From: Verrucomicrobiia bacterium
GTDB lineage: Bacteria; Verrucomicrobiota; Verrucomicrobiia; Opitutales; Opitutaceae
Direction: 5' to 3'
DNA length: 64,000 nucleotides
Assembly (NCBI GenBank): GCA_011525695.1
Contig: WYBX01000081.1
Span: forward strand, 1 to 64,000
Shown: piece after piece, positions 1-64,000 of the stretch
Layout of the letters: each line of letters opens with the position of its first letter
Numbering within the stretch: the first letter of the stretch is position 1
The notes under the pieces: model-generated
The model's input: the letters and a program-made list of their open reading frames with translations, nothing else
Database searches by the model: none
Told to the model about the DNA's origin: nothing
Program-made: the position numbers and the translations under genes

Positions 1-129
1 GATCCGGACGGCAATGGACTGGAACTCTACTGCGATCGCCCGCGCGAGCAGTGGCCGCGCAACGCCGACGGTTCGCTCGCGATGTCCACGGACGCCCTGA
101 ATCTCGACTCGCTCCTGAACGAGCACTGA
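1..129 (+). CDS. VOC (glyoxalase/dioxygenase superfamily) protein, 3' end only
   Basis: The frame is open from the first base and ends at a TGA after 42 codons. The visible C-terminus begins DPDGNGLELYCDRPREQWPR. This closely matches the terminal strand of CatE/YkcA-type vicinal-oxygen-chelate proteins, where the Glu of the GLELY segment is normally a metal ligand. The rest of the gene lies upstream of the window, so substrate and true length cannot be judged. It is followed after 140 bp by a flavin reductase on the same strand. Confidence 0.75.
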   Translation, partial: DPDGNGLELYCDRPREQWPRNADGSLAMSTDALNLDSLLNEH

Positions 130-269
130 ACCGCCCTCAGCGGCGCGCCCGCTGGCGGTGGCCCGCTCGAGCTAAACGCCTCCCACGTCCGCTTAAGAGC
201 GGCCTTGGATTTTCAACCCTCGGCCAGCATATCGCCGCAGCGCGACACCGGCCAACAATTCATCCGATT

Positions 270-830
270 ATGAAAAACACCTACCACGTCGCTGTCATCG
301 TTGGCAGCCTCCGCCATGGCTCGCACAGCCGCCAACTCGCTCATGCGCTCGCCGAATTCGCGCCAAATCCCTTGAAACTCGATCTCGTCGAGATTGGTCA
401 CCTGCCGCACTACAACCAGGACTTCGATGAGAGCCCTCCGACCTCGTTCGTCGAGTTTCGCGAACGGATCAGATCCGCCGACGCCGTGCTCTTCGTGACG
501 CCTGAATATAATCGGTCCGTCCCCGGCGTCTTGAAGAACGCCCTGGATATCGGTTCGCGGCCCTACGGCCAGAGCGCGTGGGATGGCAAACCCGGCGCGG
601 TCGTCAGCACCTCTATTGGACCGCTCGGCGGTTTCGGCGCAAACCATCACCTCCGACAATCGCTCGTCTGCTTGAACGTGCCGACAATGGCCCAGCCGGA
701 AGCCTATATCGGCGCGGTGGCACAGCTGTTCGATGCCAACGGAAAATTGACCGACGAGCGGACGCGCGACGCTCTGCCGAAATTCATGCAGGCGTTCGCG
801 AAGTGGGTGGTTGCGCATGCGCGTCGTTGA
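270..830 (+). CDS. NADPH-dependent FMN reductase family protein
   Basis: A 186-residue flavodoxin-fold protein predicted to reduce FMN, quinones or chromate with NAD(P)H in the cytoplasm. Visible family motifs are the phosphate-binding loop GSLRHGSHSR near residues 11-20, the PEYNRSVPGVLKNALD block in the middle and the GPLGGFGANHHLRQ segment. Length is normal for the family. The frame is open further upstream to base 51, but the ATG at 270 is chosen because the protein then starts MKNTYHVAVIVGSLR, as relatives do, and the extra upstream residues are Arg/Pro-rich noise. Pyruvate kinase follows after 42 bp on the same strand and may be cotranscribed. The physiological substrate is not evident. 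Confidence 0.88.
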   Translation: MKNTYHVAVIVGSLRHGSHSRQLAHALAEFAPNPLKLDLVEIGHLPHYNQDFDESPPTSFVEFRERIRSADAVLFVTPEYNRSVPGVLKNALDIGSRPYGQSAWDGKPGAVVSTSIGPLGGFGANHHLRQSLVCLNVPTMAQPEAYIGAVAQLFDANGKLTDERTRDALPKFMQAFAKWVVAHARR

Positions 831-872
831 TCCAAGGTAGCGAGCCGCCCTCGCCTTCTTTATCCCGTCATC

Positions 873-2279
873 ATGCGCCGCACCAAAATCGTCGCCACGC
901 TTGGGCCTGCGAGCCGTTCGCCTGAGGTCGTGCGGCAGCTGATCCAAGCGGGGATGGACGTCGCGCGGCTCAATTTCTCGCACGGCAGCCATGACGACCA
1001 CGCCCGGCAAATCGCGACCTTGCGCGCACTCTCGCGAGAGCTCGATACGCCGGTGACCATTCTCCAGGACCTTCAGGGGCCGAAGATTCGCGTCGGCCAA
1101 CTGCCGGATCGCGCGACGACCCTCACTGCGAACAGCACCGTTTCGCTCGTGCCGGAAGGCGACTTCACTGGTCAGACCAACACCGTTCCCATCGATTACC
1201 CACACCTCGCCGAATCCGCGAAGCCGGGGATGCACGTGTTACTGGACGACGGCCTGCTGGAATTGGAGGTCGTGGAGGTCACCGGGCGCGCCGTGCGCTG
1301 TCGCGTCGTTGAAGGCGGCACGCTCAAAAGCCGAAAAGGAGTGAATTTTCCGAACCTCGCGCTCCGGCTGCCCGCCCTTACGGAGAAAGACATTCGCGAT
1401 GTGGAGTTCGCCATCGCGCATGGGGTCGATTGGATCTCGCTGAGCTTCGTGCGTAGCGCCGCGGACGTGCGAACGCTGAAACAACTGCTCGCGGCGAAAG
1501 GCGTGACCAAGCCGATCGTCGCGAAAATCGAGAAGCCGCAGGCGGTCGATAACCTCGACGAGATTCTCCAGGAGGTGAACGGCGTGATGGTCGCGCGCGG
1601 CGACCTCGGCGTCGAAGTTCGTCCGGAAAGGGTCCCGATGCTGCAGAAGCAGATCATCGAGAATTGCAATCGCCTCGGGCTGCCGGTGATCACGGCGACG
1701 CAGATGCTGGAGAGCATGATTCGCGAGCCCCGGCCGACCCGGGCCGAAGCGAGCGACGTGGCGAACGCGATCATCGACGGGACCGACGCGGTGATGTTGT
1801 CGGGTGAGTCGGCCGTCGGCGCCCACCCGGTGCGGGCGGTCGAGATGATGGTCCGCATCGCGCGGGAGGTGGAGGCAGGGATCAGCTTCAAAGCGTATGC
1901 CGCGACTGATCCGAGCGACGCACACGCCTTGAGCGAAGGCGCGAGCGCCGTCGCGCGTTCGCTGAACGGGCGGGCGATCGTTGTGTTGACGACCACCGGC
2001 TACACGGCGCGGCTCGTCGCGGCCGAGCGGTCGAAAACCGCGTTGTTTGCGCTCACTACCAACGCGAACGTCTATCATGCGCTCAACCTGCACTGGGGCA
2101 TCAAGCCGCTCTTGGTTACGGTGAAAGCCGAGAACTTCGAAGGCTTGGTCGCGCTCGCGGCAGCCACCCTGCGCGACCGAGGACTGGTTGCTCCCGGCGA
2201 TCGCATCGTCGTCGTCGGCGGAGTTCCGCCTGGTCAGGCGCGCGGCTCGAATTTCCTGAAACTGCACATTGTCCGCTGA
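873..2279 (+). CDS. pyk: Pyruvate kinase
   Basis: Complete 468-residue glycolytic enzyme converting phosphoenolpyruvate and ADP to pyruvate and ATP in the cytoplasm. It opens MRRTKIVATLGPASRS, as pyruvate kinases do. Further on it shows LNFSHGSHDDH, the catalytic-lysine segment AKIEKPQAVDNLDEIL, ARGDLGVEV, TATQMLESMI and PTRAEASDVANAIIDGTDAV. The small B domain is present between residues 70 and 170 and the C-terminal alpha/beta domain is intact. The antiporter on the opposite strand ends 10 bp away, so the two genes converge. Nothing unusual is seen. Confidence 0.97.
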   Translation: MRRTKIVATLGPASRSPEVVRQLIQAGMDVARLNFSHGSHDDHARQIATLRALSRELDTPVTILQDLQGPKIRVGQLPDRATTLTANSTVSLVPEGDFTGQTNTVPIDYPHLAESAKPGMHVLLDDGLLELEVVEVTGRAVRCRVVEGGTLKSRKGVNFPNLALRLPALTEKDIRDVEFAIAHGVDWISLSFVRSAADVRTLKQLLAAKGVTKPIVAKIEKPQAVDNLDEILQEVNGVMVARGDLGVEVRPERVPMLQKQIIENCNRLGLPVITATQMLESMIREPRPTRAEASDVANAIIDGTDAVMLSGESAVGAHPVRAVEMMVRIAREVEAGISFKAYAATDPSDAHALSEGASAVARSLNGRAIVVLTTTGYTARLVAAERSKTALFALTTNANVYHALNLHWGIKPLLVTVKAENFEGLVALAAATLRDRGLVAPGDRIVVVGGVPPGQARGSNFLKLHIVR

Positions 2280-2289
2280 GGGCGACGGT

Positions 2290-3756
2290 CTATGTCAAAG
2301 ATCCTGCTGGCGTGAAGGGAGCGACCAGCTTCTCCCGGATTTGGTCCTCGTCCGGCGCATGGGCGAGCACGGTGACCTGATCCCAGCCCCGCAATTGGGT
2401 TTCACCTTTCGGAAGCACGACTTCATCGCCGCGAGTGATCAACGTGATGATGGCCCCTTCAGGCAGCCGCAGATCGCGCAGGCGGGGGCCGGGAGCGCCC
2501 TTGGAGCCGGGCAGATCGACGATCACCATGTCGTAGTCGCTTTTCGCCATCGTGATCATCTCGAGATTGAACAACGCTTTTGGCCGAGCTGGTTCCGCCA
2601 GCCCCAGCCACTTCGCCACCAAGCCCAGCGTGGAGCCTTGGATGATGATCGACAGGATCACGGCGAAAAACACGAGGTTGAAGACCTCGTTTCCAATCGG
2701 GAGGCCTGCTGCCGCGGGGTAGGTCGCGAGCACAATCGGAACGGCGCCGCGCAGCCCGGCCCAAGCGGCGAACACCTTGTTGCGAAAGCCCAGGTGCATG
2801 CCAATCGTCCCGATGAACACTGCGATCGGGCGCGCCACGAACGTGAGCACGAGGAAGAGCAGCAAGCCTTGCAGCCAGACTTCCGCAAACTGCCGGGGAA
2901 ATACGAGCAGACCCATCAGCACGAACATGGCGATGTTCACGATGGTGGAGAGAGCTTCCGAGAAGTTCTGCACCCCTTGTTTGTGCACGAACGAGCGGTT
3001 GCCCATCACGAAGCCAGCCGTGAACACCGCCAGCATGCCGCTCGCCTGCGCCAGCTCGGTAAGTCCATAGGTAAGCATCACCACGCCCATGAACAGGACG
3101 TAGTAGTAGCCACGGTCCTGCGGTGTGAGCCAGTTGAACAGGCGGATGATCACGCGCCCCGCGATATACCCAAAAACTGGTCCGGCCCCGAACTTCCAGA
3201 AGAAGAGTCCCACCGTGGTCATCCTGAATGACTCCCCCGACGCCAGGCTCGCAACTGCGACCGTGGTCAGCAAAATGGCCATGGGGTCATTCGCCGCGCT
3301 CTCGATTTCGACCGTGGACGAAAGTTTCGCCGGCAACGATTGACGCCGCAGGATCGAGAATATCGCCGCTGCATCGGTGGACGAGATGATCACGGACAAT
3401 AGCAGGGACAGCTCCATTGACCAATCCAGGATCCACCGCAGCACGGCAAAAGTCGCCGCGGCGGTCAGCAGGACGCCCCAGGACGCAAGACCGCTGGCGG
3501 GCAGCGCGACGGCCTGGAAGTTGGCGCGCTTGGTCATGAATCCGCCGTGGAAGAGGATGAAAACCAGCGCGAGGTTGGCACACTGGTTGGTCAGCACCAT
3601 GTCGTCGAAATGCCAGAGGTTCAGCAGATCGCTGCCGCAGATGATCCCTGTGCCGAGCGCGACAAGAATTACCGGCACGCTCCAGCGCTCCAGCCAGACC
3701 GAGGCGATGACAACGGCCACCAGCAGGGCGGGAAGAATCAGGTACAAGGTCAGCAT
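2290..3756 (-). CDS. CPA1-type cation/proton antiporter with C-terminal TrkA-C-like domain
   Basis: Inner-membrane antiporter of about 488 residues exchanging K+ or Na+ for H+. About twelve hydrophobic segments can be seen, and the segment STDAAAIFSILRRQSLPAKL matches the conserved ion-binding region of NhaP/CPA1 proteins. The last 75 residues (LRDLRLPEGAIITLITRGDE onward) form a soluble RCK_C/TrkA-C-like ligand-binding domain, giving the NhaP2 (YcgO/CvrA) architecture. The start is uncertain. ATG at 3756 (MLTLYLILPALL) begins directly at the first membrane helix. ATG at 3816 adds 20 mostly hydrophobic residues and has a GGAG about 11 bases upstream. A LysR gene diverges from it and could regulate it. 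Confidence 0.88.
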   Translation of the reverse strand: MLTLYLILPALLVAVVIASVWLERWSVPVILVALGTGIICGSDLLNLWHFDDMVLTNQCANLALVFILFHGGFMTKRANFQAVALPASGLASWGVLLTAAATFAVLRWILDWSMELSLLLSVIISSTDAAAIFSILRRQSLPAKLSSTVEIESAANDPMAILLTTVAVASLASGESFRMTTVGLFFWKFGAGPVFGYIAGRVIIRLFNWLTPQDRGYYYVLFMGVVMLTYGLTELAQASGMLAVFTAGFVMGNRSFVHKQGVQNFSEALSTIVNIAMFVLMGLLVFPRQFAEVWLQGLLLFLVLTFVARPIAVFIGTIGMHLGFRNKVFAAWAGLRGAVPIVLATYPAAAGLPIGNEVFNLVFFAVILSIIIQGSTLGLVAKWLGLAEPARPKALFNLEMITMAKSDYDMVIVDLPGSKGAPGPRLRDLRLPEGAIITLITRGDEVVLPKGETQLRGWDQVTVLAHAPDEDQIREKLVAPFTPAGSLT

Positions 3757-3942
3757 GGCACGCGTGGGGAACAAGAAGGACGTCGCAATCGCGTATACTG
3801 CAACAGCGACCGGCATCGCGTGCAGAACTCCAATCCGAATCGGGCGGCATCCTGACGATGATGGTTCCGCAGACTGGGAAACCCGTTCCCGGGCATACTC
3901 TCCCGCTTGCCTTGCGCTGTGGGCAGCGCAGGATGAGCCAAG

Positions 3943-4827
3943 GTGAACCTCGACCTCCTGCGCTCCTTCTTCGCGATCGCCGAGTTCGGCAGCATGAGCA
4001 AGGCCGCGGAACAACTGCATGTCTCGCAGTCCACGCTGACCCGCCAGATGCAGACCCTGGAGACGGAGGTTGGCGGCCCCTTGCTGGAACGCGGCCACAG
4101 CGGAGTGGCTTTGACGGCCGCGGGGCACGCCCTGCTCGACGGCATGCGCCCAGTCGTGGCGAAGGCCGACATCGTCCTCTCTGAAGCACGAAAGCTGGCG
4201 CGGGGGCAGAGCGCATCGGTGCGCATCGGCTATATCATGTCGGCCGCGGGCGAGTATCTGAACCCGGCCATCGCCGCCCTGCGGCGATCCCATCCGCAAA
4301 CCAAGGTTCACCTCGTGGACCTGTCCCCCGGAGAGCAAATCGCGGCTCTGCGGCGAGGCGAACTGGATGTTGTGGTGCTGGGCAGCATCAACGCCGCGAT
4401 TCCCCGGGAGTTTTTCGTGCGCCGGATTGCCACGTTTTCGGTGATTGTGGCCCTGCCTGAAACGCACGTCCTCGCAACACGAGACAAGGTCTCGCTCGCG
4501 GACCTGCAGAAAGAGATGTTCATCGGTGTGAATGCCGACGACATTCCCGGTTTCAACAACTGGCTGGTTCAGCTCTGCCGCCGCGGGGGATTCCGGCCCA
4601 GGATCGTCGAAAATGCCTCCAGCATCACCGAGACCCTTTCACTCCTGGTCGCGGAGAACGCAGTGGCCTTGCTGCCAGCATTGGTCGAGCGGCTGCAAGT
4701 ACCCGGCGTGACCTTCCGGCCCCTCGATGGCACGCCGGTCAAATGGGACCTTCAGGTCGCGTGGCAGCGCGGCAAGATCACCGAACCGGTACGGGAGTTG
4801 GTGAATCTGCTGACGAAACGGCCCTAG
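3943..4827 (+). CDS. LysR-family transcriptional regulator
   Basis: A 294-residue regulator starting with GTG at 3943. The N-terminus (MNLDLLRSFFAIAEFGSMSK, then AAEQLHVSQSTLTRQMQTLE) is the canonical LysR winged helix-turn-helix, residues 1-60. Residues 90-294 form the type-2 periplasmic-binding effector domain. The gene diverges from the cation/proton antiporter with a shared 130-190 bp intergenic region, the usual LysR arrangement, so control of that antiporter is a reasonable inference. The effector is unknown. The 3' end faces the YceI gene across a strong hairpin. Confidence 0.93.
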   Translation: MNLDLLRSFFAIAEFGSMSKAAEQLHVSQSTLTRQMQTLETEVGGPLLERGHSGVALTAAGHALLDGMRPVVAKADIVLSEARKLARGQSASVRIGYIMSAAGEYLNPAIAALRRSHPQTKVHLVDLSPGEQIAALRRGELDVVVLGSINAAIPREFFVRRIATFSVIVALPETHVLATRDKVSLADLQKEMFIGVNADDIPGFNNWLVQLCRRGGFRPRIVENASSITETLSLLVAENAVALLPALVERLQVPGVTFRPLDGTPVKWDLQVAWQRGKITEPVRELVNLLTKRP

Positions 4828-4840
4828 GAAACCGCAAGAT

Positions 4841-4870
4841 CCGGCCCGGCGGCATGGAACCGCCGGCCGG
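4841..4870. terminator. Bidirectional hairpin between convergent genes
   Basis: The 57-bp gap between the LysR stop and the YceI stop holds a GC-only stem: CCGGCCCGGCGG at 4841-4852, loop CATGGAA, and CCGCCGGCCGG at 4860-4870. The arms are complementary with one bulged C. Its position between two converging genes suggests a shared terminator. No T-tract follows on either strand, so intrinsic termination is inferred from position and stem strength only. Confidence 0.55.
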
Positions 4871-4884
4871 TTCCTGCCCTGGCT

Positions 4885-5847
4885 TTAACCGCGCAGCGCA
4901 ACGCCCGCGATGCTGAGCGAGAGTGTGATGGTTTCGGCGACATTATCCGTCATCGTGCCGGGCTGAATGTCGAAGTCGCTGCGATTGATCTCGAATTCTG
5001 AGCGCACGACCAGCAGGTCTCCCTTCACCTGGGGATCGTTGACGCGCGCGCCCGCCTTGTCGGCAAGATAAGTAAACCGGACGGGCACGGTGACGGGTTT
5101 CGTGATCCCCTTGAGCGTGATTGTGCCGGTAAGGTCTGCGAGGACCTGCGCCCCTTGTTGGCGCACATTCGTGACGCTCGCAGCCTCGAATACAATCGCG
5201 GGATGCCTCGCGACATCGAGCCACTGGTCACTGTGGAGATGCTGACCCATCAGCGGATTTCCGACCATGAGCGTTGCGGCATCGAGCACGATACGGCCGC
5301 GGGTTGCCAAGGGGCGGGCGGCGTCGAATTCGATGGTTCCACTGATGCCCGTCCCGGTGCCGGTGATGGACTCGAGCGGGGCGTCGAGCTTGAACTGGAT
5401 GTTGTTGACGCCTTTCGGATCCTTGAAGTCGAAGCTTTGCGGTGCGGCGCGGCCGACGGCAGCAAGACCGAGGATGATGGCGATAAGCGCCAGGAACCCG
5501 AGGGTTCCAACGTAGGGGATGTGGTATGTTTTCATGGAAAAGGGACGTTGCCGAGCGGTGGCCACGATCTGGGCATGCGGCGAAGGCGCACGGCGGCGGG
5601 TGATGTAGGCAACTCCCACCAGCAGTGCTGCAGCCGCGACTCCGCTCAGAGGGAACTCCACGCCCGGGAGAAACGCGGCGTGCCGCACCGGATAATCGAT
5701 GCCGGTGAGCGCATCATGCTCCATCACGACGACGCTCGTCTGCGTCCAGCCGATCCGGGCGCCCCCGGCAATCCAGATCAGGAGCGCGACGCCAAGGACC
5801 CCAAGGGCAATGCCAGTCAAAATTCGGAAAGTGGGCTTCGTTTTCAT
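4885..5847 (-). CDS. YceI-family protein with extra N-terminal membrane region
   Basis: Residues from about 140 onward are a YceI-like lipocalin-fold domain, thought to bind isoprenoid-type amphiphiles in the periplasm. It starts near SFDFKDPKGVNNIQFKLDAP and contains GQHLHSDQWLDVARHPAIVF and the terminal NRSDFDIQPGTMTDNVAETI block. The frame continues upstream through about 105 residues with two more hydrophobic segments (near 10-28 and 68-82). An internal ATG at 5535 opens MKTYHIPYVGTLGFLALIAI, which looks like a complete signal peptide for a normal 216-residue YceI protein. The gene is therefore either a fusion or two products read from one frame. No clear Shine-Dalgarno decides between the starts. 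Confidence 0.8.
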   Translation of the reverse strand: MKTKPTFRILTGIALGVLGVALLIWIAGGARIGWTQTSVVVMEHDALTGIDYPVRHAAFLPGVEFPLSGVAAAALLVGVAYITRRRAPSPHAQIVATARQRPFSMKTYHIPYVGTLGFLALIAIILGLAAVGRAAPQSFDFKDPKGVNNIQFKLDAPLESITGTGTGISGTIEFDAARPLATRGRIVLDAATLMVGNPLMGQHLHSDQWLDVARHPAIVFEAASVTNVRQQGAQVLADLTGTITLKGITKPVTVPVRFTYLADKAGARVNDPQVKGDLLVVRSEFEINRSDFDIQPGTMTDNVAETITLSLSIAGVALRG

Positions 5848-5875
5848 CCCCGCAGTCTACCTCCGCGGGACACGG

Positions 5876-5921
5876 CCGCCTACTGCGCTGGCCGGCAGCC
5901 GGCCATGCGGTTCACGCATGG
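5876..5921 (+). repeat. Hairpin repeat, copy 1
   Basis: Contains the inverted repeat CCATGCG-GTTCA-CGCATGG (5903-5921), preceded by a second perfect hairpin GGCCGG-CAG-CCGGCC (5890-5904). About 35 of 46 bases match the reverse complement of 9474-9519, and the hairpin matches 7315-7333 with one compensatory pair change. It lies upstream of a small open frame starting at 5977. Confidence 0.6.
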
Positions 5922-5976
5922 GGCAGTGGCGTTCAACGCAGTAGCCGAACGGAGAGGCTGCGCGTATCATGCTGAC

Positions 5977-6168
5977 ATGCATTCGAACGACTTTCTTCAC
6001 CACCGATCCGACACCCCAATTGCCTCCGCCGCCTGGCACGCGCGGCTCAATGATCCTCATGCCGTCACGAGAAGAGCACTGGAGCGTTGGGAGAACGAAG
6101 GCGGCAGGATTCCGGAACTACTCCCGCGATATGATCGCGATCACTCCAGCCGCCGGAAGCAACCCTGA
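5977..6168 (+). CDS. Small hypothetical protein (63 aa)
   Basis: A short frame starting MHSNDFLHHRSDTPIASAAW and ending in an Arg/Lys-rich tail. The middle part (AWHARLNDPHAVTRRALERW, then ENEGGRIPELLPRY) has balanced amphipathic composition and does not look like random high-GC translation, which is the main reason to list it. No family is recognised. It sits in the gap between the divergent YceI start and the convergent corA end, with hairpin repeat copy 1 about 55 bp upstream. No Shine-Dalgarno is seen. It may be a real small protein or chance coding. Confidence 0.4.
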   Translation: MHSNDFLHHRSDTPIASAAWHARLNDPHAVTRRALERWENEGGRIPELLPRYDRDHSSRRKQP

Positions 6169-6201
6169 GCCCTGGTTGGACCCTGCAAACCGCCGTGCAT
6201 C

Positions 6202-7191
6202 CTAGAGCCACCGCTTGTACTTGAAGATCAGGTAGGGAACCACCGCCGAGATGAGCATCAACACGAGCGCGAACGGATATCCCCACGGCCAGCGCAATTC
6301 CGGCATGTGTTGGAAATTCATGCCGTAGATGCTCGCGATCAAGGTCGGCGGGAGCAGCACCACCGCGAGGACGGAGAACAGCTTGATGATCCTGTTCTGC
6401 TGACTGTTGATGGTGTTCTGCTCGCTGTTGATCAGCCCGAGGGTCGCATCCAGGATGAACGTCACCTTGCTCGAGACAAAGTTGGCGTGATCCGCGAGCG
6501 CAATGACATCCTTGCCTGTGATCCGCCAGTGCTCGTCCACCTGCTCGGCGCTCAGATTCCCGCACGTTTCCGTGAAATAACCGTGGACGCGCCGGAGGCT
6601 CACCAGACTTTCTCTCGCATTGGTGGATCGGGCGGCGTTTTGCCCGATCCGCCGCAACAGCTCGTTGTAATCGATGAAACCGGGTTCCCGACTGCCGCTC
6701 GCGAATATGGCCGTGGAGAGACTGTTGAGGTCCGCCGCGACCAGTTCGAGGATATCGGCAATCCGATCGACGATTTCGTCGAACAGGCCGAGAAACACCT
6801 TTTGGGCGGTCAGGAAAGTTTCGGGACTCCGCTCGTAACGGGCCGCAAAGACCTTGAACGGCGCCGCATCGTCGAACCGCAGGGTGACCAGTCGCTCGGG
6901 TCGGTAGACAAACGTGACCGGGCTCGTGGCGGGATTCGGATCGGCGGCCCGAACCATGATAGTCGCGGTCATGAAAAGGGTGCGGTTCTCGTTATAAAGC
7001 CGGCTCGAAACCTCGATTTCCTGCGCTTCGTTTCGAGTCGGCAGTGAAAGCTGTTCCAGAGCCTCAGCAGCCTTTATCTCCTCCGCCGACGGATCCAGCA
7101 GATCGACCCAAAGGACATTCTGCCAGCTTTGCGCGGAAAGCTCGCCGACCGCGGCGGTCCGAACTCCTTTCGGGCTGTAAAGCTTAATCAT
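6202..7191 (-). CDS. corA: CorA-family magnesium/cobalt transporter
   Basis: A 329-residue protein of the CorA (MIT) family that forms pentameric channels for divalent cations in the inner membrane. The long N-terminal cytoplasmic domain is followed by two C-terminal hydrophobic segments (about 265-290 and 300-320). The signature YGMNFQHMPEL, with the invariant Gly-Met-Asn, sits between them. The basic tail FKYKRWL matches the usual positive-inside ending. ATG at 7191 gives MIKLYSPKGVRTAAV, a typical start. Length and motif order are normal. Confidence 0.95.
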   Translation of the reverse strand: MIKLYSPKGVRTAAVGELSAQSWQNVLWVDLLDPSAEEIKAAEALEQLSLPTRNEAQEIEVSSRLYNENRTLFMTATIMVRAADPNPATSPVTFVYRPERLVTLRFDDAAPFKVFAARYERSPETFLTAQKVFLGLFDEIVDRIADILELVAADLNSLSTAIFASGSREPGFIDYNELLRRIGQNAARSTNARESLVSLRRVHGYFTETCGNLSAEQVDEHWRITGKDVIALADHANFVSSKVTFILDATLGLINSEQNTINSQQNRIIKLFSVLAVVLLPPTLIASIYGMNFQHMPELRWPWGYPFALVLMLISAVVPYLIFKYKRWL

Positions 7192-7833
7192 CAGTTAGGG
7201 AGAAACAACTACGCAAGATGCCGACGTGATCGATGAAGTCGATTCTGCTGATGCCTTGTTCCCCGATGCATCGGCCGCACTCGTTGCAACCGGTGGCAAA
7301 CCGCCGGCGCCTGGCCATGCAGTTCATGCATGGCGGGCACGCGATCTGCGCAGTGGTCCGGCTCGCGGGTCGCTGGTACCATCACGACATGAGACCCAAC
7401 ATGGATTGTGCCATTCTTACGCCAGCGGCATTCGAAGCCGTGCGGTTCAGTCGCGTTAAGATCAAGACGCCTCGTCGCGGCAAGAGCTTGACATGTGCAA
7501 GACCGTAGGTGCCGATGTCTTTTGCCCCATGTCGAACGCTCAGCACATTTTCCCGCAATCGTTTTGGACGATTGTCATCTGCCCGGCCTGGCCGGCGGTG
7601 TGACCTGGCGAGCCTTGCTTGATTCTTCAAGTCCGGCCCGGCCAGAGCGCATACGCCGGTAAATGCCCGATGCCAGCCGGCTGCCGCCCGGCTGAAGCTC
7701 CACCGGGATGCCGTCGATCCGTCGCATCCGTGGTGATCCCCTCCTTCCCCGCGTTCGGTCTCACGAACGCTCTTCCTGCAAACACAACCTCCGCCCTTCC
7801 ACGCGTTGGATCCGGCGCACAAGCAGCAGACAA
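7192..7833. other. Intergenic region with hairpins, no convincing gene
   Basis: This 642-bp gap holds hairpin repeat copy 2 (7315-7333), preceded by CCGGTGG-CAAA-CCGCCGG, and a separate CAATCG/CGATTG inverted repeat at 7556-7574 with a 7-base loop. A 39-codon frame at 7389-7508 begins where copy 1 also has an ATG, but its composition is not persuasive. The rest appears non-coding in all six frames. Confidence 0.5.
7315..7333 (+). repeat. Hairpin repeat, copy 2 core
   Basis: Inverted repeat CCATGCA-GTTCA-TGCATGG. It has the same seven-pair stem and the same GTTCA loop as 5903-5921, but the pair closing the loop is A-T instead of G-C. That paired change argues that the folded form is selected. 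Similarity to copy 1 continues weakly downstream to an ATG at 7389. Confidence 0.6.
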
Positions 7834-8211
7834 ATGAAATCAAACATCACTTCTGAACATCGCTCCCGGCTCATCCTTCGCGGCATTCACCTTTGGCTCA
7901 CCGAAGCCATGAAGGCCGCTTTGGAGTCCAAAGCCAACCGGCTATTCCGTCATGAACCGCGCGTCCTGCGCCTGCGCATCGACGTGGAATGCGACCATCG
8001 CGGACGCGTCCGCGTCTTTACGGCCAAGGGAAGAATTGAGATCGCCGGTCCGGATCTCACGGCCGCAGTGACGACGGGGGACGCCTACACCGCAATCAAT
8101 CTCCTCATCGACAAATTGGATCGGATGCTCCGGAAACGGATGACCTCCACTCTTCGGAGGCGCACGGATGGCGACATCCGAACCTATGCACCGCTGCATG
8201 CGGTCGCGTAG
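7834..8211 (+). CDS. hpf: Ribosome hibernation-promoting factor / RaiA-like protein (short form)
   Basis: A 125-residue protein resembling short HPF/RaiA (sigma-54 modulation) proteins that bind the 30S decoding centre of idle ribosomes. Visible features are RGIHLWLTEAMKAALESKAN (the helix-1 region, usually HIEVTEALREYVEEK), the strand LRLRIDVECDHRGRVRVFTA, and the DAYTAINLLIDKLDRMLRKR helix that is highly conserved in the family. It lacks the C-terminal dimerisation domain of long HPF. ATG at 7834 fits the family start, although the frame is open upstream. It stands alone between intergenic regions. Confidence 0.82.
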   Translation: MKSNITSEHRSRLILRGIHLWLTEAMKAALESKANRLFRHEPRVLRLRIDVECDHRGRVRVFTAKGRIEIAGPDLTAAVTTGDAYTAINLLIDKLDRMLRKRMTSTLRRRTDGDIRTYAPLHAVA

Positions 8212-8480
8212 AATCACCCGGCAGCTTCCTGTGGCCCCCCATGCACTCCCTGATCATCTGCCCTGATCGGTTGGCACTCTGAGCTGACGAGATTCGGTTG
8301 ACTTCCAACCGGGCTCGCGGCCACGAGTGCCAGCCCGGTGACGCGCTCGCTGCGCACCGTTTTGCTACCGTCGTCTTCGCCCGGACGATCTCTCCGCCGT
8401 ATCTCCGGCGTGCATTACTCCGCGCCAGCAAGGCGCGGCCTTCTCCCCACCCCCGGCGCGCCTTGCCGCGCCTGAAACAG

Positions 8481-9467
8481 ATGACCGACATGATCAATCT
8501 ACGCATAATGGGCCGGACCGGCCTCAAACTTTCCGAGCTCTGCCTCGGCACCCTTAACTTCGGTTGGAAGACCGACGAAAGGACCTCACTCGCCATCCTG
8601 GACGCGTATCACGCGGCAGGGGGCAATTTCATCCAGGGGACGAGCCACGCACCGGACATCACCCTGCCCTCGGCCTCAGCCCGCGTCTCCGAGGAGATCG
8701 TCGGCCGCTGGTGGACGACGCGCAGTGTCCGCCGCGCTGACTTGTTTCTGGCCACACGCCTTCACTTAAGGCTATCGCCAGGCAACGAAGGCGCATTGGC
8801 GGAAGCGGTGCGAAGGGCCTGCCAGGATTCGCTCCGGCGATTGCAGACCAACTATCTCGACATGGTCATTTTCGAATGGAGCGACGGGCTCGTTCCGATC
8901 CGCCACTCACTCGAAGTCTTTGACCAGGTGGTCCGCGCCGGGCTCGCCCGCTACATCGGCGCCGGCGGTTTCCCGGCCTGGCGGATCGTTGACACGCTCG
9001 GGCGCGCCCACCTGCGGAATCACTGCCGGATGGAAGCAGTGCAAGCCGACTACTCGCTCATGACACGGGCCCGCTTTGAGCCCGAGATCATGCCTCTCTG
9101 TTTGGAGCAGCGGCTCGCGTTCTTCGCGCGATCGCCGCTGGCCGGCGGATTCCTTGCCCGCCGGGCCGGCGGCAAGGTCGGTAATGCGTCACGGCGCGAC
9201 TGGTTGACGGATCGATTTGAGAATCCGTATGGCGATGCCGCGTTGGCCGCCGTCGGCGATGTGGCCGCGCGCCATGAGGTTTCCACAGCGCAGGTGGCGC
9301 TTGCCTGGGTGTTGCACAATCCGGCCGTCACATCCGCCATCGTCGGTGTGCGCTCGGTCGCGCAGCTGAACGAGCTGCTGCTGGCCAGCCAGCTCAAGCT
9401 AATCGCGCCGGACCTCGCCCAGCTCGGCGATGCCACGGTCGCGGAGGAGGTCCTCGTCGCCCCGTGA
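8481..9467 (+). CDS. Aldo/keto reductase-like protein lacking the catalytic tetrad
   Basis: A 328-residue (beta/alpha)8 protein of the aldo/keto reductase superfamily, recognised by MGRTGLKLSELCLGTLNFGW at the start, LRRLQTNYLDM, RYIGAGGFPAWR, SPLAGGFLARR and the late VSTAQVALAWVLHNPAVTSA block. The NADPH-binding C-terminal half looks normal. All four catalytic positions differ: the usual FIDTAxxY is FIQGTSHA (Asp to Gln52, Tyr to Ala57), the Lys of IATK is Arg93, and the His of the HW motif is Glu132. It is probably a pseudoenzyme or has a non-reductase role. ATG at 8481 or 8490 both fit; the longer is given. Confidence 0.85.
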   Translation: MTDMINLRIMGRTGLKLSELCLGTLNFGWKTDERTSLAILDAYHAAGGNFIQGTSHAPDITLPSASARVSEEIVGRWWTTRSVRRADLFLATRLHLRLSPGNEGALAEAVRRACQDSLRRLQTNYLDMVIFEWSDGLVPIRHSLEVFDQVVRAGLARYIGAGGFPAWRIVDTLGRAHLRNHCRMEAVQADYSLMTRARFEPEIMPLCLEQRLAFFARSPLAGGFLARRAGGKVGNASRRDWLTDRFENPYGDAALAAVGDVAARHEVSTAQVALAWVLHNPAVTSAIVGVRSVAQLNELLLASQLKLIAPDLAQLGDATVAEEVLVAP

Positions 9468-9473
9468 TCCGTT

Positions 9474-9519
9474 GTATGCGGAGCGCGCATGGCCGCCTGC
9501 CGCCCAGCGCAGTGGGCAG
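9474..9519 (-). repeat. Hairpin repeat, copy 3 (inverted)
   Basis: Read on the minus strand this 46-bp block matches copy 1 (5876-5921) at about 35 positions. Differences concentrate in the loop, which here is CGCTC between ATGCG and CGCAT arms. It starts just after the stop of the aldo/keto reductase-like gene. Confidence 0.55.
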
Positions 9520-9546
9520 CTGTAAATTCAAAAGGTAGAATAGATC

Positions 9547-10029
9547 ATGAAAACACCGCAGTTCGATCCGACTCGGAGCTGCCGACCTTCGCCCGACGAA
9601 ATCAACACTGGTTTGTCACCAGCGATCGGTAAGGGCGGATTCTGCGACATTGCCCGAGCGTTGTACGCCGACAGCTTCGATGGAGTGATCCTCACTGAGC
9701 CCGCTGGTCGTATCCTAGCGGCCAATTCAGTGGCATGCCGGCTACTTGCCTTGAGGGAGGAGCAGTTGTTGAAGCTCACGCGCATGGACCTGGTCAGGCG
9801 CGGCGAGCCTCGCGAGCCGACGCGTCACGGCTTCCCAATCTTCAGGTGCGCCACGGCCGGGATGCTCGCTGGGCCGCAACGCTCGACCCCCTTGGCCCGC
9901 CGCTCAATGCTTGAGCCGGTGCCGGGCCCGATAGTCGCGCGGGCGCAGCCCGCATTCCCGCCGGAACATCGCACTCAGGTACTCGGTGTGCTCGAAGCCC
10001 GTTGCGAGGGCAATTTCGCCCACTGGTAA
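9547..10029 (+). pseudogene. PAS-domain fragment
   Basis: Residues 34-83 (RALYADSFDGVILTEPAGRI, then LAANSVACRLLALREEQLL) read as the first half of a PAS sensory domain. After about residue 95 the frame loses protein character and runs into the 3' end of the XylR-like gene on the other strand. No output domain (kinase, GGDEF or HTH) remains. This looks like the 5' remnant of a PAS-containing sensor whose remainder was lost when the neighbouring segment arrived. The alternative is a short free-standing PAS protein ending near 9850 by a stop not in this frame, which is less likely. Confidence 0.5.
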
Positions 10030-11049
10030 ATTTGTTCTCACTAATAATTCCTGCACCCGTTCGATCCGAAGCCTGCGGAGGTAGGTGTGCGGCGTCATGC
10101 CCAGCGCCGTCTTGAACCGCCGCTCCAGCGCCGTGCGCGCCATCGGCACCGCGCGCAGCACGTCACTCACATTTACCCCACCTGCCGCCTGCTCCCGCAT
10201 GTAGCGGACGATGCGCGCGACCTTCGCGTCGCCGACGGCGGCCAGATCGGTCGACTTCCGCGAGGCCACGCCCAGCGGCGCGACTTCGTGCAATTTCACT
10301 GCGATCTTCCTTCCCGCCATCGCGCGGGCCAGGAGTGCCGCAGCCTCGTAACCCGCACGCTGCGCGTTGGGCATCACGCTGGAAAGCGGCGGATCGCAGA
10401 GCTCGCAGAGAGTCGTGTCGTTGTGCACCCCGATCACCGCCACCTCGTCCGGCACCTTCAGCCCCACCAGCTGGCAGGCAGCAAGCACCTGCTGGCCACG
10501 TACGTCGAGGCAGGCCAGGATACCGACGGGGCGCCGCAGCCGACGCAGCCAACGGGCGATTGCTTCCACCTCCTCATCGACCCCGCCGGCCGGCGGTGAA
10601 AACCTGGCACAGTGTCCGCCGATCGGCCTGGTCGCGATCGCAAACATCTCACCGCGCAGCCGCGACCAGTTGGAGCGCGGGTCGCCGCAATAGGCAAAAT
10701 GCCGCAACCCGCGCTCGATCAAATGGGTCGCCGCCAGCTGCGCCGCTACTCGCGCGTCAGTCGCCACCCGCGGAAAGACCAGCCGCGGCAGCGCCGCGCT
10801 CACGTCGATTACTGGCAACCGCGTCGCCCGCAATGCTCGCGCAATCCGCCCGTTTTCCACCCGCGCAATAACGCCGTTCCCATCCCACCCGCGAAGCCAT
10901 GACGGCACAGCCGCGCCGCGCCCCTGCTCCGTCAGCCGCAACAGCCACGGCCCCTTCTCCCGTACCCATGCCCGCACCCCCTGCAGGAGCTCGCGCGCAT
11001 AGCTGTTCGATGTTTCAATCAGAAGGGCGACCTTTGGCGGTGGCTTCAC
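9904..11049 (-). CDS. XylR-like (LacI-type sensor plus AraC HTH) transcriptional regulator A
   Basis: About 381 residues. The N-terminal 270 residues are a periplasmic-binding/LacI-like sugar sensor, starting VALLIETSNSYARELLQGVR and containing GVHNDTTLCELCDPPLSSVM. The C-terminal 100 residues carry two AraC-type helix-turn-helix motifs (ALERRFKTALGMTPHTYLRR and VGEIALATGFEHTEYLSAMF). GTG at 11049 gives six residues before VALLIET, exactly as in paralogue B at 19405. ATG at 11118 would add 23 residues of poor character. It diverges from the sugar acid operon at 11155 and most likely controls it in response to a pathway sugar or acid. Confidence 0.92.
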   Translation of the reverse strand: MKPPPKVALLIETSNSYARELLQGVRAWVREKGPWLLRLTEQGRGAAVPSWLRGWDGNGVIARVENGRIARALRATRLPVIDVSAALPRLVFPRVATDARVAAQLAATHLIERGLRHFAYCGDPRSNWSRLRGEMFAIATRPIGGHCARFSPPAGGVDEEVEAIARWLRRLRRPVGILACLDVRGQQVLAACQLVGLKVPDEVAVIGVHNDTTLCELCDPPLSSVMPNAQRAGYEAAALLARAMAGRKIAVKLHEVAPLGVASRKSTDLAAVGDAKVARIVRYMREQAAGGVNVSDVLRAVPMARTALERRFKTALGMTPHTYLRRLRIERVQELLVRTNLPVGEIALATGFEHTEYLSAMFRRECGLRPRDYRARHRLKH

Positions 11050-11154
11050 CCCCGCAACCAAGACCAACCTACCTGCGGGTGCGACGCCATTTCTCTGTTT
11101 AAATGTGGAATTTCTCATGCCCGTCAGACCAAACTCCTGCTACCTTCCCAGCGG

Positions 11155-12225
11155 ATGAGCCAGACGTTCAAAATCGCGGTGCTTCCGGGTGACGGGATCG
11201 GCCCGGAGGTCATCGCCGAGGGCCTCAAAGTCCTGCGGGCGGTCGAGACCCTCGTCAGTGGCGCCAGCTTCGAACTCGTCGAGCATGCGGTCGGCGCCGG
11301 CGAATACCTCCGCTCCGGAGATCCGCTTCCCCCCGCCACCCTGGAAGAGATTAAGTCGGCCGATGCGATTCTCCTGGGTGCAATGGGGCTCCCGTCAGTC
11401 CGCTGGCCGAATGGCGTGGAGATGACGCCGCAGATAGACCTCCGCGAGTTCCTCGATCTTTACAATGGAATCCGGCCGATCCGGCTTTATCACGAGTCCC
11501 ATTCGCCGCTTCGCGGCTACGCCGCCGATGCGTCCGGCCGGGCCATCGACTTCGTCGTCGTGCGCGAAAACTGCGAGGGACTCTTCGCCGAGCGCCGCAC
11601 ACCCCAGACCGAGGGCCCTGACTTCAGGACTGACACCCTGAGAATCACGCGACGCGGGGCGACCCGGATTTGTCGCGCCGCCCTCGAGCTAGCCCGCAGC
11701 CGCCGCCGGCACTGCACCTTGGTTGACAAGGCCAACGTGCTTCCCTCGATGGCGTTTTTTCGCGAACTTTTCGACGAAGTTGCGCGCGAGTTCCCCGATG
11801 TGCACACGGACCGCGTCTATGTCGACGCCATGGCGCTCTACCTCGTACAGCGTCCGCACACGTTCGATGTGTTGGTTACCGAAAACATGTTCGGCGACAT
11901 CCTCTCCGACCTCGGCGCGGGGCTCATTGGCGGGATGGGGCTAGCGCCCTCCGCAGACCTCGGCGACGAGTTCGGCGTGTTCCAGCCCTCCCACGGGTCC
12001 GCACCAACGATCGCCGGCAAGGGCATCGCCAATCCGATCGCGACGATCCTGTCGGTTGCCATGATGCTCGAATGGCTGGGCCATCCCGCCACGGTCCGGG
12101 GCGCAACGCTCATCAACCAGGCGGTGCAACTTGTGCTCTGGGATCCGTCGCACCGAACCGCCGATCTGGGCGGCACCATGAGCACCACTCAGATGGGCGA
12201 CCTCGTCTGCCAGTCCATCGGCTGA
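11155..12225 (+). CDS. Beta-decarboxylating dehydrogenase, tartrate/isopropylmalate dehydrogenase family (copy A)
   Basis: A 356-residue NAD(P)- and metal-dependent dehydrogenase of the LeuB/Icd/TtuC family, which oxidises a 2-hydroxy acid and decarboxylates the product. It shows VLPGDGIGPEVIAEG, the substrate-binding VVRENCEGLFAERR, DKANVLPSMAFF, YVDAMALYLVQRP, NMFGDILSDLGAGLIGGMG and GSAPTIAGKGIANPIATILS. The wording resembles tartrate dehydrogenases more than LeuB. It is the first gene of an operon ending with a four-carbon acid sugar kinase, so the substrate may be a C4 or sugar acid, possibly phosphorylated. A close paralogue lies at 48237-49328. Confidence 0.9.
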   Translation: MSQTFKIAVLPGDGIGPEVIAEGLKVLRAVETLVSGASFELVEHAVGAGEYLRSGDPLPPATLEEIKSADAILLGAMGLPSVRWPNGVEMTPQIDLREFLDLYNGIRPIRLYHESHSPLRGYAADASGRAIDFVVVRENCEGLFAERRTPQTEGPDFRTDTLRITRRGATRICRAALELARSRRRHCTLVDKANVLPSMAFFRELFDEVAREFPDVHTDRVYVDAMALYLVQRPHTFDVLVTENMFGDILSDLGAGLIGGMGLAPSADLGDEFGVFQPSHGSAPTIAGKGIANPIATILSVAMMLEWLGHPATVRGATLINQAVQLVLWDPSHRTADLGGTMSTTQMGDLVCQSIG

Positions 12226-12240
12226 ACGATCAACCACCAG

Positions 12241-12330
12241 CGCGCAGATTTCAGTTTCTTCGAATTTCAGACCTCAAGGCTCAGATCATTTCGAATCTCA
12301 GATTCCAGGTTTCAGATTTCAAATTTCCCT
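12241..12330. repeat. Low-complexity TTTCAGA-type repeat in an operon gap
   Basis: The 115-bp gap between the first two operon genes is made of degenerate copies of a short word (CAGATTTCAG, GAATTTCAGA, TCTCAGATTC, GGTTTCAGATTTC). Its composition is much more AT-rich than its neighbours. Similar tracts occur between genes in other Verrucomicrobia and Planctomycetes (general knowledge, not checked here). Function unknown. Confidence 0.5.
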
Positions 12331-12340
12331 CCTGTAAAGC

Positions 12341-13057
12341 ATGTCGACGCCCCCCAAGATCATCGACCTCACCCTTCCGCTGATCCCCGGAGATCGCGGG
12401 GTCGCCATCGAGCCGCGGTTCACCGTCAGCCGCAACGGATGGAACGCAGCCACCTGGCACATCTATTCGCACGCCGGCACGCACATGGATGCACAAATCC
12501 ATTTCGATGCCGGGCCGGAAACGATCGATGCAAAGCCTCTCTCCGGATGCCTCGGCCCAGCGTGGGTCGCGAACCTCACGCCGCTGGCGCCGGGCACCCT
12601 TCTCACCATGGCGCACCTCTGTGCGACCGCGGAGAAATTTACCGACGGCGAATCCCTGCTGCTCCGCACCGACTGGTGGCGGCACGCCGCCGATCCCGGC
12701 ACCTATCGCGACGGGCTCCCGCGGATTGGCCACGACCTCGCGGCCTGGTGCGTTGCGCGACGGGTGAAGCTGCTCGGGGTCGAGGCACCCTCCGTGGCCA
12801 ACGTTAACAACCTCCAGGAGGTCACGCGTATCCACAAAACCCTGCTCGAGGGCGGCGTCACGATCGTCGAGAGCCTCGCCCATCTCGATCAGCTCACCCA
12901 GGCGCGCGTCTTCTTCGGCGCGCTCCCGCTCAAGCTTGCCGGCGGCGACGGCTGCCCCGTGCGCGCTTTTGCCATCGAAGGCATCCCACCCCACGGATGG
13001 CTCGGCGAGCCCATGAACCCTGAAACCGGACGGCGGGAAAGCCACCGTTCCTCCTGA
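12341..13057 (+). CDS. Cyclase/kynurenine formamidase-like metal hydrolase
   Basis: A 238-residue member of the cyclase family (kynurenine formamidase, isatin hydrolase), which cleaves amide or lactone bonds using a divalent metal. The metal motif HAGTHMDAQIHF sits at residues 46-57; the usual Pro of HxGTHxDxPxHF is Gln here. DLTLPLIPGD at the start and GVEAPSVANVNN in the second half also match the family. In this operon a lactonase-like step on a sugar acid lactone is an attractive guess but is not shown by the sequence. Its TGA overlaps the ATG of the MFS gene by one base, suggesting translational coupling. Confidence 0.85.
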   Translation: MSTPPKIIDLTLPLIPGDRGVAIEPRFTVSRNGWNAATWHIYSHAGTHMDAQIHFDAGPETIDAKPLSGCLGPAWVANLTPLAPGTLLTMAHLCATAEKFTDGESLLLRTDWWRHAADPGTYRDGLPRIGHDLAAWCVARRVKLLGVEAPSVANVNNLQEVTRIHKTLLEGGVTIVESLAHLDQLTQARVFFGALPLKLAGGDGCPVRAFAIEGIPPHGWLGEPMNPETGRRESHRSS

Positions 13058-14319
13058 TGATTCCACGGCGCGCCCTGGTCGTCACCGCCACCTTCCTGCT
13101 CGCGTTCCTGCTCTACGTGGATCGGGTCTGCATCTCGACCGCGAAGGTGCCGATCGTGGCCGATCTGGGACTGACCGATGCGCAGTTCGGCTGGATCCTC
13201 TCGGCCTTCGCCTTCGGCTACGCCTTGCTCCAAGCTCCGGCCGGAATGCTCGCCGACCGTTACGGCGCCCGGATCATTCTCACCGGGGTGGTCGGCTTCT
13301 GGTCGCTATTCACCGGCCTGACTGCGGCGACCTGGAGCTTCTCCTCCATGATGGTCGTGCGGTTTCTCTTTGGGGCCGGAGAAGCCGGTGCATTTCCCGG
13401 AATGGCGCGCACCGTCTTCTCATGGATTCCGGTGCGCGAGCGGGGCCTCGTGAAAGGCATCAACTTCTCCGCTTCGCGCCTCGGGGCCGCCGTCACGATG
13501 CCCGCGTTGCCCTGGCTGATCGCCACCATCGGCTGGAAGGCGTCGTTCCTGGTCCTGATGCTGATCGGCTTCGTCTGGGCGGTGGCGTGGTGGCTCTGGT
13601 TTCGCGACGAGCCCACAGACCAGCCCGGCCTGACCGCGACCGAGCGCGACTACATCCTTGCCAACCGGCAGGAGCCCGGCGTGGCGGCGGCCCCGGCCGT
13701 TGCGCTCTCGATCCCCACCCTCCTCCGCTCCGGCAATCTCTGGCTGCTCATGACGCAGTATTTCGCGAGCAACTTCAACTTCTTCTTCTGCCTGAGCTGG
13801 CTCTTTCCCTATGTGCAAAGAACCTTCGACCTCACCTATACCCAGGCCGGGTTCTATGCGATGGTGCCGCTGCTCGGGGGGGCCGCCGGCAACATCTTTT
13901 CCGGCTGGCTGGTCGATGTATTCTTCCGGGCCGGACATCCTCTCGCCTCGCGCCGCGTGCCGGCGATCGCCGGCTTCGCCCTCGCCGCAATCGGGCTCGT
14001 GCTGAGCGTCGACCAATCGACCGTCGGCGGCGCGGTGCTGTGGCTGACCCTGGCCATCTTCGGCGCCGACATGACCCTCAGCCCGTCGTGGTCCGCCTGC
14101 ATCGATGTCGGCGGCCGCAATGCCGGCCAGGTGTCGGGCACGATGAACATGGCCGGTAATCTCGGCTCGGCCCTTGTCGCACTCGCGTTCCCCTACCTGC
14201 TGCTCTGGACCGGCAAGCCGCAGACGTTTTTCCATGTCGGCGCCGCCCTCAGCGTAATTGCCATCGCCTGCTGGCTGTTCATCCATCCCCGCCAGCGCAT
14301 CCTCCCTTCCCTGCCATGA
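13057..14319 (+). CDS. MFS transporter, sugar acid/anion symporter type
   Basis: A 420-residue inner-membrane transporter with twelve predicted helices. The segment YVDRVCISTAKVPIVADLGL, then DAQFGWILSAFAFGYALLQA and GMLADRYGAR, is characteristic of the anion:cation symporter family that includes glucarate, galactonate and hexuronate transporters. RFLFGAGEAGAFPGMART is the matching helix-4 block. It probably imports the acid handled by the flanking enzymes. It is coupled at both ends, sharing one base with the cyclase gene and four bases with the downstream oxidoreductase. Confidence 0.92.
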   Translation: MIPRRALVVTATFLLAFLLYVDRVCISTAKVPIVADLGLTDAQFGWILSAFAFGYALLQAPAGMLADRYGARIILTGVVGFWSLFTGLTAATWSFSSMMVVRFLFGAGEAGAFPGMARTVFSWIPVRERGLVKGINFSASRLGAAVTMPALPWLIATIGWKASFLVLMLIGFVWAVAWWLWFRDEPTDQPGLTATERDYILANRQEPGVAAAPAVALSIPTLLRSGNLWLLMTQYFASNFNFFFCLSWLFPYVQRTFDLTYTQAGFYAMVPLLGGAAGNIFSGWLVDVFFRAGHPLASRRVPAIAGFALAAIGLVLSVDQSTVGGAVLWLTLAIFGADMTLSPSWSACIDVGGRNAGQVSGTMNMAGNLGSALVALAFPYLLLWTGKPQTFFHVGAALSVIAIACWLFIHPRQRILPSLP

Positions 14320-15359
14320 AAAAACTCCGTGGTGTCTGCCTGGGTGCCGGCTACTTCAGCCGCTTCCAATACGAGGCGTGGCAGCGCATCCCCGAGGTCG
14401 AGATCGTCGCCCTCGCCAACCGCAGTGTCGACAAGGCGCGCGAGACCGCCGCGCGTCATGGCATCCCGCGCGCGTACGCCTGGAACGATCTCGCCACGAT
14501 GCTCGACACCGAAAAGCCGGACTTCGTCGACATCATCACACCGCCCGAAACCCACCTCGAGGCGGTCCGGCTCGCCGCCGCTCGCGGGATCGCGATCATC
14601 TGCCAGAAGCCGCTCGCCCCGACCTGGGACGAGTGCGTGGCGGTGGTCGAGGCCGCGCGCCGGACCGGCGTCCGCTTCATGGTGCACGAGAACTTCCGGT
14701 GGCAGCCGTGGTACCGTGAAATGCGGCGGTTGCTCGACGCCGGCGTGCTCGGCGAGCTCTTCTCGATCGGCGTCCGCATGCGCATGGGCGACGGCTGGCA
14801 GGAGGATGCCTACCTCGCGCGCCAGCCCTTTTTCCGCACCTACCCGCGACTTTTCGTCTACGAGACGGGTGTTCATTTCCTGGATACCTTCCGCTATCTG
14901 GGGGGCGAAATCGCCGCCGTCTACGCCCGGCTGCAGAAGCGCAACGCCGCCATCCGAGGCGAGGATGCCGGCCAGATCGTCTGCGGTTTCGCCACCGGAG
15001 CCACCGCGATCCTCGATGCGTCCCGCTACAACGAGGCCGACACCACTGACACGCGCTACACCTTCGGGCTCGTGCGGCTCGACGGCAGCAAGGGGCACCT
15101 CGAACTCGACCTCGAGGGCAATCTCACCCTCAAGCTGCTCGGCCAGCCCGCCGGGCGTCACGAGTATCCGCATACACACGAGGGCTTCGCCGGGGATTGC
15201 GTGTACGCCATCCAGCGCCACTTCGTCGACCGGATGCTCGATGGCGCGCCATTCGAGAACACCGGCGAGGATTATCTCGCGTCGACCGCGTTGATGGAGG
15301 CGTGCTACCGGTCCCATACGAGCGGCCAGGTGGTAACCGTCAGGCCCGGGAAGCCGTGA
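14316..15359 (+). CDS. Gfo/Idh/MocA family oxidoreductase
   Basis: A 347-residue NAD(P)-dependent oxidoreductase, probably acting on a sugar, inositol or sugar acid in the cytoplasm. It has an N-terminal Rossmann fold (CLGAGYFSRFQYEAWQRIPE), the IITPPETHLEAV strand, and CQKPLAPTWDECV, where Gln replaces the Glu of the usual EKP catalytic motif while Lys is kept. The C-terminal alpha/beta domain begins at HENFRWQPWYREMRRLLDAG. It overlaps the MFS gene by four bases (ATGA). No signal peptide is present, unlike the Gfo/Idh protein at 22556. Confidence 0.9.
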   Translation: MKKLRGVCLGAGYFSRFQYEAWQRIPEVEIVALANRSVDKARETAARHGIPRAYAWNDLATMLDTEKPDFVDIITPPETHLEAVRLAAARGIAIICQKPLAPTWDECVAVVEAARRTGVRFMVHENFRWQPWYREMRRLLDAGVLGELFSIGVRMRMGDGWQEDAYLARQPFFRTYPRLFVYETGVHFLDTFRYLGGEIAAVYARLQKRNAAIRGEDAGQIVCGFATGATAILDASRYNEADTTDTRYTFGLVRLDGSKGHLELDLEGNLTLKLLGQPAGRHEYPHTHEGFAGDCVYAIQRHFVDRMLDGAPFENTGEDYLASTALMEACYRSHTSGQVVTVRPGKP

Positions 15360-15376
15360 ACTCGCGCCAACTCACC

Positions 15377-15847
15377 ATGAATACCTCTGCCAGTTCCGAA
15401 AGCAGTGGCCCCCGTAAGTCCAACGCCCGTTTCCAGGTTTCCGCGTCCGATTTCCGCGGCCTCGATCATTTCGCCATCGCTGTGCCGTCCACCGAGGCCG
15501 CGCTCCAAATCTGGCGCGACCGGCTTGGATTTCCCGTCGTCTGTTCCGAGGTCGTGAATGGCGGCGCCGTCAGGCTCACGCACCTGGATCTCGGCAACAC
15601 CCATCTCCAACTCGTCGAGCCGCTCACGCCTGATCACCCGCTGCATGCCTGGCTCGCGCAACATGGTCCGGGCCTTCACCACTTCTGCCTCAGGGTGGAC
15701 GACGTCGCCGCGTCGCACGCCGCACTGCTCGCCGCCTGCCTCGCCTCCGCGGAGCCATCTCCGCATCAGGGCACCCAGGGAAAGCGCGCCCTGTTCCTCG
15801 CCAGGTCCGAAACCCAGAACGTACAGGTCGAAATCACCGGTGGCTGA
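15377..15847 (+). CDS. VOC-family protein (glyoxalase/epimerase-like)
   Basis: A 156-residue vicinal-oxygen-chelate protein with two beta-alpha-beta-beta-beta units. The opening FRGLDHFAIAVPSTEAALQI, the LDLGNTHLQLVEPL strand, GPGLHHFCLRVDDVAA and the terminal QNVQVEITGG supply the expected metal ligands (His, Glu, His, Glu), as in methylmalonyl-CoA epimerase. The first 27 residues are extra and low-complexity. The reaction is not clear; isomerisation or epimerisation of a pathway intermediate would fit the operon. GTG at 15356 is an alternative start. The kinase gene begins inside its last codons. Confidence 0.85.
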   Translation: MNTSASSESSGPRKSNARFQVSASDFRGLDHFAIAVPSTEAALQIWRDRLGFPVVCSEVVNGGAVRLTHLDLGNTHLQLVEPLTPDHPLHAWLAQHGPGLHHFCLRVDDVAASHAALLAACLASAEPSPHQGTQGKRALFLARSETQNVQVEITGG

Positions 15848-17249
15848 CTCCGCCCATCTCTCGAGCCACGCAAGCTTCGCCGGGCTGCCGCCGGCCTGGC
15901 CTCATGATGTGCTCGAGGCCAATCGCGCCGCCGCCACCACCCGCACCCTCGTCGTCCTCGACGACGATCCCACCGGCACGCAGACGGTGCGCGACATTGC
16001 CGTCATCACGGTCTGGGACTTCGCGACGCTTCGGGCCGAACTCTCTGCCGCGCCACGCTGTTTCTATATCCTGACCAATTCCCGCAGCCTGACCCCCTCG
16101 GCATCGCGTTCACTCCACCTGGAACTCGCCGAGAATCTGCGCGCGGCAGCGGCCGAGGCGCGCCGGCCTGTCGTCATCGCCAGCCGCAGCGACTCGACGC
16201 TGCGCGGTCACTATCCCCTCGAGACCGACACGTTGGGCGAGGTCCTCGGTCCGTTCGACGCCACCTTGCTCATGCCTTACTTCGAGGCCGGCGGTCGCTA
16301 CACGATTGATGACACCCACTATGTGGCCACGGGCGACCGGCTCGTGCCCGCGGCCGAGACGGCATTCGCACGCGATGCCGCCTTTGGCTATCGTCACTCC
16401 CATCTGCCTTCGTGGGTGGAGGAAAAGTCCGCCTGCCAAACCCGGGCCGCCGATGTGGCAACGGTTTCCCTCGACCTGATCCGGCGCGGCGGACCTGACG
16501 CCGTCGCGGAAAGACTTCGCGCCCTGCCGCGCGGCGCCGTCTGCGTCGTGAATGCCGCCGCCCCAGGCGACATCGAGGTCGTCGCCGCGGCCACGCTCGC
16601 CGCCGAACAACGCGGCTCGCGTTTCATCTACCGGACTGCCGCCAGTTTTGTCGCCGCCCGTCTCGGCCAGTCGCCTCATGGTATTCTATCTCCGGATGCG
16701 TACCGCAGTCGGAGTCCGCATGGCGGCCTGACGATTGTCGGTTCCTATGTGCCAAAGACCACCGCCCAACTCACCCGGCTCCTCGCTGCCCCGGACCTCG
16801 CGGCCATCGAGCTGCACGTCACGGATCTTCTGCAGCCCGGCCGCCGCGACACCGCTGTGGCCAGCGCCATCGCGAGGGTCAATTCCGCTCTCGGCGCCGG
16901 ACGGGACACCGTCGTGTTCACGAGCCGTGAACTCATCACTTCACCGGACGCAGCCGCCAGTCTGGAAATCGGACGCCGCATTTCAGATGCGCTCATCGCG
17001 GTTGTGCAGGGGCTGGCCCTCACGCCGCGCTATCTCATCGCCAAGGGGGGAATCACCTCGAGCAACACCGCCACCCGCGGACTCGGCGTCCGCCGCGCGA
17101 TTATCCTCGGCCAGGCACTTCCGGGTGTTCCCGTGTGGCGCCTCGGCCCCGAAGCCCGATTCCCGAACCTCGGTTATGTCGTCTTTCCGGGCAATGTCGG
17201 TACCGATACGGCGCTATCCGATCTCCTGCGACAACTTCGCACGGGATGA
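15840..17249 (+). CDS. Four-carbon acid sugar kinase family protein (OtnK/DtnK-like)
   Basis: A 469-residue ATP-dependent kinase of the former DUF1537 family, whose members phosphorylate threonate, erythronate or 3-oxo-tetronate. The N-terminal domain opens LVVLDDDPTGTQTVRDI and contains ILTNSRSLTPS and SRSDSTLRGHYPLE. The C-terminal nucleotide-binding domain has AKGGITSSNTATRGLGVRRA and VVFPGNVGTDTALSDLL. GTG at 15840 is used; it overlaps the VOC gene by eight bases, which suggests coupling. It is the last gene of the operon. The usual partners of this kinase are PdxA2 or an OtnI/OtnC set; here a LeuB-fold dehydrogenase at the operon start may fill that role. Confidence 0.9.
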   Translation: MADSAHLSSHASFAGLPPAWPHDVLEANRAAATTRTLVVLDDDPTGTQTVRDIAVITVWDFATLRAELSAAPRCFYILTNSRSLTPSASRSLHLELAENLRAAAAEARRPVVIASRSDSTLRGHYPLETDTLGEVLGPFDATLLMPYFEAGGRYTIDDTHYVATGDRLVPAAETAFARDAAFGYRHSHLPSWVEEKSACQTRAADVATVSLDLIRRGGPDAVAERLRALPRGAVCVVNAAAPGDIEVVAAATLAAEQRGSRFIYRTAASFVAARLGQSPHGILSPDAYRSRSPHGGLTIVGSYVPKTTAQLTRLLAAPDLAAIELHVTDLLQPGRRDTAVASAIARVNSALGAGRDTVVFTSRELITSPDAAASLEIGRRISDALIAVVQGLALTPRYLIAKGGITSSNTATRGLGVRRAIILGQALPGVPVWRLGPEARFPNLGYVVFPGNVGTDTALSDLLRQLRTG

Positions 17250-17315
17250 CATCGGCCGGCGCCACTTCACGTGATTTGAACCTGATCCCTTCGCTCAATA
17301 ACCGCTCATGATATG

Positions 17316-18934
17316 TCAATCGCATGATGCCCGACAAATTTCTGTAGCATAATGAATCGCTGCCCCAAGCGGCCCCCTTTGGCCTTTGAACTCGAATGCC
17401 CCTATATCGGGCTTTACACCTTCATAGACAAGCGCCACACCCTGCCCCTTGTTCCATGCAAGGTTCTTATCAACGGTAATCGTATTGGTGTCATAGTCGA
17501 TAGCCAGGACTCTTGCGCATTGTGCCCGTCCTTCCATTTGGATCATGTCACCCTTTACCCCGAGCTTCTGCATGCCCCAGCCATCCATGAAGTAGCCGGC
17601 ATTCCGGACCGTGATGCGATGGCCATTTCCTGAACTCGTCGTCTGCGTCAGCCAGGCGCCACTATCAATACATTGACTGCGGGGCTGCAGGTTGAAATCA
17701 GGGTAGCCCTGGTTGCCTACATTTAATTCGGATACGCGTGCGTCCAGCCAGAACGGATCGCCTGCATCCTCCCAATTGCCCTCGATTGTCGCGTCCTGAA
17801 CATCACCAGCTATGATTATCGGGGTACCGTTGATTTTATAAAAGATGTTATTTTTTATATGAACAAGAGCGATTCCATTTCTGCGCCCCTCCACCGTCAA
17901 TCCCGACTGCAAGCCAGTTCCAGCAGGAGGTAATCCGGTGTAAAAGAATTATTATGGTATATGTAATTATTGTCACTGTCAGGACCGGGGTGAATGCTGT
18001 TGGTCACGATATGTATTCCCGCTCCTTCGATATGATAAAACATATTTCCATGATAGATGCAATCCCGGTTGAGATGCTGAATGGCTTTTGTATTGTCTGC
18101 TGCATCGTTCCCCGTGGCTGAAAAGCAAAACCTGTTGCCTTCGATCAAATTGCGATAGCCATGCCCTTCACCCGAACCCGAATTCCTAAAGGCAAAAATC
18201 CTGTTCCCATGGTATTCCCCATTTTCATCAGGAGCCCACGGCTCGTTGTGCAAATAGTTGTTCCGAAGTATCGTATGGTGGCCATCCATTACAACAACAT
18301 TATGTCCACCCCAATATAGATGATTGTTTTCCACAAGGTTGTGGTGCGATGCTTCGTCATTGTGGGAGCCGATATAAAGCATATCCCCTCTGTCCTGACC
18401 GCCCGAATATTCGCCGTAACCTGAAATGATGCAATTGTGTATCCAGTTGTAGGAGGCGCCAGGACCAACCTGAAATCCCTTCGCTCGATCGTATGGAGAA
18501 CGCATGTCCATAAACGTGCAGAACTCGATCGTATTATGGCCGCCATCGTGCATGGTAAGAAAATAGTCGCAATTTCTCACGTTAATTCCATGAACTACAA
18601 TATGTGAGATGCCTGGAAGGAGAATGGGGTCGTTGGACTCCGAGATTGTCACCGTCTGACCGTTGTACCTTCGGTACGTGATTGGGTTGCCCGCCGCGCC
18701 GCTTCTTCCTGGCCTAATCTGCCCGCCCTTGTAGGTCCCACCCAACATATAAACGATATCCCCGGCCACTACATTGTCATTGGCGGTGGCAAGGCCGCAG
18801 GGCGAATCGATGTCTGTGCTCTCATTCCATGATGCAGTGCCGTCCGGAGAAACATAATGGTCCTTGGCCAATGTTGTTTTTCCAAGCAGGAGAATGAACA
18901 GAAGAAGAAGCGCGCTATATTTGTTTGGATGCAT
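17316..18934 (-). pseudogene. Exported right-handed beta-helix protein, frameshifted
   Basis: The first part (start 18934) has a clear signal peptide (MHPNKYSALLLLFILLLGKT) followed by YVSPDGTASW and many parallel beta-helix turns such as HNLVENNHLYWGGHNVV and HTILRNNYLHNEPW, typical of polysaccharide lyases and related surface proteins. After YIYHNNSF the frame runs to a stop at 17897. The beta-helix continues in the next frame (FYTGLPPAGTGLQSGLTVEG, then KNNIFYKINGTPI) to 17316. The break lies at a run of four A (plus strand 17942-17945), and one more base would restore about 540 residues. The region is far more AT-rich than its surroundings, suggesting recent transfer. Substrate unknown. 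Confidence 0.8.
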
Positions 18935-19404
18935 GGATCATCGGCAACTTTCCCGGTACTTGAAACTTTATAACCTCGACTGTCTGCTCACCGTCTTAAC
19001 CAAAGATTACGCCACAGAACTTTTTTGCTTATGAAAGCCATCAAACTTCACCTGCTCCTTACGTGATTTAGCCATTCTCCACAATGTGATTCATCAGGGC
19101 GGGGCGACATGGCGCGCCGCGGATTTCCAGTGGGCCGCGCAAGGGATGACCAGACAATTTAGAGCACTCCAGTGTCTTGTGCTAGCTTCGTGGACGAGAA
19201 TGGCACTTGCGACTAACGTGTCTGCCGCCTGTCGTAATCGTCGCGGCTGCGCACTTCGGCATTCACCGGCAAAGGGGAATCGTCGCCGCACAATCTTCCG
19301 CTGCTCGCGCCGACGGTGTGATCCGAAATGCAGGCCGTGACTCAGCGTCCTTCGGACAATTTTCAGGTGGCATCAGAAGCATCGAAGCAACAACCTTCGT
19401 CAGA
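18935..19404. other. Divergent intergenic region
   Basis: 470 bp between the beta-helix gene and regulator B. The first 150 bp are AT-rich like the beta-helix gene, and the remainder is GC-rich like the chromosome, so a transfer boundary probably lies near 19080. Open frames here lack protein character. A frame continuous with the regulator reaches back to 19207 but is not believed to be translated. Confidence 0.45.
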
Positions 19405-20571
19405 ATGGCTAAACGCCAGAAAGTCGCTCTGCTCATTGAGACCTCCAACTCGTACGCGCGGGAGCTGCTGCACGGGGTACGAGCGTGGCTCCGCGAGCAC
19501 CCCACGTGGGCGATTCGCCTCTCTGAACATGCCCGCGGCGCGGGGGTGCCGCCGTGGCTGCGTCATTGGAGCGGTGACGGTATTATCGCCAGGGTCGACA
19601 ACCTCCGTATTGCCGCCGCGCTGCGGGCAACCGGATTGCCCGTCGTGGATGTTTCTGCTGCTCTGGCAAAGCCGGTCTTTCCCCAAATCGTGACTGACAG
19701 CAGGGCCGCTACCCACCTGGCGGCCGAGCATCTGCGAGAACGAGGATTCCGGCATTTTGGCTACTGTGGAGACGAACAGTTCTATTGGTCAGGCCGGCGG
19801 CGACGCTATTTCGCAGAGCACGTGCGCCAAATGAACGGTACAATCTCGTTCTTCGCGCAACCCAAGCTGCAGTCCGAACTTTACAATGCCGACGATGAAC
19901 TTGCCGCCATTGGCAGGTGGTTAAAATCGCTGCCGAAGCCGGCCGGAGTTTTGGCCTGTTACGATGTACGTGGGCGGCAGGTGCTCGAGGCATGCCAAGA
20001 GGCGGATATTGCGGTACCGGATGAAGTCGCTGTCATCGGGATTCATAACGACGACGTACTATGTGACCTGTGCGACCCCCCTCTTTCGAGCGTTATCCCT
20101 GACGCCCGGCGCGCCGGATACGAAGCGGCGTTGCTGCTGTCGCGTTTAATGGCTGGGAGCAGAGTGCCTGTGGACACGCGGCTGGTGGAGCCTGTTGGGG
20201 TGGAGTCGCGACAATCGACCGACGTTCTGGCCGTGGCGGATTCAAAGCTCGCGGCCGCTGTGCGTTTTATTCGCGATCACGCAGGGGAGTCCATAGGCGT
20301 GAAAGATGTGCTGAGAGCCATGCCGATGTCCCGAACACTGCTCATGCAGAAATTCAAGCGGCACCTGGGGCGAACGCCCTTAAAATACATCAATTCACTC
20401 CGCATCGAACGCGTGAAGGCCCTGCTTGCCACGACGGACCTTTCCGTAAGCGCCATAGCCGAACGTTCCGGTTTCGAACATATAGAATATCTCAGCGTGT
20501 ACTTTCGCCGGTCGACGGGTTTATCACCGAGCGACTACCGCAGGCAGCATCGGGCGGGACGCCGGGATTGA
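19405..20571 (+). CDS. XylR-like (LacI-type sensor plus AraC HTH) transcriptional regulator B
   Basis: A 388-residue paralogue of regulator A with the same architecture. It opens MAKRQKVALLIETSNSYARE, has the ligand-domain block GIHNDDVLCDLCDPPLSSVI, and ends with the two AraC motifs LLMQKFKRHLGRTPLKYINS and VSAIAERSGFEHIEYLSVYF. ATG at 19405 is preferred because relatives begin only a few residues before VALLIET. No obvious target operon starts directly beside it on the divergent side except the broken beta-helix gene, which it may once have controlled. Confidence 0.92.
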   Translation: MAKRQKVALLIETSNSYARELLHGVRAWLREHPTWAIRLSEHARGAGVPPWLRHWSGDGIIARVDNLRIAAALRATGLPVVDVSAALAKPVFPQIVTDSRAATHLAAEHLRERGFRHFGYCGDEQFYWSGRRRRYFAEHVRQMNGTISFFAQPKLQSELYNADDELAAIGRWLKSLPKPAGVLACYDVRGRQVLEACQEADIAVPDEVAVIGIHNDDVLCDLCDPPLSSVIPDARRAGYEAALLLSRLMAGSRVPVDTRLVEPVGVESRQSTDVLAVADSKLAAAVRFIRDHAGESIGVKDVLRAMPMSRTLLMQKFKRHLGRTPLKYINSLRIERVKALLATTDLSVSAIAERSGFEHIEYLSVYFRRSTGLSPSDYRRQHRAGRRD

Positions 20572-20583
20572 TTACCGCTGCTC

Positions 20584-20899
20584 TTGGGGGTGGGTCGGAT
20601 TTCAGGCCTCGGCCTGACGATTCTGGGCGTCCTGTTTGCCCTCGTGTTGGACCAGGTGTTGCAGGCCTTCCTCTTCACCTACCGACTCGGAGGGTTTGCC
20701 GGACTGTGCGGCCAAGCCGCCAGCGTCCGAGCGCGGCCAGGACTTGATCTTTTTGGATCTGCCGGGATGGCTGCGCCAGGAACGCTGGATTGGGTTCTGG
20801 TCGCGCTACCGCGAGGATCTGGTTGGGTTCGGGCTGGCCTGGCTCACCGTCGGGCTGCTCCTCGGCCTGGCCTGGGGACTCATGCAGCTGGGACGTTAA
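20584..20899 (+). pseudogene. Possible small membrane protein with a frameshift
   Basis: Two overlapping frames each look like half of a small membrane protein. From 20584 (TTG) the frame gives ISGLGLTILGVLFALVLDQV plus LQAFLFTYRLGGFAGL. From about 20700 the next frame gives LPGWLRQERWIGFWSRYRED plus LVGFGLAWLTVGLLLGLAWG and ends at 20899. Joined by a one-base shift near 20705-20715 they make about 105 residues with two membrane helices. It directly follows regulator B, and its 3' end overlaps the URO-D gene on the other strand by 20 bp. No family is recognised. Confidence 0.35.
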
Positions 20900-21998
20900 G
20901 GCCGGATACAAGCTGCGCGAGTTCGTCCGCCTCGGCGGGCGTCAGCCGATCCTCGACGAAAATCGCCGTGGCGCGCTTATCGAGGCGGCGCGCGAGTTCC
21001 GCCACCTCATCCTTTGGTGTAATCACGAGCACCGGCTTGCCGGCGGCCTGCAGGGTGCGCAGAAGATCGAGTTGTGCCAGCGCCGATGGGTTCCCGGCTC
21101 CCGGCGTGTATTGCACCGCCGCGATGCAAGGTTCGGCTGCCAGCGCCGGCGCATGGCGGGCAGCCTGCGGGCCATCGAGATGAAAGAGCAGCCGGCCTGC
21201 GATTCCGGCCTGCCGCCGAAGCGAGGGCAGGCAAAACTCGCCGAAGTCGTCGGCTCCAATCAACGCGCTGAAGTCACAGGTGGGTATCGTGAAAGGCCGT
21301 TCCGACCAGCAAGCCAGCCACTGCGTGATGCCCGCCCCGCGGCTCAGGACCGCATCCACCATCTGACCGTAAATCGGCTCCCAAGCATCCATGACCCGCA
21401 TCGCCGCCACCTTCACGGCTTCCCGATGGTCGAACAAATCCAGGCACATTCGATCCGGCCCCCGCAGATTGACGAGCGTGTCGCGGGCGCCCGTCAAGTC
21501 GGGTGTGCAGACCACATAGCGTCCGCGGGCGTCGCCGGCCAGGAGCGCCAGCAGTCTCATGGCGCACCGGAACCACGGACTTTCCGGATCGAACGCAAGA
21601 TCGGGCGGGTCGTCCCAATCCATGATGATCGGTTCCTGCCATGACATTTGCTCGGTTTCCGAGAGCTGGAGCGGCGCCCCGAGAAACGCCGCGATCGAAA
21701 CCGGCCCGATATCGGCACGGATGCGCGGCAGCGTGTCGGCGACGAAGTGCGTGTGCTCGAGTTGGAGGCGTTGGGCTGCGAGCCATTGTTCCGGCTGGTC
21801 GATCAGGTGAAACGCCTTGCCGCGGTAGATGTCGGTCCGGGTCGGGGCAGCCGCGATCAGCAGGGGCCGTTCGGCGGAGAAATTCCACCACCGTTCCCAG
21901 CGTGCCGCGATCTCCGGGAAATGCGGACAGAACTCCAACGCTTCAGTGCCCCGCGCACGGAGTTGCCCGGTCCAGACGGCATGGCGTGACGGGCTCAT
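20880..21998 (-). CDS. Uroporphyrinogen decarboxylase (URO-D)-fold protein
   Basis: A 372-residue protein with the general layout of the URO-D/cobalamin methyltransferase superfamily rather than a haem-pathway enzyme. Segments supporting this are DTLPRIRADIGPVSIAAFLG, TPDLTGARDTLVNLRG, the LLFHLDGPQAARHAPAL strand (a metal-site region in corrinoid methyltransferases) and AAVQYTPGAGNPSALAQLDL. Members near carbohydrate loci in Verrucomicrobia and Planctomycetes have no assigned reaction. It stands between a small membrane remnant and a hairpin-rich intergenic region carrying the 67-bp shared element, which lies upstream of its start. No signal peptide. Confidence 0.75.
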   Translation of the reverse strand: MSPSRHAVWTGQLRARGTEALEFCPHFPEIAARWERWWNFSAERPLLIAAAPTRTDIYRGKAFHLIDQPEQWLAAQRLQLEHTHFVADTLPRIRADIGPVSIAAFLGAPLQLSETEQMSWQEPIIMDWDDPPDLAFDPESPWFRCAMRLLALLAGDARGRYVVCTPDLTGARDTLVNLRGPDRMCLDLFDHREAVKVAAMRVMDAWEPIYGQMVDAVLSRGAGITQWLACWSERPFTIPTCDFSALIGADDFGEFCLPSLRRQAGIAGRLLFHLDGPQAARHAPALAAEPCIAAVQYTPGAGNPSALAQLDLLRTLQAAGKPVLVITPKDEVAELARRLDKRATAIFVEDRLTPAEADELAQLVSGLNVPAA

Positions 21999-22013
21999 GC
22001 CTTCAGGCTACGT

Positions 22014-22031
22014 CCGGCGGGATCCCGCCGG
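22014..22031. promoter_or_regulatory. 18-bp perfect palindrome upstream of the URO-D-fold gene
   Basis: CCGGCGGGATCCCGCCGG reads identically on both strands and lies 16 bp upstream of the start codon of the URO-D-fold gene. It could be an operator or an mRNA hairpin in the 5' leader. The left twelve bases recur at 47986-47997 in the gap upstream of the TonB receptor, inside a shorter palindrome. Confidence 0.4.
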
Positions 22032-22153
22032 CAACGGCACCGCCACTGAGCTGGATAGCGCGACTCCCGGCCATCATGAGCCTTCGTGCATATTTCGCGT
22101 TTCGTATTCATACCCCTGCGACAGCAGAATAAAAAAGAAGCCCGCTGGTGCAT

Positions 22154-22220
22154 TCTAGCAGATAAAAGGTAACGTGGCCATGAGCTCCAATACATCTCTT
22201 CTTTGATTTTCCACACTCCG
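22154..22220 (-). promoter_or_regulatory. 67-bp conserved intergenic element, copy 1
   Basis: By hand about 53 of 67 bases match 56225-56291 without gaps. The best kept blocks (plus strand) are GTGGCCATGAG and TCTTCTTTGATTTTC followed by ACACTCCG. Both copies lie upstream of a minus-strand gene in the same orientation: 155 bp before the URO-D-fold gene here, and 33 bp before regulator C at the other copy. A shared promoter/operator, or a small RNA gene, are the main options. Confidence 0.5.
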
Positions 22221-22320
22221 TAGCGAGCGAGAAATTCCGGTGCTTGTGGCTTCTCCGGATTGTAGATGTCACTTGGGGACCTCGTTTACGCGAACTCCAT
22301 TTGGACATAGTGGGACGTGA

Positions 22321-22339
22321 GATAGCCGGTGAGGCTATC
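22321..22339. repeat. Perfect hairpin GATAGCC-GGTGA-GGCTATC
   Basis: Seven-pair perfect stem with a five-base loop in the gap upstream of the URO-D-fold gene. It is the first of three perfect hairpins in 190 bp. No poly-T follows on either strand. Could be part of a structured transcript. Confidence 0.4.
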
Positions 22340-22437
22340 CTCGCCCCTTGTTTCGCGCCGTGTCGTCCTCGCTGGAACTCTTGGCTTTAATTATTACACG
22401 AAGATCCATCTCAGTCGGCACAAACAAGTCAAAACTT

Positions 22438-22459
22438 GAGCGAATCGCCCGATTCGCTC
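22438..22459 (-). terminator. Perfect 10-bp hairpin downstream of exported Gfo/Idh gene
   Basis: GAGCGAATCG at 22438-22447, a CC spacer, and CGATTCGCTC at 22450-22459. On the minus strand it lies 97 bp past the stop of the exported Gfo/Idh gene and is followed by AAGTTTTGACTTGTTTG, which is moderately T-rich. Together with the hairpin at 22488-22509 it is a likely termination region. Confidence 0.5.
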
Positions 22460-22487
22460 GGCTCGCTTCGCTTTTCGGCAGGTGATT

Positions 22488-22509
22488 GTGCCCCGGGGTA
22501 ACGGGGCAC
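22488..22509 (-). terminator. Perfect 8-bp GC hairpin downstream of exported Gfo/Idh gene
   Basis: GTGCCCCG at 22488-22495 and CGGGGCAC at 22502-22509 with a six-base loop, 47 bp past the stop of the minus-strand gene. It is very stable but lacks an immediate T-tract, so its role as a terminator is inferred from position. Confidence 0.5.
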
Positions 22510-22555
22510 TCACATGAGAGGATTCTGGATGCAAACGGATCCGGTGGGCTGCGGG

Positions 22556-23551
22556 TCACGGTGTCCCCGAGTGCAACGCCATCACCTCGGCAATTGTCAC
22601 GGGACTTCCGCCTCGCCGCTTGCTTTCGTCAGCCGCCTCCATGAAGGCAAACAGCTCAAGTGTCTCCTCGAGCGGCAAGGGCGAAACCTTTGTGGTAAAG
22701 AAGCGCATGATCTCCCGCGCAAGCCGATCGTAGGCCCTTGACCCACGCGGCTCCGGCTCCTGATCAATCACCGCTTTAGTGCCGAAAACCGTCACGCGAT
22801 AGGGCGAAGCGGCGTTGCGAATACCGTATAGGATACCAACGCGGCCGCCCGACCAAGTCCCTGTAACGACATCCGTGTGCCCAGTCGCCGTGCGGACGAC
22901 ACTTTCACAACCCGTGCCCATCACTGTGTACAGGGCTTCCGCCGCGTGAACGCCATACCAGTAGAGATCGGGGTGGTGCTCCTCCAATGGCGCCGGCCCG
23001 GTCGACAACGCACCGCGCAACTCACCCAAGGGCGCCTGCTTCAGCTGGCCAAGTGTCTCCCGGTAACGAAGCGAGGAACTGCTGAAGAGGGGCACCTTCA
23101 TTTCCATCGCTAGTCGTATAATCTCGATCGCATCCCGCAGGCTGCCGGCAATCGGCTTGTCGATGAAGACCGGCTTTCCGTGTGGAAACACGGCCTTCGC
23201 CTGATCGAGGTGCACGCGGCCGTCGACGCTCTCAATCATAACTGCATCCGCCTCCCGTGCCAGCTCCTCGATGGTCGGCACAATTCTGACCCCGTACTCT
23301 TCCGCGATCTCCTGAGCGAAGCTATCGACACGCGTCCGGCTGGACTCGACGTCGGCGCTGCCCCCCTTGAAGGCGACAGTGACGCGCGCGCCCTTAATAT
23401 GGCCGGCGTATGTGGGATCATTGAACGTCCTGGAAAACGCCGGCACGTGGGAGGTGTCGGTGCCGATGATGCCGATGCGCAGTTCGGCGGCCGTGAGTTG
23501 GACCGCTCCCAGGAAGGATGAGAGGAGGAGGCAGAGGCGGCGTGTATTCAT
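22556..23551 (-). CDS. Exported Gfo/Idh/MocA family protein
   Basis: A 331-residue protein that begins with a clear signal peptide (MNTRRLCLLLSSFLGAVQLT, cleavage probably after TAA) followed immediately by the Rossmann strand LRIGIIGTDTSHVPAFSRTF. The catalytic-lysine region reads FIDKPIAGSLRDAIEII (DKP instead of EKP), and the C-terminal domain contains HHPDLYWYGVHAAEALYTVM. Secreted Gfo/Idh proteins carry tightly bound NAD in known glycosidase and oxidoreductase relatives and are common in Planctomycetes and Verrucomicrobia. It may act on sugars in the periplasm. No operon partner is adjacent on the same strand. Confidence 0.88.
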   Translation of the reverse strand: MNTRRLCLLLSSFLGAVQLTAAELRIGIIGTDTSHVPAFSRTFNDPTYAGHIKGARVTVAFKGGSADVESSRTRVDSFAQEIAEEYGVRIVPTIEELAREADAVMIESVDGRVHLDQAKAVFPHGKPVFIDKPIAGSLRDAIEIIRLAMEMKVPLFSSSSLRYRETLGQLKQAPLGELRGALSTGPAPLEEHHPDLYWYGVHAAEALYTVMGTGCESVVRTATGHTDVVTGTWSGGRVGILYGIRNAASPYRVTVFGTKAVIDQEPEPRGSRAYDRLAREIMRFFTTKVSPLPLEETLELFAFMEAADESKRRGGSPVTIAEVMALHSGTP

Positions 23552-24202
23552 GCAAGGGAAGTAATCGGGAATCTTACCGGAAAGTTTGCGCAGGGACCGG
23601 CCGCCCCCCCTTTGGTTGCGGCTGGCGCGCGGGAAGCGTGCGGACCAATTCGCATCGTGTCACCGCAGAATTCAGCCAATGTCAGCCGCTTCGATTGCTG
23701 CCCTCGTTTAAACCTCATTCGAGACGGCGCCATGAAAGGACTGCTTACTCCCCTGACGTTCCTTACTGCCTGCCTTCTCCACCCGCGTTTGATTTGGACG
23801 GTGACGCCAGGCATGGACTGCAGCAGGACATAGAGGACGAACGACGTGTGGGACCACGTCTTGCATCTGATGGTGGGAACTGAAGCGCAGTCGGACCGCG
23901 GTCAACTTGCGACCGATGATGGCTCTGACCTAAATCGGTTTAGCCGCATCCTTTCGACGGTGGCCTGTGCCGGTTCGGCGCCGCAGAGGTGTCGTGCTCA
24001 CCAGTGTGTTGCTTATAGCCGAGAGTTAAAGGCTGCGCGAGGGCGGTCGTCGCGAATCACGTGAGAGCAACAAAGGTACGGGAATTTCGAACAAAACGCT
24101 GTCCGGGAACATTCAGGGTGACAAAAGTAGACTTAGACGGAGAATACCGCAGTAACGAGGCGGATATTCCCGACGCCTGTCCGCGACTATGGATGCATTC
24201 TG
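23552..24202. other. Intergenic region, possible gene debris
   Basis: 650 bp between divergent genes. A short frame at 23732-23833 starts MKGLLTPLTFLTACLLH, which resembles a signal peptide, and the neighbouring frame continues DLDGDARHGLQQDIEDERRV. This could be a decayed small secreted protein but is too weak to call. No terminator or repeat was recognised, and promoters for the flanking genes must lie here. Confidence 0.35.
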
Positions 24203-25714
24203 ATGAATATTTCTTGTATAACTGTGTTGTTGCTCCTGCTTCCGGCAATGAACGCGATGGCCGCAAATCCTTCGAAGTCTGTGCCTGCCAGGCGTGATCC
24301 GAATATCATATTCCTTGTTGCCGATGATCTGGGCTATGGCGAAATCGGGAGTTTTGGGCAGCGGGAGATTAAGACGCCTCATCTCGATCGCATGGCGGTA
24401 GAGGGCATGCGTTTCACCCGCCACTATTCCGGCAGCCCCGTGTGCGCGCCTTCCCGGGCAGTGCTGATGACCGGACTGCATCCCGGACACGCACCGATCC
24501 GCAATAATCGGAACATCGAGCCTGAAGGCTAGGAGCTGTTTTTTAGCGATTCCGTCACCCTGCCGAAGCTTCTGAAGGCGGAAGGCTACGTGACGGGCGC
24601 ATTCGGAAAATGGGGTCTCGGCGGCCCGGGGACTTCCGGTGACCCCATGGAGCAGGGCTTCGATCGATTCTTCGGCTACAAGTGTCAACGGCACGCGCAC
24701 AACTACTATCCTGCATATCTATGGCACGACCGCCGTAGGGTCGCGGTGAACAACCCGCCGTTTGCGGCGCACCAGAAACTCCCAGAAGGTGCGGATGCCT
24801 TCGTCCCCGAAAGCTATGCCGGCTATTCGGGGACAATGTACGCGCCTGATCTATACACCGAGCAAGCCTTGCGATTCATCCGGGAGAACCATGGTCAGGC
24901 CTTCTTTCTTTATTACGCCACAACGGTCCCGCACGTGGCCTTGCAAGTTCCGGCAGATTCACTCGACGAGTACCTCGGCAAGTGGCCGGAGATTCCCTAC
25001 TCGGGCGCCAAGGGATATCTGCCCCATCCTACCCCGCGCGCGGCCTACGCCGCGATGATCACGAGGATGGATCGGGAAATCGGACGAATTCTCGCTCTAG
25101 TCAAGGAGCTTGGCCTAGATAACGACACTTTGATTGTATTCACTTCCGACAATGGTGCGGTCGACGGGGTTGGCGGAGTGGAGGTCGAGACATTCAACTC
25201 GAATGGTGGGCTCCGCTCAGGCAAACGATGGGTATACGAGGGCGGAGTGCGTGTTCCGCTGATCGTGCGTTGGTTCGGGACGATCGCCCCCGGCCAGACG
25301 TCCGATCGAATCACCGGGTTCGAGGACTGGCTACCGACGCTGCTAGAGGCCATCGGGGCGCCGGAGCGAATGCCACGGCAGAACGATGGAATCTCCTTCT
25401 TCCCGACGTTGAGGAGCCGCCCTCAACCGCCACGTTCGTTCCTCTACCGAGAGTTTCCAGCATTCGGCGGGCAACAGGCGGTATGGCTGGGCAACTGGAA
25501 AGGGGTGAGGTCAGGCCTCATGCACAACCCCTCGGACTATCGGATCGAGCTGTACGACCTCGCCCGCGACGCGGGAGAAACCACGGACGTTGCGTCAGAT
25601 CATCCGGAGCTCGTGGATAAGATTGCCGAAATAATGAGTGCCGAGCATTGCCCATCGGCCCGGTTTCATTTTCCGGCACTGGATAGCCAGGTGACAAGCA
25701 CTCGGAATCCGTGA
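24203..25714 (+). pseudogene. Secreted arylsulfatase interrupted by an in-frame amber codon
   Basis: The reading frame is continuous over 504 codons except for one TAG at 24530-24532. Before it are a signal peptide ([20 protein letters not shown]), the metal site [17 protein letters not shown], and [11 protein letters not shown], the formylglycine motif of type I sulfatases. After it the frame continues ELFFSDSVTLPKLLKAEGYV, FGKWGLGGPG, TVPHVALQVPADSLDEYLGK, VFTSDNGAVDG and the sulfatase C-terminal domain. Relatives usually have Gln at this spot (EGQE-like), so a single CAG-to-TAG change explains it. As read, only a 109-residue fragment is made unless the amber codon is suppressed. An intact paralogue follows at 25908. 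Confidence 0.88.
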
Positions 25715-25907
25715 CACGGCAGTGGATGCAGCGGCCTGCCGCCGAGCATTGTGGAATAGATTTAGACGATGAGGAGTGGTTTTCGTCCAGATTCGGTGGC
25801 TAACGCGTTGACCGAGTCGCTGCGCCCCCCGAAGATCTCGCTGGACCACGCGATGACGGGATAATCGCGAGACTGCACCGGGAATGGCAGACCCTCCCGG
25901 AGTAACG

Positions 25908-27317
25908 ATGTCGTCGCTCACTTCCGCCTCGATGTACATGAGAATATTCACCCGCTGTGTTTTATGCCTCGCCCTGGCTTCCGCCGCTCGTACCGCGCAG
26001 CCCAACATCGTTTTCGTTCTCGCCGACGATCTCGGCTACCACGAGATCTCGGCTCTCGGCCAGCGGCGCTACCACACGCCAAATATCGATCGCCTCATTC
26101 GAGAGGGCATGCTGTTCACCGACCACTATGCCGGCTCTCCAGTGTGCGCTCCTTCGCGCAATTCTCTGATGACCGGCCAGCACACAGGACACTTGACGGT
26201 TCGTAACAATTTCGCGGGCGGAGGCTCATCCGGTGATCGAGTAGCGCTCAAGCCGACCGACGTCACGCTGCCGGAACGCTTGCGGGCCGCCGGGTATGCC
26301 ACCGGCATGGTCGGCAAGTGGGGCCTCGGCGAGGACGGTTCCGGCAGCGAGCCGTGGAACAAGGGATGGGATTTCTTCTATGGCTTCGTCAATCAGAAGC
26401 ACGCGCACAATCAATTTCCCGAGTTCCTTTATCGGAACGAAGTAAAGGAGCCAATAGTTTCGAACTATGGGCACTTGCGGGCCACCTTTGCCAACGATCG
26501 ATTCACCGAGGAGGCTGAGCAGTTTCTCGACCGTCAGCGGGATAGTGGCCGGCCATTCTTCCTCTTTGTGGCCTACACTACTCCGCATATCGAGTTGAGG
26601 TGTCCGGCCGACTCCCTCAAGGAGGCGGAGGCCCGGCACCCGGCTCTCACGGCTCCGGGTGCACCGAAGAGCGCACTTCCATTTGCCGCAATGGTGATGC
26701 GCCTGGATCGTGATGTGGGACGCCTAATATCCCGACTCAAGGACCTCGGGCTCGAAGAGAACACCCTGGTGTGCTTCACCAGCGACAACGGGCCGCATGA
26801 TGAAGGCGGCAAGGTCAATAAATATTTCCAAACACCTGACGCCTTGCGAGGAATCAAGCGCGACGTGTACGAAGGCGGCATTCGAGTGCCCTTCATCGCC
26901 CGCTGGCCGGGCAGGGTTTCGGCCGGCACACAAACGGCCCATTTGTCGGCATTCTGGGATTTCTCCGCCACCGCGCTCGAACTTGCGGGCGTGACGTCGA
27001 CGCTGCCGGAGGAGGGAGTATCTTTTGCTCCAACGCTGCTGGGCCGCCATGAGCAGCAGGAAAAGCATGATTACCTTTATTGGGAATTCGTTGTCGACGG
27101 CGAGGGACGTCAGGCCATTCGGCAAGGTGAATGGAAGGCCGTCCGCTATGGATTGGGCTCGCGCATTGAGCTTTATAATCTTGATATTGATAGGCAGGAG
27201 ACCCGTGACCTCGCCGCACAACACCCCGATCTGATACGGCACTTTTCGGAACTACTGGTCAATGCCCGGATAGACGATCCACTGTTCCCGCTTGCCCCGT
27301 CCACTGGCCGGCGGTGA
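25908..27317 (+). CDS. Secreted type I (formylglycine) sulfatase
   Basis: A 469-residue S1-family sulfatase expected to remove sulfate esters from a glycan in the periplasm or outside the cell. The metal-binding VLADDLGYHEISALGQ and the CAPSRNSLMTG motif, whose Cys becomes formylglycine, are intact, as are GYATGMVGKWGLG, YTTPHIEL and TSDNGPHDEG. ATG at 25908 is chosen because GGAG sits five bases upstream; the signal peptide core is FTRCVLCLALASAA. No maturase (anSME or FGE) is present in the window. It follows the broken paralogue and precedes a glycosidase on the same strand. Confidence 0.94.
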   Translation: MSSLTSASMYMRIFTRCVLCLALASAARTAQPNIVFVLADDLGYHEISALGQRRYHTPNIDRLIREGMLFTDHYAGSPVCAPSRNSLMTGQHTGHLTVRNNFAGGGSSGDRVALKPTDVTLPERLRAAGYATGMVGKWGLGEDGSGSEPWNKGWDFFYGFVNQKHAHNQFPEFLYRNEVKEPIVSNYGHLRATFANDRFTEEAEQFLDRQRDSGRPFFLFVAYTTPHIELRCPADSLKEAEARHPALTAPGAPKSALPFAAMVMRLDRDVGRLISRLKDLGLEENTLVCFTSDNGPHDEGGKVNKYFQTPDALRGIKRDVYEGGIRVPFIARWPGRVSAGTQTAHLSAFWDFSATALELAGVTSTLPEEGVSFAPTLLGRHEQQEKHDYLYWEFVVDGEGRQAIRQGEWKAVRYGLGSRIELYNLDIDRQETRDLAAQHPDLIRHFSELLVNARIDDPLFPLAPSTGRR

Positions 27318-27376
27318 TAAAGATAACGATTGTGCGCTCCGACGCATGTTAACTCCACCCCCTGACACCACCTACC

Positions 27377-29965
27377 ATGGATAGATTGCGCCTACCCCTG
27401 TTTGCCGCCCTCCTGGCGAGCATCAATGTTCCCGCATCGGGTGACACCACGATACCATTTTCCGCTCCGGATCTGGTGTTCGCTGAGCAGAACGGACTCG
27501 TCGCCTTCGAGGCCGAACACTTCGTCGCCCAAACCAAGGCCGACGTGCGCGCATGGCATATCACCAGTGGCGGGCGGCAGGCTCGCCTGAAACCAGATCC
27601 GGATTCATCGCATCATGCCACGGCAAGTGGCGGTGCCTACGTGGAACTTCTGCCGGATACGCGGACGACACATGGTGAAAAAATGATCGTCGACCAGAAT
27701 TTCGCCAATATCCCCGGCCGATTGGCGGTCCTTTCGTACAACGTGCACTTTTCATCCGCAGGACGCTACTATGTATGGGCGCGGGTGCTCTCGACTGGAA
27801 CAGAGGATAACGGCGTTCATTTTGGGCTTGATGGCGAGTGGCCGGCAAGCGGCCAGCGTTGGCAGACCACGCAGAAGAATGCGTGGGTATGGGACAACCG
27901 CCAGCGCACGCGAGAGGTGCATTCCGGCGTTCCGCTGCAGCTCTTCCTGGATGTTCCCTCTGCAGGCGAACACGTCGTGCAGGTCAGCATGCGTGAGGAT
28001 GGGTTTGAACTGGACAAGATTCTGCTGACGAAGAGTCCATATTATATACCGGAGGGCTTCGGCCCGGCGTCGCTGGCGAAAGCAGGCACCGTTCCCGACT
28101 ATTCAGATGCTAGCCGCGCCGGCTCCCCGGGCCGGCAGCGGGATGGAAACGGCGTGGTTGCGGTCGAGGGCGAATTGAAACAGTGGCACAAGGTCACGCT
28201 TACGGTCGACGGACCCTTCGCTCATGAGTCTGATACGGCGCTGAATCCTTTCACCGACTATCGTATGACGGTCGCGTTTGCTCACGAATCGGGTGCTCCG
28301 ACCTACGAGGTTCCAGGCTACTTTGCGGCCGATGGGAATGCCGGGCAGACATCGGCAGAGAGCGGCACGAAATGGCGTGCGCATGTCTCTCCCGACTCAC
28401 CAGGCCGTTGGAACTATCGGGTGGAATTCGTCAAGGGCAAGGGCGTGGCTGTTGAACGAGGCGGGGGTGAACCCGTTTCACTGGTTCACGGGAAGACCGG
28501 CAGTTTCATCGTCGAACCGACCGACAAGCGAGGCCGCGACTTCCGCGCGAAGGGACGGCTGCGCTACGTGGGCGGACACTATTTGCGGTTTGCCGGGACT
28601 GGGGAGTACTTCTTGAAGGCTGGTCCTGACTCTCCGGAGACGTTCCTCGCAACGGCGGATTTCGACAACACCATCGCTTTGAAGCCGCAAGTTCCACTGA
28701 AGACCTGGGCGCCCCATCTGCGCGACTGGAGAGAGGGGGATCCGACGTGGGGGGAGGAGCGCGGAAAGGGGATTATCGGAGCAATAAACTACCTGGCGGC
28801 AAAAGGTCTGAATGCCTTTTCGTTTCTTACCTACAACGCCGGTGGTGATGGCAATAACGTGTGGCCGTTTGTAAAGCGCGATGACAAGCTGCACTACGAT
28901 TGCTCGAAGCTCGATCAGTGGGGCATTGTTTTCGAACACGCGCAGCGACGTGGACTATATCTGCATTTCAAGCTGCAGGAAAACGAGATGGACGATAATC
29001 GAAAAACCGCCGCCCGCATATCGGCAATTGTCCCCGAGGCGCTCGATGGCGGAAAGACCGGGCCGGAGCGAAAACTCTATCTGCGCGAGCTCATCGCCCG
29101 TTTCGGTCATCACCTGGCGCTGAACTGGAACCTGGGTGAAGAAAATACCCAGACGCCCGAAGAACAGAACGCGATGTCGCAGTTTATCCGGGATATCGAC
29201 CCCTATGACCATCCCATTGTGATTCATACCTTTCCTCAGGATCAGGAACGTGTCTATCGAGCGCTCATCGGCGACCGCTCGCTCCTGACGGGGGTGTCGC
29301 TCCAGAACAGCTGGAATGCAGCCCATGCGCGCACCTACAAATGGCTGATTGAGTCAGCGCAAGCAGGGAGACCCTGGGTTGTGGCGAATGACGAGCAAGG
29401 AAGTGCTCGTACGGGCGTGCCACCAGACCCTGGATACGCGGGGGCCAGCGGGACCGCCGGCATTCGCGAAGAAACCTACGACTTGCACGGCATCCGGAAA
29501 TTCACCCTTTGGGGTCACCTGCTCGCCGGCGGTGCGGGTGTCGAATACTACTTCGGCTATCAACTCGCGGAGAATGATCTTCTCGCCGAGGACTTCCGCA
29601 GCCGCGACCGCAGCTGGGACTACTGCCGCATCGCTCTCGGATTCTTCGAAGATGGAAAGATCCCGTTTTGGGAGATGAAAAACATGGACGAACTGGTGGG
29701 AAATCCGGCGCGGGAGAACAGCCGCTATTGCTTCGCAAAGCCGGGTGAAATCTATCTGGTTTATCTTCCGAGTGGCCGCACGGCCGAACTCGACTTGAGC
29801 GCGGCGAACGGACCGTTTACCGTGCAGTGGTTCAATCCGCGGCGTGGGGGACCGCTGCACGCCGCGCCGGATGTGACAGGTGGGGTGACGACAAGCCTAA
29901 CTGCGCCCTCGGCCGATGACTGGCTCGCTGTCTTGCGAAGCGTAACTGCGCAACTTGGACGGTGA
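27377..29965 (+). CDS. Secreted glycoside hydrolase-like protein with N-terminal carbohydrate-binding-like domain and DUF5060
   Basis: An 862-residue exported protein. After the signal peptide, residues 35-220 form a beta-sandwich domain (GLVAFEAEHFVAQTKADVRA through SMREDGFELDKILL) also found in the proteins at 60757 and 62046. Residues 260-400 resemble the DUF5060 domain found before glycosidase barrels (WRAHVSPDSPGRWNYRVEFV). From 440 on a TIM-barrel-type region includes LALNWNLGEENTQTPEEQNA, whose Glu residues are candidate catalytic groups, and WVVANDEQGSARTG. It ends with a small beta domain. Apiosidase-like or agarase-like families are possible; the exact family is not assigned. Confidence 0.8.
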   Translation: MDRLRLPLFAALLASINVPASGDTTIPFSAPDLVFAEQNGLVAFEAEHFVAQTKADVRAWHITSGGRQARLKPDPDSSHHATASGGAYVELLPDTRTTHGEKMIVDQNFANIPGRLAVLSYNVHFSSAGRYYVWARVLSTGTEDNGVHFGLDGEWPASGQRWQTTQKNAWVWDNRQRTREVHSGVPLQLFLDVPSAGEHVVQVSMREDGFELDKILLTKSPYYIPEGFGPASLAKAGTVPDYSDASRAGSPGRQRDGNGVVAVEGELKQWHKVTLTVDGPFAHESDTALNPFTDYRMTVAFAHESGAPTYEVPGYFAADGNAGQTSAESGTKWRAHVSPDSPGRWNYRVEFVKGKGVAVERGGGEPVSLVHGKTGSFIVEPTDKRGRDFRAKGRLRYVGGHYLRFAGTGEYFLKAGPDSPETFLATADFDNTIALKPQVPLKTWAPHLRDWREGDPTWGEERGKGIIGAINYLAAKGLNAFSFLTYNAGGDGNNVWPFVKRDDKLHYDCSKLDQWGIVFEHAQRRGLYLHFKLQENEMDDNRKTAARISAIVPEALDGGKTGPERKLYLRELIARFGHHLALNWNLGEENTQTPEEQNAMSQFIRDIDPYDHPIVIHTFPQDQERVYRALIGDRSLLTGVSLQNSWNAAHARTYKWLIESAQAGRPWVVANDEQGSARTGVPPDPGYAGASGTAGIREETYDLHGIRKFTLWGHLLAGGAGVEYYFGYQLAENDLLAEDFRSRDRSWDYCRIALGFFEDGKIPFWEMKNMDELVGNPARENSRYCFAKPGEIYLVYLPSGRTAELDLSAANGPFTVQWFNPRRGGPLHAAPDVTGGVTTSLTAPSADDWLAVLRSVTAQLGR

Positions 29966-30112
29966 CGGGCTCAGCCCCGCCCGCCAGACTCGGGGATTGC
30001 ACCTGCCTCGAAGAAGCGGCGGGGTTGTCCCCGAAGCAAGTCGAGGAGTTGCCCGATCTGTGTGCAGTAGTTATCAAGCCCGATGGAGCGTTCCGACTGC
30101 GCCGTGTACGGT

Positions 30113-32335
30113 TCAATTGCCGGTGTCCGCGCGCAGATACTCGAGCGCGGCGCAGAGATTGAACGACGACTCATAGGGGCGCAGCGCCTCGCCGCGGGTG
30201 ATCGAGTCGTTGGTGACAACGAGATACTCGCCAGCCGTCCCCATCGTGCCGGCGTCGCCGATCATCCGGTCGAAGACGGCGGCGGCTTCCGGATCGCGCG
30301 CGAGCGCCATGAGGTAGAGCAGCAGGCCGATGCTGTTGCCGTTGGTCTCGGCAGAGCGCCGACCCGCGATCGGGAGCGTCGCCACCCGGTGGCTGGGAAA
30401 CATGTTCTCACACTTCACGCTGGCCACCATCGCGGGCAGCCGCGCGTTATCGGGTGTGAGATAGCCATAGAAGTACGGCAGCGCCTGGCAGAACACGTTG
30501 ACGCGCGCGTCGGCCTGGGACGTCCCGTCGACCGAGTAGACGTAGAAGCTTGCATCGTTCCAGAACCGCCGCTCGAGGGAGGCGCGGACCTTCTGCGCCT
30601 GGGCGGTGAAACCGGCGGCTTCATCGGCCCGGCCGAGCGCCTGCGCGACGTTTGCGGTGAATCCGGCGGCCTGCACATAGAGCGCGGCGTTTTGGGCGGA
30701 GTAACGGTAAAGCCTCGCACCGCGCTTCACGCTGATCTCGTCGCCGCTGTAGGCGATGAGTCCTTCGCCTTCGATCGGCTGGCTGGCGAGCGCCCGCTGC
30801 ATTTCGGGATAGAGCGCCCGCGCGAGTTCGTCGTCGCCAAAGCGCCCGACGTAGTCGCGCACCATCATCGGGAAAAAAAGCATGTACTCCGATTTCACGA
30901 AGTGGCCGACTTCGTGAATCTCGCCGATGCGCGACGGCACGTTTTCGCGCGCCGTCGCGAACGCGCGTGGTGAGTAGCTCATGGCGATGCCGAACCGGTG
31001 CATGGCCTCCTTGAAGAAGAGGATCGTCCGGCGGCACTCCTCGCGATGGCCGAGCGCGAGCATCGCGCGGAAGACGTCGTAGCCGTCGCGGAGAAACACG
31101 GCGTTGTAGGAATACGGGTGCGCGATCGCGCCGCCGTCGCGCGTGTGCAGTGAGAGCAGGAACGTGCGCAGGCCGTCGATGTAGTCGACGACCCGCGGCT
31201 CGAGGCCCGGCCGCAGCGGCATCGCGAGCAGGTCGGCGGCGGCCAGCCGCGCCGTCCAATGCGCGTAAGTCTCGCGCAGCCATTGCGCCGGCGTCGCGGC
31301 GGCAAGTTTCGCGCGCGTGGTGGCTAGTCCGGCGGCGTCGAAGCCAGTGACGATCTGCACGGAGAGCGTGCGCACCTCGCCCGGCGCTAGCCGATCGAGG
31401 TCGAACTCGAGGAACTGCTTTCCGACTTTCGCGAAGTCGTCCGGCGTTCCGATCAGCATCAGCCGACCGTTCGTCGCGCCGGCATCGGCCGGCACGTCGA
31501 TCAGTACGGAGCGGCGGAGGACCTCGCCCGCGATCTGCGGTTCAAGCAGCACACGCCGAGAGTAGAAATCCAGCTCGTTGCCATCGCGCGCAGGCGCCGC
31601 GACCGGGCCGTCGGTACGTTTGGGCGTCACGCTGAAAGAACCCGTCCAGTTGCGCGGATCAACGCGAAACCCGACGGTGAAGCGGCAGCGTTCGAGCGGC
31701 TCGGGGCCGGTGTTGGCAACGCTGATGAGTCGGAGGAATGCCGGCAGCTCCGGCGGCATGAAGTCGACCGCGACGACGCGCAGCTCCTCCGACTCGACGA
31801 TGTTCTTCACGATGTTCGTTCGGCGGATCCGGAACTGCGCCTCGTGGTTCCAGTTCTCCGGACTCACCACGCGTTCCGTGCGGCCGCGGGAGTACTCCCC
31901 GCCGAAGGTGAAGCCGAACGCGGTCGGGTATTCTGTGTACACGGGGCCCGCCACCCACGCCAAGGCGTGCAGCGGTACTTTCGGCGAACGGCTAAGGTGG
32001 GTGTGAAAGCCGTTCGTGTTCTGGCGGAATTGCGCGACGCCGTGCAGCCGCGAGTCCGAAACGCGCGACTTCTCGAACCGCGTGATCTCGGCCGTCATGC
32101 CCTCGACCACGAGCATCGCGCCGTTGCCGACAACGAGCCCGTCGATGTAGCGCCCGCCGAACTTCGTGTGATCGTCGTGCAGGTTGACCTCCGAGTGCCA
32201 CGTCGAGACCTCGTCGAGAAAACGGAGATCGTCCGCGGCGCCCGGCCCGACCGTCGCGGCGTTCGCTGCCATGACGAGGGGGACGGGCAGAAGCGCGGCC
32301 AGCAGCAGAGCGAGGTACCCGCGGGGTGTTGTCAC
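30113..32335 (-). CDS. Secreted (alpha/alpha)6-barrel glycosidase-like protein
   Basis: About 740 residues starting with GTG at 32335, which opens the signal peptide VTTPRGYLALLLAALLPVPL before AANAA. The N-terminal 300 residues are a beta-sandwich (RYIDGLVVGNGAMLVVEGMT, GFTFGGEYSRGRTERV). The C-terminal half is helical with VFLRDGYDVFRAMLALGHRE, GEIHEVGHFVKSEYM and RPYESSFNLCAALEYL, resembling the helical barrels of GH15/GH63/GH116-like enzymes. Acid residues such as RDGYD are candidate catalytic sites. Family not assigned. It is the last gene of the long minus-strand locus, 26 bp after the alpha/beta hydrolase. Confidence 0.72.
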   Translation of the reverse strand: MTTPRGYLALLLAALLPVPLVMAANAATVGPGAADDLRFLDEVSTWHSEVNLHDDHTKFGGRYIDGLVVGNGAMLVVEGMTAEITRFEKSRVSDSRLHGVAQFRQNTNGFHTHLSRSPKVPLHALAWVAGPVYTEYPTAFGFTFGGEYSRGRTERVVSPENWNHEAQFRIRRTNIVKNIVESEELRVVAVDFMPPELPAFLRLISVANTGPEPLERCRFTVGFRVDPRNWTGSFSVTPKRTDGPVAAPARDGNELDFYSRRVLLEPQIAGEVLRRSVLIDVPADAGATNGRLMLIGTPDDFAKVGKQFLEFDLDRLAPGEVRTLSVQIVTGFDAAGLATTRAKLAAATPAQWLRETYAHWTARLAAADLLAMPLRPGLEPRVVDYIDGLRTFLLSLHTRDGGAIAHPYSYNAVFLRDGYDVFRAMLALGHREECRRTILFFKEAMHRFGIAMSYSPRAFATARENVPSRIGEIHEVGHFVKSEYMLFFPMMVRDYVGRFGDDELARALYPEMQRALASQPIEGEGLIAYSGDEISVKRGARLYRYSAQNAALYVQAAGFTANVAQALGRADEAAGFTAQAQKVRASLERRFWNDASFYVYSVDGTSQADARVNVFCQALPYFYGYLTPDNARLPAMVASVKCENMFPSHRVATLPIAGRRSAETNGNSIGLLLYLMALARDPEAAAVFDRMIGDAGTMGTAGEYLVVTNDSITRGEALRPYESSFNLCAALEYLRADTGN

Positions 32336-32361
32336 GGTGCGACGGCGGCGAGGTGGCAGGC

Positions 32362-34497
32362 TCAAGCCTCGGTGGGAACAGCACCCCAGGGATCGATTTG
32401 TCGCAGCTTCTTCGGACCCAGCGCACGGTAACAATCCGGCAGGTCGAGGATCCTCAGGATCCCAGGCACGAATGACGAGAGTGGCCAGGCGTAGTTCTCC
32501 GACTCGGCGACCGCGGAATAGCTGGTCAGTGCATTCTTCAGCGTGACCTGCTTCACTCGTTCGGACAGCAACGCGGCAAATGTCCCCGGAATTGTGCCCC
32601 ACCCTTTTCCCACGAGATGGATCTCCTCGTGGCCAGTTGCTCCGAGCCAGTCGATGATTCGGAGCAAATCATGTGTTCGTTGCCCGACATACGGGTAGTC
32701 GAACATGATGCCATAGATCGCATAAAAGTAGTCGCTCCCATATTGATGAAGAAATTCCTGACGAGTCGTATTCGGCTGCGACTCGCCGATGCCACGCAGA
32801 TCGCAGGTGAATATCGCCGAGCCAGTTTCCGCTTGCATCGTTTCCGCGATGAGCGGCTCCTCACGCAGTTCATTATCGGAAGAGCGGTGGGAAACGTAGA
32901 GCACGGCTCGCGATGACTCCCGTGGAGGACGGGATAGGAGCACCGTATCGCTCAGCCGATAAACCATTGGGAACACTCCGGGTTCAGTTTCAATCGCATA
33001 GGGAACGGCGAACTTCTTCGGATAATCCCGGTCGCGCATGCTCCTCAGGATCCGATAGTCAGCAATTCCTTGGCGAGAGGGAAGCTTGAGCAGATCCATG
33101 ACGGCCTGCTGCAATGCGCCACCCTCGAGCACGGGCCGGCGGGCCGCAAGAGTTCGCGAGAGTTCGTTTGTCAGCTCGAACACCGTATGTGCAGTTTCTC
33201 GATAACTCTGGCTTGGAGGACTGCAGTTGAGCGTCGCATCCTCTTCCATCGTCAGTGAGGGCTCGGCGTGATTCGTCGAAACGCCGGTGTGGCGATTGAA
33301 CCACCCATACATTGCCTCGCGATTGTCCTGGGAATACCCGTGGTAGCCGGAGCCGACGAACAATTGGATATTTTGCTCTGCACCCATCAGGCAATAAAGC
33401 CGTTTCAGACGCGCAAAGGCCTCCTCGAGCCCCCGAACATCGAAGAAGTCCTTCTCCTTGCCCAGCAGCACCACGGGCTTGGGGGCTAAGGCCGCTATGA
33501 AATCGGCGTAATCCAGCCCGAGAGCCAGGACTCGCGCGGGGCATTGTTCAGTGTCGGCCGGTTCCTCATTTTCCACATTGCGCCGAAACGTGGTCACAAA
33601 GCAGCTCGGTGCCGCCATGGTGAAACGTTGATCCGCTCCGCACAGCCAGGCAGTCAACATGCCCCCGCCGGAGTTTCCTGTCACTCCGACATGCCTCGGA
33701 TCCACCTCCTGCCGCGAGAGCAAATAGTCGAGAGCGCGGATCCCATCCCAAACAAACCACGACGCCGCGGATTCGCCGACGAGAAACTGTTGATTGCCGG
33801 CATAAAGGTGACCACCGACCGCCGAGCGACGTCCAGGCCAGGCGTCGTCCGCTCCATATTGTTGGCGTTCGCCCTGGCAAATCGGGTCAAAAATGAGAAC
33901 AACATATCCCTGACGGGCCAGGCCCTGCGCAAAGGACTGGTAGGGTGCCGCGGTCTTGCCCTTGGCGTCGGGGCCGCCATGGCCGCAGGCTCCGAGCACC
34001 GCAGGCATCGGTTTGCCCCGTCCTTTCGGGATGTATAAGTTAGCGGTCACCGCAAAGCCGGGGCGGCTTTCAAAAATGACCTTCTCGACTGTATAGACAT
34101 CGCGCTCGACCACCCCGGTGGTGCGAGCATTCAGTGGAGTTCTCTCGGGCCACGGGCCGAAAGCATGCTGTATTCGCGTCCGCACATCTCGCACATATGC
34201 TTCTGCGTCGGCCCTTGAAGCGAGAGCCGCACGGCGCCTTTCGGACTCCATCTCGACTTCGCGAACTCGTCGGACAAAGTACTCCTGCATGGAACGCGCG
34301 AAGCGGTTCAAGGCGGTCAGACGTGGAGCCAACGCAGGAGCAGGCGCTATCACCCCGCCCGACTGAGCCGCCAGGGGCGATGTTCCAACAACTGGAAATG
34401 CCAGCGCACCGAGGCCGGCCGCTTTCAGCAGGGCGCGACGAGAAAGGCCTGTGTTCGAAGGGTCACAATCAGAAGGTATGCAGCCGAAGTGTGTCAT
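32362..34497 (-). CDS. Tat-exported alpha/beta hydrolase (acetyl-esterase-like), two-domain
   Basis: A 711-residue protein. The N-terminus LSRRALLKAAGLGALAFPVV carries a twin-arginine export signal, implying folding with cofactors or before export. Residues 130-400 form an alpha/beta hydrolase resembling acetyl xylan esterases and related glycan esterases, with the nucleophile elbow GVTGNSGGGMLTAWL and HGY near the expected His. The C-terminal 250 residues resemble a second, degenerate hydrolase domain (FTCDLRGIGESQPN, HLVGKGWGTIPGTFAALLSE, with Gly-Lys-Gly in place of a Ser elbow). It is related to the truncated gene at the window end. A role in de-esterifying glycan fragments is inferred. 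Confidence 0.82.
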   Translation of the reverse strand: MTHFGCIPSDCDPSNTGLSRRALLKAAGLGALAFPVVGTSPLAAQSGGVIAPAPALAPRLTALNRFARSMQEYFVRRVREVEMESERRRAALASRADAEAYVRDVRTRIQHAFGPWPERTPLNARTTGVVERDVYTVEKVIFESRPGFAVTANLYIPKGRGKPMPAVLGACGHGGPDAKGKTAAPYQSFAQGLARQGYVVLIFDPICQGERQQYGADDAWPGRRSAVGGHLYAGNQQFLVGESAASWFVWDGIRALDYLLSRQEVDPRHVGVTGNSGGGMLTAWLCGADQRFTMAAPSCFVTTFRRNVENEEPADTEQCPARVLALGLDYADFIAALAPKPVVLLGKEKDFFDVRGLEEAFARLKRLYCLMGAEQNIQLFVGSGYHGYSQDNREAMYGWFNRHTGVSTNHAEPSLTMEEDATLNCSPPSQSYRETAHTVFELTNELSRTLAARRPVLEGGALQQAVMDLLKLPSRQGIADYRILRSMRDRDYPKKFAVPYAIETEPGVFPMVYRLSDTVLLSRPPRESSRAVLYVSHRSSDNELREEPLIAETMQAETGSAIFTCDLRGIGESQPNTTRQEFLHQYGSDYFYAIYGIMFDYPYVGQRTHDLLRIIDWLGATGHEEIHLVGKGWGTIPGTFAALLSERVKQVTLKNALTSYSAVAESENYAWPLSSFVPGILRILDLPDCYRALGPKKLRQIDPWGAVPTEA

Positions 34498-34558
34498 GAA
34501 GATCAGGAGAATGCATTTCAGGTCATGCAGGGAAATTATCCATTTTCCACGGCCCTCG

Positions 34559-36418
34559 TTATCTCAGTTCATTCGGGATGGGCCAGAACTTGGAAAACAA
34601 ATAAAGGCGACTGCCGAAGACGGGCTGATATCCAAGATGGCCTCCCTGCAGGATTCTCACACTGTACATTCCCACCGGCTGGATCCGCCCGTTCTCATCA
34701 CGGCCATTCCAATAAAACGAGTAATTACCGTATCTCAGGTTTTCGCTCTTGAGCGTGCGAATCAGCTTCCCTGTTCCCTCTCCAGAGGCTTTGAATATTT
34801 CAACCGTGATCGGAAGAGTGCCGTCAGGATTCCGTTTCAGATTCCTCCAAAATTCGCCCTTTGCATTCCTGTACGAGGCCGGCTTCGAGTAGCTGGTATG
34901 CGTGTTGCCGCCAACGCGGAACCGAATGTGCCGGCCATAGTTCTCCGTGGCAGCCTCATAGAAATGGTATGGAGACTCCATATCGTAGCGATAAGTCACT
35001 TCCGCACTGCTTCCGCCCATGTCCGCCGCTTCAAAGCGAATACGGTTCCTGCCGTACATCAGCCCAGGCATGGCGCGCGGGTTCATTTGAATCTCCGTTC
35101 GAATCCTCACGCTGCTCAGTCCCGATCCTTTTCCTTTAAACTCGAACTTCACCCAATAATTCATCTCTCCCTCCAGCGGCACGTCGTATTCCTTCCTGCT
35201 TTCGTCCAGCCGGGTCCAGACGACAGACGGCGAATACGGGGCTGATTTATCATCGCTTTTCCTCGCAATATACACGTTTCCGTCCGTCTTGAAACTGGCT
35301 TCGATTTCCGCTCCGACAATCGCCCATGGAGCTTTGTCCACGGCGAACACAATACGAGAGTCTTGCGATGGATCCGTCGGCTCCAGTCCACCCGCCGTAC
35401 GGGTGACATTCTTCTCCTCGACGACACAGCCGCGGTAGCCGCCTGGTGTCAGATCGGGCCCATAGTCGAACACGGCGCTGCCGTAATCCGACCAGTGTCG
35501 ATACGCTCGTTCGGGGTCTGGCCAGCGATGAAAGTTCGCGTTTCGATCATCGAAACGGCCACGCATGTCGAAATGCATCGTGATCGACTCGCCGGGGGCG
35601 AGGTCATAATTGAAATCCGGAGACTCGAATTCGTAGTCTTCCATCTTCCTCTCGAGCGAAGCCGTCTTCACGTAGTCCGTGATGTCGATGCCAGAATACG
35701 GCGCGATCCGGGAAATTAGGTCCGGATTTGCCTTAAGTTCGGCAAATGTCGCGGGGGTGGCATTGTCCTTCTGGAAGTAGATCCAACGCGCCGTCGGACT
35801 CGCGTCGGAGGCGTACCATTTTCCGCCAATGAGCACTTCGGAGGTCTGATGCCCGTCCAGCTGAATCTTCGCCACGCGGAACTTTTCATCGGGAATGGCG
35901 CGGAGGACACTGTTCAAGACGTTGACGTGCTCTCCGCACATGCATTGTCCAAATTGATTCAACATCCGGAGCGGATTTGCCACGAAGCCACGACGGCCGC
36001 TCTTGCCAGGAGCCGGTTCTGCACGCTGCACTGCCATTTCCTCCCACTCGTGGACCCGCACGAATTTCTCGAACGAGGTGAGTCCGTCGTTCTGGGTCAA
36101 GCTCGCCGCCAGTGCCGTCTGGTCACGAAAATCCCATCCAAATGAACCGGTCATGTAGGGCCTCTTAATGACTCCATCCCCGGCATTCCGAATGGTGACC
36201 GATAGGTTGCGAAGGTTGGTGGATAATATCGAGATGACCTCGGTGTGCTCGCGCCCGACGACAGTGAATCGGCTGGTCTCCTCCTTCACCGGGGGCGGCG
36301 GGGGAAATCGCTCGAATTCCTCGTCGTTGTAATCCTCAATGATGTAGCTTCGCACTCCAGCAGAGGCACTTGCACAAAAACTCAGCAAGAGCAGTGTAAT
36401 CAGTTGTGTGAATTTCAT
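34559..36418 (-). CDS. Exported protein with transglutaminase-like core and FlgD-type C-terminus
   Basis: A 619-residue protein with signal peptide (MKFTQLITLLLLSFCASASA) and a proline run at 39-43. Residues 155-210 contain GQCMCGEHVNVLNSVLRAIP, then LDGHQTSEVLIGGKWYASDA. This reads as the Cys-His-Asp triad of the transglutaminase-like/papain fold, with Cys161 (or Cys159), His190 and Asp205. The middle part is beta-rich and has no recognised family. The end, YSFYWNGRDENGRIQPVGMY, matches FlgD/Ig-like modules used by secreted proteins. Such proteins are unusual inside a glycan locus; it may be a peptidase, an amidase or a non-catalytic binder. It lies between the sugar-binding protein and the esterase genes. 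Confidence 0.65.
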   Translation of the reverse strand: MKFTQLITLLLLSFCASASAGVRSYIIEDYNDEEFERFPPPPPVKEETSRFTVVGREHTEVISILSTNLRNLSVTIRNAGDGVIKRPYMTGSFGWDFRDQTALAASLTQNDGLTSFEKFVRVHEWEEMAVQRAEPAPGKSGRRGFVANPLRMLNQFGQCMCGEHVNVLNSVLRAIPDEKFRVAKIQLDGHQTSEVLIGGKWYASDASPTARWIYFQKDNATPATFAELKANPDLISRIAPYSGIDITDYVKTASLERKMEDYEFESPDFNYDLAPGESITMHFDMRGRFDDRNANFHRWPDPERAYRHWSDYGSAVFDYGPDLTPGGYRGCVVEEKNVTRTAGGLEPTDPSQDSRIVFAVDKAPWAIVGAEIEASFKTDGNVYIARKSDDKSAPYSPSVVWTRLDESRKEYDVPLEGEMNYWVKFEFKGKGSGLSSVRIRTEIQMNPRAMPGLMYGRNRIRFEAADMGGSSAEVTYRYDMESPYHFYEAATENYGRHIRFRVGGNTHTSYSKPASYRNAKGEFWRNLKRNPDGTLPITVEIFKASGEGTGKLIRTLKSENLRYGNYSFYWNGRDENGRIQPVGMYSVRILQGGHLGYQPVFGSRLYLFSKFWPIPNELR

Positions 36419-36469
36419 TTTTATTATGGACGGGCTTGCCTCACTGGGAAATTAAACGGCGGACGGCGA

Positions 36470-37423
36470 TCATGGCAACTGTTCGCCGCCGCGTTCGAGA
36501 TTCTCGCGCGTGAATACTCGCGAGGGCAACGAGAGCTCCTTGGGCACCTTCTCACCATGTAGAATCCTCAGCGCGCTGTTGATCGCCTCCACGCCGCCCG
36601 TCGGATACTCAAACGTCGCGGCTAGCAGCCCCTGCATCACATATGCCTGCCCTTCGTGCGGCAGCGCATCGATGCCGACGAAAAGAATGTCCTTCGCATG
36701 GCCTCCTGCCCGGGCCGCCAGATAGGCGCCATGCGCCCCCGGATCGTTGTGCGCGTAGACGAGGTCGATGTCGCGGTGCACCGCGAGCGCCGATTCCATT
36801 TCCTTTCGCGCCTCAGGCTCGAGCCACTTCATGTCAGCTTCGAACACGATTTCGACTGGTTGCCCCTTGATCGCTTCGCGAAAGCCCGCACTGCGGTCCT
36901 GCCCAGGTGTCGAGGTCATTAGCCCTTTCAGCTCCACCACGTGCGCCTTGCCGCCGGCCTGCACCCGTGGGTTGGATGCGAGCCTGCGCACGATCCATTC
37001 GCCGGCCGCGCGGCCGATCCTCCGGTTGTCCGCGCCGATAAACTGGGTGAAACTCGTGCCCAGCACCCGCCGGTCGAGCACGATGACCGGTATCCCGCGC
37101 TTAAAGGCGTCCGCGACAGGTGGCGTCAGGGGCGCCGCCTCTTTGGGAGACACAATCAGCAGATCGATGCCCGAGTTGATGAACTCCTCGATCTGCGCCC
37201 GTTGCCTCAGCGTGTCGTTCTGCGCGTCCTTGAACACGAGTTTAAGTTCCGGGTGCACCGCCGCGGCACGCTGGAGGTCGGCATTCATCTGCACGCGCCA
37301 TGGCTCGCCAAGATTGCACTGGCTCATGCCGATTGTCCACCGACGCCCAAGGTCAGTGGCGGCCTGCGAGGCGACGGATGCCGCGAACATGGCGATGAAA
37401 GGGAGGAGTGTTCTTGTGGTCAT
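36470..37423 (-). CDS. Sugar ABC transporter substrate-binding protein, YtfQ/RbsB-like
   Basis: A 317-residue periplasmic binding protein with signal peptide (MTTRTLLPFIAMFAASVASQ). It reads IGMSQCNLGEPWRVQMNADL, LVFKDAQNDTLRQRAQIEEF, GIDLLIVSPKEA and GIPVIVLDRRVLGTSFTQFI. These segments are closest in wording to YtfQ, the galactofuranose/arabinofuranose-binding protein, among type-1 sugar binders. Matching permease and ATPase genes are 1.3 and 2.3 kb upstream in the same run, separated by a GH172 gene. It probably delivers a monosaccharide, perhaps a furanose, to that importer. Confidence 0.9.
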   Translation of the reverse strand: MTTRTLLPFIAMFAASVASQAATDLGRRWTIGMSQCNLGEPWRVQMNADLQRAAAVHPELKLVFKDAQNDTLRQRAQIEEFINSGIDLLIVSPKEAAPLTPPVADAFKRGIPVIVLDRRVLGTSFTQFIGADNRRIGRAAGEWIVRRLASNPRVQAGGKAHVVELKGLMTSTPGQDRSAGFREAIKGQPVEIVFEADMKWLEPEARKEMESALAVHRDIDLVYAHNDPGAHGAYLAARAGGHAKDILFVGIDALPHEGQAYVMQGLLAATFEYPTGGVEAINSALRILHGEKVPKELSLPSRVFTRENLERGGEQLP

Positions 37424-37516
37424 GGTAGAAATAATGCGTAGCCTGGAGCAGGCACGCTTACGCAGTTTTTTCGATTGGTCGCGGCGACCGCACCGTGGCG
37501 TTCAGAATCGCGCCGT

Positions 37517-38713
37517 TCAGTGCTCATTCCCCCAGAGCGCGGGACCTTCTCCGGCGGCCCTGCGCCAGGCATCATGCCATCTGAATACGTCCCGGGAGGT
37601 GATAATCGGTTTCGGCTGGCGGGCCTCCCGCGCGACGATTGGTTTCACGCCCACCGCCCTTTCCTGATACCAGTATGCCACACTCGCAAGTTCCAGGGCC
37701 AGATCGTTGGCGTGCCCATGCTCGATCGTAAATCGGAGCGAGCGGTCGAAATAGATCGGATCGTTGATGTGAAATCGGTACACATGCGTTCGCCCGAGCC
37801 AGCCGGTCTCACCGTTTACCCGGCCGTACCCAACATAGGGATGGCTGAGCAGTTCCTTCGGACTCCAACTCGTGTTGAAGTAATCCTCGGTGCCGGTGCC
37901 GTTCAGCGTGGGCGCCGCACTGCCGTCAATGTATATCATGTCGTCACCCTCGCCGTACCACATTGGAGTCGGTGAGTTGACGTAGTAATTGACTCCAGCA
38001 AAGTGCCCCTTGCCGGTGATGTCGGCAATGAGGTAGTTGGACTCGCCGGTGGGGTTTTGGCTCTCCTTCCTCAGGAGGTTCCATTCGTTGATGCTGCCAC
38101 TAGCGGGTCCGGTGAGTTCGTAGTTGTACCAGGCATGGAAACGGCCGAGATCGGGCGGGAGGCTGTCAACCTCGAGATAATCGACATAGTAATAGAATGC
38201 CGAGATCGACTGCGCAGGCGACTGGTTCTCGATCTCGATGCGAGCGCCGGAGGCGAAAGGCATCGGAAAATAGGATACGAGCGCACGCCCATTTACAGGG
38301 GTGGCGCTGAGCGGCAGGGAGACGTAGTTGTAGGACTCGTTCCAGCCCTGCCCGAAGAACGGCCCGATCGGCGCCTCGACCGATGGCTCGGGGTTGCCGT
38401 CCCAATACATGCGCATGACAATGTCGTTGCGGCTCAACCGATCCGGCAGCGGGGCGATCGTAATCCAGATATGAGTGATGATGCCGGCACCAGGGATGTC
38501 GGCGATAACGCGCCTTTCCCCCGCACCGATGCCGGTCAGCCGATCGTCATTTCCGCCGGTGCGGTCGTGACTGCTGACGCGCTTCGATTTCACGTCGGAG
38601 CGAATGACGGCGAGCGAGCCGAGATCGGACGTGAGAGACTGAGCGAACCCGGCGCTGGTGAGGAGGAATGCCGCCAGCGTCACGCGAAGAAGGTTGTGCG
38701 GTTTCGACTTCAT
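37517..38713 (-). CDS. GH172 (DUF2961) glycoside hydrolase
   Basis: A 398-residue secreted enzyme (signal peptide up to AGFA) of the DUF2961 family, now GH172, whose known members act on difructose dianhydride, alpha-fructofuranosides and alpha-D-arabinofuranosides. Family markers are HIWITIAPLPDRLSRNDIVM, the WDGNPEPSVEAPIGPFFGQG block, and MWYGEGDDMIYIDG followed by NGTGTEDYFNTSW. Glu255 and Glu276 are 21 residues apart, matching the spacing of the two catalytic glutamates in characterised GH172. It lies between the permease and the binding protein of a sugar importer, a context that supports a furanosidase role. Confidence 0.9.
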   Translation of the reverse strand: MKSKPHNLLRVTLAAFLLTSAGFAQSLTSDLGSLAVIRSDVKSKRVSSHDRTGGNDDRLTGIGAGERRVIADIPGAGIITHIWITIAPLPDRLSRNDIVMRMYWDGNPEPSVEAPIGPFFGQGWNESYNYVSLPLSATPVNGRALVSYFPMPFASGARIEIENQSPAQSISAFYYYVDYLEVDSLPPDLGRFHAWYNYELTGPASGSINEWNLLRKESQNPTGESNYLIADITGKGHFAGVNYYVNSPTPMWYGEGDDMIYIDGSAAPTLNGTGTEDYFNTSWSPKELLSHPYVGYGRVNGETGWLGRTHVYRFHINDPIYFDRSLRFTIEHGHANDLALELASVAYWYQERAVGVKPIVAREARQPKPIITSRDVFRWHDAWRRAAGEGPALWGNEH

Positions 38714-38744
38714 GAGGAAAAAGGGAAAGCCGGAACTGGCGTCT

Positions 38745-39728
38745 TCAATTCAACTGACGCCGCTGGAGCAGGACCGCGGCGACAATGATTACGCCGGTCA
38801 GCATGAGACGGCTGGATTGGGCGACGGCGTTGATGCTGAGAATTTTTTCGAGGTACCCGATCGTGAGCGCTCCGAGGAGCGTGAACCCGATGGCGCCGCG
38901 GCCGCCGGCGAGTGAGTTGCCGCCTATCACGGCGATCGCGATCGCCGTGAGTTCGTAGGCCACTCCCGCCTCCGGATCTCCCTGCTGTTCCTGTACGGCC
39001 TGGCAGATGCCGGCGACGGCGGCAAATGCGCCGCTCAGCCCATAGGCGAGGAGTCTTGCATGTGTCACCGGAACCCCGGAGTAGCGGGCAGCCTCCTCGT
39101 TGCCGCCGGTTGCGAACAAGTAGCGCCCGTATCGAAGCTGAGTGAGGACCACCCAGCTCACCGCCACGCAACCGAGGAAAACCAGGGTGACCGCGGCGAC
39201 GTTGCCGCCGAAAAGCCTTGCGTCTAGGTGCTGAAATACGGGCGGCAGCGCCACATATGCGAACGTCCCGTCGGGTTTCAGCACGGCGGCCGAGATTTTC
39301 TGTCCGCCGGCGATAAACTTCGCCAGACCCCGCGCGAACACCATCAGCGCGAGCGTGGCAATGAACGGCTGCACCCGCAGCCGCCCGACGAGCGTACCCG
39401 ATGTCGCGCCGCCGGCTGCGCCCAGCAGCACGACCGCGGGCAGCGCCACAATCGCCGGCCAGCCGCAGTGAATCGTGAGCAGCGCAAATGTCACCGCGCA
39501 CAGGCCCAGAATGCTGCCCACCGCGAGATCGATCCCACCCGTGATGATCACCAGTGTCATTCCGCAGGCCAGAATGCCCGGCACAGCCACTTGGCGCAGC
39601 ATGTCGCGATGCGTGTTCCAGCGGAAGAAGGCGCCGTCCGCATGCCACACCGCGCCCACCGCCAGGACAAGCAGAAGCGCGAGGAACGCGCGCATCCAGG
39701 GAACCGAGAGCCAGCCGGGAGGCTTCAT
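38745..39728 (-). CDS. Sugar ABC transporter permease, YjfF/RbsC-like
   Basis: A 327-residue inner-membrane permease with about eight to ten helices. GMTLVIITGGIDLAVGSILG is the classic RbsC/YjfF signature, and GGNEEAARYSGVPVTHARLL and AVIGGNSLAGGRGAIGFTLL follow in the expected order. Its ATG overlaps the stop of the ATPase gene by four bases. Only one permease is present, so the channel is probably a homodimer, unlike the YtfT/YjfF heterodimer. Confidence 0.94.
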   Translation of the reverse strand: MKPPGWLSVPWMRAFLALLLVLAVGAVWHADGAFFRWNTHRDMLRQVAVPGILACGMTLVIITGGIDLAVGSILGLCAVTFALLTIHCGWPAIVALPAVVLLGAAGGATSGTLVGRLRVQPFIATLALMVFARGLAKFIAGGQKISAAVLKPDGTFAYVALPPVFQHLDARLFGGNVAAVTLVFLGCVAVSWVVLTQLRYGRYLFATGGNEEAARYSGVPVTHARLLAYGLSGAFAAVAGICQAVQEQQGDPEAGVAYELTAIAIAVIGGNSLAGGRGAIGFTLLGALTIGYLEKILSINAVAQSSRLMLTGVIIVAAVLLQRRQLN

Positions 39729-41287
39729 GCGAAGGGTGGATCGGACTGCGGTTGCTCCCCCATGGCTGCGATGAGGATTTTCTCCGCCGTAACCCCTTCG
39801 CTTGCGAACTCCGCCGCCAGTTCCCCGCGATGCAGCACCAGGACACGATCACAAAGCGCGAGCAATTCAGACATCTCGGTCGACGCCATCAGAACTGCCA
39901 TCCCGGGGGCCACCCATTCCCGGATCCGTTCATAGATTTCGTGCTTCGCACCGATGTCGACGCCGCGAGTCGGCTCGTCGAGCAACAACACGCGGGGCCC
40001 TGTCTCCCGCCACCGCGCGAGGAGCGCCTTCTGCTGGTTGCCCCCGGAGAGTGACGAGATCGATTGCGCCAGCGAGGCGCAACGGACGCCAAGCGCGGCA
40101 GCCTGCCGCCGTGCCGCGCCACGTTCGACACTGCGCTGCAGAAAGCCACCGCGAGAAAAGCGCGGCAGCGCGGCCAGTGTGATGTTGCGCTCGACGCTAA
40201 TCGTCGGCACCAGACCCGTTGCCTTCCGATCGGCGGTCAGCAGTGCGAGGCCTCGCGCGATCGCCTCCCGCGGGGAACTGGGCCGATACGGGTCGCCGCC
40301 CAGCCCCATCGTGCCTGTGACTCCCCCGGCTTCCCCAAACAGAGCTCGCAGCAGTTCGCTGGCGCCGCAGCCCTGCAGACCGGCGAGCCCAACGACCTCT
40401 CCTGCGCGGACGGTAAACGAAACTCCACGCACCAAGTCGGGACGGCGTGGATCGCGATGTGGTACGCGCAGGTCCGTTACGGTGAGCGCAACAGGTGCGG
40501 ACGCCGATCCAACGGATCGCGATCGATTGTGGTGCGAGAGCTCGCGGCCGATCATCCACTGCACCAAGGTTGCCGGCGGACATGTGGTGCGATCGCCACA
40601 ACCGATCCGCCGGCCATCGCGCAGCACGGTGATCCGATCCGCGATCCGGTAGATTTCGTCCATCTTGTGCGAAATGTAGATCACGCCGACTCCGCGAGTC
40701 TTCAAACACCCGATTAAACGGAACAGCCGCTCCACTTCGCCGTGATGCAGCGCGCTGGTTGGCTCGTCGAGCAGCAAGACTCGAACATCGCCGGTCAGCG
40801 CCTTCGCAATCTCGATCTGATGTTTCACGGCAACGGGGAACTCCCCCGCCGGCCGTGCGAGATCCGCCTCCGACAAGTTGAGCCCGAGCTCGCGGCACGC
40901 CGCGACCGCGCGACCCATCGACGTGCGCCGATTGAGCCACCAGCCCGCGCCGCGTGCGGCCTCGCGGCCGAGTTGCAGATTGTCAGCGATACTCATCGAC
41001 TCCACAAGTGAGAGTTCCTGATGAATGACCGCGACGCCGTGACGCGACGCCGCCGCCGGCGAGACGAAGCGCACCGCGCTGCCATGCAGTTCAATCATGC
41101 CGTCGTAGTCATGATGAATTCCTGCGAGGATTTTGATGAGTGTGCTTTTGCCGGCGCCGTTTTCACCAGCGAGCACATGCACCTCGCCCGCGCGCAGATC
41201 GAAGTCGACATCGTGAAGGACGCGCGTCGCGCCAAATGACTTGCCGATGCCGGAAAGCTTGAGCACGGGCTTGCTTGGATCAGGCAT
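39725..41287 (-). CDS. Sugar ABC transporter ATP-binding protein (RbsA/MglA type, tandem ABC)
   Basis: About 520 residues with two ABC domains. The first has Walker A GENGAGKSTLIKILAG and Walker B VLLLDEPTSALHHG, but its signature region reads AGEFPVAVKHQIEIAKAL rather than LSxGQ. The second has the degenerate Walker A normal for this family (GLQGCGASELLRALFG) and a good signature LSGGNQQKALLARW with VLLLDEPTRGVDIGAKHEI. It energises sugar import with the adjacent permease and binding protein. ATG at 41287 overlaps the stop of the upstream GH172-like gene by one base, so translation is probably coupled. Confidence 0.94.
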   Translation of the reverse strand: MPDPSKPVLKLSGIGKSFGATRVLHDVDFDLRAGEVHVLAGENGAGKSTLIKILAGIHHDYDGMIELHGSAVRFVSPAAASRHGVAVIHQELSLVESMSIADNLQLGREAARGAGWWLNRRTSMGRAVAACRELGLNLSEADLARPAGEFPVAVKHQIEIAKALTGDVRVLLLDEPTSALHHGEVERLFRLIGCLKTRGVGVIYISHKMDEIYRIADRITVLRDGRRIGCGDRTTCPPATLVQWMIGRELSHHNRSRSVGSASAPVALTVTDLRVPHRDPRRPDLVRGVSFTVRAGEVVGLAGLQGCGASELLRALFGEAGGVTGTMGLGGDPYRPSSPREAIARGLALLTADRKATGLVPTISVERNITLAALPRFSRGGFLQRSVERGAARRQAAALGVRCASLAQSISSLSGGNQQKALLARWRETGPRVLLLDEPTRGVDIGAKHEIYERIREWVAPGMAVLMASTEMSELLALCDRVLVLHRGELAAEFASEGVTAEKILIAAMGEQPQSDPPFA

Positions 41288-42867
41288 CAACGGGCGGCGA
41301 CCGGCGTGAACCGCAGGTTGAACGCCCACAGCCGCCACTGCCGGTTGTCGAAATTGCTGAGCTTCACCCGAACCACTGAACGACCAGCCGGCAGCACCAC
41401 CCGCGTGCCCGCCGTCCGAAATCCCTGCTCGTGCCGACCGGTGTAGATCTGTCGTTCTCCCACCCAAACCGTCATCCAGTCGTCGTAGCCAAGGTGCATC
41501 GTGTATTCGCCGGCTGCAGGCATATCGACTTCTCCCACGGCATACGCGCTGCAGTTCACCGGCTGTGCACCAGTGTTGGTCCGGCGGCGACCGCGGTAAT
41601 ATCGCGAAAAATCGCACCAGCCATGCTCTGGCTTTGCCGACAACGGAACAGCAAACGCCGTCGGCCCTGTCGGGAGTGTGGCCAAATTGGCGAGGTAGAC
41701 GCCGAAATCCGCCACATGCTCGCGTGGCCATTCCGCAATCGGCGCGTCGGCCCATTCCCGGCGCTCGAAATCTTCGAACGAATCGCAGGCGAAAGGGCCG
41801 GCCAGTCGCCACTCGCCTGGTGTAATGACCGCGGATGACGCCACTGGAGCAACGTAGGCATAAACGACGCTTTCGAGGTGGTTCGCCTTGCTACCGAACC
41901 GAACCACAGCGGAGGAGTTAAACCAAATCGGATCCGGACCGAAAACCCGATACATCACTCCCTCGTAGCCAGAGCCGAGCGCGTTGTCGGCCGCCTGGCG
42001 CTCGGTATACGGCGAGCCAACCCATTCTGTCTGCACGGGCCAGATGCCGAAACTCATGTTGAAAACGTCTTCCCCGCCTATGCCACGAAGCGCGCGCGGC
42101 GCGGTTTCACCATCTATGAGGACGAGATCGCCTCCCGTGTGATACCAGGAATCCGAACGATCAAGGATCCTCACCGCCTTCACCATGGACGCAAGGAAGC
42201 CTTCGCCGGCGAAATCGGCCATCAGGAAACTACCGAACGGCTCCGCCGGCGCCTCCTTGCGGAACACCGTGTTGAGACGAAGCGGCGTCAGCGAAAAGTC
42301 CGTGCGGTATTGCTGCCAGTCGCCCATGAACCAGATCGTGAAGCTGGTGCTGCCCGTGTTCTGCAGCTCGAGGCGCAGCTTGCGGAATGGCATCGGCAGA
42401 TAGCAATTGTAGGCGTTTTGCGGCAGCACCTTCAGGGCCTCGCTGTCGACTTTGTAGCCATCCCGCTCGAGCATCACCGCGAAGAATTGTGCGAGCGTGA
42501 GATCAATCGCGGGCCGACTCTCCCCGTCGTAGTAGGCGCGCAACTGCAGATCATGGACGCGCTCGCGCTCGCCCGCCGGCTTGTCTCGCCGCTCGCCCAA
42601 CGTCAGCCACCAGTGCAGCAGACAGCCCGGCCCTTCCTCGTCGAAGAGCACGAAGGTTTCGCCGGGCTTGATCGCGGGCCGATGCGTTACTCGCTGGCTC
42701 ACGCCTCTCGCGGGCAGGTCGAGTTCGCGGTGAAATAGTCCCGACGCCGGAGCTGTCGTGGATGCGCAGAGGAGCGCGCCCACCAGCAAAGCCGCTGTAG
42801 CGAGCCGTCGCGCGGGGCGCCCGGGCAATGAGGACATGGAAATTGAACGCGCAGGGCGGATTTTCAT
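41287..42867 (-). CDS. GH172-like (DUF2961) protein missing one catalytic glutamate, with C-terminal beta domain
   Basis: About 526 residues with signal peptide (RLATAALLVGALLCASTTAP). Residues 45-380 follow the DUF2961 fold: GPGCLLHWWLTLGERRDKPA, AYYDGESRPAIDLTLAQFFA, NCYLPMPFRKLRLELQNTGS and WYHTGGDLVLIDG. The second catalytic Glu is kept (GGEDVFN, Glu266), but the first position, GEGDD in the neighbour at 37517, is Thr244. The C-terminal 140 residues form a PA14/CBM-like sandwich (YTMHLGYDDWMTVWVGERQI). It may be a non-hydrolytic binder or use a different acid/base. ATG at 42837 is an alternative start. It precedes the ABC ATPase gene with one base of overlap. Confidence 0.82.
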   Translation of the reverse strand: MKIRPARSISMSSLPGRPARRLATAALLVGALLCASTTAPASGLFHRELDLPARGVSQRVTHRPAIKPGETFVLFDEEGPGCLLHWWLTLGERRDKPAGERERVHDLQLRAYYDGESRPAIDLTLAQFFAVMLERDGYKVDSEALKVLPQNAYNCYLPMPFRKLRLELQNTGSTSFTIWFMGDWQQYRTDFSLTPLRLNTVFRKEAPAEPFGSFLMADFAGEGFLASMVKAVRILDRSDSWYHTGGDLVLIDGETAPRALRGIGGEDVFNMSFGIWPVQTEWVGSPYTERQAADNALGSGYEGVMYRVFGPDPIWFNSSAVVRFGSKANHLESVVYAYVAPVASSAVITPGEWRLAGPFACDSFEDFERREWADAPIAEWPREHVADFGVYLANLATLPTGPTAFAVPLSAKPEHGWCDFSRYYRGRRRTNTGAQPVNCSAYAVGEVDMPAAGEYTMHLGYDDWMTVWVGERQIYTGRHEQGFRTAGTRVVLPAGRSVVRVKLSNFDNRQWRLWAFNLRFTPVAAR

Positions 42868-43016
42868 AGGGAAAAGTGCGAGGGCACCGCGCCCGGCCCT
42901 CCAATGTAGTGCCACCCTCCAGCGTGAAGCGCGTGGTGCGTGCGCCCTCTCCGCTGTTCGCAGCAGCCGCATTCGATCCGGCCGATCTTATCGCAGCGCA
43001 TTGTTATATCTGCTGC

Positions 43017-44438
43017 TCAATAATTTCGAAATGGTCCACGTGGCTCCGCCGCCTCCATCTCGACGCGCCATTGGTAAAACTTCGCCCTGACTCGCCCGAG
43101 GACTTCGGGCCTATCCTCGCTTATATTATTGGCCTCGCCGGGATCGACGGCCAGGTCGAAGAGCTCTTCCTTGGACGGGAGATTGTCCGGGTTCCCGCGC
43201 GGCACGTAGGCCACCCATTTGTAATTGTCGACCCGCGCCGCCTGATAAACCGACGGCCAGTCCCAGAACATCTCCGTCCGCGGCGATTTCCGCTTTCCCT
43301 GCAGCACCGGCAGCATGTCGAATCCATCGAGGTGAATGTGGTCCGTCCGGCAGCCACCCACCGCCGCGAAAGTCGGAAATACCTCCAATGCGGTGAGAAA
43401 TTCCTGCGTAGCCCGGCCGCCTGGGATTACGCCCGGCCACCATGCGATCAATGGCGAACGCAGGCCTCCCTCGAATCCTGTTCCCTTTCCGCCCCGCAGC
43501 TTGACGTCATCGAGCCGGCTATCGACACGGCCATTGTCGGAGAAGAACAGCACGAGAGTACTCTGTTCGAGCTTCAGCTCGCGCAACGTGGAGAAGACAG
43601 CCCCAATCGCCTCATCCATGGCGGTTATCATCCCAGCGTATTTCGTATCTTCAAGGTTTGGATCCCTGTCAGGATAGTGCGTCTTTAGATACGACTCCGG
43701 AACCTGGTGGTAGTCCTTGCGCAGATTGGAGGCACCGTGTGGCGCGTTGAACGCAAGATAAAGAAAGAAGGGTCTCGGGTGGCTGTTTCGAATGAAATCG
43801 ACGGCCTCCCGACCAAAGAGCTCGGTTGCATAGGTGCCCCGATCAACGGTGCTGTTCTCGTTGCCACGAAACATCGAAGGCACGCCGTAGCGCTCGTGTG
43901 TATAGTAGTCGATTCCGTTGTTGCCGTGGCCGACAAAATGGTCAAAACCACGCTGCAGCGGAAGAAAGCGACGGGCCTGCCCCATGTCCCATTTTCCAAT
44001 CATACCCGTAGCATATCCGGCTCCCTTCATGAGATCGCCTAACGTCTTCTCCCGCACGTCCAATCCGAGCGTCATCTCCGGCGACATCGCGTACTCCAGC
44101 CGCGAGTAGCGGTGGCCGTAGTTTACCAAATCGTTGCGAATCATTTCATACAGACCGTTGCGCTGCGGATAACGACCCGTGATGAGTCCACTGCGCGACG
44201 GCGTGCACACCGAGGCCGCCACATAGAAATTCGTGCCGCGCACGCCGTCGGCCGCCATGCGATCGAGGTTGGGCGTGATAAACTCTCGTGCGCCGAATGC
44301 CCCCAAATCGAATCCTTGATCATCGCTGACGATCAGGATGATATTTGGCTTGGACGGCGCCGGCGCGGCGTCACAGATCAAAATGAGCGCGAGAAGAAGT
44401 GCGGGGATCCTGCGTTGCATTTGAATGGCGAGCATCAT
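43017..44438 (-). CDS. Secreted type I (formylglycine) sulfatase
   Basis: About 473 residues with a hydrophobic export signal (IPALLLALILICDAA). The metal site LIVSDDQGFDLGAFGAREF, the formylglycine motif CTPSRSGLITGRYPQRNGLY, GYATGMIGKWDMGQ, NAPHGASN and FFSDNGRVDSRLDD are all present, so an active S1 sulfatase is expected. Start ATGs at 44438, 44435 and 44420 are all possible and none has a Shine-Dalgarno. It lies between the TonB receptor and the GH172/ABC genes on the same strand, which suggests that the imported glycan is sulfated. Confidence 0.93.
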   Translation of the reverse strand: MMLAIQMQRRIPALLLALILICDAAPAPSKPNIILIVSDDQGFDLGAFGAREFITPNLDRMAADGVRGTNFYVAASVCTPSRSGLITGRYPQRNGLYEMIRNDLVNYGHRYSRLEYAMSPEMTLGLDVREKTLGDLMKGAGYATGMIGKWDMGQARRFLPLQRGFDHFVGHGNNGIDYYTHERYGVPSMFRGNENSTVDRGTYATELFGREAVDFIRNSHPRPFFLYLAFNAPHGASNLRKDYHQVPESYLKTHYPDRDPNLEDTKYAGMITAMDEAIGAVFSTLRELKLEQSTLVLFFSDNGRVDSRLDDVKLRGGKGTGFEGGLRSPLIAWWPGVIPGGRATQEFLTALEVFPTFAAVGGCRTDHIHLDGFDMLPVLQGKRKSPRTEMFWDWPSVYQAARVDNYKWVAYVPRGNPDNLPSKEELFDLAVDPGEANNISEDRPEVLGRVRAKFYQWRVEMEAAEPRGPFRNY

Positions 44439-44650
44439 GAGGCGGTGTTTGTGACGATGGTAGGGCACTCCGACAACGGGATTGGATCGCCATCTTTCAT
44501 CGATTGCTGGCGATTCACTGCGATCAAATGCAACTTATCGGCGCCAGTAGGAAGCCCCGCCGTGGAGAGGAACCGGGGCCCCTTGTCACCACCAGCTAAA
44601 TTTAGCAGATACGCCGGCACGAAGACCTGCGTCTCCGGGCCGGCGGGAAA

Positions 44651-44741
44651 CCAGTGTAGTGTCTCTCAAGCATCACAATAGGTCATTGATGTCCAGCGGC
44701 GCTACCGGCCGGCTATCGCTGTTTGTGATTTACTACACTGG
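44651..44741. repeat. Nested inverted repeat after the TonB receptor gene
   Basis: Perfect 10-bp outer arms CCAGTGTAGT (44651-44660) and ACTACACTGG (44732-44741), with inner ATCACAA / TTGTGAT arms nested inside. The right arm ends three bases beyond the receptor stop. The size (91 bp) and terminal repeats would fit a large terminator hairpin, an operator pair, or a small MITE-like remnant. Confidence 0.4.
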
Positions 44742-44744
44742 AAA

Positions 44745-47700
44745 CTAGAACGAGATCGTATTCGTCACCAGAATCCGGCGGGGATTCTCGAAATAATATT
44801 GTTTAACCTCCGGCTCGTCCAAGAATCGACCCTGGAATTCCCGATGGATCTTCGTAATAATGACATCCTCGTTATCCAGCAGGTTCTTGATGTTGAGTTG
44901 GACCGACCAATCGTATCGTTTCATGATCTTGCGTCGATAGCTCAACGTGAGATCGACGAGAGTGCGGTCGGTACCGAAGAGGAGTTCGCGCGTCGCCGGA
45001 TCCGCGGTGCTGTAACCGGCGACATTGGGTGATTCCCAGCGCACACCGCCACCGATTCCCAGGCCCTTGAGCGGGCCGCTCGGAATCCGGTAGTTATTGA
45101 AGAACCTGATTCCATACTTGCGCTGGCCAAACTGCTGAGCCCCGTCAGCCGCCTGGGCGGTAAGATATATCCAACGGCGAGCCTCTGCCAGGCTGCGGGG
45201 AAGGGAATTCGCAGGGAATCCTGACGGGATCGCTTCCCCGCCCACTGGCATGGCTGGAGTGGCCGCCAAATCGGCCGCTGGGTTGCCGCCGAAGACCCAA
45301 CGCAAGCGATCGTCGTTGATAAAGGTAGCCTCGAACTCCTTCATGTATTCGATTACTTCAAGTCCGATATCGCTCTGGACGCTGAAGTTGCGGGTTCCCG
45401 ACAGCGAGACCCTCCAATTTGGAGTAAGATTCGCCACAATCTCCGCTTCGTAACCTTCGGAAACGGAATCCAAGAGCATGCCCGTGGCGTCCACGAGCAA
45501 AGCATCGTAATTTGTCCCCATGGCTGTCAGGACGCCTCTAAGATCAAGTTCCCGGTAAATGTTGTTCAAATGGGTCTGAGGCGGATTTGCCAGATTTCCG
45601 GTGTCCCTCACCGCCGAGGTCTCATATCGAAGGATGTTGGCGTATAGCTTGTTGCCCCTCAAATCGATCTTGATGCCGTAATCCTTGCCTTCGCCGTTCG
45701 GGCTGGGTGCCGGGCGATTGTCAGGGAAGATGTTCCGATCGACCGGCGGAGCGAAATTGGTGGATTGGTTATAGAATACTGAGAGCCACGGCAATACATG
45801 CCCCACCGCACCAAAAGTGCGCGTTGTACCGGTGCCATGGGTAACATCCGATCCATCGGGATCGCCGATGATGCGCTCGCCCACGGCGTAGAGTGCCGTA
45901 GGTCCGGACGGAGCCGCGCGAAGATCGGTCCTGCCCTTATCGAGTCGCGTCGCGTCTTCACGGTAGCCGAAGGTCGTAATCAAACGATCACTCAGCCAGT
46001 AGTTCTGCATGACGAACATTTTCGACTCGAGGTTCCGAAGAATACTGCTGCCACCGTCGAGAAATCGCGCCGAGTCGGTCGTGATGCTTGCACCGGTGTA
46101 ATCTGTGAACGTGACCCCGTCGAGGAACGCCCAGTTATCGAGGCCGCTCCACCGAATATTGCTGAAACTCGGAGCCACTCCGCCAGCCGCACTCGTGCTG
46201 ACATAATTTCGGCGGAAAATGCGATTCGTAGTGGTTTCCGGGAGATTCTTGCTCGGGCCATTGGTCAAGAACTCCTCGGACTCAGTCCGACGATTCGCGA
46301 GCTCGTATTTCTCGAAGAGCCCAGCCAGATTGTGCCGCCCCAGCCACTTGTTACGTTCCTTGAAATCAAGCGTGTACGAGGCAGTAACCCGGAAATCATC
46401 GGACTTAAACTGGTTCTCCCGCCAGTCGTGTGCGTTTTCCACATAATATCGGCCGACGTCGGGATTCGGGCTTCGGTCTGGTAGAAACTTGTTGGGATCG
46501 CCGATATATCCGTAGGAAGTATAGATAATGTCCTTTGCATCGAAATTCGACTTCTGTCGGTTATAGGCAAGTTCCACGAAGAAGTTGTCGGTCACCTGAT
46601 GCTCCAGGTAAACCGATTGCGTGTGAAAGCGTATGTTCTGCCCCAGATGCGGCGAGGTTGGGACAGCGCTCAATGGAATGGGTAGCTGACCTGGCATCAG
46701 GACTGGACGACCAGACACCTGGGTGGTTTGCACCATCTGACGCATATTAAATGCCCGGCCAGTGTCGGTGTTGATAACGAACCATCCCGCGTTGTTAAGC
46801 GCACTGTATGGACGTCCTTCCGCACCGGCAAGCCGCTGGATGGGGTTGTTCGGATTTGAATTGGGATTAACCCAGGCTCCCGTGCCGCTGTTGGTGAAGT
46901 TCTCATGCGTTGGATAGCCAAAGTTCCGCCACATCCGGTCCAGATCCATGCCGAGCCAGGGGCGCGTAATGTTCTGCTTCGTCAGCCCGCGTTCGAGTTC
47001 GGCGCGGACGGTCGTCTTCTTTGTCGGCCGCCACGTCGCCGTTAGGTGTCCACGCTGCTGGTCACGGTACTGATGGTCGCGCCACGATTCCGAATCTTCC
47101 TTCAACAGGTTGATCCGTGCCGCCAGCCGGCCCGGAATCAGGACATGATTGTAATCGACACTCGCACGAATCGACTCCAGGTCATCGATCTGAAAACTGA
47201 CACTGCCCTTGTTGCCTCCGAAGCCCGGCTGCTTGGTACTCACGTTCAACAGTCCGCCTGGCGACCCCAGGCCGAAGAGGATCGAATTCGGGCCCCGCGA
47301 CAGATCCACGCGCCCTATATTATACATATCCTGGTCCAGATTCCATGCAAAGTAGTTGTACGCACGACCGGTTGATGGCAAGCCACGGACCCTATATTTG
47401 AACGGTTCGTTCATATTGCCACCCGTGGTGTCGCCGGAGTTCAGCTCCTCGTCACGATCAAGGGTCACATTGGGGGCATACTCAAGCAACTCCTCGAGAT
47501 TGACGACAGCGATGTCATTCAGGAACTCCTCTGTGAAAACCGTAACCGGGGCCGCCACATCCTTGAGCCGCGTATTGAGGCGACTTCCAGCGAGGGAGTT
47601 CTGAGCAAGATATCCCGTGTCTCCCTGTGCGTTCACGACAAAGGGGGAAAGCTCGGTGACCTCCTCCTCCGTCGGCACAGCGGGTTGTCCGAGGAGCAGT

Positions 47701-47786
47701 GACGGAGCCGCCAAGAGGGCGAGGAGAGGCAAGCATGACTTCAGGGTTGAAGCCGCCTTTTGTGGGGTATGTCTTGATGTGATCAT
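44745..47786 (-). CDS. TonB-dependent outer-membrane receptor
   Basis: A 1013-residue receptor starting at ATG 47786 with signal peptide (LPLLALLAAPSLLLG). The segment VTELSPFVVNAQGDTGYLAQ, then NSLAGSRLNTRLKDVAAPVT, is the extended N-terminus typical of Verrucomicrobial receptors and leads into the plug (VFTEEFLNDIAVVNLEELLE, DLSRGPNSILFGLGSPGGLL). The barrel ends in a terminal Phe (ILVTNTISF), the usual outer-membrane signal. No SusD-like gene is beside it. As first gene of the locus it probably imports oligosaccharides cut from the target polymer. A 450-bp non-coding region with operator-like palindromes lies upstream. Confidence 0.95.
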   Translation of the reverse strand: MITSRHTPQKAASTLKSCLPLLALLAAPSLLLGQPAVPTEEEVTELSPFVVNAQGDTGYLAQNSLAGSRLNTRLKDVAAPVTVFTEEFLNDIAVVNLEELLEYAPNVTLDRDEELNSGDTTGGNMNEPFKYRVRGLPSTGRAYNYFAWNLDQDMYNIGRVDLSRGPNSILFGLGSPGGLLNVSTKQPGFGGNKGSVSFQIDDLESIRASVDYNHVLIPGRLAARINLLKEDSESWRDHQYRDQQRGHLTATWRPTKKTTVRAELERGLTKQNITRPWLGMDLDRMWRNFGYPTHENFTNSGTGAWVNPNSNPNNPIQRLAGAEGRPYSALNNAGWFVINTDTGRAFNMRQMVQTTQVSGRPVLMPGQLPIPLSAVPTSPHLGQNIRFHTQSVYLEHQVTDNFFVELAYNRQKSNFDAKDIIYTSYGYIGDPNKFLPDRSPNPDVGRYYVENAHDWRENQFKSDDFRVTASYTLDFKERNKWLGRHNLAGLFEKYELANRRTESEEFLTNGPSKNLPETTTNRIFRRNYVSTSAAGGVAPSFSNIRWSGLDNWAFLDGVTFTDYTGASITTDSARFLDGGSSILRNLESKMFVMQNYWLSDRLITTFGYREDATRLDKGRTDLRAAPSGPTALYAVGERIIGDPDGSDVTHGTGTTRTFGAVGHVLPWLSVFYNQSTNFAPPVDRNIFPDNRPAPSPNGEGKDYGIKIDLRGNKLYANILRYETSAVRDTGNLANPPQTHLNNIYRELDLRGVLTAMGTNYDALLVDATGMLLDSVSEGYEAEIVANLTPNWRVSLSGTRNFSVQSDIGLEVIEYMKEFEATFINDDRLRWVFGGNPAADLAATPAMPVGGEAIPSGFPANSLPRSLAEARRWIYLTAQAADGAQQFGQRKYGIRFFNNYRIPSGPLKGLGIGGGVRWESPNVAGYSTADPATRELLFGTDRTLVDLTLSYRRKIMKRYDWSVQLNIKNLLDNEDVIITKIHREFQGRFLDEPEVKQYYFENPRRILVTNTISF

Positions 47787-48236
47787 GGTTGTGGCGCGTT
47801 TGGCTCCGCTGCTTCGCGAAGACGTGAAGCAGCGTTCGCATGGTGAAAGCGATGTGATGCTTAGCGATGCTGGGGATCCTGAGAATTCGGTCACTCCCAA
47901 TCTTCCGAGATGGGGCTTTGTTGCATGGATTTGAACGATCCTGCCACCCGTCGCGGTTGGTCGGTCTACCTGGTTCATCTACCCGCCGGCGGGATCCTAT
48001 AGATTTATCCGACGGTCAGAACTGAAACAGTTGTGAACAATTGTCCATAATCGTACCAGAATAGCTCCGAACCAGGCTCTCAGTGTCAGATTTTGCTTTA
48101 AGCAGCCGAACGCTGCAGTCCTGATCTCTGCTGCCAGTCCTGCAAATACACCTGCCGGTGGTTTCCATTGTTCCATCAACGGCAGATTCTCTGGATCGCG
48201 TTTCGATTTGCCACTTCCTCCTTCAACAGCCTTCAC
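47787..48236. promoter_or_regulatory. Divergent control region between the TonB receptor and dehydrogenase B
   Basis: 450 bp with no gene. It holds the palindrome CCCGCCGGCGGG (47982-47993), whose continuation CCGGCGGGATCC is shared with 22014-22025. It also holds the imperfect operator-like repeat CAGTTGTGAACAATTG (48028-48043; one mismatch between arms). Both could be sites for the LacI/AraC-type regulators encoded elsewhere in the window. No promoter hexamers were confidently recognised. Confidence 0.4.
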
Positions 48237-49328
48237 ATGAGCCGTTTTCATATCGCCGTTGTTCCGGGTGACGGTATCGGGCCCGAGGTCGTCGCTTCCA
48301 GCCTAGAGGTGCTGACCGCTGTTCAGGCGCAGCTCGTAGACGTGTCTTTCGACTGCGAGGAGGTTTCAGTTGGCGCCGGTGAGTACCTGCGCCACGGCGA
48401 CCCGTTGCCGAAGAGCGCGATAGCGCAAATGAAGGCAGCCGATGCGATTTTACTCGGAGCAACGGGTTTGCCTGAAGTACGCTGGCCAAATGGCGTGGAG
48501 ATCACGCCGCAGATCGATATTCGTGAAATCCTCGCTCTCTATAATGGCGTTCGCCCCATCAAGCTCTACAATGCCGCCCATTCACCTCTCAAGGGCTTTG
48601 GCCCGGGCCAGCGTCCGATTGATATGGCAATCGTACGCGAGAACTGCGAAGGCCTGTTTTCAGACCGGCTTGCCCCCAGGCCCGCAGGACGGGACTTCGA
48701 GACAGATACGCTGAGAATCACCTACCGCGGAGCGGCACGCATCTGCCGTGCCGCCTTCGATCTGGCTCGACGGCGGCGGGGACACCTTACCCTCGTCGAC
48801 AAGGCGAACGTGCTTCCCTCGATGGCGTTCTTCCGATCGGTCTTCAATGAGATCGCCTCCGAATTTCCGGATGTACGGACCGACCGTGTTTACGTCGACG
48901 CCATGGCACTTTTCCTGGTGCAGCGCCCTCACGAATTCGACGTGTTGGTTACGGAGAATATGTTCGGAGATATACTTTCCGATCTCGCGGCCGGGTTGAT
49001 TGGCGGCATGGGCATGGCGCCCTCGGCAGACCTCGGTGACGAATACGGGCTCTTTCAACCGAGCCACGGGACAGCGCCGACGATTGCCGGCAAGGGCATC
49101 GCCAATCCAATTGCCACCATTCTCTCCGTCGGCATGATGCTCGATTGGCTCGGCCATCCAGAAACCATCCGCGGTGCCCGGATGATCGAAGAAGCTGTCG
49201 CGCAGATAATGCGCTGTCCCGACTTGCTGACGTTGGACCTCGGGGGTACGAAAACGACGCGGGAGATCACCGCGGCTCTTATCGCTGCGATCCCGGCTCC
49301 CCTTCCATGTCAGGAATCGGCGACCTGA
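48237..49328 (+). CDS. Beta-decarboxylating dehydrogenase, tartrate/isopropylmalate dehydrogenase family (copy B)
   Basis: A 363-residue paralogue of the enzyme at 11155 with the same landmark segments: VVPGDGIGPEVVASSLEVLT, GEYLRHGDPLP, VRENCEGLFSDRL, DKANVLPSMAFF, YVDAMALFLVQRP, NMFGDILSDLAAGLIGGMGM and GTAPTIAGKGIANPIATILS. The two are similar over their full length by eye. It diverges from the TonB receptor gene and has no kinase or transporter beside it, so it may serve degradation of the acid released by the glycan locus. ATG at 48237 gives MSRFHIAVVPGDG, matching copy A. Confidence 0.9.
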   Translation: MSRFHIAVVPGDGIGPEVVASSLEVLTAVQAQLVDVSFDCEEVSVGAGEYLRHGDPLPKSAIAQMKAADAILLGATGLPEVRWPNGVEITPQIDIREILALYNGVRPIKLYNAAHSPLKGFGPGQRPIDMAIVRENCEGLFSDRLAPRPAGRDFETDTLRITYRGAARICRAAFDLARRRRGHLTLVDKANVLPSMAFFRSVFNEIASEFPDVRTDRVYVDAMALFLVQRPHEFDVLVTENMFGDILSDLAAGLIGGMGMAPSADLGDEYGLFQPSHGTAPTIAGKGIANPIATILSVGMMLDWLGHPETIRGARMIEEAVAQIMRCPDLLTLDLGGTKTTREITAALIAAIPAPLPCQESAT

Positions 49329-49372
49329 CTTTGCATGTGACAACCGGAGGTCACTGCGCTGCAGTTCGATTT

Positions 49373-49405
49373 AACCGCAGATGGCGCAGATGACAAAGAT
49401 ACAGG
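49373..49405. repeat. Short tandem-like GCAGATGGCGCAGATGAC tract
   Basis: The stretch AACCGCAGATGGCGCAGATG followed by ACAAAGAT has an 8-9 bp quasi-period. Similar tracts of the type CCGCAGATGACGCAGAT are frequent between genes in Verrucomicrobia and related bacteria (general knowledge). It lies next to the IS4 remnant. Confidence 0.35.
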
Positions 49406-49409
49406 AGAG

Positions 49410-49726
49410 CTGCCTTTGATTTGCTGGCAGAACTCCATTGACAGGAATAGCAATGCTTGACCGGTCTTTGGAGCTACATGGCTCACACGCCGGAGAGGCT
49501 CGGGATACTCGCGCCAGCCCTTGCGCGAGTTGAGGCGGATGATCTGATCGCAGCGCAGCCCCACCGTTTCGCCGACCATCGCGGCTCGGCAACGAAACAG
49601 CGGGTGCCGGGCTTCAGAGCGTGACGAAGAACGCGCCCGCCGCATGCAGCCGGAACAAGCGCAAGAGTCCAAGTACCCTCGGTCGAGAATGCATCCACTG
49701 CCGGGAGATACGGGAATATTGTCCAA
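49410..49726 (-). mobile_element. Degraded IS4-type transposase fragment
   Basis: On the minus strand the translated text reads CILDRGYLD, then RHPLFRCRAAMVGETVGLRC, DQIIRLNSRKGWREYPEPLR and RVSHVAPKTGQALLFLSMEF. This matches the catalytic-core wording of IS4 transposases (DRGYLDF..., CDQTIRLTG..., YPEPLRRIRYVDPETGKxLVFLTN). Part of the middle has slipped to another frame (LALVPAACGGRVLRHALKPG). Both ends of the transposase are missing, and no terminal inverted repeats were found. It is a dead remnant between dehydrogenase B and the GH3 gene. Confidence 0.65.
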
Positions 49727-49752
49727 CGATGCAACCGACTCGAGTCAGGCGT

Positions 49753-52116
49753 TCAGTGTACGGAAAAACTCCCTCTCGAGCGGATATCCTTCGACGATGC
49801 GCCGACCATGACCTCGAAATCCCCCGGCTCGACGACCGGCGTCAAACGGGAATCCAGCAGCGACAGCTGATCGGAGGTCACCCTGAATTTCACCGTTCTG
49901 GATTCGCCGGGGTCGAGTTCGATCTTCTCGAATCCCTTCAATTCGATGACCGGGGTCACAACGGTGCTGATGACGTCGTTAATATAGAGTTGCACGACCT
50001 CGGCGCCTTTTCGATCCCCGGTGTTTTTCACCTCCACGCTGATCGTAACCTCACCTGTGACTCCCACTTCCTTCGGCGTTATGTTGAGATTGCCGTACGC
50101 GAACGTGGTATAGCTCAATCCGTGGCCAAAGTCAAAAAGCGGCGTGGCAGGCAGCTCGACATAATCCCTGAATACTCTGCGGGGTTTATAATTATAGTGA
50201 ACGGGCACCTGTCCTACGTGACGCGGAAACGTGACCGACAGCCGGCCGCTCGGATCGTAGTCGCCGAAAAGCACATCGGCGACTGCGTCACCGCCCTTCT
50301 CTCCGGGAATCCATGCCTCCACGATGGCTGGGATATTTTCGGCGGCCCAGCGAATCGAAAGCGGACGTCCGTTCACCAGGACGACGACAGTCGGCGTGCC
50401 GGTCTCGAACACGGCCTTCACCAGCGCCTCCTGCATGCCGGTGAGATCCAGATGATGAACATCGTTGCCTTCGCCATCGGTCCCCTGGCCGTCGGCTGCA
50501 TATCTCTCATTTTCGCCCACCACCACGATCGCGACATCGGCATTCCGGGCGGCGTTCTGGGCTTCCGACAGTTCATCGAGCCCCGTGCCTAGGACATTGC
50601 ACCCCTGAACGTAATTAACCCGGGCTCGTGCGCCGATCTTCTTCTTGATTCCAGCCAGAATCGTCACGATTTCCTGGGAAACCGGTTTGTGGAAATAGTC
50701 TCCCAGAAGGTTGAGTGCGTGGTCCGCGTTGGGACCGATGACGGCAATGGACTGTATTGTCCTATCGAGCGGGAGAAGTTTCCGGTCATTCTTCAACAAG
50801 ACAATTCCTTCGCGAGCGGCTCGCAAGGCGAGTTGTTGATGCTCCGTGGTCCGGACCGTCTTTTCCACGCGCTCGATGTTGACGTATGGCTCTTCAAACA
50901 ATCCCAGCCGGAATTTTTGCTGCAGGATGCGTTTCACGGCCCGATCAATCGCTGCAATCGGGACGATTCCTTCGTTTACATTTTCGACCATCAGATCCCG
51001 GTACTCGGAATCGGAGGAAATGCTGACATCCACGCCCGCCTGTATGGCCAGGGCACCCGCTTCCTTGCGCGTAGCCACGACTTTTTCCCGAAAGATGGTC
51101 TCGATGCCTCGTCCCTCGCTCAGCACCAGACCATCAAAGCCCAGTTCGTCGCGCAGGACATCAGTCAGCAAGTATTTCGAAGCATGGGTGGGGACTCCGT
51201 TGTAGGAAGGGTGCATGGCCATGACGGCAAGTGCGCCCGCCTCTTTGATCCCTGCCACCCACGGCCGAAGGTAGGTTTCCCGCAAGGTCCGTTCAGAGAT
51301 CTCCATCTGGCTCCTTTCCCGGCCTCCGAGCGACTCGCCCTGACCGGGATAATGACTCAATACTGCCACCGCTTTGCCGGGACTGGAGATTTCGGCACCC
51401 TGAGCTCCCGTCACGACCGCTCTGGCGATTTCTGCACCAAGAAACGGATCCTCCGTATATCCTTCCATGTTCCGGCCTAGTCTCGGGTCGCGAGTCAGTT
51501 CCACGACGAGCGTGCACATCTGATGCGAACCAACCGCCCGGGTTTCCTTTGCCGTCGCAGTGTACACCTGCCGGATCAGCTCCATATTCCACGTGCTGCC
51601 GAGGGTCGGCCCCTCGGGAAAGATCGTGGCTCCCGGCGCGATGAGCCCGTGGGTGCCCTCCTCGGTGAACAGCAGCGGTATCTTCAGCCGGGTCTTTTCC
51701 CGGGCAATTCTCTGGAGGTCATTGGCCAGTTCAGCCTGCTTCCGCGGCTCCGGACTAAGTCTCGCCAACGTGAAGAGCCCGCCTCCCGGGCCTACTCCTT
51801 TGGCAAATGTCCCTTCCGCAAAAACGCGGGTCGCTGCCACCGCAACCGCCATGGCCTCGTCCCTGCCGGCGGTCTCGCCAGCGAAGCGATCCGCCACAGG
51901 CATGTTGAGCTGTCCAATCTTCTCCTGCAGCGTCATCCTACGCAGCAAATCTTCCACTCTTGTTTCGATCGCTTGCGCGGGATCCAAGTAGGGAGGTTTT
52001 TCCTCCTTTCCGCCGGCCGATCCCGCGACGAAGCACATCGCCAGGAGTCCGAGGACGCCCGAGCGCATCGCGCTGATACATTTCTCTTCACAGCTCATTA
52101 TGGTTGCAGCGATCAT
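49753..52116 (-). CDS. Secreted glycoside hydrolase family 3 enzyme
   Basis: A 787-residue beta-glycosidase-type protein. ATG at 52116 overlaps the stop of the APC gene as ATGA, which decides the start; an export signal follows (SGVLGLLAMCFVAGSA). Domains in order are a TIM barrel (MTLQEKIGQLNMPVADRF, GPTLGSTWNMELIRQVYTAT, VVELTRDPRLGRNMEGYTED), an alpha/beta sandwich (LLKNDRKLLPLDRTIQSIAV, ENERYAADGQGTDGEGND) and a fibronectin-III-like end (VEVKNTGDRKGAEVVQLYIN). The usual nucleophile segment VVSDWxG reads LVLSEGRGI with Glu334 in place of Asp, so activity or mechanism may differ. Likely acts on oligosaccharides in the periplasm. Confidence 0.92.
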   Translation of the reverse strand: MIAATIMSCEEKCISAMRSGVLGLLAMCFVAGSAGGKEEKPPYLDPAQAIETRVEDLLRRMTLQEKIGQLNMPVADRFAGETAGRDEAMAVAVAATRVFAEGTFAKGVGPGGGLFTLARLSPEPRKQAELANDLQRIAREKTRLKIPLLFTEEGTHGLIAPGATIFPEGPTLGSTWNMELIRQVYTATAKETRAVGSHQMCTLVVELTRDPRLGRNMEGYTEDPFLGAEIARAVVTGAQGAEISSPGKAVAVLSHYPGQGESLGGRERSQMEISERTLRETYLRPWVAGIKEAGALAVMAMHPSYNGVPTHASKYLLTDVLRDELGFDGLVLSEGRGIETIFREKVVATRKEAGALAIQAGVDVSISSDSEYRDLMVENVNEGIVPIAAIDRAVKRILQQKFRLGLFEEPYVNIERVEKTVRTTEHQQLALRAAREGIVLLKNDRKLLPLDRTIQSIAVIGPNADHALNLLGDYFHKPVSQEIVTILAGIKKKIGARARVNYVQGCNVLGTGLDELSEAQNAARNADVAIVVVGENERYAADGQGTDGEGNDVHHLDLTGMQEALVKAVFETGTPTVVVLVNGRPLSIRWAAENIPAIVEAWIPGEKGGDAVADVLFGDYDPSGRLSVTFPRHVGQVPVHYNYKPRRVFRDYVELPATPLFDFGHGLSYTTFAYGNLNITPKEVGVTGEVTISVEVKNTGDRKGAEVVQLYINDVISTVVTPVIELKGFEKIELDPGESRTVKFRVTSDQLSLLDSRLTPVVEPGDFEVMVGASSKDIRSRGSFSVH

Positions 52117-53531
52117 GTCTGGGAAAAATCGGCCATGACAGTTCGGTGTCGAAAGCAGTTCGTGCGAATCGCCAGACAAAGTACGCCAGCGAGCAGCCAT
52201 GCCCCGCCGATGAGGAATGTCTTTGCCGGCAAATTCAGCCACATGATCAGGCAAATCAGGAAACCGGCCATCGGCGGGAGGAAATCGAGCAGAAAGCCCC
52301 GCATGGTCTTTACAGGGGCCTTGAAAAAATACTCCGACGCCGCGGCGACGTTCACCCCCATGAACGCGAGAAACGCCCCGAAGTTGATCAGCCGGGCGCA
52401 TTCGCCGTAGTCCAGCCAGAAGGCGCCGCCCAGGGCCAGCACCCCGACGAACATGATGTCATAACTCGGGCTGGCATGCTTCCGATCTAGATGCCCGAAA
52501 AACCGACGCGGAATCACCCCGTCGCGGCCCATGCCATAAAGCAGCCGGGCCGCACCGACCTGGCCGGTGATGCCGGAACCGACGCTGCCGACCAGCAGAA
52601 TGATCGAAAGCGTGGCATCCAGCGTGGCGCCGCCGACGCGGTTCGCGACCGCCATGATCGCGGTGTCCAGCGCGTTCGTTCGTGCGGCCTCATCCGTCAG
52701 GTCGCGGGCGAAGGACGCCCAGTCCGGCCAGGCCACCTGGGCGAGATAAATCTGGGCACCGCTCCACACGCCCGTGATCACGCAGGTCAGGACGGCGGCC
52801 AGCAGCACGTTGCGGCGCGGGTTCTTCACTTCCTCGGACAAGGTCGTCAGCCCGTCGAAGCCGATGTAGGTCAGCGCGGCAAGCGCGGTGGCGGAACCGA
52901 TGGCCGTCAATGAAAACGACTCGGAATCGTAGAACGGCCGGCTGTCAAACAGGCCACCGATCCCGTGGGCCTGCATGATATTGCGAATCGCTGCCCCCAT
53001 GAAATAGAAGACCACGACGCTCATGACGATCATGAGGAGCCAGTTCACGCCGGACGTGACCTTGATTCCGTTCAGATTGACCAGGGTGAAACTCGCGCCG
53101 AAGACCATGACCCATGCGAAGTACGGGATCATGGGCAGAAGGTGGTGGGCCGCGATGCTCGTGAAGATCACACAGAGCACCGGGATGAACATGTAGTCCA
53201 TGAACATCGACCATCCGGCAATGAACCCGAGGTGCGGATGCAGGCCCCGGCCCACATAGGTGTAGGCGGAACCGGCGGCCGGGTGGCGAGCGGCCATCCG
53301 GCCATAACTGATCGCCGTGAAGATCATCGCGACCATCGCAATGAGGATCGTGGTGACGGCATGCCCCCGCGAGATGTGATTAGCGTGCCCGAAAAGCGGC
53401 AGGGCGGCGACGGGCTGGATCAGGATGATGCCGTAGATCACCAGATCACCGAGCGACAACACCCGTCGCAGCCGCGGTCCCTCGCCACTACCCGCCGGGG
53501 CGGCGACCGGCAGGCTCGTTTGTTCGATCAT
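52113..53531 (-). CDS. APC-family amino acid/polyamine permease
   Basis: A 472-residue inner-membrane transporter with about twelve helices. The conserved substrate-site stretch RRVLSLGDLVIYGIILIQPV, the AAGSAYTYVGRGLHPHLGFI helix and LTYIGFDGLTTLSEEVKNPR place it in the amino acid/polyamine/organocation family, close to putrescine/ethanolamine importers. ATG at 53531 overlaps the aminotransferase stop as ATGA, so it is translationally coupled to it. Pairing with an aminotransferase suggests that it moves an amine, amino acid or amino sugar derivative. Confidence 0.93.
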   Translation of the reverse strand: MIEQTSLPVAAPAGSGEGPRLRRVLSLGDLVIYGIILIQPVAALPLFGHANHISRGHAVTTILIAMVAMIFTAISYGRMAARHPAAGSAYTYVGRGLHPHLGFIAGWSMFMDYMFIPVLCVIFTSIAAHHLLPMIPYFAWVMVFGASFTLVNLNGIKVTSGVNWLLMIVMSVVVFYFMGAAIRNIMQAHGIGGLFDSRPFYDSESFSLTAIGSATALAALTYIGFDGLTTLSEEVKNPRRNVLLAAVLTCVITGVWSGAQIYLAQVAWPDWASFARDLTDEAARTNALDTAIMAVANRVGGATLDATLSIILLVGSVGSGITGQVGAARLLYGMGRDGVIPRRFFGHLDRKHASPSYDIMFVGVLALGGAFWLDYGECARLINFGAFLAFMGVNVAAASEYFFKAPVKTMRGFLLDFLPPMAGFLICLIMWLNLPAKTFLIGGAWLLAGVLCLAIRTNCFRHRTVMADFSQT

Positions 53532-54733
53532 ACGAGTTGGGGCCGGGGCTGTGCACAAGCCGCGATGAACTGATCCCCCGCCGCCTCAATCTCGGCATCG
53601 GTTGAGTTGATGTTGATGCCCCAGCCGGCGCCCAGCCCGCCGTCCACCACCCCGATGCTGATGTTCATCGCGCGACTCAGAATGTCATCGGTCCTGGGAT
53701 ACGAGCCCCTGGTGTACGGCTGTCCCAGTTCCTTCAGGTGCCGCATCACGTGCTCCATGTTGGCGTACACGTGCCATCCGCTCTGGTCGACAGTTTTGGA
53801 GCCGAGCGCCTTGGACACCCGGGCGGCCTGCGCCACCGTGTCGAAGATGATGGTGCAGAGCGTGGCGCAATCCCCCTCGGGATCGTTCAACGTGCGAAAT
53901 TTGAAACCGGTGGCGCCGGACAGAAGCGACTTCAGACGGCTCCGCTTTTCCCGCAGCGTCGCGACGATGCGGTCGAGCTTGCGCAGCTGGGCCAGGCCCA
54001 CCGCGGCGGTGATTTCATGAATTCGGAAATTCAGTCCGAGGACACTGCGAACCCCAACCTCCACGCCGAACCGGAGCGGCTTGTGCCCGTGATCGTGGAT
54101 GCCGAACGCAGTTTCATACATGGCTTGGCTGCTCGTGATGACCAAACCGCCGTCTCCGCTGTTGATGGTCTTGAAGACATTGAGCGAAAACACCCCGATG
54201 TCGCCGATCGTGCCGACTTTCTTTCCGTGGTACGAGGCTCCGGCCGCCTGGCAGCAGTCCTCGAGCACGAGCAGATTGTGGCGGCGGGCGACCGCCATGA
54301 TCCGGTCCATGTCGCAGGGGTTTCCCAGCATGTGGACGGGCATGATCGCCCGCGTCCGCGGGGTGATCCGGCGTTCGATGTCGTCCGGATCAAGCGTGAG
54401 ACTTTCATCGATCTCCGCGAGCACCGGCACGAGGCCCAAGAAAAGGCAGGTGCTGTAGCACGCGAGGAAGGTGTAGGCCGGCACGATCACCTCGTCCCCA
54501 CGCCTGAGGCCGAGCGCCGAGAGGGCCGCGATGAGCGAGGCCGTGCCCGACGACGTCGCGAGCGCGAACTGCGTCCCGCAATACGAGGCGAATTCCTTCT
54601 CGAGAGTGGCGGCCTGATGCAGAAACCGCGGATCCGTTTCGCTTCCATAGCGGAACAGATGCCCGCTTCGCATCACGGCCGTCACTGCCTTTATTTCTTC
54701 ATCGCCCATCCAATATGCGCCTGGTCCTGGCAT
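53528..54733 (-). CDS. DegT/DnrJ/EryC1/StrS-family PLP aminotransferase
   Basis: A 401-residue aminotransferase of the sugar aminotransferase family, acting on keto-sugars or ketocyclitols. Motifs are FASYCGTQFALATSSGTASL, GDEVIVPAYTFLACY, PVHMLGNPCDMDRI, LEDCCQAAGASYHGKKVGTI and SLNVFKTINSGDGG, the last with the PLP-binding Lys. The start ATG at 54733 has AAGGA seven bases upstream. It heads a three-gene set (aminotransferase, permease, GH3) with overlapping stops and starts, downstream of XylR-like regulator C. Degradative use, by deaminating an imported amino sugar, fits the context better than antibiotic or LPS synthesis. Confidence 0.92.
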   Translation of the reverse strand: MPGPGAYWMGDEEIKAVTAVMRSGHLFRYGSETDPRFLHQAATLEKEFASYCGTQFALATSSGTASLIAALSALGLRRGDEVIVPAYTFLACYSTCLFLGLVPVLAEIDESLTLDPDDIERRITPRTRAIMPVHMLGNPCDMDRIMAVARRHNLLVLEDCCQAAGASYHGKKVGTIGDIGVFSLNVFKTINSGDGGLVITSSQAMYETAFGIHDHGHKPLRFGVEVGVRSVLGLNFRIHEITAAVGLAQLRKLDRIVATLREKRSRLKSLLSGATGFKFRTLNDPEGDCATLCTIIFDTVAQAARVSKALGSKTVDQSGWHVYANMEHVMRHLKELGQPYTRGSYPRTDDILSRAMNISIGVVDGGLGAGWGININSTDAEIEAAGDQFIAACAQPRPQLV

Positions 54734-54856
54734 CTTGATTTCCTTTCGATCAAATGCGACCAGCTCGGCACCGATATGGTCGCTGAAAATTGGTATAGTT
54801 ATCCAGGGACTTGCGTTTCGGCCGATAAGGTCGTCCCAGCTTGGAGCAGACGGCCG

Positions 54857-56191
54857 TCAGGCAGCCGAACTCGAGGCCAAGGTCCGGTGACTTATACTCT
54901 GTACGTCGGGCATTCTGGAGGCTGGAAGTTCGACGGCGACGGCGGCGCTCGGCAGCGGGTCAGCGAGGGCACGCTGCTCGCGAAAACTCTTCGGCGTGAC
55001 CCCGAAAGAGGTGCGAAAAGCACGGCCGAAATACCCCTGGCTTTGAAAGCCCACCGCCGCGCTCACTTCACTGATCGTCATACGTGTGCGAGTGAGGAGC
55101 ACCTTGGCTCTAGCCAAACGATATTGAATCAGATGCTTTATTGGAGGCTGGCCTACCGTAGACAAAAATTGCATGGCAAAGCTGGCTCGGCACATGCCGG
55201 CAATCCTGGCCAGCTGGCTGACCGTGATCTCCTCGCTGAAGCGATCGTGAATATACGTGATGGCCCGATCGATGCGCGGCTCCCCCACGAGCCGAAGCTG
55301 ACTCGAGCGTCGCACGACCAGTTCACCGCTGACAAACTTACGTTCGAGCGGCATTCGTGCTGCCGGTTGATTCCGGAGCGTATCGATCATGGCGGCGGCC
55401 GTGCGGCCAATGCTTCGGTAACAGATGCGCACCGTGGTCAGCGGATACATCTCGGTATACAGAGGGTGATTGTCCGCGCCCACCACAGCAACCTGCTGCG
55501 GAATGGATAGGCCGGCCGCATGAACGCACTCCACACAGCTGAGGGCTGTTTGATCGTTCATGGCCACGATGGCGGTCGGCAGTGGCGAACGTCGGAGGAG
55601 ACGCGCAAGGGCGCCCCCCCTGCCGGCGTGCCCGCCCCAGAATTCGGTGTCGCTGGGAACATCGAAGAATTGATAGTTGAAGTGACCAAGGCGCTTAGCC
55701 AGTGCGCCGTGCAGGCTATCTGCCCGCCATCGAGCCGCCGGGCTGGACTTGCAGCCCACAAAAATAAAATTCTCGAATCCTTCGCCAATCAAGTGGTCTG
55801 CCACCATTTCCGTGATGGCGATGGCATCCGATGTGATGGTCGGAATCGGCAGGTCCAAAGTGCATTCGTGGGCGCTTACCATCGGCATTCCGCCGCCGAC
55901 GGCGCGAAGGATTCCCTTCATCGCCGGAACTTGCACCGATGTCACTAGCCCGATCGGCGCGGCCGGAAGGTTCGCAACCTCGAAGTTCACGTGATCCCGC
56001 CAGAGAAAGGAGTAGTCGTGCCCATTACAGTGCTGAAGCAGGCCCATCGCGATGGCGCTTTCCGCGTATCCCGCTGATTGGGTGAGAAAGACCAATAGCG
56101 GCTTGCGAGCAGAACGAGTAATCTCCCCCTCTTGACAGCGGATTTGAGGTGGCCGGGTTGAAGCAGAAAAAGCGTGGTCGTCGTTTCTCAT
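54857..56191 (-). CDS. XylR-like (LacI-type sensor plus AraC HTH) transcriptional regulator C
   Basis: A 444-residue regulator, more distant from A and B. The ligand domain starts PLLVFLTQSAGYAESAIAMG and contains VAVVGADNHPLYTEMYPLTT. The AraC domain has SQLARIAGMCRASFAMQFLS and ISEVSAAVGFQSQGYFGRAF followed by FGVTPKSFREQR. ATG at 56191 has GAGGAG about nine bases upstream, a good ribosome site for this window. It lies 123 bp before the aminotransferase on the same strand and probably controls that set. The 67-bp shared element sits immediately upstream. Confidence 0.92.
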   Translation of the reverse strand: MRNDDHAFSASTRPPQIRCQEGEITRSARKPLLVFLTQSAGYAESAIAMGLLQHCNGHDYSFLWRDHVNFEVANLPAAPIGLVTSVQVPAMKGILRAVGGGMPMVSAHECTLDLPIPTITSDAIAITEMVADHLIGEGFENFIFVGCKSSPAARWRADSLHGALAKRLGHFNYQFFDVPSDTEFWGGHAGRGGALARLLRRSPLPTAIVAMNDQTALSCVECVHAAGLSIPQQVAVVGADNHPLYTEMYPLTTVRICYRSIGRTAAAMIDTLRNQPAARMPLERKFVSGELVVRRSSQLRLVGEPRIDRAITYIHDRFSEEITVSQLARIAGMCRASFAMQFLSTVGQPPIKHLIQYRLARAKVLLTRTRMTISEVSAAVGFQSQGYFGRAFRTSFGVTPKSFREQRALADPLPSAAVAVELPASRMPDVQSISHRTLASSSAA

Positions 56192-56224
56192 AGCATCGTT
56201 CTCCTCTCGGGGTGGCGGGTGAAT

Positions 56225-56291
56225 CCTAGCAGCAGGGAGGAAATGTGGCCATGAGATATACTACATTTCTTCTTTGATTTTCGACACTCCG
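56225..56291 (-). promoter_or_regulatory. 67-bp conserved intergenic element, copy 2
   Basis: Partner of 22154-22220 with the same length and orientation and about 79% identity by hand count. It ends 33 bp before the start codon of regulator C. That position suits a promoter plus operator, possibly autoregulated by the encoded XylR-like protein. Confidence 0.5.
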
Positions 56292-56372
56292 CAGAGACGC
56301 CGTGCGGTTTCCTTCAAGGATGCCTGCATTGTGACGGCTTGAAGGCTACTTCTTCGCTGCTTCGCGTCAGGT

Positions 56373-56406
56373 GGATTGCGCTGCCTCGCTGCGCTCCGCC
56401 CAATCC
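56373..56406 (-). terminator. Hairpin with GGATTG/CAATCC arms
   Basis: Arms GGATTG (56373-56378) and CAATCC (56401-56406) enclose a GC-rich centre with further partial pairing. On the minus strand it lies about 155 bp beyond the stop of the glycosidase gene at 56561. It may end that transcript before regulator C; evidence is position and pairing only. The rest of 56292-56560 shows no gene. Confidence 0.35.
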
Positions 56407-56560
56407 AGCCGCTTCAACGCTTGGGAAGCGCCGCGGAACCCCATCCGCACCTTCTACGGCACGACTACCAACCCCTTGCGCGTCGAACTCTGGTCGGCAA
56501 TTTCTATATATCTGTGGTGTAGCCTTTGGATACCGGCGGCGATGTCTGCGGAGGGCCGAC

Positions 56561-58729
56561 TCAGCGTCGCGCTTTCCCGACGGCGGCTCCGACTGGCGTC
56601 GGCCGGGCGGGCGGGTCAGCCTTGGCGGCACCTCGGGCGATCTCGATGTCGCGTTCGACCGCGGGAAGGAAACGCGACCATGAGAACACTTCGCCGGCAT
56701 TATGGGGCAGACGAGGCTTGTTGAAACGCATGGTTGCAGCGGATAGCTCGCGCCAGTGACCAACGGCCTTTTCGAGGTGCGCTATCGCCTCGGTCTGCCG
56801 GGCGGGTTCGCCGTTCTTGCGGAAGGTGGCGAGGGCTACGCCGCCGCGCAGCTTGGCGGCGAAGTAGCGGCCGTGTGCGCACCAGGCATCGATGTCGGCG
56901 AGTTCCGCCTCGAGGGCGGGCGCGACCTGTTCTCGGCGGCGGACGGCAGTCGCAAGGCGCTGTGCCTCGGCCATGTCACGCTCCAACTCGCCGGCCAGCT
57001 GTAGCGGCGAGACCTTTCCTGGCGGGGCGACGCCGCCCGCGGCGACGAAGCCGGCGATGTTGATATATTTCGTGTCGAGCACCGGGTGCTCGATGATGTT
57101 CTCGATGTCGAAGAAGCGGAACGGGCCGCCGTTACTCCAGTCGCTGAACCCCTCGGTATAGAGAGAGCCGTCAAAGCGCCCTTGATGGAACGCGGCAAAG
57201 CGCAATTGCGCCCGGCTGGCGAGGGTCCACGCCTTGAGCAGATCGGGCGCCTGCTCCGTCCCGAAGCGGTCGGCGAGCAGCGCCTCGAAGGTGCGGTCGG
57301 GCGTTTGGGGATCGTACAGCAACCGCCCCCACAGCGCATACCAAAGCCATTGCCGTTCGAAAGCCCAGGTCCAGGTCTTGTGGCGCCCTTCGCTGGTGAT
57401 GTAGTCCTTGGCCGGGATGTAGCATTCCGATCCCACCAATACTCCGGCCACGTGCGGCGCGCCGTTGTTGGCGATGAACTCGCGGATAAAATCGGGTGCC
57501 CCCCAGCGCAGCACGTAGAAGTCCTCGTTTCGTACCGTCCACACGACCTGGTGGTGCGTAGGCGGCGGATTCCAGTAGGCGTCCGAAAGCTTGCCGCCGT
57601 GCACGATGAAAAGGTGGGGCGACGAGTGCCCGTGCGACCAGTTGAATTTGAACTCGGTGAAGACCGGCAACGCAATGTTGGCATTGCCCCGGAGTCCCTC
57701 GATTTGCGCGCGGGTGCGCCGATCGTTCTCCTCGCTGGTGGATCCGCCGGAGCGGGTGCTGGCGGAAAGCGGCGCGCGGTAGATGAATTTCACGGGCCGC
57801 CGCGCGGCGGCAATGCCGGCGAAAAATGCGTCGTCAAGCCATTGGCGGCGCTCGTCCGGAGTCTGGCCACCCATGCGCTCGCCGAGCGTGATGCCAAGGC
57901 CCGTCAGGTCGGGGTACTCGTCGATAGTCTGTTGCACACATTCGCGGGTGTAGGCTTCAACAATCTTCTCCTTGGTGCCGTCGCCGGTGTGAGCCCATGT
58001 GGAGTGGTACTCGCCGAGATTTCTCGCGCGGGCAAACTCGGGAGAAACGAACGTGTTCCAGTTGATCAGATAGGTTTCGATGCCGCGTTCCTTCGCCAGG
58101 GCGAACAGCCGGGTCCAGAGCGTGCGCCACCCGGCCATCTCAGTGGAGGAGAACGTCTGCGCCTCGGGAAAGGACTTTGGCACCACGAAATAGTGAAACG
58201 GGTGCAGGCTCCAGAGCGTAAGTGTATTGAAGCGATTGGCCGCCATCATATCCAGGAACGCCTCCCAGAACTTCAGATCGCGGCAAACGTCCTGATGCTG
58301 TTCGATGGCCGGGCTAGTGCGGTAGGGGGCATACGGCAGGTTGAACTTGATTGTGCGAAGGCCGAAGCGCGCCCGTGCGGCCGCCGGCTGGACTTGGGCG
58401 AAAGGCGTGCCGCGCCGCACCTGTTCGGCGACTTCGAGCAACCCGTACATGGCGCCGCGCTCGTTGCCGCCGGAGACGAGCAGGCGGCTCCCCTCGCGCG
58501 CAAGCGCAAAGCCATCGGGGCCGAGGGCGGGATCGTTGCTGACAACCTGCACGGGGAGTTGCGCGGGCGGAATGCCCGCAGCCGCGGCCACCTTCACGAG
58601 GCCGTAGTCGATCGGGGTGGCTACGGTTGGAGTGAAAGGGACGGTGAAAGTGAGGGCGACGGCGAGGCGCCGGAGAGAATTGCTGCAAAGGAACTGGGTT
58701 CTGCGGAGGTTGGGACGGGAAAGGTGCAT
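56561..58729 (-). CDS. Secreted glycosidase-like protein with chitobiase/GH67-type N-terminal domain
   Basis: About 722 residues from ATG 58729. After an export signal (LAVALTFTVPFTPTVATP), residues 45-120 form the small alpha/beta domain seen before GH20, GH67 and GH84 barrels (GPDGFALAREGSRLLVSGGN, ERGAMYGLLEVAEQVRRG). Residues 130-580 look like a TIM barrel: FLDMMAANRFNTLTLWSLHP, YLINWNTFVSPEFARARN, GLGITLGERMG (a possible catalytic Glu) and VLVGSECYIPAKDYI. The C-terminus is helical. An alpha-glucuronidase-like role is possible, but the segments do not match a GH67 or GH115 signature closely, so the family is left open. Confidence 0.75.
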   Translation of the reverse strand: MHLSRPNLRRTQFLCSNSLRRLAVALTFTVPFTPTVATPIDYGLVKVAAAAGIPPAQLPVQVVSNDPALGPDGFALAREGSRLLVSGGNERGAMYGLLEVAEQVRRGTPFAQVQPAAARARFGLRTIKFNLPYAPYRTSPAIEQHQDVCRDLKFWEAFLDMMAANRFNTLTLWSLHPFHYFVVPKSFPEAQTFSSTEMAGWRTLWTRLFALAKERGIETYLINWNTFVSPEFARARNLGEYHSTWAHTGDGTKEKIVEAYTRECVQQTIDEYPDLTGLGITLGERMGGQTPDERRQWLDDAFFAGIAAARRPVKFIYRAPLSASTRSGGSTSEENDRRTRAQIEGLRGNANIALPVFTEFKFNWSHGHSSPHLFIVHGGKLSDAYWNPPPTHHQVVWTVRNEDFYVLRWGAPDFIREFIANNGAPHVAGVLVGSECYIPAKDYITSEGRHKTWTWAFERQWLWYALWGRLLYDPQTPDRTFEALLADRFGTEQAPDLLKAWTLASRAQLRFAAFHQGRFDGSLYTEGFSDWSNGGPFRFFDIENIIEHPVLDTKYINIAGFVAAGGVAPPGKVSPLQLAGELERDMAEAQRLATAVRRREQVAPALEAELADIDAWCAHGRYFAAKLRGGVALATFRKNGEPARQTEAIAHLEKAVGHWRELSAATMRFNKPRLPHNAGEVFSWSRFLPAVERDIEIARGAAKADPPARPTPVGAAVGKARR

Positions 58730-58868
58730 CAGGATTGTGGCGACCCTGAGGCCGCCGCCTATGACGGTGTATGGGGGAATCGAGTGTCTGCGGCAGCGCA
58801 GCGGGAAGCAGCACAATGCGTTAAGCCAGAGCTCCTATCCGATCGGCAAACGTTGAATCGCAGTCCAA

Positions 58869-60275
58869 TCAATGGCGGTTGTGAGAGATGAAGACCGGCG
58901 GAACGAGGGAGCGAACGGTTTCGACGATCTGGGTCTCGGTGTTCGGAGACAACGGTCCAGGCAATCCGTAGAAGTCCATCGATTGATCGACTTCATATCC
59001 GCCCTCCTTGAACATCCGTTGCGACGGAATATAGCAGCGTACGTCGTTGGTGTAGGCATTGACCCAAAGACGCGCGCCGTCCAATTCCTTGCGCAGCCGC
59101 AAAGAATATTCGGAAACCACTTCGCCGCCGAGAAACACCATGGCGAGATCATCGCCGAAAGCCCACGCTTGCACCGGATAGGGCACAGAAGTCGGCAAGG
59201 CGCGACCGGTGTCCAGGCTTCGAAGAAGCTGAGAGGCTGCGTAGATTCGAGACTGCTTCGTGGATGTGCGGACCCGTTTCTCCAAGTCGGCGCGCGCAGG
59301 AAGCTGAGCGAATTCCAGTTCGATTTCGCGGTAGCTTGCGCTCGTTACCGAGCCGAGAGGACGAAACGGTAGAGCGAGCAGGCGCTCGACCTCAACCGCG
59401 ATCGCTTTTCCGTGCTGTATTGCCGTATCGACAGAGCCGCGCGGATGGGGATTTGCATCGCCTCCACATCCTAGCGCCACGAGCGCAACCGCCCCCTCGT
59501 GTGCAGCCTCCAGTTCAGCCGAGGCTTCACCCGCCCAATCTGAATGTATAAAGTTGTCAGCGCCGCCAATCGAGGTGCAATGACAGGCATAACTCGTGAA
59601 CAATGCGCGGACCACGTCTCTATTGTCGGTGACACGTATCAACGGCAGCACGCGATCGGCGAACCCCTTGAAATCCGCTCCTCCTCCTCCAATCCACTTT
59701 CCTTCGACTATCCTGCGGCGTTGCGTCGCAAACTCCACCCGTCCTTCCGTCCAACCGAGACTTCCCGGACGACGGTCGTCCAGCGCAGCCACGGCCACAT
59801 TCACTAGTTTATCAACGATCGTGTCTGTATAGTGGTCAATCCGACTGCGTTCCTCCGCCGGCAAGTCTTTGGCGAACATGAAGGGCAGAATGCCTCGAAT
59901 CGCCGGTCCCGAATGCACATGGGTACTGCAAAGTGAGACTCGCTCACGTTCGATGCCACGCCTTGCCTTCAGCGACGAGGCTACGGCATCGGTGATGCCC
60001 TGGGAAATGCCGATCACTTCAACCGTGATGACAACCGCCGGGTTTTGATGATCCGCTCCCATGGCGATCGCACGGGCGTAGAGCCGTCGCTCGATTCTAT
60101 TCGCTTCATCCGGTCGTCCTGTGTATCCCGTCAACCGGATGGGAAGATCGGGCGTGATATCGGTTTTAGCGGCGCCCACCAGGACCAAAGGCGCCCCCGC
60201 CATGTGCGCAACGAGAACCGATGATGAAATGAGAAGCAGGAGCCAGAGCCGTGTTCGTGGATTGACCGAATGCAT
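58869..60275 (-). CDS. Exported neutral/alkaline ceramidase-like hydrolase
   Basis: About 468 residues from ATG 60275 with signal peptide (RLWLLLLISSSVLVAHMAGA). The body opens VGAAKTDITPDLPIRLTGYT and contains SLCSTHVHSGPAIRGILPFM, the zinc-binding HxHSGP motif, then YACHCTSIGGADNFIHSDW and ALGCGGDANPHPRG. These belong to the neutral/alkaline non-lysosomal ceramidase family, amide hydrolases. In Planctomycetes and Verrucomicrobia the family is expanded and its substrates are mostly unknown; sphingolipid or N-acyl sugar cleavage are both possible. It is followed 139 bp downstream by the glycosidase-like gene at 56561, on the same strand. Confidence 0.85.
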   Translation of the reverse strand: MHSVNPRTRLWLLLLISSSVLVAHMAGAPLVLVGAAKTDITPDLPIRLTGYTGRPDEANRIERRLYARAIAMGADHQNPAVVITVEVIGISQGITDAVASSLKARRGIERERVSLCSTHVHSGPAIRGILPFMFAKDLPAEERSRIDHYTDTIVDKLVNVAVAALDDRRPGSLGWTEGRVEFATQRRRIVEGKWIGGGGADFKGFADRVLPLIRVTDNRDVVRALFTSYACHCTSIGGADNFIHSDWAGEASAELEAAHEGAVALVALGCGGDANPHPRGSVDTAIQHGKAIAVEVERLLALPFRPLGSVTSASYREIELEFAQLPARADLEKRVRTSTKQSRIYAASQLLRSLDTGRALPTSVPYPVQAWAFGDDLAMVFLGGEVVSEYSLRLRKELDGARLWVNAYTNDVRCYIPSQRMFKEGGYEVDQSMDFYGLPGPLSPNTETQIVETVRSLVPPVFISHNRH

Positions 60276-60756
60276 GATTGAAAAGGCTGAGCGGGAGCGA
60301 TATGATACGGCTCGTGATTCCACAAATGCCGCACGGACGTCCGGCGCATCGATTCGCGGACACTCCAGCGTTGTCGGTTTTTGTTTTAGGCCCGATATTG
60401 GCGGAAACGATTGGCGGCGATTGCCGCATGTTCGTCGCCGAATATACGTTGCAAAGTCGATATGATCGAGCATCACCCGGATACCGGCCTTCCTGAATCG
60501 TTTCATCGCGCTACCATCGCAGCGGGTCGTTTTCCTGCGCGAATGCCGACGGCGCGCGCGACATCGCACAAAGCGCGATCAGCGGCGAACCTTTCATGGA
60601 TGGCGTCGGGGAGCCAGTAGCATGGTAGATCAGGTCCAGGATACGGACCATGACGAGAAATGCGACGGGCGTGATGCCAGGTTGAAAACGGGTCTCTGGC
60701 GAATTGTCTCAGTGTTCTGTAGCCAATGTGGTCCATGTCGGATCAGATTCAGAAGA
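60276..60756. other. Intergenic region without recognised features
   Basis: About 480 bp between two minus-strand genes. Open frames on both strands are short and Arg/Pro-rich. No repeat, RNA gene or clear terminator was recognised. It probably includes the promoter for the ceramidase-like gene. Confidence 0.4.
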
Positions 60757-62049
60757 TCATCGGCGGGGTGAAATTGGCAGCGCGAGCAGTGCGTGCTCCT
60801 CGTCCGCATTGAGTCGCGGGCGAGGGACGTCGACGCGACGGAGCACAAAACGATCGATGGCGTGCCCATGAGAGCGGCCGGCGAATTCAACTCGATGCAC
60901 GCCGGGCGAGTTGAACATCCGCAGGACCGGTGAATCGGGATGGGGCGGACCGCGGTCGGCGTGGGTGTCCCATGTCCAACCCTCGGGATGCCCAAGGATG
61001 GCGACCTTAACCCAGTTGTTTTCGCCGAGCGCAAACGCACCGGGTGCGTCAGCGCCACCGACAAAGCGGACCCAGACAATGCCGTCGGGATCGAGTGTAT
61101 TCGGACGGTTCTTCGGGTCGGGCATCCGCGAGCGCAGGTGGAGCTGATAGGTGCCAGGGGTCCCGATTCGGAACGAATAGGACAGCACACTGTCGTCGAC
61201 GGCTTCTTGGCCCTGCCCGGCTACCGTCCAGCGAAGATGGCCGCGACCGGTACCGCCGGGCTGAGGCGTGGTTTCGACGAATTCCCAGCCCGTCGGGGCG
61301 GCGGCTGCCTCCGCCTCTATGACGATGACACCGGGCGACGCCTCCGCGAAGGGCTCCGTGGCGAGCGTATATAGAGCAGCCGGGCCCGGCTCGTTCGCGA
61401 CCGGCTCGAACGCAGCATCGCGCACGAGAAGGAAGCGATCGAGTTCGCAACCGTCCTCGCGCATGGAAATGGAGATCTCGTGCAGCCCGGTTGTCGGCAC
61501 TTCCAGGGTAATCCGGCCCCGATGCTGCCGGTGTCGGCTGGCCCAGCGCCATTCTTTACCACCGAAAGTGTGCATACGCGCGCCGCTCGATGGCCACTCG
61601 CCGTCGAGGCCGAAGTGGAGTGTATTGTCGTCGCCATCGGTCCCGAATGCGCGAGCCCAGACGGTATACGTGCCCGCGGTGGCGAAGCTCACCCGATAGT
61701 GCGCAGCGGCCATCGCCCCGGGCGGATCACTGATGTTCTCACCTGGAGTGAGCTTCCGCCCGTCCACGCCGGTGTCAGGAAGAACCTCGATGTAAGCTCC
61801 TCCGCCGGCACCCGCGACATGAGACGTGTCGATGTCGGGCAACCCCACCGGGGGAAGGCGCGAAGCGCTCGTCAGAAACCAAGCGCGCTTCTCGATCTTC
61901 GTCTGCGCGAAATAGTCCTCGGCCTCGACCGCGACGAGGCCGGGTGAAGTCTCGGCAAAGACACGTTCCCCGGAGCGGTCGGCGGCGATGGCGGTGGAAA
62001 GAGGGGCGGCGAGAACAAGAGACAACGGAAGTGATTGGATCAACCTCAT
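60757..62049 (-). CDS. Secreted protein with two carbohydrate-binding-like beta-sandwich domains
   Basis: A 430-residue exported protein (MRLIQSLPLSLVLAAPLSTA). Domain 1 (35-215) reads GLVAVEAEDYFAQTKIEKRA, GGAYIEVLPDTGVDGRKLTP, YTVWARAFGTDGDDNTLHFG and ISMREDGCELDRFLLVRD. It matches the first domain of the glycosidase at 27377 and most of the protein at 62046. Domain 2 (240-415) is a related sandwich (GVIVIEAEAAAAPTGWEFVE, YQLHLRSRMPDPKNRPNTLD, FAGRSHGHAIDRFVLRR). No catalytic domain is present. Binding of a glycan at the cell surface or in the periplasm is inferred. Its ATG overlaps the stop of the gene at 62046 by four bases. Confidence 0.75.
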   Translation of the reverse strand: MRLIQSLPLSLVLAAPLSTAIAADRSGERVFAETSPGLVAVEAEDYFAQTKIEKRAWFLTSASRLPPVGLPDIDTSHVAGAGGGAYIEVLPDTGVDGRKLTPGENISDPPGAMAAAHYRVSFATAGTYTVWARAFGTDGDDNTLHFGLDGEWPSSGARMHTFGGKEWRWASRHRQHRGRITLEVPTTGLHEISISMREDGCELDRFLLVRDAAFEPVANEPGPAALYTLATEPFAEASPGVIVIEAEAAAAPTGWEFVETTPQPGGTGRGHLRWTVAGQGQEAVDDSVLSYSFRIGTPGTYQLHLRSRMPDPKNRPNTLDPDGIVWVRFVGGADAPGAFALGENNWVKVAILGHPEGWTWDTHADRGPPHPDSPVLRMFNSPGVHRVEFAGRSHGHAIDRFVLRRVDVPRPRLNADEEHALLALPISPRR

Positions 62050-62870
62050 GGCGTGATGACGTTGAGGCCGCCGGCTTTGAACGCTGAGGCCGCCGGGCCG
62101 GCCCCTTCAGGGGCTCCCCGAGTCCCGTCCATTGTGAGCAGGAACTTGTCGAACTCAATGCCGTCCTCACGCATGGAATACATGACGGTGTGGACCCCGG
62201 CTGAGGGGACATCAATGTAAGCGCGATGATGCGGATACCTGGGGCCGCGGGCGTCACGGATGACGCCACCCCACCACCACGCTTTCTTCAGCTTGGGAAA
62301 TTGCAGACAGCGGCCGGAGGCGGGCCAGTCATCATTCAGGCCGAAATTGAGCGTATTGTCCTCGTCGTCGTTGGATCGCATCCGCGTCCAGATGTAGTAG
62401 CGGCCGGGCTGCGAAAACTGGATTGGATAATGCACGACGGCGAGGGAGCCGGGTGCGAGCCCGATGTTGATGCCGTCCACGGCGCGCTCCCCTTCGTGGA
62501 CGAAGGTGTCGGGCAGTGCCTCAATGTAAGTGCCGTTGCTGGAGTCAGTGACCATCACAGGGTCTGGATCGGGTTTGGCGGTCGGTGTGTGGCGCGCGCT
62601 GTTGAAATACCAGCGACGGATCTGATCGCGGGTTTGCCGCACGAAGTGCTCGGCCTCAACAACAACGACACCCCCCTTCTCCGTGAAAACAGTGTCCGGT
62701 GTGACAAGTAGCCTCCCGGCGGGCGGGAGGGGTGCGAGATGTGCGCGACGTTCGTCCTCGGTGAGCGGCGGTCGCGGAGCGCTTTTCGTTCCCGGGGTGT
62801 CGGCATCCGCGGCGAAGGCGATCGAACCCGCGATAAGCCCGACGGCGGAGAGCAGGTAAGGAATATTCAT
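62046..62870 (-). CDS. Secreted single-domain carbohydrate-binding-like protein
   Basis: A 274-residue exported protein (signal peptide MNIPYLLSAVGLIAGSIAFA). Residues 65-250 form one copy of the beta-sandwich domain shared with 27377 and 60757: GVVVVEAEHFVRQTRDQIRR, GTYIEALPDTFVHEGERAVD, YYIWTRMRSNDDEDNTLNFG and YSMREDGIEFDKFLLTMD. The linker at 22-60 is proline-rich. It is translationally coupled to the two-domain protein downstream by ATGA. Together they look like a pair of glycan binders rather than enzymes. Confidence 0.75.
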   Translation of the reverse strand: MNIPYLLSAVGLIAGSIAFAADADTPGTKSAPRPPLTEDERRAHLAPLPPAGRLLVTPDTVFTEKGGVVVVEAEHFVRQTRDQIRRWYFNSARHTPTAKPDPDPVMVTDSSNGTYIEALPDTFVHEGERAVDGINIGLAPGSLAVVHYPIQFSQPGRYYIWTRMRSNDDEDNTLNFGLNDDWPASGRCLQFPKLKKAWWWGGVIRDARGPRYPHHRAYIDVPSAGVHTVMYSMREDGIEFDKFLLTMDGTRGAPEGAGPAASAFKAGGLNVITP

Positions 62871-63209
62871 TGCGATAAAGAAGGCCGCGTCAGGATTTCA
62901 AGCTTGGAAGCAGAGGGAGGTCCCCGTTCTCGCCGTTCCGACGGGCACCACGAGCCTCGCTGTTGTAGCATGACACGGCCGAAGGAAGGATGCGACGACT
63001 ATGGCGGGAAACGGCAGCCTACGCTGGGTGATGCAATGGGCGTTCATGGGACTAGGACACACCGACTCGGCTGCGAGGGGGTCGCCAAGGCAGAGGGAAG
63101 CAATGCCGCGGGACATCAAGGCGAGGCGAGTCCTAGACCAAAGGACCAGAGACCAACGGACTTTCTGAAAGCTTGACCCATTTACACAGAGATAGGGCAT
63201 TCGAGGAAT
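62871..63209. other. Intergenic region, no gene recognised
   Basis: 339 bp between minus-strand genes. Near 63110-63170 a purine-rich stretch has loose repetition (GGCGAGGCGAG, AAAGGACCAGAGACCAACGGAC). No hairpin terminator was identified with confidence. Confidence 0.35.
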
Positions 63210-64000
63210 CTAGTGATGAATGAGCTGGCCGGTGGCATCCACCGACTCGATGTATTGAACATTTCCCGCCAGCTCGGCCAGCTCGGGGAGATCATATATT
63301 CGGAAGGCCCCATGGACGACGGACTCCAGCTGCCGCCTCGGGATCGTCACCTCGATCACGCTTTCCCAGGAGCGGATGGAGTGCACCAATCGCACCGTGG
63401 AAAAAAGCCACGACTCGACCGCGGCGGCGTGGAGTGCGGGCAGTGTGGCATCATCGAACCCCATCAGCCCGATGCGCCGCATGGGTGCTCCGTCGACTTC
63501 AGCGAGCAGTTTCGCGGCGAGCAATATATCCCCGGCGCGCATGCCGAGTAACGATTGGCCCAGCATGTACGCGATGGAAGCTTCCGCGCCATTATTGCCG
63601 GTCACATCGGGTGGACCATAGCGCCATGGGTACATCGCGGTTTCTCCAAAGCCGCGCAGATCGACCGCGAGCACCTCGGCCCCTCCGCGGACGATGCCTT
63701 CGATCAAGCCACCGGGCATCGCGTCCACGTGCTTTCCCTGTCCGTGAACATAGAGCCATGCATTGCCGTCAGGGTTTGCGGGGACAAAACGGAGTGCTGG
63801 AAGCGGCACACCCTCCTCAGGCGCAATTAGAAGCTTTTCAATCCGGTAGTGAGGGCGCGTGACGATGCCGCGTTGCTCGGTTTTGAATGTTGGAAGGTCC
63901 TTCCAAGGACGAATGCCTGCCACCTGCTGCACCTGCTTCCGGCGCTGCGCATCCGACAGCTCACGCCATGCACGTGTTCTATCCGCTTTCTGCCGGGTCG
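63210..64000 (-). CDS. Alpha/beta hydrolase, 3' part of a gene cut by the window edge
   Basis: The frame stays open to the last base of the window and gives at least 263 residues, so the gene starts beyond it. Visible segments are ALRFVPANPDGNAWLYVHGQ, EVLAVDLRGFGETAMYPWRY (the strand before the usual oxyanion region) and RIGLMGFDDATLPALHAAAV, where the nucleophile elbow expected as GxSxG reads Gly-Phe-Asp-Asp. It resembles the C-terminal half of the Tat-exported hydrolase at 32362, which also lacks a Ser elbow there. The catalytic domain may therefore be upstream, off the window. Confidence 0.75.
   Translation of the reverse strand, partial: TRQKADRTRAWRELSDAQRRKQVQQVAGIRPWKDLPTFKTEQRGIVTRPHYRIEKLLIAPEEGVPLPALRFVPANPDGNAWLYVHGQGKHVDAMPGGLIEGIVRGGAEVLAVDLRGFGETAMYPWRYGPPDVTGNNGAEASIAYMLGQSLLGMRAGDILLAAKLLAEVDGAPMRRIGLMGFDDATLPALHAAAVESWLFSTVRLVHSIRSWESVIEVTIPRRQLESVVHGAFRIYDLPELAELAGNVQYIESVDATGQLIHH

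What the first reader, a model, noticed from the sequence alone, without database searches (positions are those of the whole stretch)
22154..22220. 67-bp element duplicated 34 kb apart upstream of unrelated genes
Copies at 22154-22220 and 56225-56291 have the same length, no gaps and about 79% identity, and both lie upstream of a minus-strand gene (URO-D-fold protein; regulator C). The core GTGGCCATGAG and TCTTCTTTGATTTTC blocks are nearly invariant. Sharing between a regulator promoter and a distant gene points to a regulon operator, or to a small RNA family.
Basis: seen in the sequence. Interest (0 to 1): 0.6.

Follow-up and report, generated by a model that had tools for sequence, protein, structure and literature searches.

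The report
Paired promoter-operator of a sugar regulator
Two stretches of DNA 34,000 bases apart share about 83 bases that look like the same switch (a promoter with a protein-docking site next to it), one in front of a sugar-sensing regulator gene and one in front of a distant gene, so a single regulator probably controls both; this is an ordinary kind of bacterial gene control, though this particular sequence has not been seen elsewhere.

Summary
The repeat is real. It is 83 bp rather than 67 bp (22144-22226 and 56215-56297, 65/83 identical, no gaps) and is the only non-coding pair of its strength in the window. The host genome (6.5 Mb, about 99% complete) holds exactly these two copies. None was found in the 251 other family genomes searched, in plasmids or in phages. 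Flanks share nothing, there are no terminal inverted repeats, and no RNA fold is common to both copies. This excludes a multi-copy transposable repeat and argues against a small-RNA family. On the minus strand both copies contain TGGCCA-17-TGCTAG(A/G)AT, a sigma-70 extended -10 promoter; these are the only two such spacer-17 matches in the window. A conserved A-rich block lies at about -71 to -36, where AraC-type activators bind. Copy 2 puts its predicted start 25 nt before the ATG of a XylR-like (PBP + AraC) regulator heading a regulator-aminotransferase-permease operon. Copy 1 lies about 146 nt before a conserved gene of unknown family. Best reading: a two-target regulon with autoregulation by regulator C. 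Binding and start sites are inferred. Orthologues of the copy-1 gene lack the element and regulator C has no close orthologue, so the link rests on position. The URO-D assignment was not confirmed.

The parts
22144..22226 (-). copy 1 of the 83-bp promoter-operator element, about 145 nt upstream of the gene at 20880-21998
   Evidence: ungapped 65/83 match to copy 2; only two copies in the genome
22191..22216 (-). copy 1 conserved A-rich block GTGTGGAAAATCAAAGAAGAGATGTA, about -71 to -46 of the predicted start; proposed activator site (with CTCA at 22181-22184)
   Evidence: 24/26 identical to copy 2
22175..22180 (-). copy 1 predicted -35 hexamer TGGCCA
   Evidence: consensus scan, 17-nt spacer
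22152..22157 (-). copy 1 predicted extended -10 TGC-TAGAAT
   Evidence: consensus scan
56215..56297 (-). copy 2 of the element; predicted promoter of the regulator C operon
56262..56287 (-). copy 2 conserved A-rich block GTGTCGAAAATCAAAGAAGAAATGTA
56246..56251 (-). copy 2 predicted -35 hexamer TGGCCA
56223..56228 (-). copy 2 predicted extended -10 TGC-TAGGAT; predicted start near 56216, about 25 nt before ATG 56191
54857..56191 (-). regulator C: LacI/PBP-type sensor domain plus AraC HTH (XylR-like), 444 aa
   Evidence: Pfam PF13377, PF12833; best PDB relatives are the xylose operon regulator chains 4fe4/4fe7
53528..54733 (-). DegT/DnrJ/EryC1/StrS-family PLP aminotransferase, probable operon partner of regulator C
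   Evidence: Pfam PF01041; 80% paralogue on contig C68
52113..53558 (-). APC-family amino-acid permease, probable operon partner
   Evidence: Pfam PF00324/PF13520; 82% paralogue next to the C68 aminotransferase
   Evidence: no Pfam/NCBIfam hit; homologues in 24 of 252 family genomes including the own genome

Best explanation
The element is a promoter with an adjoining activator site, present twice, that makes a small two-target regulon of regulator C (54857-56191). On the minus strand each copy has a sigma-70-type extended -10 promoter (TGGCCA, 17 nt, TGC-TAGAAT or TAGGAT). Directly upstream, at about -71 to -36, is a conserved 26-bp A-rich block plus CTCA, which I propose is where a dimer of the XylR-like regulator binds. 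Copy 2 drives the regulator's own operon (regulator, DegT aminotransferase, APC permease), that is, autoregulation. Copy 1 drives the gene at 20880-21998. When the sensor domain binds its sugar-type ligand, the regulator would contact RNA polymerase at the weak -35 and switch on both promoters together. Shown: two copies only, identical promoter geometry, position ahead of both genes, domain content of the regulator. Inferred: transcription starts, binding by regulator C, activation rather than repression, and the ligand.
For: Exactly two copies in the own genome, both in this gene cluster. Both carry TGGCCA-17-TGCTAG(A/G)AT; these are the only two extended -10 matches with spacer 17 on either strand of the window (about 0.004-0.01 expected per kb per strand; with spacers 16-18 there are two more), and the tool's own scan picked copy 1 independently. 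Copy 2 lies immediately before the ATG of a LacI/PBP-AraC regulator, with a short leader and GAGGAG. The regulator's closest solved relatives are XylR chains 4fe4/4fe7. The conserved block sits at the same place as the mapped site of the AraC-type activator MtlR, at least 37 bp just upstream of -35 in two 15-bp blocks at -72 to -58 and -50 to -36 (PMC4514859). The elements are more AT-rich (46-47% GC) than the window (61%).
Against: No binding data, and no orthologous site to footprint: regulator C has only one 42% relative among 252 family genomes, in another context and without the motif upstream, and none among 388 phylum genomes at E<=1e-70. Orthologues and the 81% paralogue of the copy-1 gene lack the element, so its control by this promoter is not conserved. 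The copy-1 leader would be about 146 nt, against about 25 nt for copy 2. No direct or inverted repeat shared by both copies marks an operator. Differences are not significantly clustered outside the proposed sites (p about 0.25). The copy-2 -10 (TAGGAT) is weak, and the generic promoter scan does not report copy 2.
Confidence: 0.6

Rival explanations
1. The element is a shared promoter-operator, but for another regulator (one of the other 30-odd LacI/XylR-type regulators of the genome, or a global one), and regulator C is only a target.
For: The genome has 33 PF13377 matches, including regulators A (9904-11118) and B (19207-20571) in this window. B's gene lies close to copy 1.
Against: A global regulator would leave more than two sites; only two exist, and neither half of the element recurs with up to 3 mismatches apart from one chance-level hit. 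No further copy lies upstream of A or B or in the other regulator loci examined.
Confidence: 0.17
2. The pair is a chance-preserved duplicate: a fragment of promoter DNA copied by recombination between the two loci, with only the copy 2 promoter functional.
For: 78% ungapped identity with sharp ends and unrelated flanks; mismatches are not significantly clustered; the copy-1 gene's orthologues lack it; the genome has other duplicated cassettes.
Against: After 22% divergence both copies keep the -35 hexamer, the 17-nt spacing, a usable -10 and the 15-bp invariant block with no insertion or deletion, and both face a gene start.
Confidence: 0.13
3. The element is coding: the tail of a short or decayed protein read on the minus strand (SLRSVENQRRDVLELMATLPFIC* / SLRSVENQRRNVVYLMATFPPCC*).
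For: In that frame the 18 differences fall 7/2/9 on codon positions 1/2/3 and the peptides agree up to a shared TAG.
Against: The 7/2/9 split is not significant (chi-square 4.3, 2 d.f., p about 0.11, computed by hand). The frame in copy 2 has no ATG/GTG/TTG start ahead of the shared peptide. The peptide has no Pfam match and only chance-level hits in 250 genomes and in plasmids. The shared TAG is also part of the -10.
Confidence: 0.06
4. A small structured RNA or cis-acting RNA family.
For: Copy 2 on the plus strand folds well (z -3.5).
Against: Copy 1 folds worse than shuffles on both strands (z +1.6 and +1.3), copy 2 minus strand z -0.5; no Rfam match.
Confidence: 0.03
5. A mobile or REP-like repeat.
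For: Two dispersed copies exist.
Against: Only two copies in 6.5 Mb, none in the other family genomes, no shared inverted repeats, no hits in plasmids or phages.
Confidence: 0.01

Closest known systems
XylR of Escherichia coli (PBP-type sensor plus AraC DNA-binding domain) and its operator-promoters
   Same: Regulator C has the same two-domain architecture and its best solved-structure matches are XylR chains 4fe4/4fe7; site next to -35 of metabolic promoters (from general knowledge)
   Different: Low similarity (about 97 bits); ligand unknown; the neighbouring genes are an aminotransferase and an amino-acid permease, not xylose genes; the operator sequence was not compared, as no paper describing the XylR site was found in the library
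MtlR / PmtlE of Pseudomonas fluorescens (AraC/XylS activator; PMC4514859)
   Same: Conserved activator region of about 36-41 bp immediately upstream of -35, covering -72 to -36
   Different: No direct repeats shared by the two copies found here; regulator C has a PBP-type sensor domain; no binding data

Membership tests
XylR-like (PBP + AraC) regulator | Peripla_BP_3 sensor domain | tested here: met
   PF13377, E 2.6e-27
XylR-like (PBP + AraC) regulator | C-terminal AraC double HTH | tested here: met
   PF12833, E 4.3e-20; aligns to XylR 4fe4 over residues 113-406
Promoter with AraC-type activator site | Core promoter hexamers at legal spacing, same in both copies | tested here: met
   TGGCCA-17-TAGAAT / TAGGAT with TG
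Promoter with AraC-type activator site | Conserved block directly upstream of -35 | tested here: met
   26-bp block at -71 to -46 and CTCA at -39 to -36
Promoter with AraC-type activator site | Two directly repeated half sites (common, not universal, in this kind) | tested here: not met
   No 6-mer direct or inverted repeat (1 mismatch or less) shared by both copies; I therefore claim it works like such a site, not that membership is shown
Promoter with AraC-type activator site | Regulator binds and activates | not testable with these tools
   needs gel shift, footprint, reporter
Transposable/REP repeat | Many copies, terminal or internal inverted repeats | tested here: not met
   two copies, no shared inverted repeat
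Small RNA family | Common stable secondary structure | tested here: not met
   z-scores +1.6, -3.5, +1.3, -0.5; no Rfam match
URO-D family (copy-1 gene) | Sequence profile or fold match | tested here: inconclusive
   no match in Pfam, NCBIfam or PDB sequences; model pLDDT 40, so no fold search was made

The most novel reading that the evidence does not exclude
A lineage-restricted, autoregulated XylR-like regulator without close relatives recruits a conserved uncharacterised sugar-associated protein (20880-21998) into an aminotransferase/amino-acid-permease pathway by placing a copy of its own promoter upstream of it, that is, regulon growth by promoter copying.
Probability: 0.25. Interest if true: 0.4.

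Novelty: new member of a known kind. Interest (0 to 1): 0.27.

Why it matters
It gives one of many uncharacterised XylR-type regulators in this bacterial family a concrete predicted operator and two targets. It also links a conserved protein of unknown function with an aminotransferase-permease operon, a testable hint to its pathway. It may be an example of regulon growth by copying a whole promoter-operator rather than evolving a site.

Tried and rejected
Chance similarity: rejected. Mobile repeat: rejected by copy number and lack of inverted repeats. RNA family: rejected; the strong plus-strand fold of copy 2 is not shared. Coding remnant: tested through codon positions, peptide searches and Pfam; not supported. 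Extended duplication of the flanks: none. Phylogenetic footprinting: failed because regulator C and the aminotransferase have no close orthologues in the family genomes, and regulator C none in the phylum sample or the genome collection, and the copy-1 gene's orthologues lack the element. Weak further sites in the fetched loci: best 29/53, the level of background; an earlier scan of the same kind used a wrong spacing and was replaced. Clustering of mismatches: not significant. Viral contigs, phages and plasmids: no match.

Full report
OBSERVATION. The match extends to 83 bp, 22144-22226 and 56215-56297, 65/83 identical. It stops sharply: gapped alignment of the flanks gives no more than shuffled sequence. 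Among all same-strand 67-mer pairs in the window only four reach 50/67, and the other three lie in paralogous coding sequence (two in the isopropylmalate/tartrate-dehydrogenase-like pair, one in sulfatases).

COPY NUMBER. BLAST of copy 1 with its flanks against the whole host genome (6,544,475 bases, 98.85% complete) finds the two copies and two chance-level pieces. Patterns for the upstream block and for the promoter half, each with up to three mismatches, find the two copies; the block pattern also finds one 3-mismatch site on C137, with one match to the reversed control pattern. In 95 relatives and then 252 family genomes (both counts include the own genome) nothing else rises above chance. 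Plasmid, phage and viral collections have none. A multi-copy transposable repeat is excluded.

WHAT IT LOOKS LIKE. On the minus strand, the strand of both downstream genes, each copy reads GGAGTGT(G/C)GAAAATCAAAGAAGA(G/A)ATGTA, six mostly variable bases, CTCATGGCCAC(G/A)TT(A/T)CCT, five variable bases, CTGCTAG(A/G)AT(G/T)CACC. TGGCCA, 17 nt, TAGAAT/TAGGAT preceded by TGC is an extended -10 sigma-70-type promoter. The generic scan reports copy 1 by itself, though not copy 2. A scan of both strands of the window for extended -10 promoters with spacer 17 returns exactly the two copies (two additional hits with spacers 16-18), against an expectation of about 0.004-0.01 per kb per strand. The element is 46-47% GC in a 61% GC window. 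The predicted start at copy 2 is about 25 nt before ATG 56191; at copy 1 it is about 146 nt before ATG 21998. The conserved A-rich block and CTCA then span about -71 to -36. That matches where the AraC/XylS activator MtlR binds at PmtlE: at least 37 bp upstream of -35, in two blocks at -72 to -58 and -50 to -36 (PMC4514859).

GENES. Gene 54857-56191 is a Peripla_BP_3 + AraC regulator whose closest solved relatives are XylR chains 4fe4/4fe7. Behind it in the same direction lie a DegT-type aminotransferase and an APC permease. A copy of this aminotransferase-permease pair at 80/82% identity sits on contig C68 without the regulator or the element. Gene 20880-21998 has no Pfam or NCBIfam family. 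It has homologues in 24 of 252 family genomes including an 81% paralogue in the own genome; in the loci read, neighbours include an SSF symporter and a GH2 beta-galactosidase (own paralogue) or an FGGY kinase and a DeoR regulator (G190). None of its close homologues has the element upstream, so the gene probably sits under different regulators in different genomes. The URO-D label could not be verified.

MECHANISM. The simplest account is a two-target regulon. Regulator C activates its own operon from copy 2 and the gene at 20880-21998 from copy 1, binding the conserved block next to a weak -35. Shown: copy number, geometry, positions and domain content. Inferred: start sites, binding, sign of regulation and ligand. 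The main weakness is the lack of independent conservation. Regulator C has one 42% relative in the family, in a different context, and none at E<=1e-70 in a phylum sample, so no footprint is possible. The mismatches are not significantly clustered (p about 0.25), and no direct repeat shared by the copies marks half-sites.

ALTERNATIVES. A coding reading (SLRSVENQRRDVLELMATLPFIC* / SLRSVENQRRNVVYLMATFPPCC*) has a 7/2/9 codon-position split. It lacks a usual start codon in copy 2 and any homologue. RNA folding is not shared and Rfam has no match. A decaying duplicate with only copy 2 functional cannot be excluded.

VERDICT. Real, most likely an ordinary promoter-operator pair of a pathway-specific XylR-like regulator. 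It is a useful prediction of modest interest.

Noticed in passing
24203-25714: A sulfatase gene is interrupted by a single in-frame TAG at 24530-24532, shortly after the CAPSR active-site motif; the neighbouring sulfatase at 25884-27317 is intact.
   Followed up: partly
L079 (G000:C68:42000-54000): The aminotransferase-permease pair 52113-54733 has a second copy elsewhere in the genome at 80/82% protein identity, near a GH3 (54% identical) and a sulfatase gene, but without regulator C; no other family genome searched has the aminotransferase at E<=1e-90.
   Followed up: partly
11155-12225 and 48168-49328: Two 69% identical isopropylmalate/tartrate-dehydrogenase-like genes 37 kb apart in the same cluster, one of them next to regulator A (9904-11118), which is 55% identical to regulator B (19207-20571).
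   Followed up: no
22010-22035: A perfect 18-bp palindrome CCGGCGGGATCCCGCCGG lies just upstream of ATG 21998 in the predicted leader of the copy-1 gene.
   Followed up: no
56215-56297, plus strand: Copy 2 has a strong inverted repeat (GGGAGGAAATGTGG / CTACATTTCTTCTTT; RNA z -3.5) that copy 1 lacks.
   Followed up: partly
20880-21998: A conserved protein family (17 invariant columns over 18 sequences, including HxDG at 273-276) with no match in Pfam, NCBIfam or PDB sequences, found in variable sugar-utilisation neighbourhoods.
   Followed up: partly
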